Shown here: piece after piece, positions 1 through 64,000 of the stretch | Position numbering within the stretch: the stretch's first letter is position 1 | Layout of the letters: every line of letters begins with the position of its first letter | Assembly: GCF_001277175.1 (NCBI RefSeq) | Contig: NZ_CP012257.1 | Span: forward strand, 2,170,001 to 2,234,000 | Length of the DNA stretch: 64,000 bases | Source of the DNA: Cronobacter universalis NCTC 9529 | GTDB taxonomy: Bacteria > Pseudomonadota > Gammaproteobacteria > Enterobacterales > Enterobacteriaceae | Direction: 5' to 3' | Made by a program: the position numbers and the translations under genes | The notes under the pieces: generated by a model | Seen by the model: only the letters and a program-made list of their open reading frames with translations | Told to the model about the DNA's origin: nothing | Databases searched by the model: none

Positions 1-2
1 CA

Positions 3-914
3 CTGCTATCCCGTACTTTAATAATCCTGCTGTTCCTGATGACTGCCGCCGCGCATGGAGCAGAGCGGCGCTATACCGTCACCGCGCCGGATGGCGTCTC
101 GATTGCCGTGCAGGAGAGCGGCAACCCGAACGGCCCGGCGATAATTTTCATTCACGGACTGCTGGGCAGCCACCTGAACTGGCGCCGGCAAATCGCCGAC
201 CCGCGGCTGCAACGTTTCCGGTTAATCACCTTCGATCTGCGCGGCCACGGGCTATCCGGGAAACCGGACACCGATGCGGCGTATCGGGAGGGCAGGCGAT
301 GGGGAGACGATCTGGCTGCGGTAATCAGCCAGAGCCGGGCTTCGCATCCGGTGCTGGTCGGCTGGTCGCTGGGCGGCGCGGTGATTTCGGCTTATCTTGC
401 TGAACATGGCGACAGCCGGATCGGCGGCGCGTTATACGTGGGCGGCGTGGTGGAGTTAACGCCTGCGCTGATACCGGCGCATCCGGCTATTTATCGCGAC
501 ATGACGGCGGCGGATTTACAAACGCATCTCGATGGCGAACGCGAATTTTTGCGGCTCTGTTTTTATCAGCAACCCGACCGCGACATTTTTGAGCGTCTGC
601 TGACCAACGCGGCGCTGGCGTCCTGGACCATGCAGCGTAACGTGCCGCGGATACAGGTTCCCGCCGAAAAAGCGCTGGGCGCCGCGCGCGTGCCGTTGCT
701 GTTTATCTATGGCAGGCACGACGCGCTGGTTAACCCGGACGCCTCGCTGAAAAGAGCGAAAGCGATCAATCCGCGCATACAGTCAGAATTGTATGCACGC
801 GCAGGACATGCGCCATTTATGGAAGACGCCGCGCGGTTTAACGCGCAACTGGAAGAGTTTGCTGATAACGCCGTAGCGCGGGTAAGCAGAGCGCACCCGC
901 GAAAGGCAATGTAA
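3..914 (+). CDS. Alpha/beta hydrolase, exported, 5'-partial
   Basis: The frame is open to the left edge, so the true start lies outside the window. An internal ATG at 39 is not the start, because codons before it spell a hydrophobic stretch (LLSRTLIILLFLMTAAA) that reads as a signal peptide. The rest is a classical alpha/beta hydrolase: oxyanion loop HGLLGSHLNW, nucleophile elbow GWSLGG, acid in YGRHDALV, and a C-terminal histidine in AGHAPFMED. The triad is therefore intact. The substrate cannot be told from sequence; haloperoxidase-like or esterase-like enzymes are both possible. The last dozen codons are formed by a copy of the dispersed GGGTAAGC repeat (873-901), so the original C-terminus may have been replaced or extended. 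Confidence 0.85.
   Translation: MLSRTLIILLFLMTAAAHGAERRYTVTAPDGVSIAVQESGNPNGPAIIFIHGLLGSHLNWRRQIADPRLQRFRLITFDLRGHGLSGKPDTDAAYREGRRWGDDLAAVISQSRASHPVLVGWSLGGAVISAYLAEHGDSRIGGALYVGGVVELTPALIPAHPAIYRDMTAADLQTHLDGEREFLRLCFYQQPDRDIFERLLTNAALASWTMQRNVPRIQVPAEKALGAARVPLLFIYGRHDALVNPDASLKRAKAINPRIQSELYARAGHAPFMEDAARFNAQLEEFADNAVARVSRAHPRKAM
873..901 (+). repeat. Dispersed GGGTAAGC/GCGCACCCGC repeat inside a coding end
   Basis: A copy of the palindromic repeat family seen at 37811, 53513, 55665, 61509 and 61913. Bases 873-900 are the exact reverse complement of 4328-4355, with no mismatch over 28 bases. It encodes the tail of the hydrolase, which is unusual because all other copies but one lie between genes. 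Confidence 0.75.
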
Positions 915-919
915 AAAAC

Positions 920-984
920 GGTGCGCTACGTGAAATCTGAGAAAAGTGGTGAGGCTCAGGCCAGTAGATTTCGCGTAGCGCGCC
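920..984. repeat. 19-bp imperfect inverted repeat just after the hydrolase
   Basis: GGTGCGCTACGTGAAATCT (920-938) pairs with AGATTTCGCGTAGCGCGCC (966-984) with two mismatches and a 27-base loop. It starts six bases after the hydrolase stop. There is no T-run after it, so it is not a typical terminator; it may be a REP-like element or a transcript-end stabiliser. Confidence 0.55.
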
Positions 985-1195
985 GGGAGAGACTGAGAGG
1001 TTTGGGTCTCAAGCGGGTGCAGACATGCAGGGCAGGCAACGGTGCCGTCAGGCGGCCAGGGTGAATAAGCATGGTTCTGATGCCAGATTCAATTTAACTA
1101 TTCTGGGTTTACGGGTGCTACATAACTAAATCTATAATCAAAAAATTTTGCAATATCCTGTATTAAAATAACTTTATTCATGAAACAATCAAAAT

Positions 1196-1234
1196 CACAC
1201 AGTTATGAACTCAGTTTGAGTTCATAACTGTGTG
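1196..1234. repeat. Perfect 17-bp hairpin with nested outer arms
   Basis: CACACAGTTATGAACTC (1196-1212) and GAGTTCATAACTGTGTG (1218-1234) are exact reverse complements around the loop AGTTT. A second pair lies outside: TCATGAAACAATC (1178-1190) and GATTGTTTGTTCATGA (1265-1280), which match except for three extra bases. No T-run follows on either strand, so a simple terminator is unlikely. An operator, a plasmid- or phage-derived structure, or a folded RNA are all possible. Confidence 0.7.
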
Positions 1235-1320
1235 AAAATCGGGCCATAATTTATACAAAATTGCGATTGTTTGTTCATGAGCCTGCTTTTCTGATTTCGT
1301 GATTAATATCACATTTTTAT

Positions 1321-1763
1321 TTAGGCCCGCTTATCGCTCAAAGCGGCCATATCAAATGGATGCATGACAGGATTGGTTAGTAGCAGGAAGAGGACGTTTG
1401 GGCATCTGGCCCACATGAACAGCGCGTCTTTGTCCGGAGCATTTGCTGATGTTGGTGACGCCTTTGAAATGCAGCGTGAACCACAGCATGGCCTGCCATT
1501 GAATACCTGCTGATTTCTAAACAACTTTATGAGGTTCGATCTGGCGGAAGAGGGCAGAAGGACGTTAAGAAAAGTGACGACTCCACTTCCCAATAAAACG
1601 GCAACCAATAATGCTGCATATGTAATCGAAGGAATCTCCCTCGTTTCTTCGTGATAGTGCCAGCATCCACGCCAGCAATGTGTTGGCCATCATCATGGCT
1701 ATCTTGCCAGGAAAAGCGATAAGTAATTCTCGTTTCTGGTGACATGAAATGTGTAAAAATCAC
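1321..1763 (-). pseudogene. Possible decayed membrane-protein gene
   Basis: Two minus-strand frames overlap. One (1608-1321) reads with a hydrophobic helix (AALLVAVLLGSGVVTFLNVLL) followed by polar sequence; the frame beside it (about 1700-1640) contains another hydrophobic run (MMANTLLAWMLALS). Together they look like two membrane segments separated by a frameshift. No family is recognised. Random open frames are an alternative, so this is a weak call. Confidence 0.2.
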
Positions 1764-1875
1764 TTTTGCCGAATGAGAGTTACCGCGAGTCTGCGCTGTG
1801 GTCCGTGACGCTCTGATTCATCCGCTCTGTAAGACAGTGACTATCCCTCCGATTCATCATAAACAAGGAAAGACC

Positions 1876-2301
1876 ATGTTCGGATTCTTTAAAAAGAAAA
1901 AACCTGACGCTGCGCCCGGGCAGGGTTCCCGACTGACGGCGCAACAGTTTATCGCGCTGACGCTGAGTGATGAAAAGCTGTCAATGCCTGTGTATCTGCC
2001 GGGGATCCGCAGTGAGGCCGAATGCGACGAACTGGGTTTATGGCCACTCATCTACATCTGGAATGTGGATCGTGCCGCTGGCACGTTCAGCCTTTCTGTT
2101 AACGGTAAAGCCATCGCCCACCTCCTTGAGCCTTTCGTGCCCCGTGAAGACCAAGCGTATGTCGAAATTCGTGATGAAGCGATGAAGGTTATCGCTGAGG
2201 CTTCAACGCAGTCCGTGCTGGCAACCATAGAGAAAACGGGCCTCATGCCCGATGTTTTGTTCGCGTACCACGCTGAGGATGTACAGCAGGAGCAGGGCTA
2301 A
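1876..2301 (+). CDS. Hypothetical protein, 141 aa
   Basis: Not recognised. The ATG at 1876 is chosen because AAGGAAAG lies just before it; the longer open frame upstream (from 1798) uses GTG and has no good ribosome site. The product begins MFGFFKKKKP, a basic and hydrophobic tip, then has an acidic globular body with an apparent alpha/beta mixture. There is no signal peptide or membrane helix. It sits in an accessory patch beside a small secreted-protein gene, a setting where immunity or prophage cargo proteins are common, but nothing in the sequence proves such a role. Confidence 0.6.
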   Translation: MFGFFKKKKPDAAPGQGSRLTAQQFIALTLSDEKLSMPVYLPGIRSEAECDELGLWPLIYIWNVDRAAGTFSLSVNGKAIAHLLEPFVPREDQAYVEIRDEAMKVIAEASTQSVLATIEKTGLMPDVLFAYHAEDVQQEQG

Positions 2302-2446
2302 CCGTCAGGGAGTGCGTGAGATTACGCCAGGGATTTTATTAGTCAGTCCTGTCATCCTAATGCTAAATATTCGTCAAGAAATGCTTCAGGTTGCCGAAAT
2401 ATACGATAAGCGTTATTCAAGAACATAACTAAAAGGATGGATCCAT

Positions 2447-2578
2447 ATGAAGAAACTGCTGCTTCTTGTTCCGCTCGTGTTTGCTGCTCCGGTACTGGCT
2501 TCTGAAGTGACGGTGGGTCAGGTTTGCAAGGCTGTTTCTGCGGCAATGTTCGGTCGTGTGACCTGCCCCCAGGATTAG
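2447..2578 (+). pseudogene. Small secreted protein, truncated by the IS element
   Basis: ATG at 2447 follows AAAAGGA. The product starts with a textbook Sec signal peptide (MKKLLLLVPLVFAAPVLAS) and a short mature part (EVTVGQVCKAVSAAMFGR). Genuine host sequence stops at 2558; the last residues and the stop come from the terminal repeat of the IS element that begins at 2559. The intact gene was probably longer. The missing 3' part is not found on the other side of the element, so it has been deleted rather than merely interrupted. Confidence 0.65.
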
Positions 2579-2587
2579 ATACAACCT

Positions 2588-3421
2588 TCAGTTAGTAATG
2601 TCAGTTGGTTTTTCTTCAAATTTCCCGTTTCGCCAGCCCGCTGCAAATTCAGCCGGCGTGAGGTAATTCAGCGATGAATGTGGTCGACACTCGTTATAAT
2701 CCTGCCGCCAGTCATTAATTATTTCCCGGGCATGTAGAATATCGCTGAACCAGTGCTCATTCAGGCATTCATCCCGAAAGCGGCCATTGAAACTCTCAAT
2801 AAATCCGTTTTGCGTTGGCTTGCCCGGCTGGATTAAGCGCAACTCAACACCATGTTCAAAGGCCCATTGATCGAGCGCGCGGCAGGTGAACTCCGGGCCC
2901 TGATCGGTTCTTATCGTTGCAGGATAGCCACGAAACAGCGCAATGCTGTCCAGAATACGTGTCACCTGAACGCCTGTAATCCCGAATGCCGTGGTGATCG
3001 TCAGACACTCCTTCGTGAAATCATCCACGCAGGTCAGGCACTTCATCCTGCGGCCGCTGGCAAGTGCATCCATGACAAAATCCATCGACCATGTCAGGTT
3101 CGGCGCATCCGGGCGAAGAAGCGGAAGCCGCTCAGTCGCCAGTCCCTTGCGGCGTCGCCTGCGTTTTACACTCAGGCCGTTGAGATGATAGATGCGGTAT
3201 ACCCGCTTGTGGTTGACGTGAAGGCCCTCCCGACGCAGTAGCTGCCAGATGCGCCGGTAACCAAAGCGGCGGCGCTCAAGTGCCAGCTCTGTGATGCGTA
3301 GAGACAGCTGCGCGTCAGCAGCCGGACGCTGAGCCGGGTAACGGCAGGTCGACAGGGACAAACCTGCCAGCCTGCAGGCACGACGTTGCGACAGACTTGC
3401 GGCCTCACACATGACTTCCAC
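2588..3421 (-). CDS. IS3-family transposase OrfB (DDE catalytic domain)
   Basis: An HTH_21 region ([12 protein letters not shown]) is followed by the rve integrase core. The catalytic triad is visible: Asp in [10 protein letters not shown], Asp in IRTDQGPEF, and Glu in [14 protein letters not shown]. The open frame begins with GTG at 3421 but extends upstream into the end of orfA. A -1 shift near the CGAAAG just before the orfA stop would give the usual OrfAB fusion transposase. Length (277 aa) is normal for this group, so the element may still be active. Confidence 0.92.
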
Positions 3422-3444
3422 GGCTTCCCGCTTCTGGTCTGTCG

Positions 3445-3708
3445 TCAGAACTTTCGGCCAAGAGCTACCTGAAGCGCCTCCTTATCCAGCATGGCTTCAG
3501 CGAGCAGCTTCTTGAGGCGGGCGTTCTCCTCTTCAAGCGACTTGAGCCGCTTCACTTCGGGAACTTCCATGCCACCAAACTTCTTGCGCCAGGTGTAAAA
3601 GGTAGCGTCTGAAATAGCATGCTTACGGCAGAGTTCCCGGGTTGAAACCCCGGCTTCGGCCTCGCGGAGAATACTGATGATCTGTTCGTCGGAAAAACGC
3701 TTCTTCAT
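3445..3708 (-). CDS. IS3-family transposase OrfA
   Basis: An 87-residue protein with an N-terminal helix-turn-helix ([14 protein letters not shown]...[19 protein letters not shown]) and a leucine-zipper-like tail ([20 protein letters not shown]). OrfA binds the terminal repeats and provides the N-terminal part of the OrfAB transposase. It starts about 70 bases inside the right end, as is usual. Confidence 0.92.
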
Positions 3709-3776
3709 GGGGATGTCCTCATGTGGCTTATGAAGACATTACTAACATCGCGGTGTGTTAATCAACGGGGAGCAGG

Positions 3777-4079
3777 TCAACTCAGGTGCTGCTTCCCGAG
3801 CAGGTAAGTAAAGAAGCCATCAAGCTCCCTGATAAAACAGGAGATATTGTAGCCAGACCGATAGAAATCGTAGTCAAATGTTCGTTTGTGCTTCTTAAAG
3901 TAATAGACGTAAAAAAAACGCAGCGAACACAGAATGTTTTCTTGAGTCCCCAGATGTTTCTTGCTCAGTTCATTCATTCCATAAATTGTGGCGAACATGA
4001 CCGGTAGGGTAGTCACATCATCAACTATGAGATGAGTTCTCTGGTTGTTCCTCGATAAATGTAAGATGGAATATGCCAT
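3777..4079 (-). pseudogene. Tyrosine recombinase/integrase, N-terminal stump
   Basis: The 100-residue product matches by pattern the N-terminal region of island-type integrases: HLIVDDVTTLPVM, then an alpha-helical core-binding segment (KKHLGTQENILCSLRFFYVYYF). The stop codon is supplied by the IS end at 3779-3777, and the catalytic domain with its R-H-R-Y residues is gone. The gene reads away from 4079 toward the IS element. It suggests that the patch to its left once belonged to an integrative element. The AT-rich codon use differs from the backbone. Confidence 0.6.
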
Positions 4080-4327
4080 GAACTTAGCGGATGCCCCGTA
4101 ATTTTTGCGTTATGAAGCCATCGTAAGTCCACAACTAAACTTTGGCAACTGACTAAGAGAGGAACTCATGAACTTAAGAACAAACCCACCATATTTAACA
4201 TAATATACATTATGCGTACCAAAGGAGGTTTCCGGTGATGTTCAGTAAGTTCGGGGCAAATTCCTCACGCCGATAAGATTTTGCGGGTGCGCATAAAGCC
4301 TGAAAAATCGGCATGCTATTGCGCTCC

Positions 4328-4355
4328 GCGGGTGCGCTCTGCTTACCCGCGCTAC
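4328..4355 (-). repeat. Dispersed repeat, exact inverse of 873-900
   Basis: GCGGGTGCGCTCTGCTTACC... runs in the opposite orientation to the copy at 873-900 and is identical over 28 bases. The pair brackets the whole accessory patch (914-4327). The 4080-4381 gap holds nothing else that I can support. Confidence 0.75.
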
Positions 4356-4381
4356 TGTCTGGCGCTGCCGCCTGATGTTGC

Positions 4382-5290
4382 TCAAGGCATAGCGCGTAAT
4401 CGCTGATGTACGAAATCAATAAACGCTCTTGTTTTCGCCGGCAAAAAACGCCGGTTTGAATACACGGCGAATAATTGCAACGGCGCTGCCGCTTGTTCGA
4501 ACTCAACCTCGATAAGCCGTCCATCGCTGATGTAAGGCTGGCAGGCATGTTTCGCCAGGATAGCAAAACCGACGCCGGCGACGGCCGCGCGTCCCGCCAT
4601 CTCTCCGCTGTTGACGCGATAATGCCCTTTAACCTTTATCGTCTCGAATTCCCCTTTTGTATTCACAAACTGCCAGGGCGCCCCTTTCAGCGCGCTGACC
4701 GTTGTAATACAAGGCAGTTCTTCAAACTGCCGTATATGAGAAGGCGTGCCATAGCGCTGGACCAACGAGGGCGCGGCGACAATAGTGCAAGGAATGGTCA
4801 TCAGATGACGGGCTATATAGTCACTGTCATCCATCTGTCCTCGGGTAATAATGATTGCTACATCAAGATCGTCTCGCAGGGATTCAAAACCTGACAAATT
4901 AGTGACGCAGCTGATTTCAAGATCAGGATTTTGGCAGGCGAAATCGGCGATAGCCGAACCCAGCAACGCAGGACCTGATTCACTGGGAATACAGATACGC
5001 AGCGGCCCCTTAAGCTGCATTTGCCGCAACGTTAATTCCGTCTCCGTTTGCTCAAGCGCCTCCAGTAATGGCTTCGCCCGGCTATAAAGCAGATGACCCG
5101 CCTGGGTCAGTTTCATATGTCGGGTGCTGCGTTCAATGAGCTGCAGACTCAGTTTTTCTTCTAACTGCGCAATACAGCGGCTGACATTGGAGGTCGGCAT
5201 TTCAAGAAGTTTCGAAGCCCCGACAAAACTCTCTCTTTCTACCACCGCAACAAACACTTTCAGAGTTTTAAAATCCAGCACCGGATGCAT
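4382..5290 (-). CDS. LysR-family transcriptional regulator
   Basis: A 302-residue LysR protein. The N-terminal winged helix is clear (LKVFVAVVERESFVGASKLL, then SNVSRCIAQLEEKL) and is followed by a linker helix and a periplasmic-binding-like effector domain. The start at 5290 gives the standard MHPVLDFKTLKVF opening. It is divergent from the MFS transporter at 5394 with about 100 bases between, the usual arrangement for a LysR regulator and its target. The inducer is unknown. Both genes are somewhat AT-richer than the backbone, consistent with acquisition as a pair. Confidence 0.9.
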   Translation of the reverse strand: MHPVLDFKTLKVFVAVVERESFVGASKLLEMPTSNVSRCIAQLEEKLSLQLIERSTRHMKLTQAGHLLYSRAKPLLEALEQTETELTLRQMQLKGPLRICIPSESGPALLGSAIADFACQNPDLEISCVTNLSGFESLRDDLDVAIIITRGQMDDSDYIARHLMTIPCTIVAAPSLVQRYGTPSHIRQFEELPCITTVSALKGAPWQFVNTKGEFETIKVKGHYRVNSGEMAGRAAVAGVGFAILAKHACQPYISDGRLIEVEFEQAAAPLQLFAVYSNRRFLPAKTRAFIDFVHQRLRAMP

Positions 5291-5393
5291 TGACTATCCC
5301 ACATATGATAATAATGATTGCCATTTCTACCATATAACAATCAGCATTGATAGCAGTTACACTCAGGTATCTTTCATCGCCGGGTCGCTTGCT

Positions 5394-6614
5394 ATGCCAC
5401 TGAATACACAAATCTTTAATCATAACTCCCTGATGCGAATAGCCCTTGTTGTGGCTTTTATCCAGTTTACAAATGCCCTGGAATATATGGCGTTAACGCC
5501 CGTTTTTGCCTTTATGGCTGACGGATTTGCGGTTCCTGTATCGTTTTCTGGTTATGTGTCGGGTATTTATACATTGGGGGCCGTTATTTCCGGAGTAGCG
5601 GCGTTTTATTGGGTCGAGAGATTTAATAAACAGCGATTTTTATTCCGCAATATGCTGCTGCTTGGAATGCTTACTTTTTTATGCACAGTGGCCACGGATT
5701 TTGACGCGCTGCTGGCAATACGATTTTGCGCAGGCCTGGTGGGAGGAACGACAATGGGAGTGGGTATGAGTATTTTGATAAATTATGCCCCTGCTCATTT
5801 ACGCGGAAAAATGCTGGCAACGGTCATCGCCTCATTTTCGATCGTAAGTATCGTCGGCATGCCAGCGGTCATGTTTTTATGTACGTATTATGACTGGCGG
5901 GCGTCGTTGTGGTTAATCAGTGTGTTATGCCTGATTTGTTTGCCGCTGATCGTATTTATCCTTCCCCGTGACGCGGCCTCTTCGGGCGCAAAGGCCAGAC
6001 TCTCTTTTGATATTCATACCTTGCTTTTCGCTTCCTGTACTGCACTGGCGCAGTTCAGCCCCATGCTTCTCATACCTGTTTTGACGCCATTGATGATTTA
6101 TTATATGGGCGCGCAAGAACATCTCCTGCCCTTATTATTTTTAAGTGGGGGAATCGCAGGTTATGCCGCGACCAAAATAACAGGCGTCCTTACGTCGCAT
6201 ATATCTCCCCTGGCCCTGTCCATCTTTTCAACGCTATTATTGGTAGCAATTTTGCTCATGCCTGCGATGGGCTATCACAGCGTATTTCTCTTTATTACCC
6301 TGTTTCTGGGCGCCTCATACAGCCGACTGGTTTGCGCATCAGCGGTGGTGGTTGGCTATCCTGCGGATGCGCAACGGGCCAGTTTTTCTTCACTACAGAC
6401 AGCAATCATGTATCTGGTAACCACGTTCGTGTTCTTTCTCTCTTCCTTATTACTTCCTGAACATGCAATAAACCCGCAAAACCTGAACAGGCTACTGGTG
6501 ATAAGTGCTATAAGCGCCGCGGGATTTCCTGTCATGGTTGTCATACTTCAAAAGAAACTGGCTAAACGCGCCGTCAGTCATAGAGCCAGCGGCCAGCCCG
6601 GGCGGATTCAATAA
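5394..6614 (+). CDS. MFS transporter
   Basis: A 406-residue major facilitator with about twelve hydrophobic helices. The loop 2-3 region reads YWVERFNKQRFLFRN and the motif region RFCAGLVGGTTMGVGMSI resembles drug/sugar exporters of the DHA12 type. I chose ATG 5394 (MPLNTQIF) because the longer upstream frame crosses the divergent promoter region and lacks membrane character; ATG 5433 is a weaker alternative. It is probably controlled by the adjacent LysR protein. The substrate cannot be inferred. Its end overlaps the convergent DUF1493 gene by 41 bases. Confidence 0.85.
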   Translation: MPLNTQIFNHNSLMRIALVVAFIQFTNALEYMALTPVFAFMADGFAVPVSFSGYVSGIYTLGAVISGVAAFYWVERFNKQRFLFRNMLLLGMLTFLCTVATDFDALLAIRFCAGLVGGTTMGVGMSILINYAPAHLRGKMLATVIASFSIVSIVGMPAVMFLCTYYDWRASLWLISVLCLICLPLIVFILPRDAASSGAKARLSFDIHTLLFASCTALAQFSPMLLIPVLTPLMIYYMGAQEHLLPLLFLSGGIAGYAATKITGVLTSHISPLALSIFSTLLLVAILLMPAMGYHSVFLFITLFLGASYSRLVCASAVVVGYPADAQRASFSSLQTAIMYLVTTFVFFLSSLLLPEHAINPQNLNRLLVISAISAAGFPVMVVILQKKLAKRAVSHRASGQPGRIQ

Positions 6615-6906
6615 GCATACCGATCGTGAAAAACGGCACCATGGGGATTTCGCGTTTGCGGAAAGGGTTGAGAAGGACGCTCAGCGGCGGGTCGGGCGGA
6701 TAGTAAGTGGTGATGGAAAAATTGCCGCGCGCCACGCTAAATGTCGTAAAGAAATCCTCCATCAGCGCCAGCGCTTCGTCATCGTCCAGTTGCAGGTCAA
6801 AATCGAGATCCGTCTGTTCGGTCAGTTCAGGTCTGCCGAACAGATAAAAGCCGTAATGCTTGCGCACATGCGCGTAAACCCGCGCTTCCAGACTGTCGTT
6901 TGTCAT
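6574..6906 (-). CDS. DUF1493 family protein
   Basis: A 110-residue acidic protein ending in the family hallmark TIGMLIESARAGRWLY. The centre (LDFDLQLDDDEALALMEDFF) resembles the helix II region of acyl carrier proteins, but no serine sits where the phosphopantetheine attachment site would be, so a carrier role is unlikely for this copy. A second DUF1493 gene lies at 48369-48698. In this copy no toxin-like partner gene lies next to it; the neighbour is grpB-like. Function unknown. Confidence 0.8.
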   Translation of the reverse strand: MTNDSLEARVYAHVRKHYGFYLFGRPELTEQTDLDFDLQLDDDEALALMEDFFTTFSVARGNFSITTYYPPDPPLSVLLNPFRKREIPMVPFFTIGMLIESARAGRWLYD

Positions 6907-6920
6907 TGGCTCCCCCGCGC

Positions 6921-7433
6921 TTATCGCTGCGCCAGCGCCTGCTGTTCAACGCGTGCGATAAAATCGTTCTTCAGCTGGCTGTAGAGGTCTGACTGAAAAC
7001 CGCTGTCGCGCGCGGCGGCGAATTTTATCTGCGCGTATTCCCGCGCGGCGTCGTCATGGCGGCGCAGATAATCGCGAAACGCCAGGTGACGCGTCACCTG
7101 CTCGCTTGCGGCGACGAACGCATGGAGATGATGCGTGCGCACGGCCTCGCCTTTAATAAAGTAACGCCTGCCCGGAATGCCATACTCGCCGCGCGGCGTG
7201 TAGCCCAGCGCCTGCATGGCGCTGTTAAGGGCATCGAGCGCTTTCAGACTCGAAACTTCAACCAGCATGTCGATAACCGGCTTGGCTGTAAGCCCCGGCA
7301 CCGACGTGCTGCCAATATGATGAACGGCCAGCGCAACGTCGCCGAGCGCTTCGCGCACCCTTTTCTCTTCCGCTACAAATTGCGCGGTCCAGGCCGGGTT
7401 GTAAGGTTCCAGCGCGATCTGTCGTGCGGCCAT
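6921..7433 (-). CDS. GrpB family protein (nucleotidyltransferase fold)
   Basis: A 170-residue UPF0157/GrpB protein. It shows YNPAWTAQFVAEEKRVREAL at the start, the family block VHHIGSTSVPGLTAKPVIDM, and THHLHAF further on. The fold belongs to the nucleotidyltransferase superfamily, with the acidic residue in KPVIDMLV as part of the would-be active site. The biological reaction is not established. It lies 14 bases upstream of the DUF1493 gene and 20 bases downstream of the B3/4 gene, so the three may be one transcript. Confidence 0.88.
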   Translation of the reverse strand: MAARQIALEPYNPAWTAQFVAEEKRVREALGDVALAVHHIGSTSVPGLTAKPVIDMLVEVSSLKALDALNSAMQALGYTPRGEYGIPGRRYFIKGEAVRTHHLHAFVAASEQVTRHLAFRDYLRRHDDAAREYAQIKFAAARDSGFQSDLYSQLKNDFIARVEQQALAQR

Positions 7434-7452
7434 TATATTCTCCTTAATACGT

Positions 7453-8142
7453 TCAGCCTAGCTGAACCGTTTCTGTCGCGATCTGCGCCCCCGGTATCAT
7501 CGCAGTTAAACCGTCAACCAGTTCGCGGGCGGCGGCCTCTGCGGCCTCCACCGGCATTTCGGGCAAGCACTCCAGAATAAACCACATTGTCTGCGCCTGC
7601 GAATCCAGCCGTGTACGCACGCCCTGGCGCCAGTTCCAGCGGCGGCAGGTGACGCCCACGTCGTCGCGCCAGACAGGCTCGCCGGGCTCCGGGGATTCAT
7701 TTACCGGTTCGCCGTCTTTAAAGGTATCGAAGGCTTCGCTGCCGTCGGCGATAACCAGACGCGGCTCGCCCTGGTACGCCGCGCGGTTCTCGCCGCCGAT
7801 CGGCACGGCGTATTTAATACTCACGGCGTTATAGAGATCGACCACCGGATCGAGCGACGCCATCGTGCCGTCGCGCGCGACCCGTTTGCGCAGCGCCTGC
7901 GCGGAGCACGGCGTGCGTTTTGGCTTCGCGCCAAACGCCTGGAAAACGGCGTCCCAGGCGGCAAGATGCGCCTGCGCCCACGGAAAATCGTTCTCGTGTA
8001 CGTGGCGGCAGGCTGCTTCCAGCGCCCTTCTTCCCACGGTTTCGTCGGCCAGCGGCGCGGCGATCACATTGATGCTGATGGCGCGGAAGCCCGGCGCCAG
8101 CTGGGTAATTTCAGGGGTAATTGACGGTGTTAAGGGTTTCAT
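7453..8142 (-). CDS. B3/4 domain-containing protein
   Basis: A 229-residue protein with the B3/4 domain known from the beta subunit of phenylalanyl-tRNA synthetase and from stand-alone bacterial proteins. The domain core is SLDPVVDLYNAVSIKYAVPIGG followed by VCRRWNWRQGVRT-like sequence. Stand-alone copies are suspected to handle mischarged tRNAs, but that is not shown for this family. It is divergent from the XRE-cupin regulator at 8186 with only 43 bases between start codons, so the regulator is likely to control it. Confidence 0.8.
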   Translation of the reverse strand: MKPLTPSITPEITQLAPGFRAISINVIAAPLADETVGRRALEAACRHVHENDFPWAQAHLAAWDAVFQAFGAKPKRTPCSAQALRKRVARDGTMASLDPVVDLYNAVSIKYAVPIGGENRAAYQGEPRLVIADGSEAFDTFKDGEPVNESPEPGEPVWRDDVGVTCRRWNWRQGVRTRLDSQAQTMWFILECLPEMPVEAAEAAARELVDGLTAMIPGAQIATETVQLG

Positions 8143-8185
8143 CGGATAATCCTGTAATGACTATTTTATTTCATGGTAATGACCA

Positions 8186-8785
8186 GTGACGCATAAAGTC
8201 AATATATTGACTGAACCAGGCGCCGATGCTGACTCCCTCAGCGTCGCGCTGGCGCAGCGGCTGAAAAGCTGGCGTAAAGAACATAACGTGACGCTGGATG
8301 CGCTGTCGCGGCGCGCGAGCGTCAGTAAAGGCATGCTGGTCGAGCTTGAAAAGGCCGCCGCCAACCCGAGTATCGCCATCCTGTGTAAGATAGCCGGCGC
8401 GCTGGGAATATCGGTCGCGGATCTGCTGGATGTGGCGAGCCAGCCTGCGGCTCGCCTGATTGAAGCCTCGCAGATCCCGGTGTTGTGGACGGGAGAGTCT
8501 GGCGGTTCGGCACGGCTGCTTGCGGGAACCAGCGGGCCGAATATGGTGGAGCTGTGGCGCTGGGAGATGCGGCCGGGCGATCGTTTTACCTCGCCAGGGC
8601 ATCCTCAGGGGACGTCTGAACTCTTGCACGTTGAGCAAGGCATCCTGACGCTGTCGGTTAATGATGAACGGCTCCAGGTGAAGGCGGGCGCTTCCGCCGT
8701 CGCCCGTACCGACGCGCCACACGGTTACGCCAACGAACAACAAGAGACGTTAATCTTTACCATGACGGTGTACGAGCCCCATTAA
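8186..8785 (+). CDS. XRE-family regulator with C-terminal cupin
   Basis: A 199-residue protein with a helix-turn-helix of the XRE type (about residues 20-75; LKSWRKEHNVTLDALSRRAS and GMLVELEKAAANPS) and a cupin barrel at about 120-185 (ELLHVEQGILTLSVNDERL). Such proteins repress nearby transport or catabolic genes and sense a small ligand with the cupin. It is divergent from the B3/4-domain gene with a short shared promoter region. Its end nearly touches the convergent rsbW-like gene. Confidence 0.88.
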   Translation: MTHKVNILTEPGADADSLSVALAQRLKSWRKEHNVTLDALSRRASVSKGMLVELEKAAANPSIAILCKIAGALGISVADLLDVASQPAARLIEASQIPVLWTGESGGSARLLAGTSGPNMVELWRWEMRPGDRFTSPGHPQGTSELLHVEQGILTLSVNDERLQVKAGASAVARTDAPHGYANEQQETLIFTMTVYEPH

Positions 8786-8794
8786 GGGTTTCTC

Positions 8795-9226
8795 TTAGGT
8801 GACAACGTCACCTGTAAACCGCTTACGGAGGGTCAGGGAGTTGATCTGGCCCGCCCGGTAATCCACTTCATCGACACAGGCGTAAATCAGCATCAGCCCT
8901 CGCCCGCCTTCGCTCATCAGCGCCGCGTCGTCATCCTGGGCACGGTCGCGAGCGGCGTCGAGCCGGTCATCAGGGATCGCGTTGCCGTCATCGGCAAGTT
9001 TCACCCATGCGCTGGCGTCGTCGCGGTGAAACTCAACGGTAAAATGGCGTGCCGGCGTTTCTTCCAGCGCATGACGGATAACGTTCGCCGCCGCCTCGCA
9101 CACCGCTAAATCAAACGCGAAACGCCAGCCGTCATCCACCGGCAGCGGCGCCATAAACTGCGCCAGCGCGTCGGCGAGCGGGCCGAGCGCATCGAGGCGC
9201 GCGGGAAGCGTCAGGACGGCGCTCAT
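8795..9226 (-). CDS. RsbW-like anti-sigma factor/serine kinase
   Basis: A 143-residue GHKL ATPase. The N box (CEAAANVIRHALEE) and the G2-like box (GGRGLMLIYACVD) are visible. In partner-switching systems such kinases hold a target protein and phosphorylate a STAS antagonist. I start at ATG 9226 (MSAVLTLP) because AAGGATGAG precedes it and it is four bases after the STAS gene. It is the last gene of the leftward operon opgC-like, exported protein, PP2C, STAS, RsbW. No sigma factor is encoded nearby, so the target is unknown; it may not be a sigma factor. Confidence 0.85.
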   Translation of the reverse strand: MSAVLTLPARLDALGPLADALAQFMAPLPVDDGWRFAFDLAVCEAAANVIRHALEETPARHFTVEFHRDDASAWVKLADDGNAIPDDRLDAARDRAQDDDAALMSEGGRGLMLIYACVDEVDYRAGQINSLTLRKRFTGDVVT

Positions 9227-9230
9227 CGGC

Positions 9231-9572
9231 TCATCCTTTTTGCAACCGGGCAAGCGCGGCGGCGCGGTCCGGGCAGAGGATAAACACCCTGTCCATGCGG
9301 GTCAGTTTAAACATATTCATGATGTTGCCGTTCAGCGAACAGAGCGCCATCTCCCCCTTGCCGTTCATCTGCTTAAACAGCGCAATCAGCGTGCCGAGGC
9401 AGCTGCTGTCGATAAAATCCACGCGCGAAAAATCGATTATCAGCCCGCCCGTGGTGCGGGCTATCTCTTCACTTACGCCCTGGCGAAAGGCGGCGGCGAC
9501 CGAGGCGTCCAGCCGTCTTGCCACCGGCGTTATCACGCTCACGCCATTAAGATGTTCAGTTTCAAGATTCAT
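9231..9572 (-). CDS. STAS-domain anti-anti-sigma factor (RsbV/SpoIIAA-like)
   Basis: A 113-residue STAS protein. The core is GGLIIDFSRVDFIDSSCLG, in which the second serine of DSS is the expected phosphorylation site. ATG 9572 (MNLETEHLNG) is preceded by GAGGGAG, so I prefer it to upstream starts. The start overlaps the end of the PP2C gene by 11 bases, indicating translational coupling. It should be phosphorylated by the RsbW-like kinase downstream and dephosphorylated by the PP2C protein upstream. Confidence 0.88.
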   Translation of the reverse strand: MNLETEHLNGVSVITPVARRLDASVAAAFRQGVSEEIARTTGGLIIDFSRVDFIDSSCLGTLIALFKQMNGKGEMALCSLNGNIMNMFKLTRMDRVFILCPDRAAALARLQKG

Positions 9573-10782
9573 CGCGCACTCCCTCGTGGCTTCGTTCAAT
9601 AATTAACAGTGAGACATCATCGGCCATCGTGACCTGATCGCCCTGCTTTCTGGCGCGCCAGTCGACCAGCTTCTCATGCAGCGCCGGGAAAATGGCGTCC
9701 AGCGGGCTGGAAACGTGACGTTGTAACCACTGCTCCAGCCGCTCGTGACCAAACTGCTCCTGCTGCGGATTTTCACACTCCGTAATGCCGTCGCTGTAGA
9801 GGCACAAGCGGTCGCCAGGGCGCAGCGTAAACGCGGCGTCTTCCCAGCTCAGACTTTCCAGTAAACCCACCGGCGCCCCGCCGCTGCCGATACGGGTGAT
9901 GGAGCCGTCCGGGTGCGTGATAAACGGCGTCGGGTGGCCCGCCTGGCACAGCTTGCCCTCGCCGGTTTCGGTGTCGATAACGCCGTAGATCATCGTGAAG
10001 TAGCTGACGATGTCGGTGTCGTCATGGCAGAAACGTTCGTTCAGAATGCGGATAACCTCCTGCGGCGCGGTCACGCCATCACCATCGAACAGAAACCGCT
10101 CCACCGTGCGCCCGTGCAGGAACTGGCGCGCCACGGCGAGCGACATCATCGCCGCGCCCACGCCGTGTCCCGCCACATCCACGCAGTAAAAGCCGAGATG
10201 TCTGTCGAGCGGGAAAAGATTAAAAATATCGCCAGAGACATACGCCGACGGCACAAACAGCCAGTCGGCGAAGAACCTGTCGTACTGCATGCGCCGCGCC
10301 GGCAGCACCGAGCGCTGCAACTGCGCCGCGGCCTGGAGATCGCTTTCGATTTGCGTCAGCGCCTCGCGCAGCCGCGCGTTACGCGCCGCGAGCGTCGCTT
10401 CCAGCTCCAGAATACGCTCGCCCGCGTGCAGCCTGGCGCGCAGCTCGCTCTGGTTGACCGGCTTGCTGAGAAAATCGTCCGCGCCCGCCTGGAAGCCGAG
10501 CGCCAGATCGTCCACGCTCTCGCGCGCCGTGAGCAATATCAGGTAGATATAGTGCTCCTGAAAACGCGCGCGGATCTCCTGGCAGAGCGTCAGGCCGTCC
10601 ATTACCGGCATCTCCCAGTCGCTCAGCACCATGTTCACCCGCTGCGTCGCCAGCACCTCCAGCGCCGCAACGCCGTTAACGGCTTCCAGCACCTCATAGC
10701 CCCATTTTCCCAGCATGCTGCCGAGCAGCCGTCGGTACACGGTGGAGTCATCAACAATCAAAACCCGTTGTCTGTCCGGCAT
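9562..10782 (-). CDS. Response-regulator PP2C phosphatase (REC-SpoIIE, RsbU-like)
   Basis: A 406-residue protein with an N-terminal receiver domain (VLIVDDSTVYRR, phospho-acceptor Asp in VLSDWEMPVMDG, and the KP lysine), a short helical linker, and a C-terminal PP2C/SpoIIE phosphatase. The phosphatase shows YVSGDIFNLF, FYCVDVAGHGVGAAMM and MADDVSLLII, all with the metal-binding aspartates. It should dephosphorylate the STAS protein when its receiver is phosphorylated. ATG 10782 follows AAGGAG. The kinase for the receiver is not in this operon; the HPt domain of the hybrid kinase at 19777 is a good candidate. Confidence 0.92.
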   Translation of the reverse strand: MPDRQRVLIVDDSTVYRRLLGSMLGKWGYEVLEAVNGVAALEVLATQRVNMVLSDWEMPVMDGLTLCQEIRARFQEHYIYLILLTARESVDDLALGFQAGADDFLSKPVNQSELRARLHAGERILELEATLAARNARLREALTQIESDLQAAAQLQRSVLPARRMQYDRFFADWLFVPSAYVSGDIFNLFPLDRHLGFYCVDVAGHGVGAAMMSLAVARQFLHGRTVERFLFDGDGVTAPQEVIRILNERFCHDDTDIVSYFTMIYGVIDTETGEGKLCQAGHPTPFITHPDGSITRIGSGGAPVGLLESLSWEDAAFTLRPGDRLCLYSDGITECENPQQEQFGHERLEQWLQRHVSSPLDAIFPALHEKLVDWRARKQGDQVTMADDVSLLIIERSHEGVRDES

Positions 10783-10791
10783 CAAAGCTCC

Positions 10792-11703
10792 TTAAAGCGG
10801 TAAATACCAGATAAGGCTGACGGTGCCCTCGCGGAACTTGCCGTTGCCGCTTTCATGGCCCGGATAACGCGTGCCGCTGTAGTTGGCGTACTGGAGCGAG
10901 AACGTGCCCGGTTTATAGCCCGCGTAGCCGAAGCTGTAGCTGTAGTCGCCATTCCACGGCTGCTGCTGGCTGCTGTCCGGGTACCAGAACGCGGTGGCGC
11001 GCACGAAGAAATGTTGTTTAAGCGTGTAGCCGCAGCCGCCCAGCACGACATTTTTATTACTGCGGATGTCGTTGCTGTTGAGATCGTAATAACGCGGCAC
11101 CCAGGTGTAGCCCACCTGGCAGATAATCGAATCGCCTTTATTAATCAGCAGATGTTTCTCCAGCGGTTTCGGCAGCGAGAATTTGTAGGCCGCCGTCACG
11201 CCGCCCTGCTCGAAATAGCTGTGACGTTTGTTACCCGACGGCCAGATATGGTTATCGCCATAGTTGCTGTAGACCAGGCTGAAGGTATTGGCGTGCCAGT
11301 CGTCATAGCCGAAGCTGTAACGGAAATCGGTCGTGTAACGGGTTAAGTCGCGCACCGGCGCGCGCAGCGTGACGTTGGCGAAGAGATAACTCCAGGGCGA
11401 ATATTGCAGGCTCAGGTTGAGCGTCTGGTTAATTTTATTGGTCTGCGAGGCCGTATCGCCGCTGTTCGGGATCGTCACGTACTGCTCTTTGAGCCCGCTG
11501 TTAAAGCTCAGCGCGCCGGAAAATTTTTTATCGTTCCCCGAAAACAGCCGTCCCCAGCGGCTCGTAAACACGCCTGCCTGAATGGGCTCGGATTCGTTAT
11601 CGGCGCTTGCCCCGCTCTGCGCGTTTGCAGGCTGGGCGGCGAAAGCCGGCTGGGCCGCCAGCGCGAGCGTCGCCAGCCCGACGCAGTGATATATCCTCGT
11701 CAT
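10792..11703 (-). CDS. Exported beta-rich, probably outer-membrane protein
   Basis: A 303-residue protein with a Sec signal peptide (ending AAQPAFAAQPA). The mature part is rich in aromatic alternating strands (YSFGYDDWHANTFSLVYSNY; YSFGYAGYKPGTFSLQYANY, a visible internal near-repeat) and ends in a hydrophobic strand WYLPL. This pattern fits a small outer-membrane barrel. It lies between the OpgC-like gene and the PP2C gene with short gaps (14 and 9 bases). A role in passing or anchoring the polymer made by the neighbouring synthase is an inference only. Confidence 0.65.
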   Translation of the reverse strand: MTRIYHCVGLATLALAAQPAFAAQPANAQSGASADNESEPIQAGVFTSRWGRLFSGNDKKFSGALSFNSGLKEQYVTIPNSGDTASQTNKINQTLNLSLQYSPWSYLFANVTLRAPVRDLTRYTTDFRYSFGYDDWHANTFSLVYSNYGDNHIWPSGNKRHSYFEQGGVTAAYKFSLPKPLEKHLLINKGDSIICQVGYTWVPRYYDLNSNDIRSNKNVVLGGCGYTLKQHFFVRATAFWYPDSSQQQPWNGDYSYSFGYAGYKPGTFSLQYANYSGTRYPGHESGNGKFREGTVSLIWYLPL

Positions 11704-11717
11704 ACCCTTGTCGTTCC

Positions 11718-12938
11718 TTAATTGGGGATCCAGCGTCCGGCGACGTCATACTTCGCCATCAGCCAGAGAATGCCCAGCGCCACGCCGTGAACCAGCGTGT
11801 TCATAAGCCAGGCCTGATGCCATAAATCGAAATGCACCACCTGACTGACCAGCAGCACCACATAGACATGCAAAATAAAGGTGTAGAGCGAATGCTGGCC
11901 GAGCGGGATCAGAAACCAGCCGGTCAGGCGATAGAGCGGCGTCCAGCACCAGGTCAGCAGCAGATAGACCGTGACCATCAGACAAAAATCGTTCAGCACG
12001 CGCAGTGGCCCGAGTCCGTTTTTGGCCGCCCAGGTGTGGTAAATCATGTTGAAATCCGCAGGCGAAATGACATGCATCAGCAGGCCCGGCGGCATAAAGG
12101 GGTTAGTATGATTCTGGGCGATAAACATCATAATCAGCGCGCAGACCACCATGACCGCGACCGTCACCTTGCCGGGGCCGGTGCGCGCGAGCGAGAGCAG
12201 TTCTTCTTTGTACCAGCCGCAGCACATCCCCAGCACGTAGATGAACTGCCAGGCCATCAGCGGGAACGCAAACTCGAATTCGCTGGCGGTGAGACGAAAC
12301 GGCGTCACCTGATAAAGCCCGTAAACCATCGCCGACCCGGCAATCAGCCACGGGGTTTTACGATAATGCAGCAGCGCCAGAAAGAACGGGCTCATCAGCA
12401 GTAAAAAGACATAGAGCCCCAGGATTTGCGTCTGGTGCGGGCCAATCTGCAAAAACAAAATAATGTTGAACCAGGTTTCTTTAATTTGCGGCGTGGTCGG
12501 GAACAGCGACCAGCTATTTCCAGAGAAACGGTCGACAAAATGGCTTATTTCAAACGTATTGATAAAAGGTATTTTCGACAGCAGCAGTACGCTCAGGATA
12601 ATAACGATATTAACCAGATAGATCTTCCACGCGCGCCGCCACAGCGTCCAGCCCACCGTCAGTAACACGGCCTTTTGCAGACGCTGGCGATTGAGCATGC
12701 CGAGCATAAACCCGGCCAGGATCACGAAGCCTTCGGCACCGGTGGTTAATCCGAAACGCTCCCACGTCAATATATTAAATATCGACATCACCTCCGTGTG
12801 GGCGACCACCATCATGACCAGCGCAATGCCGCGCATCAGGTCGATACGCAGATCGCGCCGGTCGGCCGCCACATAGCGCCAGGAGACGCGCGCGCGCGGC
12901 ATATCGCGAGTTGAAGCTACGCTTGCAGTATCGCTCAT
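11718..12938 (-). CDS. OpgC-like membrane acyltransferase
   Basis: A 406-residue multi-pass protein of the OpgC family. The start of the acyltransferase block is RRDLRIDLMRGIALVMMVVA with the likely catalytic histidine in VVAHTEV, then GAEGFVILAGFMLGM. E. coli OpgC (MdoC) adds succinyl groups to osmoregulated periplasmic glucan. Here it heads a leftward operon divergent from a polysaccharide synthase and is not beside opgGH, so it more probably modifies the product of that synthase. The acyl donor and product are not shown. The 300-base gap to 13266 holds the shared divergent promoter region. Confidence 0.85.
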   Translation of the reverse strand: MSDTASVASTRDMPRARVSWRYVAADRRDLRIDLMRGIALVMMVVAHTEVMSIFNILTWERFGLTTGAEGFVILAGFMLGMLNRQRLQKAVLLTVGWTLWRRAWKIYLVNIVIILSVLLLSKIPFINTFEISHFVDRFSGNSWSLFPTTPQIKETWFNIILFLQIGPHQTQILGLYVFLLLMSPFFLALLHYRKTPWLIAGSAMVYGLYQVTPFRLTASEFEFAFPLMAWQFIYVLGMCCGWYKEELLSLARTGPGKVTVAVMVVCALIMMFIAQNHTNPFMPPGLLMHVISPADFNMIYHTWAAKNGLGPLRVLNDFCLMVTVYLLLTWCWTPLYRLTGWFLIPLGQHSLYTFILHVYVVLLVSQVVHFDLWHQAWLMNTLVHGVALGILWLMAKYDVAGRWIPN

Positions 12939-13265
12939 CGGCTTGGTTTCTTATCGGCTGGGGCCGCCGGTTTCCGGCGGCGCAATATATTCTGAGTATT
13001 ATCAGAAAAGTGTATACGGCAATAAGCGGCTGTCAGCGTTTCGTGGAAAATATATTTTCAGTGACGGGTAAACGAAAAAACGAAGCGCTGCAAATCGTTG
13101 CGTGAATTTATGTCGCTGGAAAGTTTAGCGCGGGCATCTACAATCACTTCATAAACTTAAAACGAATGTTCTGTTGTGCCAGAGATATTTCGCTGACGGT
13201 AAATAGTTGCCTTTGATAATTATTTCCCGCCACTGTCTTTGTTGTGTCTGGATGATGATGCCGCT
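12939..13265. promoter_or_regulatory. Divergent promoter region of the glycan cluster
   Basis: A 327-base AT-richer gap between the OpgC-like gene (leftward) and the synthase gene (rightward). Both operons must start here. I see no clear sigma-54 site or strong palindrome. The long 5' regions leave room for regulator binding. Confidence 0.5.
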
Positions 13266-15080
13266 ATGGGTTTTTATTTCTCCCGTTTTGAAGATCGTAA
13301 ACCGCCGGAGCCGCTAAAAACGCCCCGCGCCGTGAAAATTCTCTGGCAGATAATGTCGGTCGCGGCGTTAGTGCTGGGCGCGAATTATATTCGCTGGCGC
13401 TGGATGGAATCGCTCAACATGGACGCGCTGTGGTACGCCCTGCCGCTGGTCATCGCGGAGACCTGCGCCTGGATTGGCACCGTACTGTTTACCATCAACC
13501 TGTGGCGCGAGGATGACCCGCCTCAGCAGCCCGCCCCGCTGGATATTAACGACTGCCTGAACAGTGAAGATCGGGCCGAGACGCGCCCGGCGCGCGTCGA
13601 TCTCTTTATCGCCACCTATTCCGAAGATGTTGAACTGGTGCGGCTTTCCATTCAGGACGCGCTGAAGATGCGCTATCCCGGCCCGCTCGATTACCGCATT
13701 CATGTGCTGGATGATGGCCGCCGTCCCGCGATGCGCGCGGTCTGCGAAGAAGAAGGCGTTAACTACATTACCCGCGAAACCAATATCGGCTTTAAGGCGG
13801 GCAACCTGCGCAACGGCCTTGAGCAGACCGATGGCGATTTTATCGTGATTTGCGACGCCGATACCCGCGTATTCCCTACGCTGCTTGAGCATACGCTCGG
13901 CTACTTCCGCGACCCGGATGTCGCCTGGGTGCAGACGCCGCAGTGGTTTTTCGATCTCCCTGAAGGCGAACGCCTGCCGCGCTGGCTGTCGCGCAAAGCG
14001 GGTAAACCGGGTTACGCGCTCGGCTGGCTGTCGGAGAAAATCGTCGGGCCGGTGACTATCGGGCGCGACCCGTTCTTTAACGATCCGCGCATGTTTTATG
14101 ATGTGATCCTGCGCCGCCGTAACTGGGCCAACGCGGCCTTCTGCTGCGGCGCGGCGTCGGTGCATCGCCGCGAGGCGATTATGCAGGCGGCGCTGCGCAG
14201 TTATGTCTGGACGGTGGAGGAAGAGATTGACCGCCACACGCGCGATATCCGCGATCCGTCGATGCGAGAAGCGCTTCAGGACGCGATGCGCCCGCATGTG
14301 CTCTATGACACCGAGCTGACGCCCTATAAATTTCACGTCTCGGAAGATATTTACACCTCTATCGTGCTGCATGGCGATAGCGCGCGCCGCTGGCGCTCGG
14401 TGATGCACCCGCGTATCGAATCCAAAATGCTTTCGCCGCAGGATATGCTCACCTGGATTATCCAGCGCTTTAAATATGCCGCGGGCTCGCTGGATATTCT
14501 CTTTCACGACAATATCTTCAGCCGCCGCCGCTTTAAGCTCTCGCTGCCGCAGACGCTGATGTACGCCACGACATTCTGGTCTTATCTCGCCTGCATCTGG
14601 AATACGGTGTTTCTGATCTCGCCGCTGATTTATCTCTTCACCGGCATTCCCCCCGTCTCCGCCTGGTCGACGCCGTTCTATCTGCACTTTTTGCCCTTTT
14701 TCATTGTCTCGGAGCTGGCGTTTATGTTCGGTACCTGGGGGATTTCCGCGTGGGATGGCCGCGCCTCGTATCTGGCGTTTTTCTCGATGAATTTAAAGGC
14801 GCTCGATACGGTGTTACGCGGCGAACAGATTAAGTTTCACGTCACCCCGAAAGAGCGCCAGACCGGGCGGTTTCTCTACCTGGTGAAACCGCAAATCGCC
14901 ATTGTGGCGCTGACGCTTATCGGGCTTATCTGGGGCGGTATCCAGGTAGCGCGCGGCGCGGTGGACGACCCTTCCGGCTATGTGATTAACATCTTCTGGG
15001 GCGCGGTGAATATCGCCGCCATGCTGCCCATGATCATGGCCGCCATGTGGCAACCGGCGGATGAGGAGAGCGGCGCATGA
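13266..15080 (+). CDS. Membrane GT2 processive polysaccharide synthase without PilZ
   Basis: A 604-residue glycosyltransferase of the cellulose synthase type. Two N-terminal membrane helices precede the catalytic domain and about four to five follow it. The processive GT2 motifs are all there: DDG (about residue 150), DAD (about 198), SED in place of TED (about 360), and QRFKYAAG (about 400) in place of QxxRW. The start ATG 13266 follows GGATGATG; an upstream TTG frame has no support. There is no PilZ domain and no bcsB, bcsZ or bcsC beside it, so cellulose is unlikely. It overlaps the next gene by four bases. Product is probably a beta-glucan-like polymer, by inference. Confidence 0.9.
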   Translation: MGFYFSRFEDRKPPEPLKTPRAVKILWQIMSVAALVLGANYIRWRWMESLNMDALWYALPLVIAETCAWIGTVLFTINLWREDDPPQQPAPLDINDCLNSEDRAETRPARVDLFIATYSEDVELVRLSIQDALKMRYPGPLDYRIHVLDDGRRPAMRAVCEEEGVNYITRETNIGFKAGNLRNGLEQTDGDFIVICDADTRVFPTLLEHTLGYFRDPDVAWVQTPQWFFDLPEGERLPRWLSRKAGKPGYALGWLSEKIVGPVTIGRDPFFNDPRMFYDVILRRRNWANAAFCCGAASVHRREAIMQAALRSYVWTVEEEIDRHTRDIRDPSMREALQDAMRPHVLYDTELTPYKFHVSEDIYTSIVLHGDSARRWRSVMHPRIESKMLSPQDMLTWIIQRFKYAAGSLDILFHDNIFSRRRFKLSLPQTLMYATTFWSYLACIWNTVFLISPLIYLFTGIPPVSAWSTPFYLHFLPFFIVSELAFMFGTWGISAWDGRASYLAFFSMNLKALDTVLRGEQIKFHVTPKERQTGRFLYLVKPQIAIVALTLIGLIWGGIQVARGAVDDPSGYVINIFWGAVNIAAMLPMIMAAMWQPADEESGA

Positions 15081-16417
15081 AAGTGACCGACGCCCTGCTG
15101 AGCGCGCGCAGCTATATCACTATTCTGGTGGGCTTTCTGATTGGGTTCGCCGTGGTGGTCTGGGTCGAGCGCCAGATGCCGACGCGCGTGGAGAGCAGCA
15201 GCGGCATTACCTTAAGCGAAGATTTCCCTCCGCTGCCCAATTCCCGCCCGCTCACCTATGATGAGGCCATCTGGGCGCGCGTGGCCTGGCAATATTTCGT
15301 CAATAACACCCGCCCCGACGGGCTGGTGAACGCGCAGGACGGCGCGCCGTGGTTCAGTCTATGGAGCACCGGCAGCTATCTGCTGGCGGCCGTGTCGGCC
15401 TACCGGCTGGACGTTATCACGCGCGATGAATTTGACGAACGTGTGACGCAGGCGCTATTCGCGCTGGGCGAACTGCCGCTCACGCCGAACGGTCTGCCCG
15501 CCGCTTACTACCGCGCGGATAATCAGGACATTTTAGGCAAGCCCGAAAGCAGCGCCGTCGGCGCCGGACGGCTGTTGATGGCGCTCCAGGTGTTGCTGTG
15601 GCACTACCCGCAGCATGCGCCTGCCGTCAACGCGCTGCTGGCGCGCTGGGATCTCGACGCGCTGTTTGTCCAGGCGAAAAATACCAGCGCCGCGCTGGCG
15701 GTACGCCACTGGGTGATCCCGACCGACGAGCCGCGCGACAGCTTTGGCTATCGCACCTATGCCAGCCATACGCTGCGGCTTATCAACACCACCGCCGGGC
15801 TTGCGGTGACGCAGCCGCCGGAGGGCCAGAGTATGATCGATATCGACGGGATCATGGTGCCGGATGAAGGGCTGCGCACGCCGTGGGGCAAACAGCCGTC
15901 GCTGGTGAGCCTCCCCTGGCTGTTGACCGGCCTTGAGCTCGGCTTTGACGCGCAGAGCGGCGAAGTGGCGTGGCGCATCATGCAGATCCAGCAACGTCGC
16001 CACAGCCTGCGGGTGCGCAAGCCGCCGATCAGTACCGATTACGCCGAGCAGGCGCCTGACTACGCCGCCGCCATTCCCGAACGCCAGCCGCAGCGCGAGC
16101 CGGGCGAAACCGCTTATGACAAAACCGCGCCGGAGCGCACGGCCATTACCTCGACCCGCTCCGCCTTCGCCTGGTATGCGCTGTTTCGCAACGGCTGGAG
16201 CGAAGCCCTGCGCCAGCAGGTGCAGCCGTTGCTGGTGCCGGGTAAAGGCTGGCAGCGCGGTCTGAATCTTAATAACAGCGTGAATAATGTGATTGATGCC
16301 GACACCAACGCGGTGGTGCTGGAGAGCCTCGCCTATATCGCGGGCGGGCAACTGCTCTGTCTGGGATGCCAGCATACGCCTTCCACCGCCAATGCTTCTG
16401 CGGGAGTTACGCCATGA
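15077..16417 (+). CDS. DUF3131 protein 1, membrane-anchored
   Basis: A 446-residue protein with one N-terminal membrane anchor (about residues 13-33, TILVGFLIGFAVVVWV) and a periplasmic DUF3131 domain. The family signature is AWQYFVNNTRPDGLVN near residue 75. It is the most divergent of the three tandem copies: a proline- and charge-rich insertion (about residues 310-355) separates the two halves. DUF3131 is an all-helical domain of the kind seen in glycoside hydrolases and lyases, but its reaction is not established to my knowledge. Start and stop overlap both neighbours by four bases, so the operon is tightly coupled. Confidence 0.85.
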   Translation: MKVTDALLSARSYITILVGFLIGFAVVVWVERQMPTRVESSSGITLSEDFPPLPNSRPLTYDEAIWARVAWQYFVNNTRPDGLVNAQDGAPWFSLWSTGSYLLAAVSAYRLDVITRDEFDERVTQALFALGELPLTPNGLPAAYYRADNQDILGKPESSAVGAGRLLMALQVLLWHYPQHAPAVNALLARWDLDALFVQAKNTSAALAVRHWVIPTDEPRDSFGYRTYASHTLRLINTTAGLAVTQPPEGQSMIDIDGIMVPDEGLRTPWGKQPSLVSLPWLLTGLELGFDAQSGEVAWRIMQIQQRRHSLRVRKPPISTDYAEQAPDYAAAIPERQPQREPGETAYDKTAPERTAITSTRSAFAWYALFRNGWSEALRQQVQPLLVPGKGWQRGLNLNNSVNNVIDADTNAVVLESLAYIAGGQLLCLGCQHTPSTANASAGVTP

Positions 16418-17964
16418 CTTTGAAATCTGTATCCCTGTTTATTCGCAGCGTAGCCTGCCTCTTTTTGCTGCTCGGCTGCACGGTGACGGCGCAGGGCCGG
16501 GGCGAACTGCCCGCAAACGACTATCCGGCGCGTCATGGCGAGCTGACCGATCGCGAAATGAAAATGGCGAAAAACGCCTGGCAATATTTCGTGGTCAACT
16601 ACCAGCCGACGACCGGGCTGGTCAACGCCGTCAACCAGTATCCGTCTACCACCATGTGGGATACCGGCTCCTATATCGGCGCAATGGTGGCCGCCCGCGA
16701 GCTGGGGATCATCGACAAAGCGGAATTTGACCGCCGTATGCTGAAGCTGCTCGGCACGCTGAATAAACTCGATCTGTTCCGCAACCAGGTGCCGAACAAA
16801 GCCTATAACACCATTACCGCGCAGAAGGTGAACTACCTGAACAAACCGGGCGAAATCGGCTTCTCGGCGCTGGATATCGGCCGCATGCTGATATGGCTTC
16901 AGAACGTTAAAGAGCGCTACCCGGAATATGGCAACAGCGTCGATAACATTGTGCTCGGCTGGGATTTCACCAACGTGATCGATCCCTGCGGCACCATGTA
17001 TGGCGCTTACCTGGAAAATAACCAGCCGAAATATGTCCAGGAGGGCCGTCTGGGGTATGAGGAGTATGGCGCCGCAGGCTACCAGCTCTGGGGCTTTAAT
17101 ACCTGCCAGGCGAACCGCCCGGAGCCTTACGCGCTGGCCGATATCTACTGCGTGCTGGTGCCTTATGACTCCCGCGATCCGCGCCGTACCAGCCAGCATA
17201 ACTACGTCGTGACCGAATCGTACCTGCTCTATGGCCTGGAGATGGGCTGGGATACCGCCAAAGATCGCGACGACAGCCCCAATAACTACTCACACCCGTG
17301 GATGAAAAACTTCGCCGACCGCGTCTATCAGGCGCAGGAGAACCGCTACACCATCACCGGCGTGCTGACCGCCCGTTCCGAGCATCAGCTCGATAAATCG
17401 CCTTACTTCGTTTACGACACCGTCTTCAGCGATGGGTTTAACTGGAACACCATTACCGACAAAGGCCAGTACGTACCGCAGGCCGCGGCGGTGTCGCTTA
17501 AGGCGGCGCTCGGCATGTGGGTGCTGTGGGATTCGCCCTATACCGATCGTCTCTTCACCACCATTGAAAACGCCAACGATCCGAAACAGGGTTATTACGA
17601 AGGCATCTATGAGAACGGCGACGGGCCGATCAACGCCTTCACCGGCAACAACAACGGCATCATGCTCGAAGCGCTGCTCTATAAGAAACAGGGCAAACTG
17701 CTGCGTTTTAATACCAACGATCCGAAGAATAAAAATTACGCGCCGTCCCTGTGGGAGAAAAAGCTGGTCGACCTGTTTGAAGATAACAACACCCGCCGTA
17801 ACCGTCCGTTCCTCAATATGACGCCGGGCATCCAGAACTGGTGTCAGCAGAGCGGCACCGCGGTACGCAGCAAACCGACCTGTCAGGCCTGCCAGTGCGC
17901 GACCTGTAAAGAGGACGAACCTGTGAAACTGCCACCGGTAACTGCGACATGCTTAAAACAGTAA
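16414..17964 (+). CDS. DUF3131 protein 2, probable lipoprotein
   Basis: A 516-residue protein. The N-terminus MTLKSVSLFIRSVACLFLLLGC looks like a lipoprotein signal with the cysteine at residue 22, a different anchor from copies 1 and 3. The DUF3131 signature is AWQYFVVNYQPTTGLVN, and later WVLWDSPYTD. The C-terminal 40 residues are cysteine-rich (TCQACQCATC), which may form disulfides. ATG 16414 overlaps the previous stop (ATGA). The 3' end overlaps the next gene by 16 bases. Acidic and aromatic residues in the domain could bind glycan, but no catalytic assignment is possible from sequence alone. Confidence 0.85.
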   Translation: MTLKSVSLFIRSVACLFLLLGCTVTAQGRGELPANDYPARHGELTDREMKMAKNAWQYFVVNYQPTTGLVNAVNQYPSTTMWDTGSYIGAMVAARELGIIDKAEFDRRMLKLLGTLNKLDLFRNQVPNKAYNTITAQKVNYLNKPGEIGFSALDIGRMLIWLQNVKERYPEYGNSVDNIVLGWDFTNVIDPCGTMYGAYLENNQPKYVQEGRLGYEEYGAAGYQLWGFNTCQANRPEPYALADIYCVLVPYDSRDPRRTSQHNYVVTESYLLYGLEMGWDTAKDRDDSPNNYSHPWMKNFADRVYQAQENRYTITGVLTARSEHQLDKSPYFVYDTVFSDGFNWNTITDKGQYVPQAAAVSLKAALGMWVLWDSPYTDRLFTTIENANDPKQGYYEGIYENGDGPINAFTGNNNGIMLEALLYKKQGKLLRFNTNDPKNKNYAPSLWEKKLVDLFEDNNTRRNRPFLNMTPGIQNWCQQSGTAVRSKPTCQACQCATCKEDEPVKLPPVTATCLKQ

Positions 17965-19346
17965 GCCGCCTGCTGCTTATCCTCGCCGTGCTGGGCGCGG
18001 TTATCGCCTGGCTGCTGCTGCGCGACGATCGCGCGGGCTGGCGCTGGCTCTCGCACGGGGGCTGGCACACCACCGCGCGCATCAGTAAGCTCACGCCGCA
18101 GGAGCGCGAATGGGCCGCCATCGCCTGGCGCTATTTCGAAAATAACACCCAGGAGGCCACGGGCCTCGTCAACGGCAGCGATAAACGCCCCGTCGCCTCG
18201 CTCTGGCAGATGGGCGATTCGCTTATCGCGTTAACCGCCGCGCGCGAGCTGGGGCTGGTGGATGAGAAAACTTTCGACGAGAGGCTGACCCGCCTGCTCG
18301 GCACGCTGAATCGTCTGCCGCTCACCGCCCGGCAGACCCCGAACCGGCTCTACTCCACCTGGACGCCCGCAATGGTGGATTTCACCGGTAAACCGGGCGT
18401 GATGGGCTGGTCGGCGCGCGACATGGCGCGTCTGATGCTGGCGCTGCGCCTGGTGGCGCAATATCACCCGCAATACAGCGAATATCTGGAGCGCGTGGTG
18501 ATGCGCTGGAATTTCTGCCCGGTCATCGATAAGACCGGCACGCTCTACGCCGCGCAGATGCAGAACGGGCTGCTGGCGCCGCGCGATGAAATTCGCCTTG
18601 GCGAAAGCGAATACGCCGCCGCGGGCTTCAGCCTGTGGGGATTTCAGCCCGCGAAAGCCTGGGGCCCGCCGTCGCAGAACGTCATTTTATACGGTCGCGC
18701 GCTGCCGGTGGACGCCCGCGACCCGCGCACCACCTGGCAGCCGTCGCTTATCACCACGCTGCCCTATACGCTGCCGGGTCTGGAGTTTGGCTGGGAAGTG
18801 CCGGGCGTCGATCGCGAGAAAATCGACAACCTGCGCGAGCGCGCGAAGACGGTCTATCTCACTCAGGAGAGCCGCTGGCAGCAGGAGAAGATCCTTACCG
18901 CCCGCGCCGATTTCACGCTCGCCACCGCGCCGTGGCACGCCGCCGATACCGTCTGGGCCAACGGCTACCCCTGGAACACGCTGGGCGACGACGGCAAAGA
19001 GTACCCGCGTCTCGCGCAGGTCTCCACCAAGGCGGTGTTTTCCCTCTGGGTGCTGTGGGACACCCCTTATACCGACGCGCTGATGCAGGCGACGCACCTG
19101 ATGTATGACGAAAAACGCGGCTGGTATGAAGGCCGCGTCGAGGCGACCGGCGACTATAACCGGGCGCTTACGCTCTCCACCAACGCCACGGTACTGGAAG
19201 CGCTGTTTTATAAAGCTAACGGCGGTCCGCTGCTGGCGAGCGACGCCCCCGCCCCCGGCAGCTACTTTAGCCGCCGCCTGAGCGATGTGTTCAACCCCCT
19301 GCGCCAGTGTCTGCCTGGCGAAAGCCGCCCGGAGGTTCGCCCATGA
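17949..19346 (+). CDS. DUF3131 protein 3, membrane-anchored
   Basis: A 465-residue protein with an N-terminal membrane helix (LLLILAVLGAVIAWLLL) and a periplasmic DUF3131 domain (AWRYFENNTQEATGLVN; WVLWDTPYTD). It is closer to copy 2 than to copy 1 in the second half. It begins within the end of copy 2 and its stop overlaps the globin-like gene by four bases. Three paralogs with three anchors in one operon suggest a multi-subunit periplasmic complex or successive steps on one polymer. Confidence 0.85.
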   Translation: MLKTVSRLLLILAVLGAVIAWLLLRDDRAGWRWLSHGGWHTTARISKLTPQEREWAAIAWRYFENNTQEATGLVNGSDKRPVASLWQMGDSLIALTAARELGLVDEKTFDERLTRLLGTLNRLPLTARQTPNRLYSTWTPAMVDFTGKPGVMGWSARDMARLMLALRLVAQYHPQYSEYLERVVMRWNFCPVIDKTGTLYAAQMQNGLLAPRDEIRLGESEYAAAGFSLWGFQPAKAWGPPSQNVILYGRALPVDARDPRTTWQPSLITTLPYTLPGLEFGWEVPGVDREKIDNLRERAKTVYLTQESRWQQEKILTARADFTLATAPWHAADTVWANGYPWNTLGDDGKEYPRLAQVSTKAVFSLWVLWDTPYTDALMQATHLMYDEKRGWYEGRVEATGDYNRALTLSTNATVLEALFYKANGGPLLASDAPAPGSYFSRRLSDVFNPLRQCLPGESRPEVRP

Positions 19347-19780
19347 TGCTCTATCGGGATCTGTTTGACGAAAGCTACAGCCGCCTGTTTCCCGACGACG
19401 ACAAGCAGCCGTTTTTTGAACGTTTTTTCGCCCGCTTCATCCATATGACGCCGGAAACCGAACACCACTTCGCGGCCGTCGAGCCGCGGCTGCTGCGCAA
19501 TTTCGTCTATAAGAGCTTTTTCGCGATGCTGATGGTGGACGGCGTGCTGATGGTACCCGATTTTCTGGAACGCCTGGCGCGCCAGCAGGAGAGTAACGGC
19601 GTGCGCCTGCCGCCCAACTTTTTCGCCCACTGGCGGCGCGCGATCCTCGACACCGTGGCGGAGCTCGATCCTGACTGCGATGAAGAGGTGCTGACCGCTT
19701 GGGCGATGACGATAGCGCCGGGGCTTGAGTATATGCGCCGCCAGGCCGAGCTGAATTATCAGCCAGGGGCGCAACCATGA
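19343..19780 (+). CDS. Globin-like protein lacking the usual proximal histidine
   Basis: A 145-residue, all-helical protein whose pattern fits a single-domain globin: FFERFFARFIHMTPET early, NFVYKSFFAMLM in the middle, then LARQQESNGVRLPPNFFAHW and an AW near the end. In globins the F8 histidine follows LA-x-x in that segment; here it is glutamine (ARQQ). Either haem is bound differently, or the fold is used as a haem-free sensor module. ATG 19343 overlaps the previous stop. It directly precedes a hybrid kinase, so a sensory input role is a reasonable guess. Fold assignment is by pattern only. Confidence 0.6.
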   Translation: MMLYRDLFDESYSRLFPDDDKQPFFERFFARFIHMTPETEHHFAAVEPRLLRNFVYKSFFAMLMVDGVLMVPDFLERLARQQESNGVRLPPNFFAHWRRAILDTVAELDPDCDEEVLTAWAMTIAPGLEYMRRQAELNYQPGAQP

Positions 19781-22458
19781 ACAGCGCCGCCTTTACGGAC
19801 GCGCTCGACGCGCTGCCCGCCGCCCTGCTGTTTTACGATAAAGATGAGCGGCTGGTCGCCTGGAATGCCCAGGTGAGCCGCTTTTATCCCGGCATCGCGC
19901 CCCATCTGGTGCCGGGCGCCGCCTTAAGCGCGCTGGCGGTGGAGTTTATCAATACAGGTTTTCAGACCGACAGCCGCAGCCGCGACACGCTTATCGCCTC
20001 GCTGCTCGCCAATTGCCGCCACGACGGCCACTGCGAAGTGCGCCAGTTACACGAGCGGCGGCTGTTTATTCAGCATCAGCGAACCGCCGATGGCGGCATC
20101 ATCAGCCTGCATACCGATATCACCGCGCTTGATACTGTACAAAGCACGCGCCAGCTGCTGCATGACGATTTCCTGCTGGCTGCGGAATCGATTCACATCG
20201 GCATCTGGGACTGGCAGGTCACCACCGATATCCTGCACCTCAACGACGCGTTTCTGAATCTGCTGGGCGAGCCGCGCAGCCAGCTACAACATACCAGCCG
20301 CTTTTTATTGTCGCTGATCCACCCGGAAGATCGGGATCTGCTGAAAAACGCCATGCAGCGCGCCAGCAAGCATCAGATGCCGGTTTTTGAGTGCGAAATC
20401 CGCGTTCAGCACCGCAGCGGCAAATGGCTCTGGATGCTGCTCTCCGGGCAGATCATCGCGCTTACCGTCACCGGCGAGATCGAGCGGCTGATAGGCACTC
20501 TCCAGGACATTACCCGCCGTAAAGAGGCCGAGCTGATTTCACGCGACGCGGCCAACGCCGCGCGGGCCGCGAATGAGGCCAAAAGCGCGTTTCTCGCCAA
20601 TATGAGCCATGAGATCCGCACGCCCATGAACGGCATTCTCGGCATGACGCAGCTCTGCCTGGATACCGAACTGAACGGCGAGCAGCGCGAATACCTGACG
20701 CTGGTGATGAGCTCGGCGCAGTCGCTGCTGCATATCATCGACGACATTCTCGATTTCTCGAAAATCGAGGCGGGTAAAATCGTCCTGCATGAGGAGTACG
20801 TGGCGCTGAGGCCCTTTATTCAGTCGCTGGTGCGCCCGCTAATGCCGCTCGCGAGCGAAAAACAGATAGAGCTGCTGGTCGAAGTGGACGAGCGCGTGCC
20901 GGAGATGATGCGCGTCGACGTGGTGCGCCTGCGCCAGGTATTGACCAATCTCCTCAGCAACGCGCTGAAATTTACGCATCAGGGCGAGATTTTGCTGGCG
21001 GTGGCGCCTGGCGCGCAGGACGGCGAATGGCGCTTTCGGGTGCGCGACAGCGGCATAGGCATACCGCCGGAAAAACAGCAGGTGATTTTCGAGGCGTTCA
21101 GTCAGGCGGATACCTCCACCACGCGCCGCTATGGCGGCACCGGGCTGGGGCTGACGATCTCCGCACGTCTGGTCGCGATGATGGGCGGCCAGCTGACGGT
21201 GGCGAGCGAGGCGAATCAGGGCAGCGAATTCAGCTTTACCCTGCCGCTGCAAAGCGCCGCGCAGGCGACGCCGGAAGTCCAGCCGCTGACGCACTTCAAC
21301 GGCGAGCGGGTGCTGGTGGTTGATGATAACGCCACTAACCGCCGTCTGATGCAGGCGATGCTCAACCAGCTTGGCTTAAACCCGGTGTGCGTCTCCGGCG
21401 CCGCCGGGGCGCTGGCGCTGCTGGAGAATGACAGCGATTTTCCGGTGATCGTGCTCGATGCCCAGATGCCGGAAATGGACGGCATTTCGCTGGCGCTGGA
21501 GATATCCGTGCTGCCGCAGGCTTCGCGCAGCAAAATTATCATGCTCAGCTCCATGAGCCGCGATCTCGATCTCTCGACGCTGCGCCGCACCGGGATCGCC
21601 TGGTATCTCAATAAACCGGTCGATCAGCAGGAGCTGGCGCGCGCGCTTGGCGAGGCGCTGCGTCCTGATCCTGCCAGACCCGCGCCGGTGACGACGGTCA
21701 CGGCCGCGGTTCCTGAACTGACGCAAAGCGCGCCGATGCGCATTCTGCTGGCGGAAGATAATCCGGTAAACCAGCTGCTGGCGGTGCGCCTGCTGGAGAA
21801 ACTCGGCCATGAGTGCGTCACGGTGGATAACGGCCTGCTGGCGCTGGAGCAGTGGCGCCGCGGCGGCTGGGATATTCTGCTGATGGATTTGCAGATGCCG
21901 GTCATGGACGGCGAAGCGGCGATCCGCGCGCTGCGCCAGGAAGAAGCGCTGCGCGGCGGACATCAGGCGGCGATTGTGATGACCGCTCACGCGATGCAGG
22001 GCGACAAAGAGCGCTGCCTCGCGATGGGCTTTGACGGCTACCTCTCAAAACCGGTGGCGCTGGTCGCGCTTGCCGACGAGCTGTCGCGCTTCGCCCCGCA
22101 AAGCGCCCCGCCGCCGCTGGACGGCCTGCCGGACAGCGCGCAGCTGCTGGCGGCCTTTGACGGCGACATGGGGCTGTTAAAAGAGCTGCTCGGGCTGTTT
22201 GCGGAAGGCTTTGACGAGCTGGCGGCGCTGCTCGACGCCGCGCTTGCCGCAGGCGACGGCGATCAGGCCCACCGTCTGGCGCATAAGCTGCGCGGCGAAG
22301 CGGCGACGTTCGGCTTCGACGGACTGACCGCGCTGCTGCAGGAGATAGAAAGTCGCGAACCCGGCGCGCCATCGGCGCAGCGCGAGGCGTGGCGTCAGGC
22401 GCTCGGGACGCAGCAGCGTCGCGTGCGTGAATTCCTGATTCAACTGCTGGAGGGATGA
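19777..22458 (+). CDS. Hybrid sensor histidine kinase (PAS-PAS-HisKA-HATPase-REC-REC-HPt)
   Basis: An 893-residue soluble kinase. Domains in order: an N-terminal PAS-like region (1-120), a PAS/PAC (130-250, ending GTLQDITRRKEAE), HisKA with the H box FLANMSHEIRTPMNGILGM (about 275), HATPase (NLLSNALKFT and GTGLGLTIS), a receiver (VLVVDDNATNRR; Asp in VIVLDAQMPEMDG), a second receiver (ILLAEDNPVNQL; Asp in LLMDLQMPVMDG) and a C-terminal HPt with AHRLAHKLRGEAATFG. It has no DNA-binding output, so the HPt must pass phosphate to another receiver; the REC-PP2C protein at 9562 is the only other receiver in the cluster. It overlaps both neighbours. Confidence 0.93.
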   Translation: MNSAAFTDALDALPAALLFYDKDERLVAWNAQVSRFYPGIAPHLVPGAALSALAVEFINTGFQTDSRSRDTLIASLLANCRHDGHCEVRQLHERRLFIQHQRTADGGIISLHTDITALDTVQSTRQLLHDDFLLAAESIHIGIWDWQVTTDILHLNDAFLNLLGEPRSQLQHTSRFLLSLIHPEDRDLLKNAMQRASKHQMPVFECEIRVQHRSGKWLWMLLSGQIIALTVTGEIERLIGTLQDITRRKEAELISRDAANAARAANEAKSAFLANMSHEIRTPMNGILGMTQLCLDTELNGEQREYLTLVMSSAQSLLHIIDDILDFSKIEAGKIVLHEEYVALRPFIQSLVRPLMPLASEKQIELLVEVDERVPEMMRVDVVRLRQVLTNLLSNALKFTHQGEILLAVAPGAQDGEWRFRVRDSGIGIPPEKQQVIFEAFSQADTSTTRRYGGTGLGLTISARLVAMMGGQLTVASEANQGSEFSFTLPLQSAAQATPEVQPLTHFNGERVLVVDDNATNRRLMQAMLNQLGLNPVCVSGAAGALALLENDSDFPVIVLDAQMPEMDGISLALEISVLPQASRSKIIMLSSMSRDLDLSTLRRTGIAWYLNKPVDQQELARALGEALRPDPARPAPVTTVTAAVPELTQSAPMRILLAEDNPVNQLLAVRLLEKLGHECVTVDNGLLALEQWRRGGWDILLMDLQMPVMDGEAAIRALRQEEALRGGHQAAIVMTAHAMQGDKERCLAMGFDGYLSKPVALVALADELSRFAPQSAPPPLDGLPDSAQLLAAFDGDMGLLKELLGLFAEGFDELAALLDAALAAGDGDQAHRLAHKLRGEAATFGFDGLTALLQEIESREPGAPSAQREAWRQALGTQQRRVREFLIQLLEG

Positions 22459-24665
22459 TGAAACGTCTGGCCTGTGCGTTACTGGTACTGACGAGCGGCG
22501 TGGTGGCCGCCAGAACGGCGCCGCCGGTGCCGGTGCCTGCCAACTGGTCGCTGGCGGGCGACTGGCGCGCCCACGACGGCAACGACGCCGCGTTTATGGG
22601 TCAACAAGGGCCGGTGCGCGACTGGCGCACGTTAAAGGTGCCGTCGAACTGGTATACCGCAGGCTGGGATCATCAGGGCGTGCTCTGGTATCGCCATGAA
22701 TTTACCCTGCCGCCGTTGCCGGAAGAGACGATGGCGACGCTGGTCTTTGACGGCGTGGATTATTACGCCGACGCCTGGCTGAACCGTCAGCCGCTTGGCC
22801 GACATGAAGGCTACTTCCAGCGTTTCGCGTATGACATCACCGATAAGTTACAACGTCACAACAAACTGGCGGTGCGCGTCGACAGCCCGTTTGAAGACCC
22901 CAAAACTATCTGGCCACTGCATAAAACGATGGTGAAAGGGGTGCTTAATCAGCACGATACGCGCCCCGGCGGCGCGTGGTCGCCGCGCGGCCAGGACGCC
23001 AACTCCGGCGGGATCTGGGCGCCGGTGCGCCTGCATCTGAGCCGCGGCGTGACGGTCGATAACCTGATCCTGCGGCCCGACTTTCAACACGGGCTTGATA
23101 AGCCGCAGCTTCGCGTCGAACTCGTCTATCGCGCCGCGCAGGCGCGCGAGGTGGAGCTGACCCTGCGCGCCCGCCCGGCGAATTTTACCGGCGAACAGTT
23201 TTCGCAGAAACAGAACGTGCGGCTGGCGGCGACCGGCAGCACGCCGCAGCGCCTCTCATTCACGCTGCCGATGGAAAACGCCCAGCTCTGGTGGCCGAAA
23301 GGCTATGGCTTTCCGCACCTCTACCGCGTCAGCGCCGTCTTCAGCGACGATAAGGGCGAAATGGAGCGCATCGCAAGCCGCACCGGTCTGCGCCAGATTG
23401 TCGAACAGCCGGATAACAAAGGCTGGGTGCTGAACGGTAAGCGAATTTTTATCAAAGGCAGCAACTATATCGGCTCGCCGTGGCTGAGCGAGATGGATGA
23501 AAAAAAATATCGCCGCGATATCGAGCTCGCGCTGAAAATGAACGCCAACGCCATTCGCGTGCATGGCCATGTGGCGGGCCGCCCGCTCTATCGTATGGCC
23601 GACGAAATGGGGCTGATGATCTGGCAGGACGTGCCGCTCCAGTGGGGCTATAACGACAGCCCGGAATTCGCCGATAACGCCGCGCGCCAGAGCCTCGAGA
23701 TGACCGAGCAGATCGGTAACTCGCCGGCGATTATCGTCTGGGGCGGCCACAATGAGCCGCCGTGGAACTCGCCGTGGATGGAGAAACGCTTCCCGGACTG
23801 GCATAAAGATCTCAACCGCGTACTGACGGAACGGGTGGCCGACGCGCTGGCAAAGGATAACAGCCGCATCGTGCATCGTTTCTCGGCGGTGGAGGAGCAC
23901 TACTGGCAGGGGTGGTATTTCGGCGTGATGACGGATGTGCTGCAACCGGCGAAAACCGGCATCATTACCGAATTCGGCGCCCAGGCGCTGCCGAAGCTCT
24001 CGACGCTTAAAACGATTATCCCTGCCGACAAACGCTGGCCCGCCTCGACAAAAGCCGACGATCCTGGCTGGGAAGTCTGGAAATATCATAACTTCCAGCC
24101 GTTCCAGACGTTTGGCTTCGCCAAAATTCCGCGCGGCAAGAATATGGAAGAGTTCATCCATAACACGCAGAAATATCAGGCCGATCTGGTCGGCATGGCG
24201 GCCGAAAGCTATCGTCGCCAGCGCTATCAGCCGGTGACCGCCCTGTTCCACTTTATGTTTGTCGAAACCTGGCCGTCGATTAACTGGGGCGTGGTGGATT
24301 ATCTGCGCCAGCCGAAAGCCGGTTACTATGTGCTCCAGCGCGCGTACCAGCCGCTGTTGCCGTCCATCGAGCCCGTCACCCTTGACTGGCGCGCCGGCAC
24401 GCCCGGGGCGGTTAAATTATGGGCGATAAACGATAGTTTTTCGGCCTGCGACGGGTGTAAACTGCGCTGGCGCGTGAAAACGCCCGGCATTACCGGGCAG
24501 CAAGAGAGCAAACCGATGACCCTCCCGCCTGACAGTAGCCGCCAGGTTGCCCGGCTGACGTTCACTCCCGCCGCCCCTGGCGCGCTGCGTATCGAGTATG
24601 AAATTCTTGATTCGCAAGGCAAAACGGTTGGCAGTAACTTTTACGAGACCACCGTCGCGCCCTGA
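22458..24665 (+). CDS. Exported GH2-family glycosidase
   Basis: A 735-residue protein with a Sec signal peptide (KRLACALLVLTSGVVAA) and the GH2 layout: sugar-binding domain, immunoglobulin-like domain, TIM barrel. The acid/base glutamate is in WGGHNEPPW (about residue 433) and the nucleophile in IITEFGAQ (about 505), so it should be active. Family members include beta-mannosidases, beta-galactosidases and related exo-enzymes; specificity cannot be read here. ATG 22458 follows GGAGGG and abuts the kinase stop. As the last gene of a synthase operon it may trim or release the polymer, as BcsZ does for cellulose, though it is unrelated to BcsZ. Confidence 0.88.
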   Translation: MKRLACALLVLTSGVVAARTAPPVPVPANWSLAGDWRAHDGNDAAFMGQQGPVRDWRTLKVPSNWYTAGWDHQGVLWYRHEFTLPPLPEETMATLVFDGVDYYADAWLNRQPLGRHEGYFQRFAYDITDKLQRHNKLAVRVDSPFEDPKTIWPLHKTMVKGVLNQHDTRPGGAWSPRGQDANSGGIWAPVRLHLSRGVTVDNLILRPDFQHGLDKPQLRVELVYRAAQAREVELTLRARPANFTGEQFSQKQNVRLAATGSTPQRLSFTLPMENAQLWWPKGYGFPHLYRVSAVFSDDKGEMERIASRTGLRQIVEQPDNKGWVLNGKRIFIKGSNYIGSPWLSEMDEKKYRRDIELALKMNANAIRVHGHVAGRPLYRMADEMGLMIWQDVPLQWGYNDSPEFADNAARQSLEMTEQIGNSPAIIVWGGHNEPPWNSPWMEKRFPDWHKDLNRVLTERVADALAKDNSRIVHRFSAVEEHYWQGWYFGVMTDVLQPAKTGIITEFGAQALPKLSTLKTIIPADKRWPASTKADDPGWEVWKYHNFQPFQTFGFAKIPRGKNMEEFIHNTQKYQADLVGMAAESYRRQRYQPVTALFHFMFVETWPSINWGVVDYLRQPKAGYYVLQRAYQPLLPSIEPVTLDWRAGTPGAVKLWAINDSFSACDGCKLRWRVKTPGITGQQESKPMTLPPDSSRQVARLTFTPAAPGALRIEYEILDSQGKTVGSNFYETTVAP

Positions 24666-24704
24666 GGCGTTACGCATACTGTACGGATAACTGGACGCCT
24701 CAGG
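24661..24704 (+). terminator. Strong stem-loop at the end of the glycan operon
   Basis: CCTGAGGCGT (24661-24670) pairs perfectly with ACGCCTCAGG (24695-24704) around a 24-base loop. It starts at the GH2 stop codon. Only a weak T-rich stretch follows (TTCAGTCTCTTCTT), so it may be a Rho-assisted end or a 3' stabiliser rather than a classical terminator. Confidence 0.55.
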
Positions 24705-24810
24705 GCGTTCAGTCTCTTCTTAAACTCTTTGCCGTCCGGTTAAAGAGCGATAACGATTTGCTAAACTTACAGAATCTGAAACGAAAGCCGCTCTGGAGGT
24801 ACGTATTAGC

Positions 24811-26451
24811 ATGTTTCAACAGACAACACGCTTACCTTTTACAGAGGAGTTAGCTGAAAAGGCGCGTATGGACCCTGAATCGGGTGAACTCATCCCGGAG
24901 ACCCGCGATGTCGAGCCGCAGCCTGAATCCATCGAGGGGATGCCCTCGCCGGACGCGCTGACGCCGGCAGACCGCTATTTAGAGCTGTTTGAGCATGTTC
25001 AGGCCTCCCGTATTTTCGCGGACAGTAAAACGTTCCCGGACTGCGCGCCGAAAGTGTCGCCGCTGACCATTCTGATGAACTATCGTCAGGCGAAACGCCT
25101 GCCGGGCTTCGACCTGCGTCGTTTTGTCGAAGAGCATTTTTACTTTCCGGTTATCAATACCAATCCGTATGTCTCGGACCCGAGCCGGACGCTGACTGAA
25201 CATATCGACAGCCTGTGGCCAATTCTGACGCGCCAGCCCCATGAGCATCTGGAGAACTCCTCGCTGCTGCCCCTGCCCCAGGCCTATATCGTGCCGGGCG
25301 GGCGCTTTACGGAGACCTACTACTGGGATTCCTATTTCACGATGCTCGGCCTTGCCGAAAGCGGCCGCCACGATATGCTGCGCTGCATGGCGGATAATTT
25401 CGCCTGGATGATTGAGAACTACGGGCATATCCCGAACGGCAACCGCACCTATTATCTGAGCCGCTCGCAGCCGCCGGTGTTCGCGCTGATGGTCGAGCTG
25501 TTTGAAGAAGATGGCGTGCGCGGCGCGCGACGCTACCTGGATCATCTGCTGATGGAATACGCGTTCTGGATGGATGGCGCGGACAACCTTGAACCAGGCC
25601 AGGCCTTCCGCCATGTGGTGAAAATGGCAGACGGCACGCTGCTGAACCGCTACTGGGACGATCGCGATACGCCGCGGGATGAATCCTGGCGCGAGGATGT
25701 GGAAACCGCGAAGCTCTCCGGGCGTCCGGCCAGTGAAGTCTATCGCGACCTGCGCGCGGGCGCGGCGTCCGGCTGGGACTACTCCTCCCGCTGGCTGCGC
25801 GACGCCGACCGGCTCGCGAGCATTCGCACCACGCACTTTTTGCCGGTGGATCTCAACGCGTTTATCTACAAGCTGGAAACCGCCATCGCCAATATCGCGC
25901 AGTTAAAAGGCATTCCGGCCACCGCGACGGTATTCCGTAAAAAAGCCATCGATCGCCGCGAAGCGGTTAACCGCTACCTGTGGGATAACGACATGGGCGC
26001 GTTCCGCGATTACGACTGGCGTCGCGGTCAGCTGGCGTCGTTTTCGGCGGCCTGCGTGGTGCCGCTGTATGTCGGGCTCGCCAGTTATGCGCAGGCGGAT
26101 CGCATTGCGGTCAATCTGCGTGAACGCCTGCTCTCGCCGGGCGGGATCCTGACCACGGAAGTGGAAACGGAACAGCAGTGGGATAAACCGAACGGCTGGG
26201 CGCCGCTCCAGTGGATGGCCATTCAGGGCCTGAAAAACTACGGCGACGATGCGCTGGCGGATATTATCGCCAACAACTGGTTGCGTACGGTGAAACGATT
26301 CTACAATGAGAACCACAAGCTTATTGAGAAGTACCATATCGCCGACTACTCGCCCCGCCCCGGTGGCGGTGGCGAATACCCGTTGCAGGACGGCTTCGGC
26401 TGGACCAACGGCGTCACGCGCCGCCTGATTGCGCTCTATGGCGAACCGTAA
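24811..26451 (+). CDS. treF: Cytoplasmic trehalase TreF
   Basis: A 546-residue GH37 enzyme that hydrolyses trehalose to two glucose. Trehalase signatures are present: [15 protein letters not shown] and [14 protein letters not shown], and the C-terminal [18 protein letters not shown]. There is no signal peptide, and the acidic N-terminal extension ([18 protein letters not shown]) with [16 protein letters not shown] matches TreF rather than periplasmic TreA. It is monocistronic, with its own terminator at 26475. In E. coli treF is under RpoS; no promoter was assigned here. Confidence 0.97.
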
Positions 26452-26474
26452 CCCGCTCATCGCGTAAACACAGA

Positions 26475-26500
26475 GGGCAGCCCGGCGGCTGCCCTTTTTT
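26475..26500 (+). terminator. Rho-independent terminator after treF
   Basis: GGGCAGCC (26475-26482), loop CGGC, GGCTGCCC (26487-26494), then TTTTTT. It separates treF from the convergent esterase gene. Confidence 0.92.
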
Positions 26501-26515
26501 ATGGCGTGAATCGAC

Positions 26516-28495
26516 TCAGAACGAGGCGCTGACGCCGATGTTATAACGCGTCTGCTCGCCGCTGCTGAGGCCTGCGGTTTGCGACAGCGCCGCGAACGCC
26601 GACACGTTGCTGCTCAGCGCGACGCTGGCGCCTGCCGTGATATCCATCCAGTTTTTGTCATCTTCCGCCCCGTCGCGACTAAAGGTGAGCGACGTCGATT
26701 TTAGCCCGCCCTGACCGCGCCAGACCGAATCGCCGAACTGATGCTTATAATCCACCTGCGCGTAGGGTTTCACCATGCCGAGATCGGCATCCAGACGCCA
26801 GCCGACGCTGCCGATTTGCGAATGGAAGTTCTGATCGCGAAAACGCATCGCGGTGCTGTCGTCGCCCGCTTCGCTGTAACCCTCCACATGGCTGTAATCC
26901 CACGCGTACTGCACCACCGGACCGGTCGTGAGCGCGCGGGTCACCGGCAGATCCAGCCCGGCGGTCAGGCGCGCGCCCCAGAGTTTAGCGTCGGTTTCGC
27001 CCGTCTCGACGCGCGTCAGCGGCCCGAGCTCCACGCGGCGCTGGATATTGCGGTATTCGCCTTTCAGCCAGTGAACGTCGGCATTGATCCATCCCGGCCC
27101 GAAATCGACCGCGGTAAAGAGCGCCGCCTGGTAACCGCGCGCGTCATAGCTCAGGTTATCCGTCGGTCGTTGATCGTCGAGCGAGCCTGCAACCAGCGCG
27201 CCGACCAGCCAGTTCTCCGTCACCCGGTAATCCGCGCCGAGGGTCAGATTGTTAGTGCTGGCGCTGCCGTCGCCGGTCTCGTTCTTCGTGTAGCGTGCAT
27301 ATTCGCCGCTGTAGCCGCCAAAGACGCCTGCGCTGCCCTGTTCCGCCTGCTCGCTACGGCGTTGCTGATAACGGCTGTCGAGCGTGGCGCGACTGTTCTG
27401 CACCTGCGCGGCCGTCGCCTTGTTCAGCAGGGCGACCTGCGCCGGCGCGGCGAGGATCGACTGGATATAGTCCGCCATCAGGCGGTGCACCTGCGGGCTC
27501 GGGTGCAAGTGATCGGCAAACAGCCACGCCTGGCTGGCGTTAAATCCCGCGCTCGACGAGGTGCAGTCGGCGGCGGACAGCCCCGGCGGGCACGCCATGC
27601 CCGCGGTATTGGTAATGCCGAACTGCGCCGGATTCGCGAGGATTTCATTGAAAATGGCGTTGATGTCGGCGCGTACAATATTGCCGCCGCCGCTCGCGAC
27701 CAGCGCCTGCTCTTCGGTCGCGTTATAGAGCTGGCTTAACGCCGAGACCTGTCCGGCGGCCGTCTCATAGGCGGCGTAAAGCGCATCGCCAAGGGCCTGT
27801 TGCAGCGCCGGGAGCGGACTGACCTCGCCCGCCGCGGCGTAAAACGCGTTGCGGATCGCCTCCTGGCGCGCGGCGAGCGTCGGGGTTTGCGCGCTGCCGA
27901 GCGAGGCGAACGCGGCCTGCAGCGCGGCGCTGTTGCCGGCGGTTCCCAGCTGAATAACGGTTTCGATTAACGTTGGCGTGGCGGAGACATCCGGCACCGT
28001 CGGGACAATCACCGTTCCTGCCCCCGCGTTTAAGAGCGTGCGCACCTGTGAAGCCGCCGCCGTGGCGCTGCCGGTTACGATGGATTGCGCCTGGAGCGGT
28101 TGCAGCACCGCGGCCCCAAGGTCGTTGCCGCCAACGTAGTGGATATAGAGCCCGTCGCGATCCGCCCGGCCATTCGTCTGGCTTAAATAGCGCTGCACCT
28201 GATCCTGGGTGTTGTCTGCGCCAAGCGCAGGCACCGCCACGCCGCCGCCTGCGGCGTAGTTATTGCCGCCTTTATCAGAGGGCGAAAGCGTGAGGCCATT
28301 GTTTTGCGCGAGGATTTCGTCATACAGCGGATAGCGGTTGCTGTCGAAGGTGTAGCGGCCGTTATTGCCGGTATCGCTCAGGCTGTCGCCAAAGACATAG
28401 AGGTTATCCCAGGCGGCGGCGGGCGCGGCGACGCCACAGGCTAAGCCCAGCGCCAGCCCTACCCGCAGGGAAAGACCAGAGAGTGGAAAAGACAT
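26516..28495 (-). CDS. apeE: GDSL esterase autotransporter (EstA/ApeE type)
   Basis: A 659-residue protein with a Sec signal peptide, an N-terminal SGNH/GDSL esterase passenger and a C-terminal autotransporter beta-barrel ending in phenylalanine (VSASF). Catalytic blocks are visible: serine in VFGDSLSDTGN, the GxND block in VGGNDLGA, and Asp-His in FADHLHPS. Salmonella ApeE and Pseudomonas EstA have this layout and display a lipid/ester hydrolase on the cell surface. It is a single gene, convergent with treF. The passenger carries an alanine-rich insert (about residues 150-260). Confidence 0.88.
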   Translation of the reverse strand: MSFPLSGLSLRVGLALGLACGVAAPAAAWDNLYVFGDSLSDTGNNGRYTFDSNRYPLYDEILAQNNGLTLSPSDKGGNNYAAGGGVAVPALGADNTQDQVQRYLSQTNGRADRDGLYIHYVGGNDLGAAVLQPLQAQSIVTGSATAAASQVRTLLNAGAGTVIVPTVPDVSATPTLIETVIQLGTAGNSAALQAAFASLGSAQTPTLAARQEAIRNAFYAAAGEVSPLPALQQALGDALYAAYETAAGQVSALSQLYNATEEQALVASGGGNIVRADINAIFNEILANPAQFGITNTAGMACPPGLSAADCTSSSAGFNASQAWLFADHLHPSPQVHRLMADYIQSILAAPAQVALLNKATAAQVQNSRATLDSRYQQRRSEQAEQGSAGVFGGYSGEYARYTKNETGDGSASTNNLTLGADYRVTENWLVGALVAGSLDDQRPTDNLSYDARGYQAALFTAVDFGPGWINADVHWLKGEYRNIQRRVELGPLTRVETGETDAKLWGARLTAGLDLPVTRALTTGPVVQYAWDYSHVEGYSEAGDDSTAMRFRDQNFHSQIGSVGWRLDADLGMVKPYAQVDYKHQFGDSVWRGQGGLKSTSLTFSRDGAEDDKNWMDITAGASVALSSNVSAFAALSQTAGLSSGEQTRYNIGVSASF

Positions 28496-28720
28496 ACGCG
28501 CTCCTGCGTTTCAGAGGTAAATATCGAAAGAAAGCCATGCGTTATAGAGTGTAGAGCGTTTCTGCAAGCGCACCCGGATAACGCCTGGAATTGAGAGTCT
28601 GCGCGAAGAATGTGACGATTTGCCTTTTGTTCACTGCCTGAAAGCACAGTGCGTGGAGGCTAAAGTGAGAGGTTTAAAAGGTTTATAAAATGTATGTTGT
28701 AACTAAAATCATGGCTTAAT

Positions 28721-28744
28721 AAAAAACCCGGCCGGCGCCGGGTT
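28721..28744 (-). terminator. Terminator after uxaB
   Basis: On the minus strand AACCCGGC/GCCGGGTT arms (28744-28737 and 28732-28725) enclose a four-base loop and are followed by a T-run (complement of the A-run at 28721-28726). Confidence 0.88.
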
Positions 28745-28765
28745 CGGTTTTACATTTTTTTCGTA

Positions 28766-30217
28766 TCAGCACAGCGGTGCGACGGCGTTACGCATGCCAC
28801 GGGCAAGAATGGCGTCAAGATCGCGCGTCACCTGCTCCGCCAGCCCCGGCACGGTGGTCAGATCCTGCTCCCAGTGCTCGCTATCCGCCAGTACCGCGTC
28901 CACCAGCTCGCGCAGCGTAATGGTCTTATCGCCGAGATTCGTCCAGAGCTGCTGATAGCGCGCCAGCCAGTGGGCGTCATCCTGCAGCGGATAGCTTTCG
29001 CCACTGCGTTCGCCGCGATAAAAGGCGATAAGCGACGCCAGCGCGAACGTCAGGCGTGGCGGCAATGTGCCCTTCTGCGCCTGCCCCGCCAGCAGCTGCG
29101 GCAGAATGCGGGTGCGGAATTTGGTCATGCCGTTAAGCGCAATGGAGAGCAGCTGATGCTTGATGTACGGGTTGCGAAAACGGCTCACCACCGCATCGGC
29201 GAAAGATTCCAGCTCGTCGCGCGGCAGATCCAGCACCGGAATGATCTCTTCATGGATAGCCTTCTCAACGAACGCGCAAATCTGCGCGTCATCCATCGCC
29301 TCACCGACCGTGTTCAGCCCGGCCTGGAAAGCGACCGGCACCAGCGCGGTATGCGCGCCGTTGAGGATGGCCACTTTGCGCGCCTTATACGGCTTAATAT
29401 CATCGACGATCAGCACATTGAGCGGCAGTTTATCGAGACGCAGCTCCTGCGCGAGCCACTGCGGCCCCTGGATCACGAACAGGTAGAAGTGTTCGGCGGT
29501 ATCGAGAAACGCGTCGTGATAGCCAAGGCTCTCTTCAAGCTGGGCCACTTCATCGCGCGGATAGCCGGTAACGATACGGTCAACCAGCGTCGAGCAGAAC
29601 GTATTGGCGCTCTCAAGCCAGCCGATAAAAGCAGCAGGCAGCGCCCATTCACGGGCATAGCGAAGCACCAGCTCGCGCAGCGCCCCGCCGTTATAATCGA
29701 TAAGCTCGCACGGAATAAGCACCCAGCCTTTATCCTGCGCGCCGTTAAAGTGGCTGAAACGCTCGAACAGCAGTCGAGTGAGTTTCGCCGGGTAGCTTAC
29801 CGCCGGCGCGTCTTCGAACTTATCGCCGGCGTGATAGCTGATACCCGCTTCGGTCGTATTGGAGAACACAAAGCGGATATCCGGGTTATGCGCGAGCTTC
29901 AGGAACTCGTCATACTGCGCATAAACACTCACTTCACGATTCACGGAACGAATGAGTCGTGACTCGCTCACCGCCTCACCCTTCTCATTCAGACCGCGAA
30001 TAATCGTAGTATAGAGCCCGTCCTGCGTATTAAGAGACGGCGGGAAATCGCTGGCGATAGGACGCACCACGACCACCCCGGCGTTCAGATCGGTATGTTC
30101 ATTAAGAAGATCCACCTGCCAGTCGACAAAAGCCCGCAGGAAGTTCCCTTCACCGAACTGGATGATGCGCTCCGGCCAGAGCGCGCCAGGAAAATCACGA
30201 CGATTCAATGTTTTCAC
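28766..30217 (-). CDS. uxaB: Tagaturonate reductase (altronate oxidoreductase) UxaB
   Basis: A 483-residue NAD-dependent polyol dehydrogenase that interconverts D-tagaturonate and D-altronate in galacturonate breakdown. The N-terminal block [20 protein letters not shown] and [10 protein letters not shown] and the later [14 protein letters not shown] are typical of UxaB. As in E. coli it is encoded apart from uxaCA and lies near dgcF-yneG-glsB. The start at 30217 gives [11 protein letters not shown]. An ExuR-type operator was not recognised in the 117-base upstream gap. Confidence 0.95.
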
Positions 30218-30334
30218 AATGTGTTCCTTGATGGATTAAAAGCAGATCGCTGACTGAAACTGCCCTCCACGCTATCAGAACAACCATTAATGAAACCCCG
30301 TTTCGATCAAATTGAGCTGAGTTATTAAAAAATT

Positions 30335-30862
30335 TTATAGCTGCTTAAAAAAAACGGTTGTGCCGCAGGGGGCGCCGTCCGGCATCAGGGCGTAATTCGG
30401 GATCACGCCGGCCTTTTCCCATTGATGACGTGAATAAAATCGTTCGGCATCGCTGCCGGTAGACGTATCCAGCACCAGCACCGTTTTACCGGCTTTACGC
30501 GCCTCGCTTTCCAGGGTTTCCATCAGCGCCCGGGCGATGCCGCCGCGACGCGCGCGTCGATGCACCAGGAGTTTCGAGACATCCGCGCGGTGGGGCTGGT
30601 TTTCCGGCTGGCTGAGGATCAGTTGTACGGTGCCGACGGCCTTTCCCTGTTCATCAAATGCCGCCAGCACCAGGCGATCGTCGCGGGCCGCGCTTTGCGC
30701 GACATCAAGCCAGAAGGCGCGCGCTTTCTCCGGGCTGAACGGCAGCATAAAGCTCACCGACGCGCCGCCTTCCACGCAGTCAGTCAGCACATCGCACAGG
30801 GAATCTAAATGGGTGGGGATCTCCGCCGCGCTGAGGCGACGAACGGTATACGCCAGGGTCAT
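30335..30862 (-). CDS. GNAT-family N-acetyltransferase
   Basis: A 175-residue GNAT protein. The acetyl-CoA loop is visible in VHRRARRGGIARALMETLE (R-x-x-G-x-A type), followed by VLDTSTGSDAERFYSRHQWEKAG. ATG 30862 (MTLAYTVRRL) is chosen because GGCGGAG precedes it. The substrate is unknown; related proteins act on small amines or antibiotics. It is part of the extra segment between uxaB and dgcF. Confidence 0.85.
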   Translation of the reverse strand: MTLAYTVRRLSAAEIPTHLDSLCDVLTDCVEGGASVSFMLPFSPEKARAFWLDVAQSAARDDRLVLAAFDEQGKAVGTVQLILSQPENQPHRADVSKLLVHRRARRGGIARALMETLESEARKAGKTVLVLDTSTGSDAERFYSRHQWEKAGVIPNYALMPDGAPCGTTVFFKQL

Positions 30863-30949
30863 TGGTACTCCGCCATGAGGGTTTATCAAAGGGTTAACAG
30901 ATAAGCCTTATCATGGCGGAGATTCGCCGCAACGGGTCAGAGGAAAATC

Positions 30950-31921
30950 TTATCCTGCGGCGTGTTTGTGCGTGGTTTTCATCTTGTACATCTCGTCATC
31001 GGCGGCTTTCAGCAGCCCCGCGAGATCGCACTGTCGCTCTTCATCAAACTGCACCACGCCCCAGGAGAAACCGAGCCGCCACGGTTTACCGCTCTCCCGG
31101 TTAAAGGCGTCGGTCTGCTCGACCAGATACTGCATCGCAATCCACGCGCCTTTGTCGTCGGTATCGTTAAACAGCACCACAAATTCATCGCCGCCGAGAC
31201 GCGCCAGAAGATCGCTGTCGCGGAACGCGTTTTTCATCACCATCGCCATCGCGTTTAACGCTTCATCGCCGGCGGCGTGTCCCCAGGTATCATTGATCTC
31301 TTTAAAATCGTCGAGATCGATAAACCCGAGCGACATCGGCTCGCTGCGACGCCGGTGGGTCGAGAACGCGTAGCCGGCAAGCGAAGTAAAGCCGCGGCGG
31401 TTCAGCAGCCCGGTGAGTTCGTCGCTGGTCGCCACGCTGAGCACCATAAACTCATCTTCGACAATCGCCGCCAGATCGCGCAGCAGCAGCGCGTCGGACT
31501 CGGTGAATTCCCGCGGCTCGGTGTCGATAATGCACAGGGAGCCTGCGGTCGCGCCATCGGGCAGCCGCACCGGACAACCGGCATAGAAACGAATATGCGG
31601 CGGGCCGTTGACCAGCGGGTTATCGCGAAACCGTTCATCGCCAAGCGCATCGGCGATAATCAGCGGCGCGTTGCTTAAAATCGTATGTCCGCAGAACGAG
31701 ACGCGGCGCGGAATAGGTTTGGGCTCGGCGCCATCGCAGGAGACGAACCAGAGCTGCTCCTGGTCGACGAGGCTTATCAACGCCACCGGCGCGTTAAAAA
31801 GGCGCTTCGCAAGCCGGGTAAGACGGTCAAAACGCTCTGTCGGCGCCGCATCGAGCAGGCCAGAATCATGCAGGGACTGAAGACGCGCCTGCTCATTAAC
31901 CGGGATATCGGGTGTTTTCAT
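30950..31921 (-). CDS. GAF-GGDEF diguanylate cyclase
   Basis: A 323-residue soluble protein. A GAF domain occupies about residues 15-155 (FDRLTRLAKRLFNAPVALIS; SFCGHTIL), followed by GGDEF. The active site LGGDEFVVL is intact, and the product-inhibition site RDSD sits five residues before it, so the enzyme should make c-di-GMP and be feedback inhibited. ATG 31921 (MKTPDIPVNEQ) is preferred over an upstream in-frame ATG. The GAF cysteine-containing block suggests a small-molecule or redox input, but the ligand is unknown. Confidence 0.92.
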   Translation of the reverse strand: MKTPDIPVNEQARLQSLHDSGLLDAAPTERFDRLTRLAKRLFNAPVALISLVDQEQLWFVSCDGAEPKPIPRRVSFCGHTILSNAPLIIADALGDERFRDNPLVNGPPHIRFYAGCPVRLPDGATAGSLCIIDTEPREFTESDALLLRDLAAIVEDEFMVLSVATSDELTGLLNRRGFTSLAGYAFSTHRRRSEPMSLGFIDLDDFKEINDTWGHAAGDEALNAMAMVMKNAFRDSDLLARLGGDEFVVLFNDTDDKGAWIAMQYLVEQTDAFNRESGKPWRLGFSWGVVQFDEERQCDLAGLLKAADDEMYKMKTTHKHAAG

Positions 31922-31990
31922 TGCGCAACCTGTAAGCACTGTTTAATTGAAGCATAGCGTATCCGGCATCAGGCAAAGAGGCCGCCGCCG

Positions 31991-33047
31991 TCAAAGCGCG
32001 TAAATACGATTTTTACCTTCGCGCTTGGCGCTGTAAAGCGCGTCGTCCGCGGCTTTCAGCCACTGCGCCGCGCTCCGCATGTCCGCCGTGGCGCGCGATA
32101 CCGATACTGAGCGTGCAGCGCTGCGCGCTGTCGGGGAAAACGTCCATCTGCGCGGCCTGCGCCATGATGCGATCGCCCACCGCACAGGCGCGGCCAAAGG
32201 CGGTATCGGGCAGCAGCACGACAAACTCATCGCCGCCAAAGCGCGCTACGGTATCGCCCGCACGCGTCGCCTCGCGCAGGATCTCTGCAAAGGTGACCAG
32301 CAGCCGGTCGCCCGCCTCATGGCCGTAACGATCGTTCGCCGCTTTAAAATCATCAATGTCGATAAACATCAGCGCCGCAGGCTGTTCCCTGGTGTGAAAA
32401 CGTCTCAGGGCCGCGTCGATATCGTGCTCAAGCCTGCGACGGTTGGCGATATTGAGCAGCGGATCGGTATTGGCGAAGCGTTCAAGCTCGCGGGTTTTCT
32501 GGCGCAGACGCGTTGAGAGCGCATGGCTCACGACACTGAGCGCCAGCACATAAATCGCGATGAGCGGCAGCGTGGCGTAAAGCGTGCGGGAAGAAACGGC
32601 CAGATGCACCGGCAGCCCGAGCAAAAGCCAGGTCGCGCCGAACATCAGGGCCATGACGCCTGCGGCCTGGCGCATCAGGGGAAAACCGCCCGCGGAAAGC
32701 CTGTCGGAGAGCAAAATAGTGGCGATCGCGACAGAGGTGAGCGGCGACAGCGCCGTCTGGGCTATCCAGAAGCCGCCCGCCGCCGCGTCCGCCAGCAGGT
32801 TTTGCAGTTCTGTGCGTGCGGGATGGCGGCTGCGGCGCGCGCGGTAACGCGCGACAAGAGGCCAGACAAAGGCATTGGCCGCCAGCAGCGCCTGCGTCCA
32901 TAACGGGCGCTGGAGCTCCAGCAACAGGGCGAACAGCGGGATAAAACAGAGCGTGGTGCCCAGCTGGCGCATAAAAAACATGCGCCTGACGAACCTGAGC
33001 GCGGAGGAATGCTGATGACGGTTTAGCTGCTCAGATGCGCTCTTCAT
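31991..33047 (-). pseudogene. MASE2-GGDEF diguanylate cyclase with C-terminal frameshift
   Basis: The reading frame from 33047 codes for an N-terminal MASE2 membrane sensor (several helices; AFVWPLVARYRARR) and a GGDEF domain with FGGDEFVVL and an I-site RAGD, like E. coli DgcC. After TLSIGIA the frame leaves the family pattern and runs to a stop at 32013 with an arginine-rich tail. The expected family ending, WLKAADDALYSAKREGKNRIYAL, is found in the frame beside it and ends at 31991. A single-base indel near 32085-32100, in a run of GCGC, would restore one protein of about 350 residues. It could be a true mutation or a sequencing error. Confidence 0.82.
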
Positions 33048-33205
33048 ACCAGTATCCGGTGACGAAACCCAGCCATCTTAGTAACCCAGGATCCTGGCGG
33101 CAAGTACTTTAAAGCGCTCGCGGAAACAATCGCTCACATTCTGAAAAGAAACGGCAGTTCAATATCTTATTCGCGCGCCAGGGGCACGGCATCGTCGCGA
33201 TACGG

Positions 33206-34648
33206 TTATGACAGATGTTGCGCCAGACGCAGCGTCGGCTGATGCTCATCGTGCACCGAGGTCCGGTTGCGCCCCTGCCGTTTGGACTGGTACAGCAGGC
33301 TGTCCGCTTCGCGCATCAGCCGGGTGAAGGTGTCGCTGACCCGCTCACGCGGCGCCGCGTCATAGCCAAGGCCGATACTGACGCTGAAAGAGAGCGTCTG
33401 CCCTTCCCAGACGACCGTTTCCCCGGCCACCCGCTGGCGAAGGGTCTCGGCCAGCTGACAGGCGCGATCGAGCGTCATGTCCGGGCAGACGATCACAAAC
33501 TCTTCGCCGCCCATCCGCGCCACGCGCCCGGCGTCGGCCGTCAGCTCGCGCAGCTTCTCCCCGAAGGTCGCCAGCACCGCATCGCCGCACTCATGACCAT
33601 AGTTATCATTAATGCTCTTGAAGTGGTCCAGATCCATCAGCATCACGCACAGCGGCCGCCCGGCGAGCGCCGGATTGTTATCGTCGCGCGCCAGCGCCTC
33701 GAAAAGCCCGGAGCGTGAATAAACGCCGGTGAGATGGTCGTAATTGGCGCGCCGGGAGATCTGCGCCAGCAGTGAGTTAATGGCGCTGACGCTCACCGCC
33801 ACAATCGCCGGGCAGATAGCGATCGTCGCCACGCCAAGTCGCGTCGAAAACATCTGGCTGCCGACAGAGAGCCTGGCGGAGCTGATTTCAATGATCCCGG
33901 CGCTCACCAGAATAATTTGCAGCACGCCGGTGCAGAGCGTTAAGAAACAGGTCACATTGAGCGGATAGCGCACCGCGCACCAGATCAGCGCCGCGACCGG
34001 GAATGCCAGACAGCCCGCGCCGCCAATCACCACCGAGGCCGCAAGCGACGCCACCAGCGCCAGAAACGGCCACAGCGCTTCGGGTTTTATGCGTGCAGGC
34101 CACGACGGCCGCGTAAGCGTTAGGATCCACGGCATCAGGAGCACGCCCGTCGAAAACTGTTCGCTGAACCAGTCGCACAAAAGCGGCAGAAACCCCTGCG
34201 CGTTAACCCCGAGGCTGCCCGTCGCGCCGAAAAAGGCGCACAGCAACGCCGCCACGAGACAGTAGTTAAAAAGCCGCAGCGCGTTAACCGGGCGTGCGAG
34301 CGCGGGCCCGCGCCGTTTATCGCGCACCAGCAGCAGCGCCACGGTGATGATAAACACCATATTGGAGAAGTTAATCAGCAGCGAAGCGGCGCCCCAGCTG
34401 GTCGTCATCGCATCGTACGCGAGCATCGCCACATAACAGATGGCGTAGTAACCGGGCCGATTTAAGAACGGATAACGGGCGAACACCGCCGCCATGACCG
34501 CATTCAGCGGCCAGAACAGCGACAATGGCTCAACCAGGCGCATCATGGCGCCCAGGAAATAAAACAGCGTGGTCAGAAGAAAAAGGAGGGATGCGTTGAG
34601 CAACGTTTTTTCTTCACGAAAACCAGTCAGCTTCGCCTGGTTAAACAT
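33206..34648 (-). CDS. dgcF: MASE1-like diguanylate cyclase DgcF (YneF)
   Basis: A 480-residue protein with about eight N-terminal membrane helices and a C-terminal GGDEF domain. DWFSEQFSTGVLLMPWILTL and MFSTRLGVATIAICP match E. coli YneF, and the position next to yneG and glsB is the same as in E. coli. The active site is MGGEEFVIV. At the I-site position the sequence is ADAG rather than RxxD, so product inhibition is not expected. It makes c-di-GMP at the inner membrane in response to an unknown signal. Confidence 0.92.
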   Translation of the reverse strand: MFNQAKLTGFREEKTLLNASLLFLLTTLFYFLGAMMRLVEPLSLFWPLNAVMAAVFARYPFLNRPGYYAICYVAMLAYDAMTTSWGAASLLINFSNMVFIITVALLLVRDKRRGPALARPVNALRLFNYCLVAALLCAFFGATGSLGVNAQGFLPLLCDWFSEQFSTGVLLMPWILTLTRPSWPARIKPEALWPFLALVASLAASVVIGGAGCLAFPVAALIWCAVRYPLNVTCFLTLCTGVLQIILVSAGIIEISSARLSVGSQMFSTRLGVATIAICPAIVAVSVSAINSLLAQISRRANYDHLTGVYSRSGLFEALARDDNNPALAGRPLCVMLMDLDHFKSINDNYGHECGDAVLATFGEKLRELTADAGRVARMGGEEFVIVCPDMTLDRACQLAETLRQRVAGETVVWEGQTLSFSVSIGLGYDAAPRERVSDTFTRLMREADSLLYQSKRQGRNRTSVHDEHQPTLRLAQHLS

Positions 34649-34779
34649 AATCTATCGCTTACGGCTGCGGGCGGCGGCAGGGAGACGGCGCCGGGATAAC
34701 GGAATGGCAATAAGCTTAACACGTTTTAAACACAAATCTGCGGGTGTTTACGCGTGTCAGCGGAAAATCGCGCCGCCGT

Positions 34780-35127
34780 TTAGCGGTTCATCTCCTGCAC
34801 CAGCCAGCGGTGGATGACAGTGACGACATACGCCTGCTGCGGCGCGCTGAGCGCCACGCCCGCCGGAATGTTATGCCACTTCGCCAGACACCCGCGACAA
34901 CAGGTGGCGGTGGCGTGCTGGGCGATAAACACCGGATGCCCGCGCATCGGCGTCTGTTTGCCGTCATTGGCGGGCTCGGCGGGCGCCAGCCGTCTGGCGA
35001 TAAAGTCCGCGGCGTGCTGGTCAATCACCTCCGGGCCTTTATCCATACAATACTGCCGCTCTTTCGCGCCGAGGTGAAAACGGCGGCGAAAGGCGGAGCG
35101 GTTCAGGCGCGCGAACAGCGCATCCAT
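34780..35127 (-). CDS. yneG: DUF4186 family protein YneG
   Basis: A 115-residue small protein, RSAFRRRFHLGAKERQYCMDKG at the start and THATCCRGC-like cysteines (ATATCCRGCLAKWHNIP) in the middle, which suggest a metal site. It lies nine bases downstream of glsB, as in E. coli, so the two are cotranscribed. Function is unknown. Confidence 0.9.
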   Translation of the reverse strand: MDALFARLNRSAFRRRFHLGAKERQYCMDKGPEVIDQHAADFIARRLAPAEPANDGKQTPMRGHPVFIAQHATATCCRGCLAKWHNIPAGVALSAPQQAYVVTVIHRWLVQEMNR

Positions 35128-35136
35128 AACGCCTCC

Positions 35137-36063
35137 TCAGAAAATAGAACGGCCAATTTCGCGGGCGAGAATTTCCAGCGCCGCGATACCGGCGAGAGAG
35201 TTACCGGCGTGATCGAGCGCCGGGCTCCAGACCGCGATAGACATCTCGTGCGGCACCACGGCGATAATTCCCCCGCCGACGCCCGATTTCCCCGGCATCC
35301 CCACGCGCCAGGCGAATTCGCCGGAGCTTTCATACATTCCGCTGGTGGCCATCAGCGCGTTAACCTGGCGGGCCTGCAACGGGCTTATCACCGGGGTATC
35401 GAGGTGCGGCGCCCTTCCCTGATTCGCCAGAAACAGAAAGGCGCGCGCCAGCTCCGCGCAGCTCATCTTCAGCGCGCAGTAGTGAAAATAGTTTTGCAGC
35501 ACCGTGATGACATCGTTATGGAAATTGCCGAAGGATTTCATCAGATACGCGATGGCGGCGTTGCGGGCGGAGTGCTCAAACTCAGATCGCGCCACGGCGG
35601 CGTCGTAAATAATATCCTGCGCGCCGCACAGACCGCGCACCACTTCCAGCATCCGCTGTTTCGGGGCGCTTAAGCGGCTTTGCAGCATATCGCAGACCAC
35701 CAGCGCGCCCGCGTTGATAAACGGGTTACGCGGTTTGCCCTGCTCCAGCTCCAGCTGCACCAGCGAGTTAAAGGGCTGCCCGGAGGGATCTTTCCCTACC
35801 CGCTCCCAGATCTCATGATCGTCATAGCGGCCCATCGCCAGCACCAGGCTCAGGACTTTAGAGATCGACTGAATGGAGAAGCGCTCATCGGCGTCGCCTG
35901 CGGCAAAACATTCGCCGCCGACCGTACAGACGGCGATGCCAAGCCGGTCGGCGGGTACATCCGCCAGCGCCGGAATATAGTCCGCCACCTTGCCCTGTGC
36001 GGCGAGCGGGCGCACCTGTTCGAGAATTGAAGCCAGTAATTCGTTATTAAGCGTGTGGGTCAC
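35137..36063 (-). CDS. glsB: Glutaminase GlsB
   Basis: A 308-residue glutaminase with a beta-lactamase-like serine fold, converting glutamine to glutamate and ammonia. The catalytic motif S-x-x-K is in [12 protein letters not shown], and [16 protein letters not shown] and [13 protein letters not shown] are family blocks. It heads a pair with yneG. In E. coli the next gene upstream is sad; here a chemoreceptor gene (36115-37704) is inserted between them. Confidence 0.95.
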
Positions 36064-36114
36064 CAGAGACTCCCGGCGCGAAGGACGATCGTTCGGGCCG
36101 GGAGTATAGCAACC

Positions 36115-37704
36115 TCAGGCGGGAAGACGAAAGCGGGAGACGGCCTCCGTGAGCCTGCGCGATTCATCACGCAGGCGCAGCGACGCCTGCGTGGTGTGCT
36201 GCACCAGCGTTCCGGTTTCACCCGCCACCTGGTTGAGCGCGCCGATGCGCTGCGTTACCTGGTGAATGCTGTCGCCCTGGTTGACCGTCGCCACGGCGAT
36301 TTCGCCCAGCAACCCCGTCAGATGACTCACCAGCGCCATCACCCGGCCCAGATTCTCTTCAAGCTTCGACACCGCCTCCGAACCTTTCTCTATCCCCTGT
36401 AACGAGTGATGGATCAGTTCCTGAATGGTCTGCGTCGAATGGCTGCTCTTACGCGCCAGCAGCCCGACCTCTTTCGCCACCACGGCGAAACCGCGGCCGT
36501 GGTTTCCGGCGTGCGCGGCTTCGATGGCCGCGTTGAGCGCGAGAATATTGGTCTGGAACGCGACGCTGTCGATCATCGCCACGATCCCGCGCATCTCGGA
36601 AGAGCGCGAGACGATATCCTGCATCGAGTGGTTCACCGTCTGCATCATTTCGTCACCGCCGGCGGCCACACCACGGGCTTCATCGGCGCGGGCGTTCGCC
36701 ACGCGGGCGTATTCGCTGTTCTCTTCCACATGCGCTTCCAGCGTTTCGATATGTTCAGTGACTTTTCGCAACTCTTCCGCCTGCAGTGCCGAGTGGCTGA
36801 AAAGCTGCTCATTACCCGCCGCCAGCTCGCCGATATTGGCGACAATCGCGGACGTCGCCTCACGCACATCATTCACCAGCTGTTGCAGCCCGCCCTGCAT
36901 CTGCCCGATGCTCTGGCTCAGCTCCGCCATTTCACGGTTTACCAGCTTGCCCTCAGGCAGCGGCGCACAGAGATCGCCTGCCGCCAGCCTGTTGATATGC
37001 GCGATAAGCCGCGTGAGCGGGCGGATCACCCAGACGGCCATACTGCGCCATACCAGCAGCGCGATAATCAGCAGCACGCCGAGCGCCATGATAAACAGCC
37101 GCTGCGCCTGCTCAAGCCCGCCCAGCAACTCGCGGCTGTCGTTGTCCGCTCGCTGCGCATTCGCGCTCTGATAGCGGGCGAAGTTGTCGTTGAAATCGGC
37201 CTGGAACGCCTGCACCGGCACCGCGAAAAACGCGTCAATGCTGTTGGTGCTGACCAGTCCGTCCGCCTGCTCTTTCAGCGCGCCATAGAAATTCTGGTAA
37301 CTTGCTTTCAGCGGATCGTCTTTCGATGGATTGAGTTTGCCGTAGCGCTCAAACGCGGTATGGGAGCGTTTCAGCGCGGCCTGCGCCTCATCCATCAGGC
37401 TGTTCCAGCTTCCCACCGAGCCGGTTTCTTTATCCTGCATAAAGTAGATGCCTGCACGGTTCAGCAAGTCGCTTGCCATCAGGAGCGTGACGCGGGAGTC
37501 ATCCATCGCCGCCTGCTGCTGGCGTTGCGCCTCGCGGTGCTGGACCTGCTGCTGCGTGTCGCCAAGCAGCGACGAGAGCATGAGCGTTGAGAGAATTTGC
37601 AGTGCGGAGAAGAGCGTAATAACACACAGAATGCCGGCCATCAGCCCGAAGCGAGTGCGCGGCACGACGCGCCGGATGGCGCGGGAAATTTTAGTTAGGT
37701 TCAT
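36115..37704 (-). CDS. Methyl-accepting chemotaxis protein
   Basis: A 529-residue receptor: a first membrane helix (FGLMAGILCVITLFSALQIL), a four-helix periplasmic sensor of the Tar type (about 50-190), a second helix (RLFIMALGVLLIIALLVW), HAMP, and a cytoplasmic signalling domain with the hairpin tip FQTNILALNAAIEAAHAGNH. The C-terminus (SRFRLPA) lacks the CheR/CheB pentapeptide, so it depends on other receptors for adaptation. It interrupts the glsB-sad order known from E. coli. Ligand unknown. Repeats follow upstream of it at 37811-37905. Confidence 0.93.
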   Translation of the reverse strand: MNLTKISRAIRRVVPRTRFGLMAGILCVITLFSALQILSTLMLSSLLGDTQQQVQHREAQRQQQAAMDDSRVTLLMASDLLNRAGIYFMQDKETGSVGSWNSLMDEAQAALKRSHTAFERYGKLNPSKDDPLKASYQNFYGALKEQADGLVSTNSIDAFFAVPVQAFQADFNDNFARYQSANAQRADNDSRELLGGLEQAQRLFIMALGVLLIIALLVWRSMAVWVIRPLTRLIAHINRLAAGDLCAPLPEGKLVNREMAELSQSIGQMQGGLQQLVNDVREATSAIVANIGELAAGNEQLFSHSALQAEELRKVTEHIETLEAHVEENSEYARVANARADEARGVAAGGDEMMQTVNHSMQDIVSRSSEMRGIVAMIDSVAFQTNILALNAAIEAAHAGNHGRGFAVVAKEVGLLARKSSHSTQTIQELIHHSLQGIEKGSEAVSKLEENLGRVMALVSHLTGLLGEIAVATVNQGDSIHQVTQRIGALNQVAGETGTLVQHTTQASLRLRDESRRLTEAVSRFRLPA

Positions 37705-37810
37705 GTTTTTCTTCGTTAAACAGCGAAAACCTCCGCGAGTCTACAAAGCAAAAATGACAGAACCATGTCACGCATATGACAAAGGGCCGCATGAGCGGCC
37801 CTTACTCCCA

Positions 37811-37905
37811 GGGCGGGTAGGCGAAGCGCACCCGCTGGTCAAACTGAACCACGGTCACCGTTGGGCGGGTAAGCTCGTAGGGCGGGTAAGCGAAGCGCAC
37901 CCGCC
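37811..37905 (+). repeat. Direct copies of the GGGCGGGTAAGC repeat
   Basis: Two near-full copies in the same orientation (37811-37835 and 37877-37905) and a partial one (37863-37875). The full copy reads GTAGGGCGGGTAAGCGAAGC then GCACCCGCC. They fill the gap between the sad and chemoreceptor genes. Confidence 0.85.
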
Positions 37906-37964
37906 AGCCAGACCAAACAACTGTGCGCGGCCCGGCGGGATAACGCTTTGATTCGCCGTATCGC

Positions 37965-39353
37965 TTAGCGGCGGTTTTTCCAGACGGTCTGAATGTTGCA
38001 GAACTCATGCAGACCGAAGTGGGACAGCTCGCGGCCAAAGCCGCTCTTCTTCACGCCGCCGAACGCCACGCGGGCGTCGCTCGCGCAGTAGCCGTTAATA
38101 AAGACGCCGCCGCACTCCAGACGCGCCGCGAAATCCTCCGCGCGGGCGTCATCGGCGGTCCAGACGGTCGCGCACAGCCCAAATTCGCTCTCGTTCGCCA
38201 GCTCCAGCGCCTGTTCGGCGTCGCGCGCCACGCTGATGGCAGCGACCGGTCCGAACAGCTCCTGACGAAACGCGGTCATCTCGCGCGTCACGTTGCCAAG
38301 CACCGTCGGCGCGTAGAAATTCGCCGCCCCGGCTACTTTCTCGCCGCCCAGCAGCAGCGTCGCGCCTTCGCTGAGCGTCGCCGTCACCTGCGCATGCAGC
38401 TCGTCGCGCAGATCAAAACGCGCCATCGGGCCCAGGAAGGTGTTTTCATCGGTCGGCGCGCCCATTTTCAGCTGCTGCGCGGCGGCCACGAATTTTTCGG
38501 TAAAGGCATCGGCGATGCTGGCTTCCACGATAAAACGCTTGGAGGCGGCGCATACCTGTCCGGTGTTCTGGTAGCGGCCCGCCACCGCCGCTTTAACGGC
38601 TTCGTCGAGATCGGCGTCCGCCAGCACGATGAACGGATCGGAACCGCCCAGCTCCAGCACGCATTTTTTCAGCGCCGCGCCCGCCTGCGCGCCGATTGCG
38701 GCACCCGCACGCACGCTGCCGGTCACGGTAACGGCGGCGATACGCGGATCGTTAATCGCCTGGCTCACCCCGTCGTTGGTCGCATTAATGACTTCGAACA
38801 CGCCGGCCGGCACGCCCGCGTCTTCAAAAATCTCATTAATCAGCAGCGCGCAGCCCATCACGTTCGGCGCGTGCTTGAGTAGATAAGTGTTGCCCGCCAG
38901 CAGGATCGGCACCGCGCCGCGCATCACCTGCCACAGGGGGAAGTTCCACGGCATTACGGCGAGGATCGGACCGAGCGGGCGGTATTCAATCACCGCCTGC
39001 TGGTTTTCCACCAGCGTCGGCGCGGTCGCGAGCATCGCCGGGCCGTGTTCGGCATACCAGTCGCAGAGCGCGGCGGATTTCGCCACTTCGCCACGCGCCT
39101 GGAGGATCGGTTTGCCCATTTCAGCGGTGATCATCTGCGCCAGCTCTTCACTGCGCGCGCGCAGCGCATTGCCGATGTCACGCAGCGTCTGCGCGCGCTC
39201 ATCAAGGCGGCTGGCGCGCCAGCGGCGAAAGCCTTCGCTGACGTGGGTAACGGCGAGCTCAACCTGTTCGGCGCTCGCCAGCGGGTACGCCGCCAGGGTT
39301 TCGCCGGTGGCCGGGTTTACGGAAATCGCGTGGGTGGCAGGGGAAATGCTCAT
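37965..39353 (-). CDS. sad: Succinate-semialdehyde dehydrogenase Sad (YneI)
   Basis: A 462-residue aldehyde dehydrogenase that oxidises succinate semialdehyde with NAD(P). The catalytic cysteine is in YQNTGQVCAASKR and the general-base glutamate in KKCVLELGGSDPF. ATG 39353 (MSISPATHA) follows AGAGAGG; an in-frame TTG lies one codon before it. It is divergent from ptrR, as in E. coli, where PtrR represses sad. The role there is putrescine and 4-aminobutyrate use. Confidence 0.95.
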   Translation of the reverse strand: MSISPATHAISVNPATGETLAAYPLASAEQVELAVTHVSEGFRRWRASRLDERAQTLRDIGNALRARSEELAQMITAEMGKPILQARGEVAKSAALCDWYAEHGPAMLATAPTLVENQQAVIEYRPLGPILAVMPWNFPLWQVMRGAVPILLAGNTYLLKHAPNVMGCALLINEIFEDAGVPAGVFEVINATNDGVSQAINDPRIAAVTVTGSVRAGAAIGAQAGAALKKCVLELGGSDPFIVLADADLDEAVKAAVAGRYQNTGQVCAASKRFIVEASIADAFTEKFVAAAQQLKMGAPTDENTFLGPMARFDLRDELHAQVTATLSEGATLLLGGEKVAGAANFYAPTVLGNVTREMTAFRQELFGPVAAISVARDAEQALELANESEFGLCATVWTADDARAEDFAARLECGGVFINGYCASDARVAFGGVKKSGFGRELSHFGLHEFCNIQTVWKNRR

Positions 39354-39494
39354 CAATGGCCTCTCTCTTATGTGTTGTTATCCGTGACGCTTTTTTATAC
39401 AAAACACGTCAAACCTATTGTCATAGCCTGGCCTGCTCTGGTATTTCTGAAAAGTGAATAATATTGACGATTCCATTCACCCGGAGAGAATGCG

Positions 39495-40367
39495 ATGGAT
39501 TTAACCCAGCTTGAGATGTTTAACGCCGTGGCCGAAACCGGCAGCATCACGGCCGCCGCCCAGCGCGTTCACCGGGTGCCGTCTAACCTCACCACCCGTA
39601 TCCGCCAGCTTGAGGAAGATTTAGGCGTGGATCTGTTTATCCGCGAGAACCAGCGCCTGAAGCTCGCGCCCGCCGGGCACAGTTTTCTCGCCTACAGCAA
39701 ACGTATTCTGGCGCTGGTGCAGGAGGCGCGCGAGGTCGTCTCCGGCGACGAGCCGCAGGGGATTTTCTCGCTCGGGTCGCTTGAGAGCACCGCGGCGGTG
39801 CGTATCCCCGCCGTGCTCGCCGCCTTTAACCAGCGCTACCCGAAAATTCAGTTCGATCTGGCGACCGGCCCGTCCGGCACCATGATTGACGGCGTGCTGG
39901 CGGGCGAACTGAGCGCGGCGTTTGTCGACGGCCCGGTCCTGCATCCGAATCTCGAAGGCATGCCGGTCTATCAGGAAGAGATGATGCTGGTGGCGCACGC
40001 GAATCATCCGCCCGTGACGCGCGCGCGGGAGATTAACGGCGCGAGCATTTACGCCTTTCGCGCCAACTGCTCGTACCGGCGGCATTTCGAGAGCTGGTTT
40101 AAAGAAGATCAGGCGATGCCGGGCAAGATCCACGAAATGGAGTCTTACCATGGCATGCTGGCGTGCGTGGTGGCCGGGGCCGGTGTGGCGATGATCCCTC
40201 GCAGTATGCTGGAGAGCATGCCGGGCAGCCATCAGGTGCAGGCGTGGCCGCTGGCCGATAAATGGCGCTATATCGATACCTGGCTTATCTGGCGGCGCGG
40301 CGCGAAAACCCGCCAGCTCGACGCCTTTACAGCGCTGCTGCCGTCTCCGACACCCGCTTTCGCATAA
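39495..40367 (+). CDS. ptrR: LysR-type regulator PtrR (YneJ)
   Basis: A 290-residue LysR protein. The winged helix is [20 protein letters not shown] with [15 protein letters not shown]. It is divergent from sad with 141 bases between, the arrangement of E. coli yneJ-yneI, where the protein represses sad in putrescine metabolism. The 3' end overlaps the convergent GNAT gene by 41 bases. Confidence 0.9.
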
Positions 40368-40800
40368 ACACGCTCAGCGGATCGGGCTGGTACGGCGCAA
40401 ACGGTGCGGTGTGCGTATAGCCGCAGCGCTCATAGAGTTTCACCGCCGCGTGCTGGTGAATGCCGGTTTCCAGCTGTAACGTATGGCAGCCGCGTGACAG
40501 CGCGGCGGCTTCCAGCGCCGCCATCAGTTTTTCGCCGAGCCGCTGCCCGCGGTGACGCGCATCGATATATACCCGTTTGATTTCACCAGAGCCGTCGGCG
40601 TTCAGCATCACCGCGCCGCAGCCCACCGCCTCGCCCTGATGGCGGATCACCATAAAAATCATCTCATCATCCGGCACGTCGGCGAGATCCACCAGATGGT
40701 TGCTCTCTGCGGGATACAGCGTGTTCTGGTAAGCGTCCAGCGCGGCAATCAGCGCCCGGCTTTCTGCGCTGCCTGGCGCTTCGGGGGTTATCGGGTACAT
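40327..40800 (-). CDS. GNAT-family N-acetyltransferase
   Basis: A 157-residue GNAT protein. The coenzyme A loop is [16 protein letters not shown], followed by [21 protein letters not shown], which resembles the amino-acid N-acetyltransferases. ATG 40800 follows GGAGGA; longer frames into the upstream gap lack support. It overlaps ptrR tail to tail. Substrate unknown. Confidence 0.87.
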
Positions 40801-40969
40801 AGCGGCTCCTCCGTTGTTTTTATTAGCTTTACCGTTTGCGCGCGCCGCCGACAACCCACCGGTCAGACGATTGTCTTATGTTGCGCGCTTTAATACACAA
40901 TGGGGATTTCCCGGCACCGGCTTGTGCAGGTACTCTGTGCGGCGAAATGGGTTAACAAGGAATGACGCC

Positions 40970-41914
40970 ATGAATAACAGAGCACGAAAAGTGATGATTA
41001 TCGGCGCGGGCAACGTCGGCACCGCCGCCGCCTGGGCCCTGCTGAACCAGAATATCGGCGAGGAGCTGATTCTGGTGGATCTCGATGCCGCGCGCGTCGA
41101 GGGGCACTGTCAGGATCTGCGCGACGCCGCCGCCTATATGCCGGGGATGATCAAAATCTCCACCCGCCAGGCACAGGAGTGCGCGGATGTCGATATCGCG
41201 GTGATCACCGTCTCCGGCGGCGCGCTGAAGCCCGGCCAGACGCGGCTGGACGAGCTGACCAATACCGCGCGCATTGTGGGCCAGATCGTTCCGCAGATGA
41301 TGGCGGGCGGCTTTAACGGCATTTTCCTCGTGGCGACTAACCCGTGCGATATCATCACCTGGCAGGTATGGAAACTCTCCGGCTTGCCGCGCAACCAGGT
41401 GATCGGCACCGGCGTCTGGCTCGATACCACCCGCCTGCGCCGCACGCTGGCCGAAGCGCTGGAGATCGGCCCGCAAAGCATCGACGCCTTTATCCTGGGC
41501 GAACATGGCGACACCCAGTTCCCGGTCTGGTCGCACTCTTCCGTGTATGGCTCCCCGGTGGCGCAGGTCTATGAGCGCAAAACGGGTAAGGCGCTCGACA
41601 CCGCAGCGCTCGCCGAGCGCGTGCGCAGGCTGGGCTTTGAGATTTACGCCCGCAAAGGGTGTACGGAATATGGCATCGCGGGCACTATCGCGGAGATCTG
41701 CCGCAATATCTTTACCGGCAGCCACCGGGCGCTGGCGGTGTCGTGCATTCTTGACGGCGAATATGGCGTGGACAACGTGGCGATAGGCGTACCGGCGGTT
41801 CTGGCCCAGAACGGCGTGCAGCAGATTATCGAACTGCAGCTGGAAGGCGAAGAGCAGGCGAAGTTTCAGCATTCGGTCGCGGTTATCAAAGAGAATATCG
41901 CCCGCCTGCCCTGA
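40970..41914 (+). CDS. Lactate/malate-type 2-hydroxyacid dehydrogenase
   Basis: A 314-residue NAD-dependent dehydrogenase of the L-LDH/MDH family: GAGNVGTAAAW nucleotide loop, LDTTRLRR with the substrate arginine, and catalytic histidine in LGEHGDTQFP. In the loop that decides substrate, L-LDH has glutamine at position 102 and malate dehydrogenase arginine, while this protein has leucine (GGALKPGQTR). Lactate or malate may therefore not be its main substrate; bulkier 2-oxoacids are possible. ATG 40970 follows AAGGA. It has no metabolic partner beside it. Confidence 0.85.
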   Translation: MNNRARKVMIIGAGNVGTAAAWALLNQNIGEELILVDLDAARVEGHCQDLRDAAAYMPGMIKISTRQAQECADVDIAVITVSGGALKPGQTRLDELTNTARIVGQIVPQMMAGGFNGIFLVATNPCDIITWQVWKLSGLPRNQVIGTGVWLDTTRLRRTLAEALEIGPQSIDAFILGEHGDTQFPVWSHSSVYGSPVAQVYERKTGKALDTAALAERVRRLGFEIYARKGCTEYGIAGTIAEICRNIFTGSHRALAVSCILDGEYGVDNVAIGVPAVLAQNGVQQIIELQLEGEEQAKFQHSVAVIKENIARLP

Positions 41915-41916
41915 TC

Positions 41917-41943
41917 ATAAAAATGGCGCCCGCAACGGGCGCC
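41917..41943 (-). terminator. Terminator for the PhzF-like gene
   Basis: GGCGCCC (41925-41931) and GGGCGCC (41937-41943) form a stem. Read on the minus strand it is followed by ATTTTTAT, a good T-run. It may also end the plus-strand dehydrogenase transcript. Confidence 0.8.
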
Positions 41944-41949
41944 GAATCA

Positions 41950-42747
41950 TCAGCGCAGCAATACCTGGCCGATAAGATAAGTGACCGCCTGCCCGCCAAT
42001 CAGCACGCGATCACCCTGCCATTCACAGCGTAAATCGCCGCCCCGCGCCGAAACCTGGCGCGCCATCATCGTGGTTTTGCCAAGCTTTGCGCCCCAGAAG
42101 GGGATCAGCATACTGTGCGCCGAGCCGGTCACCGGATCTTCCGCCACGCTCTCTCCGGGGCAGAAAAAGCGACTGACGAAATCATACGGGCCGCCGGGCG
42201 TGCCGGGCGCGGTTACGCAGACCTGTTTGCCGAGCGGCAGCAGCGCATGAATATCCGGGGTCAGCGCCTCCACCTGCGCCTGGGTCGGAAGCTCCACAAG
42301 ATAGTCGCGATAAGCCGTCACCGACACCGCGCCGTCAATCCCCAGCGCGCTCAGCAGCAGCGCGGGCGCCTCCACCGGCTGCGCCTGCCACGCCGGGAAG
42401 TTCAGCGTCAGCCAGTCCCCGCGGCGCGTAACGGACACCTCACCGACAAAGCGCGTCGAGAAACGGATTTCGCTGTGCGGGTAATCGAGGTGCTCGAAAA
42501 TGACATGCGCGGCGGCAATCGTGGCGTGGCCGCAGAGGTTGATTTCATAGCGCGTGGTAAACCAGCGCAGTTCGAAACCGTCGTCGGTGCGCACGAAAAA
42601 GGCGGTTTCCGACTGGTTATGCTGCTGCGCCATCGCGAGCAGCGTCTCATCCGGCAGCCATTCGCTTAACGGACAAACCGCCGCCGCGTTGCCGCTGAAG
42701 GTTTTATCGGCGAACGCATCCACCATATAAAAATCAACTGATTGCAT
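41950..42747 (-). CDS. PhzF-family isomerase-like protein
   Basis: A 265-residue protein of the PhzF/YddE fold. It opens with FYMVDAFADKTFSGNAAAV and carries NQSETAFF, with the conserved glutamate of the family, and EDPVTGSAHSML near the end. PhzF isomerises an intermediate of phenazine synthesis, but most enterobacterial members have no phenazine genes and an unknown role, as here. ATG 42747 is preceded by GTGGGG at proper spacing; the frame upstream is not supported. Confidence 0.88.
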   Translation of the reverse strand: MQSVDFYMVDAFADKTFSGNAAAVCPLSEWLPDETLLAMAQQHNQSETAFFVRTDDGFELRWFTTRYEINLCGHATIAAAHVIFEHLDYPHSEIRFSTRFVGEVSVTRRGDWLTLNFPAWQAQPVEAPALLLSALGIDGAVSVTAYRDYLVELPTQAQVEALTPDIHALLPLGKQVCVTAPGTPGGPYDFVSRFFCPGESVAEDPVTGSAHSMLIPFWGAKLGKTTMMARQVSARGGDLRCEWQGDRVLIGGQAVTYLIGQVLLR

Positions 42748-42958
42748 TGTCATCCCCACCCTGTTTTTTGTCGTTGCTGTTTTATACACCGTATCACGCG
42801 CCCTGAAACGCGTGACGATAATTGCGTTTCTGCCGCTTCGTTTGTTACATAACGGGTACAAAAATGAGATTTGCGTCACAAAATGGTTGTATCCCGGCAG
42901 GCGAAAGTTTTAAGATCGCTTGCTTCTTATTCACTTCTGACCAGCGCGAATCTTTTTT

Positions 42959-44158
42959 ATGACGATGAATACAGTCTCTCGCAAAACGGCGTGGCTGCGG
43001 GTGGTTACGCTTGCGGTCGCGGCATTTATTTTTAATACCACCGAGTTTGTGCCGGTGGGCCTGCTCTCCGATATCGCCGCGAGTTTCCATATGGAATCCG
43101 CGCAGGCGGGCATTATGCTGACCATCTACGCCTGGGTGGTGGCGCTGATGTCGCTGCCGTTTATGCTGCTGACAAGCCAGGTGGAGCGCCGCAAGCTCCT
43201 GATTGCGCTGTTTGTGGTCTTCGTCGCGAGCCATATGCTGTCGTTTATGGCCTGGAGCTTCGAGGTGCTGGTCATCAGCCGTATCGGGATTGCCTTCGCT
43301 CATGCGATTTTCTGGTCGATTACCGCGTCGCTGGCTATTCGCCTGGCGCCGCCGGGCAAACGCGCCCAGGCGCTGAGCCTGATTGCGACCGGCACCGCGC
43401 TGGCGTCGGTACTCGGCCTGCCCATCGGGCGCATCGTCGGACAATATTTCGGCTGGCGCACCACCTTTTTCGCCATCGGCATCGGCGCGCTGATTACGCT
43501 CGCCTGCCTCGTGAAACTGCTGCCGAAAATCCCGAGCGAACACTCCGGCTCTCTCGCGAGCCTGCCGGCGCTGTTCCGCCGCCCGGCGTTGCTGTGCATC
43601 TACGTGCTGACCGCGGTTGTGGTGACCGCGCACTTCACCGCCTACAGCTATATTGAGCCGTTCGTGCAGAACGTCGCGGGCCTGAGCGAAAACTTCGCCA
43701 CCTTCCTGCTGCTGGTGCTCGGCACCGCGGGGATTATCGGCAGCGTGATTTTCGGCAAGCTCGGCAACCTGCACGCGTCCGGGCTTATCAGCAGCGCTAT
43801 CGGCGTGCTAGTGATTTGTCTGCTGTTGCTGCTGCCGGCCTCGCACAGCGCCGTTAACCTGACGGTCCTCTGCGCCTTCTGGGGCATCGCGATTATGCTG
43901 ATTGGCCTCGGGATGCAGGTGAAAGTGCTGGCGCTGGCGCCGGACGCCACCGATGTCGCGATGTCGCTCTTCTCCGGCATCTTTAACATCGGCATCGGCG
44001 CGGGCGCGCTGGTGGGCAATCAGGTGAGCCTTCAGCTCTCGATGTCGTCCATCGGGTATATGGGCGCCATCCCGGCGCTGGCCGCGTTTGTCTGGGCGAT
44101 TGTGATTTTCCGCCGCTGGCCGGTTCAGCTTCCTGAGGAACAACCGCACCACGGTTAA
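42959..44158 (+). CDS. sotB: Sugar efflux transporter SotB
   Basis: A 399-residue MFS exporter that matches E. coli SotB (YdeA), which exports arabinose and IPTG-like sugars. The opening [20 protein letters not shown] and [15 protein letters not shown], and the near-end [20 protein letters not shown], are diagnostic. Twelve helices. In E. coli marC lies between sotB and marR; here sotB ends 189 bases before the marbox/marO region and marC is missing. Confidence 0.96.
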
Positions 44159-44162
44159 CCTT

Positions 44163-44191
44163 AACGCCGCCGCTTCAGGCGGCGTTTTTTT
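44163..44191 (+). terminator. Terminator after sotB
   Basis: AACGCCGCC (44163-44171), loop GCTTCA, GGCGGCGTT (44178-44186), then a T-run to 44191. Confidence 0.93.
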
Positions 44192-44306
44192 ATCTTTTTT
44201 CTCTGTTTTCCCCGCTTCGCGTTACGTCATCGCGCCCTTAAAAGGCGGCGGCTATCGCACTGATAGCTTCTGTCTTTCCTTTGATTCTGAAGGTTTTTTA
44301 ACGTTT

Positions 44307-44401
44307 TTTAGCAGATCGTGTGATCGAAAAAATCATTCGGTTGACTTATGTTTGCCTGGGCAATAATATCTCGCGTGACTAATCTACTTGCCTGGGCAAC
44401 T
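44307..44401 (+). promoter_or_regulatory. marbox and marO operator/promoter of marRAB
   Basis: Order: a marbox-like site TTTAGCAGATCGTGTGATCG (44307-44326), which resembles the MarA/Rob/SoxS site of E. coli; a -35 TTGACT (44341-44346); and two MarR half-palindromes, TTGCCTGGGCAA, at 44352-44363 and 44388-44399. The two 12-mers are identical and 36 bases apart. MarR binding there would block the promoter and the start of translation, and MarA binding upstream would activate. Confidence 0.93.
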
Positions 44402-44839
44402 ATGTTGGAAAATAACAGCGATCTGTTTAACGAGATTATTCCTTTAGGACGGCTGATTCATCTGGTGAATCAGAAAAAGGATCGCCTGCTCAATGAGTAC
44501 CTCGCCCCGCTCGATATCACCGCGGCGCAGTTTAAGGTGCTCTGTTCCATTCGCTGTCCTGGCCGCATCACGCCGGGGGAGCTGAAAAAAGTGCTCTCAG
44601 TAGATTTAGGCGCTCTGACGCGCATGCTGGATCGTCTGGTATGCAAGGGATGGGTGGCGCGTCTGCCTAACCCGAACGATAAACGGGGCGTACTGGTTGA
44701 GCTCACGGAAGAAGGCGCGGCGCTGTGCGAACAGTGCCACCAGCTGGTAGGACAAAACCTGCATCAAGAATTAACAAAAAACCTGACGGCAGACGAAGTG
44801 GCGACCCTCGAATACCTGCTTAAAAGGGTGCTGCCGTAA
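44402..44839 (+). CDS. marR: Multiple-antibiotic-resistance repressor MarR
   Basis: A 145-residue winged-helix repressor of marRAB. The body matches E. coli closely (NEIIPLGRLIHLVNQKKDRL; KKVLSVDLGALTRMLDRLVC; LPNPNDKRGVLVEL). E. coli marR starts with GTG; here ATG 44402 lies three bases before the matching position and directly after marO site II. A longer frame from 44348 would run through the operator and is rejected. Phenolic compounds such as salicylate relieve repression. Confidence 0.97.
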   Translation: MLENNSDLFNEIIPLGRLIHLVNQKKDRLLNEYLAPLDITAAQFKVLCSIRCPGRITPGELKKVLSVDLGALTRMLDRLVCKGWVARLPNPNDKRGVLVELTEEGAALCEQCHQLVGQNLHQELTKNLTADEVATLEYLLKRVLP

Positions 44840-44857
44840 CAGCAAAGAGGTAAGACG

Positions 44858-45232
44858 ATGTCCAGACGCAACAATGATGCCATTACTATTCATAGCATTT
44901 TGGACTGGATTGAAGATAACCTGGAATCCCCCCTTTCCCTTGAGAAAGTGTCGGCGCGTTCGGGTTACTCGAAATGGCACCTGCAACGTATGTTCAAAAA
45001 AGAGACCGGTCACTCGCTGGGCCAGTATATCCGCAACCGGAAACTGACTGAGATTGCCCTCAAACTCAAAGAGAGCGACGAACCGATTCTTTATCTGGCC
45101 GAGCGCTATGGGTTTGAATCCCAGCAGACGCTGACCCGCACGTTTAAGAACTATTTCTCCGTGCCGCCGCATAAATATCGGGTGACGCGGATGCCGGGCG
45201 AAGGCAAATACCTCCACCCGCTGAATCACTGA
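44858..45232 (+). CDS. marA: AraC-family activator MarA
   Basis: A 124-residue protein with two helix-turn-helix modules ([37 protein letters not shown]). It matches MarA almost residue for residue, ending LHPLNH, three residues shorter than the E. coli protein. MarA turns on acrAB, tolC, micF and other stress genes by binding marboxes. It is 18 bases after marR in the operon. Confidence 0.98.
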
Positions 45233-45301
45233 GCAGCACAAAACGCCGACGGCGGCACTCCGCCGTTACACTTCTCCGTTAAGGAGATAACCGAGGATAT
45301 T

Positions 45302-45514
45302 ATGAAATCCATCACGCGCGCCGCGGCGCTGTTTCTGGCGCTGACCTCCGGCTACGCGCTGGCAGGCAGCCCCAAAACCGACGCGTGCGCCGCAGACGCC
45401 AGCACAATGATGGTGCCGATTGAGCATCACGAGTCGCTGGATCTCAGCCATCGCAGCGCGGGCAGCGATAAATCAGACGAACTGGGCGTGCCGTACTACA
45501 ACCAGTCGCGTTAA
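45302..45514 (+). CDS. marB: MarB periplasmic protein
   Basis: A 70-residue exported protein: signal peptide (KSITRAAALFLALTSGYALA), then a variable segment, then the MarB ending DLSHRSAGSDKSDELGVPYY. In E. coli MarB lowers marA transcript by an unknown periplasmic route. It is the last gene of the mar operon and has GGAG before the ATG. Confidence 0.92.
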   Translation: MKSITRAAALFLALTSGYALAGSPKTDACAADASTMMVPIEHHESLDLSHRSAGSDKSDELGVPYYNQSR

Positions 45515-45518
45515 AAAA

Positions 45519-45544
45519 AACCGGGCTCAGCCCGGTTTTTTTAT
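45519..45544. terminator. Bidirectional terminator between marB and eamA
   Basis: AACCGGGC (45519-45526), loop TCA, GCCCGGTT (45530-45537) with A-run before and T-run after, so it can stop transcripts from both sides. Confidence 0.93.
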
Positions 45545-46437
45545 GCGCTGCGCACCGCCCGCCGTACCCGCCAGCCAAAGACGTTGATATACAGCCCCGC
45601 CATCACCAGCAGCGCGCCGATAATCTGTAAGGCTGAGAGCCGCTCATCCAGCAGCAGCGCGGCGCTGGCAAGCCCCACCACCGGCACCAGCAGCGAGAGC
45701 GGCGCCACGCGCCAGGTCTCATAACGCCCGAGCAGCGTCCCCCAGATGCCATAACCCAGGATCGTCGCGATAAACGCCAGATAGACCAGCGACAGCACCG
45801 TCACGCTGTCGATATTCACCAGACTCTGCACCACCGCATCCGCGCCGTCGAACACCATGCTCGCCGCAAAAAACGGCAGCACCGGGATCAGCGCGCTCCA
45901 CACCACTAGCGACATCACCGCAGGCGGCGTCGGCAGCTGCATGATTTTTTTGTTGAAGATATTGCCGCAGGCCCAGCTCAGCGCGGCGGCGAGCGTCAGC
46001 ATAAAGCCGGTCAGCGCCACATGCTGGCCGTTAAGGCTGCCTTCAATCAGCACCAGCATCCCGCCGACGGCGAGCGCGATGCCGGTGAGCTGTTTGGCCT
46101 GGAGGCGTTCGCGAAAGGCGAACACGCCGAGCACAATGGTGAAAAACGCCTGCGCCTGCAACACCAGCGAGGCGAGCCCCGCGGGCATCCCGAACTTAAT
46201 GGCAGTGAAGAGAAACGCGAACTGCCCGAAGCTTATCGTCAGTCCGTAGCCCAGCAGCAGGCGAAACGGCACTTTCGGGCGGGCGACAAACAGCAGCGCG
46301 GGAAAGGCGACCAGCAAAAACCGCAGTCCCGCCAGCAGCAGCGGCGGCATGGCATGTAACCCGACTTTGATTACTACGAAATTCAACCCCCAGGCCAGCA
46401 CGACCAGCAGCGCCAGCAGTCCGTCTTTACGCGTCAT
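45541..46437 (-). CDS. eamA: O-acetylserine/cysteine exporter EamA
   Basis: A 298-residue EamA (YdeD) transporter with ten helices in two EamA repeats. The blocks VVIKVGLHAMPPLLLAGLRF and GYGIWGTLLGRYETWRVAPL are nearly those of E. coli EamA, which exports cysteine-pathway metabolites. It is convergent with marRAB. Confidence 0.96.
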   Translation of the reverse strand: MTRKDGLLALLVVLAWGLNFVVIKVGLHAMPPLLLAGLRFLLVAFPALLFVARPKVPFRLLLGYGLTISFGQFAFLFTAIKFGMPAGLASLVLQAQAFFTIVLGVFAFRERLQAKQLTGIALAVGGMLVLIEGSLNGQHVALTGFMLTLAAALSWACGNIFNKKIMQLPTPPAVMSLVVWSALIPVLPFFAASMVFDGADAVVQSLVNIDSVTVLSLVYLAFIATILGYGIWGTLLGRYETWRVAPLSLLVPVVGLASAALLLDERLSALQIIGALLVMAGLYINVFGWRVRRAVRSA

Positions 46438-46644
46438 CCCCTGCCCCTGTTATTTATTAAAATTATGTTAATACTTCACCATACCGGAATCTTCCGATGA
46501 GAGACAGATCACTAATTTATGGGGGGAAAGTAAAGCACTTCTGAACCCAGGACGGGGTGTACAGCGCCCTGACGCCGTGTTATTGCTTTAAAAGCGCGCT
46601 GAAAAGGCTCGCTCTTCCGCTCACCTTATAAAAAAGATAAGAAA

Positions 46645-47838
46645 ATGTTATCAAAGAAAACGCGTTCCACCGTCGCGCTGCTGGGCTCATCGTTAATGCT
46701 GACCATCGGCCGCGGCGCCACGCTGCCGTTTATGGCGATTTATCTCGCGAAGCGCTTCGCGATGTCGGTCGATGAAATCGGTGTCGCGCTCACCAGCGCC
46801 ATGACCGCAGGCGTCTTTTTCAGCCTGGCGTTCAGCGTGTTCGCCGACCGCTTCGACAAAAAGCGCTATATGCTTATTGCCATCGCCATCTTTGTGGCGG
46901 GCTTTGTGGCGATCCCGCTGGCCCATAACGCCCTGCTGGTGATCCTCTTTTTCGCCATCATTAACTGCGCGTACTCCGTCTTTTCTACCGTGCTGAAAAG
47001 CTATTTCGCCGACACGCTGGGCGCGGCGGCAAAAGCGCGTATTTTCTCGCTTAACTACACCTTCCTGAATATCGGCTGGACGGTCGGCCCGCCCATCGGC
47101 ACGCTGCTGATGGTCTATGGCCTCAATATGCCGTTCTGGCTCTCGGCGGTGACCTCCGGCATGACCTTTGTGGTGATCAGCGTTTTTGTGCAGCGCGTGA
47201 CGCCGGCGCACGAGCAGGCGGATTCCCCTTCAGGCCCGCCGCCGCTCTCGCTGCTGTGGCGTGACCAGCGTCTGCTGTGGTTTACCGGCTCGGCGTTTCT
47301 CGGCTCGCTGGTGGCCGGCTCCTTTGCCGTCTGTATTTCGCAATATGTCCTGACCTTCTCCGACAGCGCGCTGGCGCAGCAGATTGTCGCGGTAGTGCTG
47401 CCGGTGAACGCCGTGCTTGTGGTTTCGCTGCAATATCTGGTGGGCCGAAAACTGCGCGCCGAGAACTTAAGCCGCCTGATGCTCTTCGGCACCGTCTGCT
47501 TTATTCTCGGTCTCGGCGGTTTCCTGATGTCGGGCACTAATCTCTGGATGTGGGGCGCGGCGGCGGCGGTCTTTACGCTTGGCGAAATCATCTATGCGCC
47601 GGGTGAATATATGCTGATCGACAATATCGCCCCGCCGGGACTGAAAGCGGGCTACTTTTCCGTACAGTCGCTCGGCTGGCTGGGCGCGGCGTTCAACCCG
47701 ATGTACAGCGGCTTTGTACTGACCACGCTGCCGTCATGGTCGCTGTTCGCGTCGCTGATGGTCTTTGCAGCGACCGCGTATCTGATGATGGTGAAAGGCA
47801 TGCGCGTGAAAGCCGTTGGGGTGATGCAGCCAGGCTGA
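46645..47838 (+). CDS. ydeE: MFS transporter YdeE
   Basis: A 397-residue MFS protein. TIGRGATLPFMAIYLAKRF, the loop DRFDKKRYML, and GEIIYAPGEYMLIDNIAPP match E. coli YdeE, which has been linked to dipeptide export. Twelve helices. The stem-loop at 47844-47878 ends the transcript. Gene order with eamA and mar follows E. coli, apart from the genes between eamA and ydeE. Confidence 0.93.
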   Translation: MLSKKTRSTVALLGSSLMLTIGRGATLPFMAIYLAKRFAMSVDEIGVALTSAMTAGVFFSLAFSVFADRFDKKRYMLIAIAIFVAGFVAIPLAHNALLVILFFAIINCAYSVFSTVLKSYFADTLGAAAKARIFSLNYTFLNIGWTVGPPIGTLLMVYGLNMPFWLSAVTSGMTFVVISVFVQRVTPAHEQADSPSGPPPLSLLWRDQRLLWFTGSAFLGSLVAGSFAVCISQYVLTFSDSALAQQIVAVVLPVNAVLVVSLQYLVGRKLRAENLSRLMLFGTVCFILGLGGFLMSGTNLWMWGAAAAVFTLGEIIYAPGEYMLIDNIAPPGLKAGYFSVQSLGWLGAAFNPMYSGFVLTTLPSWSLFASLMVFAATAYLMMVKGMRVKAVGVMQPG

Positions 47839-47843
47839 GCGAA

Positions 47844-47878
47844 GTGCGGGCCGGGTAAACGCCTGGCCCGCACGTTTT
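47844..47878 (+). terminator. Terminator after ydeE
   Basis: GTGCGGGCC (47844-47852) and GGCCCGCAC (47865-47873) form a stem followed by GTTTT. It may also serve the convergent gene at 47877. Confidence 0.85.
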
Positions 47879-48287
47879 ATAGCGGAGGGATTTTTAGTAA
47901 AACGGCGACCTGCCGATAGACCGCATATTTCATAAAAAGCATCAGCCCACAGCCGAGAGGCCAGTAAAAGCTTAACAGTGCGCAGAGCATGAAACGTGTT
48001 GAGGCACCGAAACAAAAAAGCAGTGTCGGTATTAAAAACATCAGAAAGAAATGCCCCTTAATTAAGCGAAGCGGTAATAACGCCATCATCATGAATGCTG
48101 GAAATATGCCATACCTCAAGGCTAAATTAAGCGAGACTGTCACCCGAACGCTATAAGCACCATAAAATGCCCGCCATACAAAATAATAGAGCGCATCGTG
48201 TAATATGAGTATGCAGGACATGGAGGCGAGCACCATTAAGGGACGGAAAATTATCTCACAGAAGAAACGCCTGAAATCGTTATCCAT
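47877..48287 (-). CDS. Small multi-pass inner-membrane protein
   Basis: A 136-residue hydrophobic protein with about four helices (MVLASMSCILILHDALYYFV; AFMMMALLPLRL; FFLMFLIPTLLFCFG; CALLSFYWPLGCGLMLF). No family recognised. It is AT-richer than the backbone and is the last of a three-gene leftward block with the DUF1493 gene and the 153-residue protein. As a small membrane protein in such a block it could be an immunity or accessory protein, but this is a guess. Confidence 0.7.
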   Translation of the reverse strand: MDNDFRRFFCEIIFRPLMVLASMSCILILHDALYYFVWRAFYGAYSVRVTVSLNLALRYGIFPAFMMMALLPLRLIKGHFFLMFLIPTLLFCFGASTRFMLCALLSFYWPLGCGLMLFMKYAVYRQVAVLLKIPPL

Positions 48288-48368
48288 GATCTTTTATCCT
48301 TTCTGCCAGACCGCATTCAGTCCACTTCGTTGAGAAATGTAGCCATCTCGTCAAGAGATTAACGGGAT

Positions 48369-48698
48369 TTATTCATATAACCAGCGCCCCGCCTTGGCGC
48401 TCTCCACCAGCATTCCGATGGTAAGCGGTTTATGCGGGTCAGGCTCTTTGCTTCCAAAATAGTCGGGATGGAAATAATCGAGAATTTCAAAGCTGCCCGG
48501 CTCGACACGCCAGCGGCTAAAATAGGCTTGCAGTAGTTCTTCATTATCCTCGAAGACAAGTTTCAGGTCATCTCTGATTCGGGTGTCGCGCGTCACGGGA
48601 CGTTTGGGGCCAAAGAGAAAATACTTTCTGGGGTTATAATCCCGATCTATGAATTCGATGATTTCTTTCTCGATATCTCTCATCAGAAGCTTGTCCAC
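48369..48698 (-). CDS. DUF1493 family protein (second copy)
   Basis: A 109-residue protein with the family ending TIGMLVESAKAGRWLY, like the copy at 6574. Its N-terminal half (RDIEKEIIEFIDRDYNPRKY) and the centre (DDLKLVFEDNEELLQAYF) again resemble an acyl-carrier-protein fold, with aspartate and asparagine where the carrier serine would sit. Its start overlaps the end of the 153-residue gene by 16 bases, so the two are translated together. Function unknown. Confidence 0.82.
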   Translation of the reverse strand: MDKLLMRDIEKEIIEFIDRDYNPRKYFLFGPKRPVTRDTRIRDDLKLVFEDNEELLQAYFSRWRVEPGSFEILDYFHPDYFGSKEPDPHKPLTIGMLVESAKAGRWLYE

Positions 48699-49144
48699 TG
48701 TATGCGATCCTGAGGAGCCACAATAAGATTAAACGTTTCTTTCACTTCTTGCTGGATACTGTAGATAGTAGTAAGACTCATCACCCAACCAAGCCATGGC
48801 ATGCTGCGGCCGACAAATCGTCCTAAATTATTCGTTGATGTCAGTTTCAGGGTAGAAATAGATGCGCCAGTATAAGTAGGCAGTCTCACACCCCGCGGCA
48901 ACCTATAGTTTAACCAACGGCTAATATATTTTGAAGCGATCGACGTGCCAGGTGTTGCGTTGCCAGGTTTAGCTCTGGTTTTTATAATGGGTTGGCCTGA
49001 AATCACAAGCGCTGCATCAATGACTGAAATACCTAGACGCTGACTGACAACTACGGTTGTGATAGCCCACCACAGTTGTTGGGGCGTCAGATTTGATACG
49101 CCGCCGTAAAAATAAGTTCCTTTTAATGTTTCAGTTGTATCCAT
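48683..49144 (-). CDS. Unrecognised membrane-associated protein, 153 aa
   Basis: Not recognised. It has two hydrophobic segments (LWWAITTVVVSQRLGISVID and PWLGWVMSLTTIYSI) separated by a basic, glycine- and threonine-rich middle (KPGNATPGTS; LPRGVRLPTYTG). There is no signal peptide. It heads a leftward block with DUF1493 and a four-helix membrane protein. The layout (small amphipathic protein, small acidic soluble protein, small membrane protein, low GC) resembles toxin-immunity cargo, but the sequence does not show an enzymatic motif. Confidence 0.65.
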   Translation of the reverse strand: MDTTETLKGTYFYGGVSNLTPQQLWWAITTVVVSQRLGISVIDAALVISGQPIIKTRAKPGNATPGTSIASKYISRWLNYRLPRGVRLPTYTGASISTLKLTSTNNLGRFVGRSMPWLGWVMSLTTIYSIQQEVKETFNLIVAPQDRIQWTSF

Positions 49145-49308
49145 TCGTTAAAGCCCTTTTTTAATAAAATCGTAAGGCCTCAATAATGGCATACAAAGCA
49201 TTACTCTTGTGTGTGTTAGACATCAAGTAACGGGTTTCGCACTGCTGAAATAAGAATTCATCAAGTCGGTAATAAAAAGCCAGCCTCCTGCCAGCCTTTT
49301 TACCGCTA

Positions 49309-50007
49309 TCAAATCGCCACCAGCCCCCGCACGCCGTCGGCTTCCATCGCAGCGCCAGGGCCGCGCTGTACGATAGCGCCGCGGGACATCACCAGATAGT
49401 TATCCGCAAGCCCGGCGGCGAAATCGTAAAACTGCTCCACCAGCAGAATGGCCATATCGCCGCGGGCGGCCAGCGAGCGGATAACCTCGCCAATCTCTTT
49501 GATGACCGACGGCTGAATGCCCTCGGTGGGTTCGTCGAGGATCAGTAACTGCGGACGGCTGGCGAGCGCCCGCCCGATGGCGAGCTGCTGCTGCTGCCCG
49601 CCGGAGAGATCGCCGCCGCGCCGCTGGCGCATCGATTTCAGAACCGGAAAGAGCGTATAAATCTCTTCAGGCACGCTTCGGGCGTCGGCGCCGCGAAAGC
49701 GCGACAGCCCCATCAGCAGGTTTTCCTCCACCGTGAGCCGCGGGAAAATCTCGCGCCCCTGCGGCACATACGCGATACCCGCCGCCACCCGCTGGTGCGG
49801 TTTGTAACGGGTGATGACGTCGCCCTGCCAGGTTACGGAACCGGTTTTCGCCGGGATCAGCCCCATCAGGCATTTCAGCAGCGTGCTTTTGCCCACACCG
49901 TTGCGCCCGAGCAGACAGGTCACTTCGCCGGGGCGCGCCTCAAGCGACACGCCGCGCAGGATATGGCTGCCGCCATAGTATTGATGCAGTTCATCAACTT
50001 TTAACAT
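49309..50007 (-). CDS. urtE: Urea ABC transporter ATP-binding protein UrtE
   Basis: A 232-residue LivF-type ATPase: Walker A GRNGVGKST, signature LSGGQQQQLAIGRAL, Walker B LLILDEPTEGIQPS. GIQPS after Walker B is typical for UrtE. It is the last gene of the urea operon, nine bases after urtD. Confidence 0.95.
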   Translation of the reverse strand: MLKVDELHQYYGGSHILRGVSLEARPGEVTCLLGRNGVGKSTLLKCLMGLIPAKTGSVTWQGDVITRYKPHQRVAAGIAYVPQGREIFPRLTVEENLLMGLSRFRGADARSVPEEIYTLFPVLKSMRQRRGGDLSGGQQQQLAIGRALASRPQLLILDEPTEGIQPSVIKEIGEVIRSLAARGDMAILLVEQFYDFAAGLADNYLVMSRGAIVQRGPGAAMEADGVRGLVAI

Positions 50008-50016
50008 CGCGGCTCC

Positions 50017-50814
50017 TTAACGCCCGAGATAGACCTCAATGACCTGTTCGTTGGCCTGAACCTCCGCCAGCGAGCCCTCTGCCAGCACCTGGCCCTGATG
50101 CAGCACCGTCACTTTGTCGGCGATGGTCTCCACGAAGCCCATATCGTGCTCCACCACCATCAGGGAGTGTTTCCCCGCCAGCGCGCGAAACAGCTCGGCG
50201 GCGTAGTCGGTTTCCGCGTCGGTCATGCCTGCCGCGGGCTCGTCGAGCAGCAACAGGTGCGGCTCCTGCATCAGCAGCATGCCGATCTCCAGAAACTGCT
50301 TCTGGCCGTGCGAGAGCGCGCCGGCCTGGCGCTGGCGCTCTGCCCCTAACCGCAGCGTCGCCAGCATCGCGTCGATACGGTCTGTCTGTTCGGCATTCAG
50401 CCGCGCGCGCAGCGTCCCGCGCACCGTTTTATCGCCCTTTTGCGCCAGTTCCAGATTTTCAAACACCGTCAGCGCCTCAAACACCGTCGGCTTCTGGAAC
50501 TTGCGCCCGATGCCGCGCCGGGCGATTTCTACCGGTTCAAGGCGCGTCAGATCGGTTTGCTGATCGTAAATCGCGCGCCCGCTCTGAGGCCGGGTTTTAC
50601 CGGTAATGACATCCATCAGCGTGGTTTTGCCCGCCCCGTTGGGGCCGATAATGCAGCGCAGTTCGCCGACGCCGGTGGAGAGCGTCAGATCGGTGAGCGC
50701 CTGGAAGCCGTCAAAACTGACGTTGATTTTCTCCAGTTGCAGCACCGGATCGGTCTGCGCGCGAAAGCGGTCGGTCTCATACTGCCGGGTGTAGAGCGTA
50801 TCCGTGGCGTGCAT
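50017..50814 (-). CDS. urtD: Urea ABC transporter ATP-binding protein UrtD
   Basis: A 265-residue LivG-type ATPase: Walker A GPNGAGKTT, signature LSHGQKQFLEIG, Walker B LLLLDEPAAGMTDAE. The N-terminus has an extra 25 residues before the first strand. Its ATG shares one base with the urtC stop. Confidence 0.95.
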   Translation of the reverse strand: MHATDTLYTRQYETDRFRAQTDPVLQLEKINVSFDGFQALTDLTLSTGVGELRCIIGPNGAGKTTLMDVITGKTRPQSGRAIYDQQTDLTRLEPVEIARRGIGRKFQKPTVFEALTVFENLELAQKGDKTVRGTLRARLNAEQTDRIDAMLATLRLGAERQRQAGALSHGQKQFLEIGMLLMQEPHLLLLDEPAAGMTDAETDYAAELFRALAGKHSLMVVEHDMGFVETIADKVTVLHQGQVLAEGSLAEVQANEQVIEVYLGR

Positions 50815-51887
50815 TATTTCTCTCCTCTGCGCAGAAGCCCCGCCACGCCGCGCGGCAAAAACAGGGTGATCAGGATAAATATCAGTCCTAAAAAGAGCTG
50901 CCAGTACTCCGGCATTACCACGGTGAAGAGGCTTTTGGCCCCGTTGACCAGCAGCGCGCCGAACACCGGCCCCACCAGCGTGCCGCGTCCGCCGAGCGCC
51001 ACCCAGATAGCGGCTTCGATGGAGTTGGTCGGCGACATTTCGCCGGGGTTAATGATGCCGACCTGCGGCACATAGAGCGCGCCTGCGAGACCGCACATCA
51101 CGGCCGAAATCGTCCAGACCAGCAGCTTGAAGCCGCGCGGATCGTAGCCGCAGAACATCAGGCGGCTTTCAGCGTCGCGCACCGCCGTCAGCACCCGGCC
51201 AAATTTGCTGCGCGCGAGCCACAGCCCGACGGCGAGACAGGCCAGCAGCAAAGCGAGCGTGGCGATAAAGAGCGCGATGCGCGTGCCGGTCGCGGTGAGC
51301 GAAAACCCGAGCAGCGTGGTAAAGCCGGTAAAGCCGTTGTTACCGCCAAAGCCGGTTTCATTGCGAAAAAAGAGCAGCATCCCGGCGAAGGTCAGCGCCT
51401 GGGTAATGATGGAGAAATAGACGCCCTTGATTTTAGAGCGGAACGCAAAAAAGCCGAAAACCAGCGCCAGCAGCCCCGGCACCAGCACCACCAGCAGCAG
51501 CGCCCAGAGAAAATTCGACGTGCCCCACCAGTACCACGGCAGCTCGCTCCAGGAGAGAAACGACATAAACGCGGGCAGCCCGTCGCCGGCCGCCTGGCGC
51601 ATCAGGTACATGCCCATCGCGTAGCCGCCGAGCGCGAAGAAAATTCCGTGGCCGAGTGATAAAAGCCCGGCGTAGCCCCAGACCAGATCCAGCGCCACGG
51701 CGACAATCGCGTAGCAGAGTATTTTACCCATTAATGTCAGCGTCCAGGTGGAGACCGCGAGCGGGTGGCTTGCGGGTAACAGCGTCAGAAACGGCAGCGC
51801 GAAGAGCGCCGCCAGCGCCAGCCCGCCTGCGATAAGGCTCAGGCGCGGCGCTTTTCGGACCAGCGTCAATGTAACCGGCTGCGTCAT
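50814..51887 (-). CDS. urtC: Urea ABC transporter permease UrtC
   Basis: A 357-residue LivM-type permease with about nine helices. GYAGLLSLGHGIFFALGGYA is the family hallmark, and VGIINPGEMSPTNSIEAAIW is typical of UrtC. It overlaps urtB by four bases. Confidence 0.95.
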   Translation of the reverse strand: MTQPVTLTLVRKAPRLSLIAGGLALAALFALPFLTLLPASHPLAVSTWTLTLMGKILCYAIVAVALDLVWGYAGLLSLGHGIFFALGGYAMGMYLMRQAAGDGLPAFMSFLSWSELPWYWWGTSNFLWALLLVVLVPGLLALVFGFFAFRSKIKGVYFSIITQALTFAGMLLFFRNETGFGGNNGFTGFTTLLGFSLTATGTRIALFIATLALLLACLAVGLWLARSKFGRVLTAVRDAESRLMFCGYDPRGFKLLVWTISAVMCGLAGALYVPQVGIINPGEMSPTNSIEAAIWVALGGRGTLVGPVFGALLVNGAKSLFTVVMPEYWQLFLGLIFILITLFLPRGVAGLLRRGEK

Positions 51888-53449
51888 TCCACGGCCCTCC
51901 CTTTGAGTGCGAACAGCCCCTGCGGGCGCTTCTGAATAAACAGAATAACCATCACCAGGATGGCGATTTTGCCGAGCACCGCGCCGACCTGCGGCTCGAG
52001 GATTTTATTAAAGATGCCCAGACCAAACGCCGCCGCCACGCTACCCGCGAGCTGGCCGACCCCGCCCAGCACCACGACCAGGAATGAATCGATGATGTAG
52101 CCCTGACCGAGCTCCGGCCCGACATTGCCAAGCTGTGAGAGCGCCACACCGCCAAGCCCCGCGATACCGGAGCCAAGCCCGAAGGCCAGCATATCGACGC
52201 GCCCGGTCGGCACGCCGCAGCAGGCGGCCATCGCCCGGTTCTGCGTGACTGCGCGCACATTCATACCAAGCCGCGTTTTATTAAGCACAAGCCAGGTGAA
52301 AAACAGCACCAGCAGCACAAAGCCCATTACCACCAGTCGGTTCCACGGCAGGATCAGGTTCGGCAGCACCTGGACGCCGCCGGAGAGCCAGGCCGGGTTC
52401 GCCACCTCGACGTTTTGCGCGCCAAACGCCATGCGCACCAGCTGGATAAGCATCAGGCTGATGCCCCAGGTGGCGAGCAGCGTCTCCAGCGGGCGGCCAT
52501 ACAGATGGCGAATAATGGTGCGCTCAAGCGCCATTCCGGCGCAGGCCGTCACCAGAAACGCCACCGGCAGCGCCAGCAGCGGATAGAACGCCAGCCACTG
52601 CGGCGCAAATTCCGCCAGCGCGTTCTGCACGCACCAGGTGGCGTAAGCGCCGAGCATCAGCATTTCGCCGTGGGCCATATTGATGACGCCAAGCAGGCCG
52701 TAGGTAATCGCAAGACCGAGCGCGGCCAGCAGCAGAATCGAGCCGAGCGACAGCCCCATAAAGGCCTGGCCGAGCAGATCGCCCGCCATCAGGCGATGGT
52801 CAATCGCGCGCACGCTTGCCGCCGCGGCCTCGCGTACCCGGGCGTCAGGCTCGCTGGCCGCGTCGGTAAAAGGCTTGAGCCGCGCGCGGGTTTGCGGATC
52901 GCCGGATTCGCCAAGCAGCGTGACGGCGTTCAGGCGCACCGCCGCATCCGGGCTTGCCAGTTGCAGGCTGGCGAGCGCGGTGGAGAGCGCCCCGCGCACG
53001 GTATCGTCTTTTTCGGCGGCCAGGCGCTGGGTCAGTAAAGGCATCATTTGCGGATCGCCGTCGCGCTGTAACGCGCGGGCGGCATCAAGACGCTCCGTGA
53101 CGTTGTCACTTACCAGGCGGTGCGCGGCCAGCGCCGCGGCGGCCAGATTGCGCAGGCGATTGGTGAGGCGGAGCGGTTTTACCGCCCCTTCCGGCGTGGC
53201 GGCGCTCCCGAGCGCGGTCAGTCCTTCCGGGCGCTGCGCGAACGGATGTTTCTGCGTATCGACGACCAGATTCTCCTGGCCGAGCGCCACCAGCAGCGGC
53301 AGACGGGCGGCGTCCGGCGCTGTCGCCCAGGTTTGCAGCAGCGTCGCCTGTGTGCTTCGGCTGGCGGCCGCGAAATCATCGGCGTCACCCGCGCGGGCGA
53401 GCCACGGCACCAGCAAGGCAGCGACCATCAGCCAGCGGAATAATGTCAT
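51884..53449 (-). CDS. urtB: Urea ABC transporter permease UrtB, long form
   Basis: A 521-residue LivH-type permease. It has a signal peptide and a periplasmic extension of about 220 residues rich in alanine and leucine (HEAT-like; ARALQRDGDPQMMPLL), then eight helices with GVINMAHGEMLMLGAYATW and GLGSGIAGLGGVALSQLGNV. Such an extended N-terminus is common in UrtB. ATG 53449 is preceded by AAAGGAGA; a longer frame from 53512 starts inside the repeat and is rejected. Confidence 0.93.
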   Translation of the reverse strand: MTLFRWLMVAALLVPWLARAGDADDFAAASRSTQATLLQTWATAPDAARLPLLVALGQENLVVDTQKHPFAQRPEGLTALGSAATPEGAVKPLRLTNRLRNLAAAALAAHRLVSDNVTERLDAARALQRDGDPQMMPLLTQRLAAEKDDTVRGALSTALASLQLASPDAAVRLNAVTLLGESGDPQTRARLKPFTDAASEPDARVREAAAASVRAIDHRLMAGDLLGQAFMGLSLGSILLLAALGLAITYGLLGVINMAHGEMLMLGAYATWCVQNALAEFAPQWLAFYPLLALPVAFLVTACAGMALERTIIRHLYGRPLETLLATWGISLMLIQLVRMAFGAQNVEVANPAWLSGGVQVLPNLILPWNRLVVMGFVLLVLFFTWLVLNKTRLGMNVRAVTQNRAMAACCGVPTGRVDMLAFGLGSGIAGLGGVALSQLGNVGPELGQGYIIDSFLVVVLGGVGQLAGSVAAAFGLGIFNKILEPQVGAVLGKIAILVMVILFIQKRPQGLFALKGRAVE

Positions 53450-53512
53450 GGGTATCTCCTTTGCAACCTTTATGGCCTCGGTATGTAAGCAACGGTGTCG
53501 AGCGGTATTCAT

Positions 53513-53586
53513 GGCGGGTGCGCAAGCTTACCCGCCCTACGAAGAACAAATGTGTTTTGTAGGGCGGGTAAGCTTGCGCACCCGCC
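53513..53586. repeat. Perfect inverted pair of the dispersed repeat, between urtA and urtB
   Basis: Arms 53513-53540 and 53559-53586 are exact reverse complements over 28 bases (GGCGGGTGCGCAAGCTTACC... on the left). The transcript would fold into one long hairpin. It sits 38 bases after the urtA stop, where it could protect the urtA part of the message and lower urtB expression. Confidence 0.88.
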
Positions 53587-53624
53587 ACATTAACCGGCAC
53601 AATTGCCTGGCCCGTGACCGCCCC

Positions 53625-54896
53625 TTAATTGCTGGCGGTTTTTACCGGCGTATCGGCTTTTTTGTCGTTCCCGGCGATATATGGGCTCCACGGCTGCGCG
53701 CGCACGGGCGCTTCGGTCTGCCACACCACGTTGAACTGACCATTGCCCTCGATTTCGCCAATCATCACCGGCTTATGCAGATGGTGGTTGGTGTTATCCA
53801 TCGTCAGCGTAAAGCCGGATGGCGCTTTAAACGATTGCCCCGCCATCGCCGCGCGCACTTTATCGACATCCGTCGTGCCCGCCTTCTCTACTGCCTGCGC
53901 CCACATATGAATACCGACATAGGTCGCTTCCATCGGATCGTTGGTGACCACGGTATCGGCGTTCGGCAGCTTGTGCGCTTTGGCGTAAGCGCGGTAATCA
54001 GCGACAAATTTCTTGTTTTCCGGGTTATCCACCGACTCGAAGTAGTTCCACGCGGCCAGGTTGCCCACCAGCGGTTTGGCGTCGATCCCGCGCAGTTCCT
54101 CTTCGCCCACCGAGAATGCCACCACCGGCACGTCGGTCGCCTTCAGCCCCTGGTTCGCCAGCTCTTTATAGAACGGCACGTTGGAATCGCCGTTAATGGT
54201 GGAAACGACGGCCGTTTTACCGCCCGCGGAGAATTTCTTGATACTGGCGACAATGGTCTGGTAGTCGCTGTAGCCAAACGGCGTGTAGACCTCTTCGATG
54301 TCTTTGTCCTGAACGCCTTTGGCGTGCAGGAACGCGCGCAGGATCTTATTGGTGGTGCGCGGATAGACATAATCGGTGCCGAGCAGGAAGAAGCGCTTCG
54401 CGCCGCCGCCATCTTCGCTCATCAGGTACTCCACCGCCGGGATCGCCTGCTGGTTGGGCGCGGCGCCCGTATAGAAGACGTTCGGCGACATCTCTTCGCC
54501 CTCATACTGCACCGGGTAGAACAGCAGCCCGTTGAGTTCTTCAAAGACCGGCAGTACCGATTTGCGCGAGACCGACGTCCAGCAGCCAAAGACGGCGGCG
54601 ACCTTATCCTGGCTCAGCAACTGGCGGGCTTTCTCGGCGAACAGCGGCCAGTTGGAGGCCGGATCGACCACCACCGGCTCCAGCTTTTTACCGAGAACGC
54701 CGCCTTTGGCGTTGATCTCATCGATGGTCATCAGCGCCACGTCTTTGAGCGGCGTTTCGGAAATCGCCATCGTGCCGGAGAGCGAGTGCATAATGCCCAC
54801 TTTAATGGTGTCGGCGGCCTGGGCGCTGAAGGCGAACCCCATGCTGATGACCGAGGCGGAAAGGGCGAAAGCTTTTAACAGAGTACGACGATGCAT
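53625..54896 (-). CDS. urtA: Urea ABC transporter substrate-binding protein UrtA
   Basis: A 423-residue periplasmic binding protein. The signal region MHRRTLLKAFALSASVIS has an RR pair and could use Tat or Sec. The mature protein shows IKVGIMHSLSGTMAISE and FGCWTSVSRKSVLPVFEE, which are typical of UrtA. It delivers urea to UrtBC. The gene follows gntR by 36 bases without its own clear promoter. Confidence 0.95.
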   Translation of the reverse strand: MHRRTLLKAFALSASVISMGFAFSAQAADTIKVGIMHSLSGTMAISETPLKDVALMTIDEINAKGGVLGKKLEPVVVDPASNWPLFAEKARQLLSQDKVAAVFGCWTSVSRKSVLPVFEELNGLLFYPVQYEGEEMSPNVFYTGAAPNQQAIPAVEYLMSEDGGGAKRFFLLGTDYVYPRTTNKILRAFLHAKGVQDKDIEEVYTPFGYSDYQTIVASIKKFSAGGKTAVVSTINGDSNVPFYKELANQGLKATDVPVVAFSVGEEELRGIDAKPLVGNLAAWNYFESVDNPENKKFVADYRAYAKAHKLPNADTVVTNDPMEATYVGIHMWAQAVEKAGTTDVDKVRAAMAGQSFKAPSGFTLTMDNTNHHLHKPVMIGEIEGNGQFNVVWQTEAPVRAQPWSPYIAGNDKKADTPVKTASN

Positions 54897-54932
54897 AAGG
54901 GTGACTCCTGATAATGGATGCTGTGTGTACGG

Positions 54933-55634
54933 TTAATCTGACGTGCCACGCCGCGCCTGTTGCAGGGCGTGCAGCGTAATCTTGCGAACCTCTTTCTGGC
55001 TTTGGGCGATATGGTCGTGCAGTCGGGTCCGGGCCTCCTTCAGGTTGCGTTCAAATATGGCGAGCAGGATCTGGCCGTGCTCGGCGTAGGTCGCGCTGAC
55101 GCGCGACGCCTGGGTGAAATCCATGCGGCGCACAATGCGGATTTTTTCCGTGACCTCGCGATGCACGCGCGCCATCTCCGGGTTGCCCGCGGTGCCGACG
55201 AGCGTCATGTGGAACGCTTCATCGTGCGGCGCGACATCGCCGCCTTCGGCGAGCGGCGGCGCATCTATCCAGAATTCGCGCAGCTGACGCAGCGGCAGCG
55301 GCGTGACGTGCGCCGGCAGGGCGCAGAGGCGCGCGACGGCTTCTGTCTCCAGCACAATGCGCAGATCGTAGAGCGCCTCCAGATGGTCGAAATCGATCGG
55401 CCGCACCTGCCAGCCGCTGCGCGGCTGGACGTCGAGATAGCCTTCCTGTTCAAGCCGGTGCAGCGCCTGGCGCACCGGCGTGCGGCTCGCGCCCATGCGC
55501 GCGGCGACGTCGTTTTCGCTGAAGCGATCGCCGGGCAGCAGCCGGAAATCGAAGATCGCCTGTTTCATCAGCCGGTAGATGCGATCGCCCTGCGCCTCCG
55601 GGTGCGCCGCGCGTTGTCGGGCAGTGAGTGGCAT
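54933..55634 (-). CDS. GntR-family (FCD) transcriptional regulator
   Basis: A 233-residue regulator: winged helix (RIYRLMKQAIFDFRLLPGDR; VAARMGASRTPVRQALHRLE) and FCD effector domain with metal-binding acidic/histidine positions. ATG 55634 follows AGGAGG. It is encoded inside the urea operon between uca and urtA, so it most likely controls this operon. The palindrome at 61234-61255 upstream of atzF contains TGGTATACAA, close to FCD-type operators, and is its probable site. Confidence 0.9.
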   Translation of the reverse strand: MPLTARQRAAHPEAQGDRIYRLMKQAIFDFRLLPGDRFSENDVAARMGASRTPVRQALHRLEQEGYLDVQPRSGWQVRPIDFDHLEALYDLRIVLETEAVARLCALPAHVTPLPLRQLREFWIDAPPLAEGGDVAPHDEAFHMTLVGTAGNPEMARVHREVTEKIRIVRRMDFTQASRVSATYAEHGQILLAIFERNLKEARTRLHDHIAQSQKEVRKITLHALQQARRGTSD

Positions 55635-55664
55635 AGCGCCTCCTGTTGGCGTCTGGTTTGACAT

Positions 55665-55766
55665 GGCGGGTGCGCGTCGCTTACCCGCCCTACAAGCTTC
55701 CGTTGCCTGGTTTAACTACGAGGGACTGCTTCCGTTGTAGGGCGGGTAAGCGTCAGCGCACCCGCC
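55665..55766. repeat. Inverted pair of the dispersed repeat between uca and gntR
   Basis: Left arm 55665-55693 (GGCGGGTGCGCGTCGCTTAC...) and right arm 55737-55766 (GTAGGGCGGGTAAGCGTCAG...). The arms are complementary with a small internal mismatch and a 43-base loop. Confidence 0.85.
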
Positions 55767-55790
55767 GCCTCGCACGACTCGTAAGCCAGG

Positions 55791-58700
55791 TCAACTCAGC
55801 CACAAAAGGGCATCGCCCGGCGCGACAGGCCGCCCCTGCTGGCAACGGATACGCGCCACCACGCCATCCACCGGCGCATGCACCATCAACTCCATCTTCA
55901 TCGCCTCCACCACGAGCAACGGCTCGCCCTGCTTCACCCGCTGGCCCGGCTCGACCAGAATCTTCCAGATGTTGCCGTTGAGATCGGCGCTCACCAGCCG
56001 CCCGTCGCTTTCGGTCTCCTCTTCAGCCTCCATCGCGGGCGCGTCGGCCTCCGGCTCCTGGGTGTGCCAGTGCGCCACTTCGGCGCTGAACGCGGCCTGC
56101 TGACGCGCCCGGAACGCGGCGATATCCTGCTCGTTGTCCGCTAAAAAGGCGCGATACGCCGCAAAATCAAACTCGCTCTCTTCAATGCGGACAGACGCGC
56201 GGCCCTCGCGGAAGGCGTCGCGGAAATCGTTCAGCTCCGCTTCGCTCACCGGGTAGAAGCGCACCTGATCGAAGAACTTCAGCAGCCACGGCTCCTCGCC
56301 GAATTGCGGGTTTTTGAGGAATTTGTTCCAGATGGGCAGCGTGCGCCCCACCAGCTGGTAGCCGCCGGGCGAATCCATGCCGTAGATGCACATATACATC
56401 CCGCCGATGCCGACGGTGCCCTCGGCCGTCCAGGTGCGCGCGGGGTTATATTTCGAACTGAGCAGGCGATGGCGCGGATCGACCGGCACCGCGCACGGCG
56501 CGCCGAGATAGACATCCCCCAGCCCGAGGATCAGATAGCTCGCGTCAAACACGATCTTTTTCACTTCATCGCGGTGCGACAGCCCGTTCGCGCGGCAGAT
56601 AAAATCGACGTTATTCGGCAGCCACGGCGCCTGGGCGCGCACGGTCTGCTGGTAACGCTCGACCGCCCCAAGCGTCGCGCTGTCTTCAAACGCCATCGGC
56701 AGCCAGACGACTCGCGAGGGGATCGTCAGCGATTCCACATCGCCGAGCTGTTTTTCAAGGTTCATCAGCAGGCTTAACAATTGCCGCTGCCCCAGGCGCT
56801 GGCTGTCGTAACGCACCTGCAACGACCGCACGCCGGGAGAGAGCTCCTCCACGCCCTCAACGCCGCTCTTGCGAATCGCTTTCATCAGCAGATGCACGCG
56901 CAGGCGCAGCGCCAGATCCAGCACGTTGTCGCCATATTCGATGAGAATGTAGCTGTCGCCCGCCTGCCGCCAGACCACGGCGGGCAGCCCGTTCTGCGCA
57001 GGCACTTCGGCGAGGATCGCCGCGCTCCCGGTCGTGCCGGGCAGCAGCGCCGGCGTCTCATCCGGGCGTGCGGTTACCGCGCGCAGATGGTTGCACGCCA
57101 CTTCCTGCGCGAGCTCCAGCGACTGCGCATGTTCGATGCTAATCGGATGAAAACGGATGCGGTCGCCAGGCTTCGCCTGACCGACTTTCCACAGCTCCGC
57201 GCGGGCAATGGTGACCGGGCAGACAAAACCGCCGAGGCTCGGCCCGTCGCGGGTGAGGATCACCGGAAAATCGCCGGTAAAGTTAATCGCCCCGATGGCG
57301 TATTCGCAGTCATGGACGTTTGACGGATGTAGCCCCGCCTCGCCGCCGTCGGCGCGGCTCCACTCCGGCTTCGGGCCGACCAGCCGCACGCCGAGACGGT
57401 TGGAGTTGTAATGCACCTGCCATTCGGCGGCGAAGAAGGCGTCCATCGACGCGGGCGTGAAGAAATCGGGCGCGCCGTGCGGCCCGTAGAGCACGCCGAT
57501 ATCCCAGACCTCGCCATAGCGCGGGACCAGCCCCGGCTCCGGTGACTGGGGCGCCGAGATGGGCGCAGGCGTGGTGCAGGCGGCGAGCGCCGGTCGCGAT
57601 ATCGCCAGCACGTCGCCGGGGCGCAGCGTGCGGCCCGCATGGCCGCCGAACTGCCCGAGCGCGAAGGTGGAACGGCTGCCGAGATATTGCGGCACGTCGA
57701 TGCCGTTACGCACCGCCAGATAACCGCGACAGCCTGTGCGGGCGCGGCCCAGCGTCAGCGTCTGTCCGGCGCGGGCGGTGACCGGCTGCCAGCAGGCGAC
57801 CGGCTCGCCATCCAGTGTCGCCTCGCAGTCCGCGCCGGTGAGCGCGAAGATGGCGTCGCTGTGAAAGCGCAGCGTCGGCCCCTGAAGCGTGAATTCAAGT
57901 CCGGCGGCCTCCGGCGCGTTACCCACGATACGGTTGGCCAGCCGGAAAGCGTAATCGTCCATCGGCCCGGACGGCGGCACGCCGATATCCCAGTAGCCCA
58001 GACGCCCCGGATAATCCTGCACGCTGCTCCAGGTACCCGGCTCCAGCACTTCGATGACGTGCGCGCGGTAGCTCACCTCATCCAGCAGACGCGTCCACAT
58101 GGTGGCGTTTTCAAACGCCTCCAGCCGGATAATCTGACGCAGATAATCCAGGTTAGTGGCGATGCCGTGCAGGCGCGTGGCGTCGAGCGCCTGGCGCAGT
58201 TTCGAAAGCGCCTGCGGGCGGTCGTCGCCGTGAACAATGATTTTGGCGATCATCGGATCGTAAAACGCGCTGACCTCCGCGCCGGTGCTGACCCAGCCAT
58301 CCACCCGCACGCCGTCGGGAAAATGCACGTCGGTAAGCTGCCCCGGCGACGGCTGGAAGTTTTTCAGCGGATCTTCGGCATAGAGACGCACTTCTATTGA
58401 CGCGCCCTGGGGAGCTTTTGCGAGACGCGCCCTGTCCAGCGGCTCGCCCGCCGCCACATCGATCATGCACTCGATAAGATCGAGCCCCGTCACGGCCTCG
58501 GTTACCGGGTGCTCCACCTGAAGGCGGGTGTTCACCTCCAGAAACCAGAAGCGATCGCTCCCGGCGTCGTAGATAAACTCCACGGTGCCTGCGCTTCGAT
58601 AATTGACCGATTCGCCAAGCGCCACCGCGGCGGCGTGCAGCGCTTCGCGAGTCGCCTGCGGCAGCCCCGGCGCGGGCGTCTCTTCCACTACTTTCTGATT

Positions 58701-59399
58701 ACGGCGCTGGAGCGAACAGTCGCGCTCGCCGAGCGCCGCCACGTAGCCCTTGCCATCGCCCAGGATCTGCACTTCCAGGTGACGCGCGCGGCTGATGAAT
58801 TTCTCGATAAACACGCCATCATCGCTGAAAAACTGCAGGCCCAGGCGTCTGACGCTCTCCCAGGCCTGCGCCAGCGAAGGCGCGTCGTCGCAGCGCGTCA
58901 GTCCGATGCCGCCGCCGCCCGCCGTGGTTTTCAGCATCACCGGGTAGCCAATCTCTTCGGCCGCCTGGGTTGCCTCCTCAAGCGAGCGCAGCAGCCCGCT
59001 GCCCGGCGTCATCGGTACGCCCGCCTCTGCCGCGAGCGCGCGGGCGCGGTGTTTCAGGCCGAAGTCGCCAATCTGCTGCGGCGTCGGGCCGATGAATACC
59101 AGGCCCGCGGCTTCGCACGCCGCCGCGAATTCGGCGCGCTCGGAAAGAAAGCCGTAGCCGGGGAAAATCGCCTGCGCCCCGCTCGCTTTCGCCGCCGCGA
59201 GAATTTTGTCGACATTAAGGTAGGTATCGCGCGCCGCGTCGCCGTCGAGCGCGATGGCGATATCGGCGTCGAGCACATGCTGCGCGTTACGATCCGGCGC
59301 TGAGTAGACCGCGACGCTGGCGATGCCCATTTTCTTGAGGGTACGAATGGCGCGACAGGCGATCTCGCCGCGGTTGGCGATAAGCACTTTACTGAACAT
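55791..59399 (-). CDS. uca: Urea carboxylase (biotin-dependent)
   Basis: A 1202-residue enzyme that makes allophanate from urea, bicarbonate and ATP. Domains in order: biotin carboxylase (KVLIANRGEIACRAIRTLKK; EVNTRLQVEHPVTEAVTG), a central KipA-like and KipI-like carboxyltransferase region (SGPMDDYAFRLANRIVGN; GGMYMCIYGMDSPGGYQ), and a C-terminal biotinyl domain with the target lysine in VEAMKMELMVHAP. ATG 59399 follows GAGGAGA. Together with atzF it forms the two-protein version of the urea amidolyase pathway; no nickel urease is in the window. Confidence 0.96.
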   Translation of the reverse strand: MFSKVLIANRGEIACRAIRTLKKMGIASVAVYSAPDRNAQHVLDADIAIALDGDAARDTYLNVDKILAAAKASGAQAIFPGYGFLSERAEFAAACEAAGLVFIGPTPQQIGDFGLKHRARALAAEAGVPMTPGSGLLRSLEEATQAAEEIGYPVMLKTTAGGGGIGLTRCDDAPSLAQAWESVRRLGLQFFSDDGVFIEKFISRARHLEVQILGDGKGYVAALGERDCSLQRRNQKVVEETPAPGLPQATREALHAAAVALGESVNYRSAGTVEFIYDAGSDRFWFLEVNTRLQVEHPVTEAVTGLDLIECMIDVAAGEPLDRARLAKAPQGASIEVRLYAEDPLKNFQPSPGQLTDVHFPDGVRVDGWVSTGAEVSAFYDPMIAKIIVHGDDRPQALSKLRQALDATRLHGIATNLDYLRQIIRLEAFENATMWTRLLDEVSYRAHVIEVLEPGTWSSVQDYPGRLGYWDIGVPPSGPMDDYAFRLANRIVGNAPEAAGLEFTLQGPTLRFHSDAIFALTGADCEATLDGEPVACWQPVTARAGQTLTLGRARTGCRGYLAVRNGIDVPQYLGSRSTFALGQFGGHAGRTLRPGDVLAISRPALAACTTPAPISAPQSPEPGLVPRYGEVWDIGVLYGPHGAPDFFTPASMDAFFAAEWQVHYNSNRLGVRLVGPKPEWSRADGGEAGLHPSNVHDCEYAIGAINFTGDFPVILTRDGPSLGGFVCPVTIARAELWKVGQAKPGDRIRFHPISIEHAQSLELAQEVACNHLRAVTARPDETPALLPGTTGSAAILAEVPAQNGLPAVVWRQAGDSYILIEYGDNVLDLALRLRVHLLMKAIRKSGVEGVEELSPGVRSLQVRYDSQRLGQRQLLSLLMNLEKQLGDVESLTIPSRVVWLPMAFEDSATLGAVERYQQTVRAQAPWLPNNVDFICRANGLSHRDEVKKIVFDASYLILGLGDVYLGAPCAVPVDPRHRLLSSKYNPARTWTAEGTVGIGGMYMCIYGMDSPGGYQLVGRTLPIWNKFLKNPQFGEEPWLLKFFDQVRFYPVSEAELNDFRDAFREGRASVRIEESEFDFAAYRAFLADNEQDIAAFRARQQAAFSAEVAHWHTQEPEADAPAMEAEEETESDGRLVSADLNGNIWKILVEPGQRVKQGEPLLVVEAMKMELMVHAPVDGVVARIRCQQGRPVAPGDALLWLS

Positions 59400-59409
59400 G
59401 ATTTTCTCC

Positions 59410-61224
59410 TCAGGCGCTCTGGTGACGGGCAAGCCAGGCTTTCCAGCCGCCCCATTCCGTGATGTCAGTGGCGCTCTGTAGCGCCTGCGGTTCGCAGATA
59501 AAGCCTTTTACGGCGCGGCCGTCGGCAAGCGTCAGCGTGCCGATACCGAGCGGCGCCGGGATCTCCGCGACAAATTCGCCAAACCGCGCGAGCGGGATAT
59601 CCCACAGCTCCACCGCGATGGGCTGTCCGCTGTCTGCCCGCGCAAGCCCCGGCTTCGGCGGCGTGGCGTTGGCGAGCGCATAAAGGCGATAGTCCGCCGC
59701 CGTGGCGGTCTCTTCGATAAACACCGCGTCGCGGGTGGTGAGCTGATGGTTGAGCGGCATGCCGCGCAGGTGCGCGCCGACAACCGCGAGGCGCACATGG
59801 TGCGGCGATAGCGCAAACGGTTCGGCCGCGGGCAGCGCTTTATTCGTTGCGCCGAGCGGCAGCGGCACCGCCTGCTGCCAGAGCGCGCCGAAGTGCGCCA
59901 GCGCCGCGTCATGCCAGGCGGGCGCGATGAGCGTAATGCCGGCCGGCAGACCGTCGTCACGGAAATCGCCGGGCAGCGCCAGCGCGCAGAGATCGGCCAG
60001 GTTAGTGAAATTGGTGTAGTAGCCGAAGTGCGAGTTGTAGCGCACCGGCTCCGCTTTCATTTCATCGAGCGTATGAATGGTGGGCGATGTGGGCACCACC
60101 AGCGCATCCACGGTCTCCAGCACCTGCGCAATCTCGCGGGCGAGCGCGGCGCGGGTATATTCCGCCTGCCAGGCGTCGCAGGCCGTGTATTTCAGGCCGC
60201 CCTCAACGATGCCGCGCACGGTCGGATCCATCACCTCCGGCGGCTCATTGAGCATCTCGCCTACCGCGACGGTGCGCTCGGCGACCCAGGCGCCCTGATA
60301 GAGCTGCTCCGCAAGCTGGCGAAACGGCGTGAAATCGACAGGCACCAGCGTCGCGCCGAGCGCTTCCAGGCGCGTCAGGGTCTGGCGGTACGCCGTCTCA
60401 CTGTGGGTATCGCCATAAAATTCGGGCGCATCGGGCACCGCAAAGCGGGGTTGTGCGGGCAGACGCGCGGGCGCGGTGCGCGGATTAGCGCGCGAGTACG
60501 CATCCGCGGCGTCATAACCCCCTGCGAGGCTCGCCACCTGAAAGGCATCGGCGGCGCTTAGCGCGAAAACGGAAACGCAGTCGTTCAGACGGCAGGCGGG
60601 CACCACGCCGCGGTTTGACAGCCAGCCTTTGGTGGGCTTGAGGCCAACGATGTTATTGAAACCGGCCGGGACGCGCCCGGAGCCTGCGGTGTCGGTGCCG
60701 AGCGCGAAAGCGACCAGGCCGCGCGCCACCGTGGACGCCGAGCCGGCGCTGGAGCCGCCGCTGACATACGCCGGGTTAAAGGTGTTCGGCACCGCGCCGT
60801 AGGGCGAGCGGGTGCCGACCAGCCCGGTCGCGAACTGATCGAGATTGGTTTTGCCAAGCACAATGGCCCCTGCGGCTTTGAGTTTCGCCACAACGGCGGC
60901 GTCCTGTTGCGGGGTATACGCAAACGCCGGACAGGCGGCGGTGGTGGGCAAACCGGCGACGTCGATATTGTCTTTCACCGCGAACGGCACGCCGAAGAGC
61001 GGAAAATCCGCGAGGCTTTTGCCCGCGTTGATGGCCGCCAGCAATGGCGCAATCTGGGCTTCCAGATGCGACGGGCTGGCGCGGGTGATCCATGCCGGAT
61101 CGTTATTCTCTCCATCGGTAAAAGCCGCGGAATAAATTTCCGTAATGCGCGTCGGATCGTCCTGATATTCCCTGCGCCACTCAGCAAGCGTCAGAGGCGT
61201 AAACAGCGGTGAACTCTGTGACAT
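59410..61224 (-). CDS. atzF: Allophanate hydrolase
   Basis: A 604-residue enzyme that turns allophanate into two ammonia and two carbon dioxide. The N-terminal amidase domain carries the Ser-cisSer-Lys triad: lysine in VPFAVKDNIDVAG, the serines in GGSSAGSASTVARG and GTDTAGSGRVPAGF. The C-terminal domain (about 460-604) is the allophanate-hydrolase-specific extension. ATG 61224 is preferred because GATGGGATG is at proper distance; another ATG three codons upstream would leave no spacing. It is the first gene of the urea operon. Confidence 0.95.
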   Translation of the reverse strand: MSQSSPLFTPLTLAEWRREYQDDPTRITEIYSAAFTDGENNDPAWITRASPSHLEAQIAPLLAAINAGKSLADFPLFGVPFAVKDNIDVAGLPTTAACPAFAYTPQQDAAVVAKLKAAGAIVLGKTNLDQFATGLVGTRSPYGAVPNTFNPAYVSGGSSAGSASTVARGLVAFALGTDTAGSGRVPAGFNNIVGLKPTKGWLSNRGVVPACRLNDCVSVFALSAADAFQVASLAGGYDAADAYSRANPRTAPARLPAQPRFAVPDAPEFYGDTHSETAYRQTLTRLEALGATLVPVDFTPFRQLAEQLYQGAWVAERTVAVGEMLNEPPEVMDPTVRGIVEGGLKYTACDAWQAEYTRAALAREIAQVLETVDALVVPTSPTIHTLDEMKAEPVRYNSHFGYYTNFTNLADLCALALPGDFRDDGLPAGITLIAPAWHDAALAHFGALWQQAVPLPLGATNKALPAAEPFALSPHHVRLAVVGAHLRGMPLNHQLTTRDAVFIEETATAADYRLYALANATPPKPGLARADSGQPIAVELWDIPLARFGEFVAEIPAPLGIGTLTLADGRAVKGFICEPQALQSATDITEWGGWKAWLARHQSA

Positions 61225-61233
61225 AACTGGCAT

Positions 61234-61255
61234 CCCATCTGGTATACAAGATGGG
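61234..61255. promoter_or_regulatory. 22-bp palindrome, probable GntR operator
   Basis: CCCATCTGGTATACAAGATGGG has 10 of 11 pairs matching. It lies between the predicted transcription start and the atzF start, overlapping the ribosome site. Its centre resembles FCD-type GntR operators. Confidence 0.7.
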
Positions 61256-61263
61256 AGTTATTT

Positions 61264-61279
61264 AGCAAAGGGAGTGCCA
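61264..61279 (-). promoter_or_regulatory. Sigma-54-type promoter of the urea operon
   Basis: On the minus strand TGGCACTCCCTTTGCT fits the -24/-12 consensus (TGGCAC, five bases, TTGCT) with correct GG-GC spacing. Transcription would start near 61253, at the edge of the palindrome. Confidence 0.75.
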
Positions 61280-61394
61280 GTTTTATAAATTCATTAATTT
61301 TCAGTTAATTACAAATTAAACCCAAAATAAGCCTGTGCATAAAATAAAAAAATTATCCTTTCAGATAATAACCAGGCCCGTTATGGTGCAGCGA

Positions 61395-61411
61395 TGCGAC
61401 ATAAATGTGCA
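61395..61411 (-). promoter_or_regulatory. NtrC-like upstream site
   Basis: TGCGACATAAATGTGCA resembles the NtrC palindrome (about 12 of 17 positions), and TGGTGCA at 61384-61390 is a further half site. It lies about 115 bases upstream of the -24 element, a usual enhancer distance. Confidence 0.45.
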
Positions 61412-61508
61412 ATGCGCGGAAAAAATAAATAAAGATGATGATTAACGGGAACAGGAATAAATTTTTGCGATGGTTTCAGTGGGCGGGTTTTAATGGTGTG
61501 GCGGGCAT

Positions 61509-61591
61509 GGTGGGTGCGCTGCGCTTACCCACCCTACGATGAGGGTGGCGTTTTGTAGTTTTGTAGGGCGGGTAAGCAAAGCGCACCCGCC
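61509..61591. repeat. Inverted pair of the dispersed repeat
   Basis: Left arm 61509-61537 (GGTGGGTGCGCTGCGCTTAC...) and right arm 61563-61591 (GTAGGGCGGGTAAGCAAAGC...), with a few mismatches between arms. Confidence 0.8.
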
Positions 61592-61669
61592 AGCCATTTT
61601 TTTATATCAGGTCAGTGAATTCGTTCCGTTCGCCAGAACGTTACCTTTATATGGACGCTCACCTCACGC

Positions 61670-61867
61670 GAACGTGCAAAGGGGGCTCGCCGCCGCCCCC
61701 TTTGCAATCCCGGCTCCCGGCGGAAAATCGCCCCTGCGGGGAAGCCTCGCCTTATTCCCTCCGGCTGCGGGTCGGGCAAGACAATACCTCCCTGTATTGT
61801 CATGCCCTCGCACCGGGTCCCTCCGGTGCGCCCCGGCCTGCGGCGAAACGGCGAGGCCGATTTTTTT
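61670..61867 (+). other. GC-rich, hairpin-rich non-coding element with a terminator-like end
   Basis: Two perfect 8-bp hairpins with pyrimidine-rich six-base loops: GACAATAC-CTCCCT-GTATTGTC (61780-61801) and CGCACCGG-GTCCCT-CCGGTGCG (61809-61830). Then CGGCCT (61834-61839) pairs with AGGCCG (61854-61859) and is followed by seven Ts (61861-61867). This looks like a plus-strand structured RNA or a degenerate repeat cassette. Open frames across it are arginine/proline-rich and not convincing proteins. Confidence 0.4.
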
Positions 61868-61912
61868 GAGCCGGAGCAAAACCATCAACATCAGCGTCAG
61901 CGTCATATTTCT

Positions 61913-61941
61913 GTAGGGCGGGTAAGCATCGCGCACCCGCC
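61913..61941 (+). repeat. Single copy of the dispersed repeat
   Basis: GTAGGGCGGGTAAGCATCGC followed by GCACCCGCC, 15 bases from the stop of the methyltransferase gene. Confidence 0.85.
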
Positions 61942-61956
61942 GTTCAAAAACGCGCC

Positions 61957-63060
61957 TTACCACACGTCGCTGGCGACACTTGTCACCAGACGCACTTTTT
62001 CCCACTGCTCGGCTGGCGTAATGCTGTTGCCCTCTTCCGTCGAGGCGAAACCGCACTGCGGGCTTAAACAAATCTGGCTGATATCGACATATTTCGCCGC
62101 CTCTTCCAGACGCGCTTTAATCAGCTCCGGGTTCTCCAGCTCGCCGTTTTTGGTGGTGATAAGCCCCAGCACCACCTGTTGTTTGCCCGGACGGATAAAG
62201 CGCAGCGGCGCGAAATCGCCGGAACGGTCGTTATCATATTCCAGGAAAAATGCATCGATATTCACGGTGCCAAACAACACTTCGGCCACCGGCTCGTAGC
62301 CGCCTTCGGCTATCCAGCTGGAGCGGAAATTCCCGCGGCAGACGTGCAGACCGATGGTTAAATCGTCCGGCTTGCCTTCCAGCGCCTGGTTCAGCACACG
62401 GGCATAAATGCGCGCCAGTTCGTCCGGATCGTCGCCGCGCTCGCGGATTTGACGACGCTGATCGTCCGAGCACAGATACGCCCAGACGGTGTCATCCAGT
62501 TGCAGGTAGCGGCAGCCCGCGTCGTAAAAGGCGCGAATGGCGTCGCGCCAGGTGGTGGCGAGATCGTCGAAGTAGTCTTTCAGATCCGGGTAAACGTTAC
62601 GGTCAATGGCGGCCGCGCCGCCGCGGAAATGCAGTACGCTCGGGCTTGGAATGGTCATTTTCGGCTCGGCGTTGCCGCTCACGCTTTTCAGGAAGCGGAA
62701 ATCTTCCAGCATCGGGTGGTCGCCAAACGCCACTTTACCGGTCACGCGCACGCTCTGCGCTTTGGTCTGGATGCCGTTGAACTGAATGCCCTGATTCACT
62801 TCCACCAGCTCCACGCCCTGCAGCGCGCCAAAGAAATCGAGATGCCACCAGGCGCGGCGGAATTCGCCGTCGGTCACCACATGCAGGCCGCAGGCGCACT
62901 GCTGCTCGACAGCATGGCGAATGGCGTCATCTTCAACTTTGCGCAGGTGCGCGGCGTCTATCTCCCCTGCCGCAAACTGCTGGCGGGCCTGCTTAATGGC
63001 ATCCGGGCGTAAAAAGCTGCCGACGATATCGGCGCGAAACGGGGCGTGTTGACGCTGCAT
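61957..63060 (-). CDS. MetE C-terminal-like methyltransferase (YxjG/YxjH type)
   Basis: A 367-residue protein with the TIM-barrel of cobalamin-independent methionine synthase but without its N-terminal half. Zinc-ligand positions are visible: histidine and cysteine in GLHVCRGNFRS and cysteine in ICLSPQCGFAS. Family members move a methyl group to homocysteine from a non-folate or simplified donor. ATG 63060 follows GAGGAGA; a longer frame upstream is not supported. Only a weak MetJ-like AGACGGCC is seen upstream. Single gene. Confidence 0.88.
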   Translation of the reverse strand: MQRQHAPFRADIVGSFLRPDAIKQARQQFAAGEIDAAHLRKVEDDAIRHAVEQQCACGLHVVTDGEFRRAWWHLDFFGALQGVELVEVNQGIQFNGIQTKAQSVRVTGKVAFGDHPMLEDFRFLKSVSGNAEPKMTIPSPSVLHFRGGAAAIDRNVYPDLKDYFDDLATTWRDAIRAFYDAGCRYLQLDDTVWAYLCSDDQRRQIRERGDDPDELARIYARVLNQALEGKPDDLTIGLHVCRGNFRSSWIAEGGYEPVAEVLFGTVNIDAFFLEYDNDRSGDFAPLRFIRPGKQQVVLGLITTKNGELENPELIKARLEEAAKYVDISQICLSPQCGFASTEEGNSITPAEQWEKVRLVTSVASDVW

Positions 63061-63222
63061 GGTGTTCTCCTCGTAGCCTGTCGCGATGGTCACGTCAGGT
63101 GATAGTTCAAAACTTGAATATTTGGCCGTCTGGATGGCTATATGTCCAGAGAGTCGCATGCCGACCGTCCTCTGGCAAACGAGGAAATTTCATGGGTGTT
63201 GAAAATATTTCATGCAGCAGAT

Positions 63223-63246
63223 AAAAGAATCCCCACCGGAGTGGGG
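63223..63246 (-). terminator. Terminator after the DUF1264 gene
   Basis: On the minus strand CCCCAC-TCCG-GTGGGG (63246-63231) is followed by ATTCTTTT. Confidence 0.82.
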
Positions 63247-63270
63247 AAAACGAAAGGCACAAACAAGGGA

Positions 63271-63999
63271 TTAGTTTTTATCGGAGGCGGCGTTGCTGTC
63301 CACGACGCCGGGAATAGCTTTAATCTCACCGTTGAACTTCCCTTTCAGGGCGTCGACGCCGCTCTGCGGCTTCGCGAGTTTTTCCAGATCGGCGCGCGAG
63401 CGGCGGATCTCTTCAGTATTCACGCCCAGCTTTTTATCACGTTCGGACACCAGTTCCGGCTTCGCCTCGCCGTCGCGGTTGAATGACCAGGCGAGCATCG
63501 GCGGGCCGAGCGGCAACGCGTCGCCTTTATCGCCCGGTCCGCCGGTGTGCCAGACGTGCCAGGTTTTGCCATAACTGTTCATTTTATCCTGCATCAGACG
63601 GTGCTCTACCGGCGCCGGAATACCCGGCGCGATAAGCTGGCCGCTAAGAATTTCACCGTTGTGCGGATGCCAGTACTGTTTTTCCTGCGCTGGTAGTTCA
63701 TTAAAGAGTTTTTCAGAGATGATATATTCTACGCCATTCATCCTGGCGTCTTTGGAATTACCATCAAATAAGACGCACTGGGCGAAATCCTGATTCACCT
63801 GATGGCAATAGTGATGCGCTTCCATCTGTTTTTCGGGGATCTCTTTCATTGGGTGAAAGCCGACCAGATAGATATCAAATCCTTTTAACGGGGCGTTGCT
63901 TTGCAATACCGCCGAGCCGGTTTCGAGTAAATTCGTCGTCGTGCTTTTATCCGCGCCCGGCGGCGTATCTTTTTCTGCCTGCGCTAAAAAGGCGACGGA
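63271..63999 (-). CDS. DUF1264 (oil-body-associated-like) exported protein, 5'-partial
   Basis: The frame is open to the window's right edge, where it reads SVAFLAQAEKDTPPGADKST, the end of a signal peptide and the start of a mature protein, so the start codon is outside. The domain shows KGFDIYLVGFHPMKEIPEKQ, HHYCHQVNQDFAQCVLFDG, KYWHPHNGEILSG-like sequence and a conserved TWHVWHTG. It is the bacterial form of the OBAP family known from plant seed oil bodies. The bacterial role is unknown; the many histidines could bind metal. Confidence 0.8.
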   Translation of the reverse strand, partial: SVAFLAQAEKDTPPGADKSTTTNLLETGSAVLQSNAPLKGFDIYLVGFHPMKEIPEKQMEAHHYCHQVNQDFAQCVLFDGNSKDARMNGVEYIISEKLFNELPAQEKQYWHPHNGEILSGQLIAPGIPAPVEHRLMQDKMNSYGKTWHVWHTGGPGDKGDALPLGPPMLAWSFNRDGEAKPELVSERDKKLGVNTEEIRRSRADLEKLAKPQSGVDALKGKFNGEIKAIPGVVDSNAASDKN

Positions 64000-64000
64000 A

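Follow-up and report, generated by a model that had tools for sequence, protein, structure and literature searches.

The locus lies at positions 8795-24665 of the window, by which we mean the whole 64,000-nucleotide stretch of the Cronobacter universalis NCTC 9529 genome that was analyzed (C1:2170001-2234000). It consists of two divergent operons, with the following features.

8795..9253, minus strand: RsbW-type anti-sigma-like serine kinase (HATPase_c_2; PF13581, E 1.3e-19)
9231..9599, minus strand: STAS protein whose phosphorylatable serine lies in the motif IDSSCLG (PF01740, E 1.1e-14)
9562..10785, minus strand: response regulator with a PP2C (SpoIIE) phosphatase domain (PF00072, PF07228)
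10792..11703, minus strand: predicted outer-membrane beta barrel (P0004), probably exporting glucan or acting as a porin
11718..12938, minus strand: OpgC-like membrane acyltransferase (PF10129, E 2.9e-51)
12939..13238, no strand: divergent intergenic region of 300 bases
13239..15080, plus strand: PilZ-less processive GT2 synthase (PF00535), grouping as a separate clade, with QRFKY replacing QxxRW
15077..16417, plus strand: DUF3131 protein 1, N-terminus hydrophobic by eye, probably a membrane anchor (PF11329, E 1e-64)
16366..17964, plus strand: DUF3131 protein 2, probably an exported (alpha/alpha) barrel (DUF3131, E 3e-129)
17949..19346, plus strand: DUF3131 protein 3, N-terminus hydrophobic by eye, probably a membrane anchor (PF11329, E 1.6e-99)
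19307..19780, plus strand: globin-like protein (profile A6 against PA3967, 1tu9, E 5.8e-16; annotated as globin in relatives)
19777..22458, plus strand: hybrid histidine kinase, PAS-PAS-HisKA-HATPase-REC-REC-Hpt
22455..24665, plus strand: GH2 glycosidase with a signal-like N-terminus (among solved structures, beta-mannosidases match best; 5n6u, E 2.9e-40)

From the divergent gap outwards, the minus strand encodes the OpgC_C acyltransferase, the barrel, the receiver-SpoIIE phosphatase, the STAS protein and the RsbW-type kinase, and the plus strand encodes the GT2, the three DUF3131 proteins, the globin-like protein, the hybrid kinase ending in Hpt and the GH2. Apart from the 300-base divergent region, adjacent genes in both operons overlap by 4-52 bases or are separated by 6-14 bases, in keeping with the overlapping or nearly touching neighbors described in an earlier note on this DNA. 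All the genes named in that note were found in place, with Pfam matches to OpgC_C, GT2, three DUF3131, GH2, receiver-SpoIIE, STAS and RsbW-type HATPase, but its list made no mention of the globin-like protein, the hybrid kinase or the receiver domain that the PP2C protein carries. Two genes probably start later than their longest frames, the GT2 at about position 13266 (as suggested by 14 aligned relatives) and the second DUF3131 gene at about 16414 (as suggested by the length of its counterpart in a relative). A trehalase gene, which we do not count in the set, follows the GH2 gene after 145 bases; in none of the annotated relatives compared does a trehalase gene stand after the set. An autotransporter with a GDSL lipase domain is encoded downstream of it (26516-28495).

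The set is neither a cellulose (bcs) nor an opgGH-type locus, as had been proposed, since the only bcsB match of the genome is at C1:4070176 and the two mdoG matches are at C1:1649097 and C1:2278882, all of them outside the locus. The second GT2 match of this genome (120 bits) adjoins bcsB, and therefore is bcsA. The locus resembles the cellulose synthase operon (BcsA/BcsB/BcsC) in its GT2 motifs (DD, DxD, ED, KAG, QTPQ and FxVTPK), in its outer-membrane barrel and, in relatives, in a glucanase. The GT2 nevertheless differs from BcsA in sequence (about 25% identity), in the absence of a PilZ match from the Pfam scan, as the earlier note had also claimed, and in having QR[FY]KY in place of QxxRW. 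Ahead of the catalytic ED it is longer by 42 residues than E. coli BcsA (chain 7lby). Its score against TIGR03030 (BcsA) is 205.9 bits, below the cut-off of 699.1, and its score against MdoH is 16.1 bits, compared to a cut-off of 884; the synthase is thus not OpgH. With the opgGH locus the set shares the OpgC acyltransferase domain, whereas no OpgG is found beside the synthase.

Conservation was assessed in two samples. For the unbiased one, 398 genomes were drawn evenly from the phylum and searched for the GT2 and for DUF3131. Fifteen of these, the window's own genome included, contained a GT2 match of >500 bits, and the next match scored 140 bits, a clean split. A DUF3131 match lay within <300 bases of the GT2 (between match edges on the same contig) in 14 of the 15 genomes, counting G254, in which the match beside the GT2 is only partial (2-84); G095 is the single exception. 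A STAS match was found in all 15. In 12 it shares the contig of the GT2 and lies no more than 6 kb from it, and in G205, G104 and G080 it is on another contig; G067, G135, G168, G164 and G254 have only a weak match nearby, at 30-39 bits. The second sample came from a pattern scan of GTDB genomes, of which the best 80 of 366 relatives were taken, together with six plasmid loci and the window (from 89 loci, three pieces of the window's own genome were dropped and the window slice was added, to give 87), and it was scored with iterated profiles. These 87 loci were chosen by their GT2 and are its nearest kin, such that the draw of 398 genomes is the fairer test. Some of the 87 are cut by contig ends, and matches at locus edges were counted.

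Among the 87 loci, DUF3131 is present in 85 (224 copies), RsbW in 78, STAS in 77, the PP2C motif in 74, the barrel in 67, GH2 in 56, an acyltransferase in 49 (OpgC in 41, another acyltransferase in 8) and the globin in 17. Clusters of neighboring proteins, each with one or two members identified, add a UDP-glucose pyrophosphorylase in 23 loci, GH9 in 16, GH16 in 14 and H-NOX in 12; none of GH2, GH9 and GH16 was found in the flanks of 17 loci. In two Serratia genomes, contig numbers and coordinates probably place RsbW and the barrel 3-6 kb past the ends of the fetched loci, and the counts of 78 and 67 are therefore probably low by two. DUF3131 is absent from two Sphingobium loci, and two Edwardsiella loci have no switch next to the GT2, with weak RsbW-like matches elsewhere in the genome. 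Given these exceptions and those among the drawn genomes, neither the switch nor DUF3131 is strictly required. The set is nonetheless kept in distant bacteria, the carriers being labelled as several phyla, and so the expectation in the earlier note that the genes stay together across genomes was borne out. Nearer to the window, the GT2 is present in all seven Cronobacter genomes searched, among them that of the window, and proteins from C. malonaticus and C. sakazakii in the database match it at 98% identity; a megablast of 13239-19346 against complete genomes of E. coli gave no match. A GT2 tree of 85 of the 87 loci groups the 29 enteric rows in a single clade (SH-aLRT 100), and OpgC is present in 29 of 29. 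The two loci left out of the tree (L027 and L034, from Enterobacter cloacae and Pantoea wallisii genomes) have the GT2 split in two frames, which is either real or an assembly error.

The catalytic motifs of the synthase are intact across the sample. DxD occurs in 87 of 87 loci and SED in 86, the remaining one having DED (by a loose pattern). An FxVTPK-type gating loop is present in 84 of 87, the deviants being FPVPQK once and FPSTPK twice, and it is followed in those 84 proteins by 70-109 residues. The stretch from HRREA to SED measures 25-59 residues, with a median of 54 (readable in 81 of 87). The site of QxxRW reads QR[FY]KY in all 87 loci and in all 120 sequences listed out of 4583 database matches; a context-bound pattern left 6 of the 87 and 17 of the 120 unread, and freer patterns read them all. 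The register of the two motifs was checked by alignment to solved BcsA. In the portion of PMC6821405 considered here, QxxRW is described as fully conserved in the set of BcsA, CrdS and BgsA, with a refined subset of 242 sequences named, and its tryptophan as stacking on the acceptor glucose. The replacement of QxxRW by QR[FY]KY argues, on sequence grounds, for a different acceptor site. By the same kind of evidence the GT2 is a clade separate from the known cellulose, curdlan and mixed-linkage synthases. It is like BgsA and CrdS in the absence of a recognizable PilZ domain and unlike them in the motif, which both retain according to the same portion of PMC6821405. BgsA is activated by c-di-GMP, as the available part of PMC5567048 has it.

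DUF3131 occurs in these loci as stand-alone proteins, usually in several copies beside a GT2. Its predicted (alpha/alpha)6 fold is closest to the beta-1,2-glucanase/GH189 clan in a VIA-align comparison. The catalytic acids of the GH189 enzyme of T. italicus are given as E1356 and E1442 in the excerpt of PMC10834661. In DUF3131, alignment A4 (77 rows) shows no variation at E292, and over 221 copies sequence conservation is 97% at E292 and 95% at D268. DUF3131 domains were also seen in frames of 826-1028 residues in four genomes without the GT2 (G055, G083, G115 and G331), and two pieces from GT2-less genomes (L091 and L092) align over nearly the whole domain. Among the accessory enzymes, the OpgC-like protein had no solved relative by phmmer at up to E 1. 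One member of each enzyme family in the relatives was compared to solved structures: the nucleotidyltransferase is nearest UTP-glucose-1-phosphate uridylyltransferase (8x7s, E 9.8e-123), the GH9 is nearest endoglucanases (3x17, E 1.6e-93), and the GH16 is nearest a 1,3-1,4-beta-glucanase (1byh, E 5.4e-44), and thus is lichenase-like. The pyrophosphorylase is found in only three of the enteric loci (L028, L029 and L031).

The exported beta-rich protein of the earlier note (P0004) is present and, by its predicted fold, is an outer-membrane beta barrel; it has no match in Pfam or NCBIfam, and the barrel fold is supported by comparison of predicted structures (VIA-align). A kinship of P0004 with the BcsS of Sphingobium was considered, and no relation emerged in single-sequence comparison. 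A Pfam scan of eight of the 11 long barrel proteins found no TPR, and a peptidoglycan-binding domain in one; a BcsC-like fusion of scaffold and barrel is therefore not supported. The Paracoccus locus has a separate protein of TPR and PgaA-barrel type.

Collectively, the UDP-glucose pyrophosphorylase, GH9, lichenase-like GH16 and H-NOX genes of the relatives suggest that the product is probably a beta-glucan made from UDP-glucose. The notion that the neighbors share one function, which the earlier note had drawn from their spacing, stands in part: it gains from the linkage across genomes, and a function in glycan metabolism is supported by the linked pyrophosphorylase, GH9 and GH16 together with the predicted DUF3131 fold. 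We place the locus with the synthase-dependent beta-glucan systems, as a variant of them, and consider it probable that it is a self-contained beta-glucan locus, which would provide for synthesis, processing, acylation, export and partner-switch control. This reading starts from the gene content, the cross-genome linkage, the intact catalytic motifs and the predicted folds, all of which were observed; from these we infer that a polymer is made, how it is linked, what each protein does, which way the signal runs and that the switch acts on synthesis.

The hints as to the linkage conflict, with GH9 and lichenase-type GH16 indicating beta-1,4 or mixed linkages, DUF3131 and OpgC indicating beta-1,2, and the GH2 being nearest beta-mannosidases. 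It is quite possible that the locus makes a beta-1,4- or mixed 1,3;1,4-beta-glucan exopolysaccharide, a functional analogue of cellulose or of the BgsA product of S. meliloti. The closest relatives of the GT2 in the PDB are cellulose synthases, the GH9 and GH16 counts given above point the same way, and BcsS is present in two Sphingobium loci (annotated so in L006). The motif QR[FY]KY in place of the QxxRW of BcsA, CrdS and BgsA does not fit, however, nor does the proximity of DUF3131 to beta-1,2-glucan enzymes, and the glycosyltransferases of Sinorhizobium plasmids, which may include BgsA, are about 26% identical to the GT2. A beta-1,2-glucan, akin to the osmoregulated periplasmic (OPG) or cyclic glucans, for which DUF3131 would act as beta-1,2-glucanase or cyclase and OpgC would succinylate, appears doubtful to us. 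It would account for the DUF3131 fold and the OpgC domain, but the locus lacks mdoG, its synthase is far from MdoH in score, and the loci of relatives hold beta-1,4- and mixed-linkage glucanases. Furthermore, the part of PMC12102758 at hand reports that most substrate-recognition residues differ between the families of the clan, one group of which has no known substrate.

The PP2C-STAS-RsbW switch is, judged by motif, complete. The DS[ST] serine motif is present in 77 of 77 STAS proteins of the loci and ExxxNxxxH in 77 of 78 RsbW proteins; the PP2C protein was counted by a GHG-type pattern, as the SGD pattern gave only 40 loci. The RsbW of the window (70.8 bits, 168 aa) is the only one of nine HATPase_c_2 matches of the genome to lie in a short frame, the other eight being in frames 378-607 aa long and scoring <=37.8 bits. 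The switch may have the synthase as its target. That RsbW and STAS are instead an ordinary sigma-factor switch, governing transcription here or in a regulon elsewhere, with a merely regulatory tie to the synthase, seems unlikely: both proteins do match anti-sigma and antagonist families, but the switch accompanies the synthase in distant bacteria, with RsbW directly before the GT2 in many loci, and no sigma-factor family with at least two members was found among 86 and 90 further neighbor proteins scanned (in the two scans, the 25 most frequent families out of 82 and out of 48; 176 of 229 selected proteins, the 53 left out being mostly near-copies or already identified).

The sensor partner of the switch varies. 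A globin-like protein is encoded in many enteric loci and in one Burkholderia locus, and H-NOX in loci of Thiothrix, other Thiotrichaceae, one Leucothrix and Roseobacteraceae; at least two of the latter loci encode FIST-domain proteins, a type that can serve to sense NO. YxSxR, searched as a simple pattern, is present in six of the 12 H-NOX proteins, and the pattern does not decide heme binding for the other six. The residue aligned with the histidine of PA3967 that we take to be proximal is Gln in the window and in most enterics, Gly in Serratia and His in the Burkholderia locus (L044). Given this Gln, the enteric globin-like protein may not bind heme, and the sensor globin of the window may have lost it.

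In the self-contained beta-glucan pathway that we favor, the GT2 would polymerize UDP-glucose through the inner membrane, and the nascent chain would be cut or transglycosylated by the DUF3131 proteins, of which two are probably anchored in the membrane. Misplaced or released material would be removed by GH2 (by GH9 or GH16 in relatives), an acyl group would be added by the OpgC-like protein, and the product would be let out through the outer-membrane barrel. The sensor partner (globin-like here, H-NOX elsewhere) and the hybrid kinase would relay phosphate via Hpt to the PP2C protein at its receiver domain; the PP2C protein would dephosphorylate STAS, and RsbW would re-phosphorylate it. Output would be set by the state of STAS and RsbW, a role that c-di-GMP and PilZ play in cellulose synthases. 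To our knowledge, neither a partner switch nor DUF3131 is known for BgsA or CrdS. A bolder version, which we regard as speculative and rather improbable, would have unphosphorylated STAS (or RsbW) dock on the synthase, with the long run of additional residues ahead of SED as a candidate site, and open it in response to a gas-sensing phosphorelay (H-NOX, FIST-domain or globin) that replaces the c-di-GMP/PilZ gate, with the beta-glucan linkage fixed by the KY acceptor motif and the DUF3131 transglycosylases.

The nearest regulatory parallel is SypE/SypA of Vibrio fischeri, likewise a STAS switch for a polysaccharide locus that is fed by a phosphorelay, as described in the portion of PMC4517449 considered. 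SypE combines kinase and phosphatase in one protein, whereas here they are separate, and a single processive GT2 stands against the 18-gene syp locus. According to the same portion of that paper, it had yet to be established in 2015 how SypA acts. The present locus would be a place to look for the targets of such STAS proteins in polysaccharide control.

The gene set itself is not unseen, as it has been listed as accessory block 3b of Klebsiella pneumoniae, population-gradient-associated and without a function, in the excerpt of PMC12974863; the passage on the block in that excerpt does not mention the barrel, the globin or the GH2. The candidate new glycan system of the earlier note is consequently not new as a gene set, but we found no functional study of it in the literature searched (a corpus that left most subscription journals outside). 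The locus would thus represent a widespread glycan pathway for which no product was found in print. It would give the DUF3131 family a function, and would add a GT2 clade with an acceptor motif unlike that of the known beta-glucan synthases.

Several individual carriers are of note. On the Pantoea stewartii plasmid pDSJ10 (L005, 6477-9041), an IS66 element occupies the expected position of STAS, and OpgC is split into two frames, as it also is in L030; the insertion and the split OpgC make the locus look decayed. A complete locus (L004) is carried by a Salmonella Rubislaw plasmid typed as conjugative IncF, near filamentous hemagglutinin genes, and its GT2 is closest in the tree to that of Entomohabitans. 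A contig labelled Mycobacterium sp. KBS0706 (L084) also carries the locus; its GT2 groups among Alphaproteobacteria in the tree, and the contig is perhaps mislabelled or contaminated. Sphaerotilus, Thiothrix and Leucothrix, which are filament- or sheath-forming genera, are among the carriers (L038, L039, L065, L068, L069, L071 and L076), and a link to sheath polymers is a passing thought.
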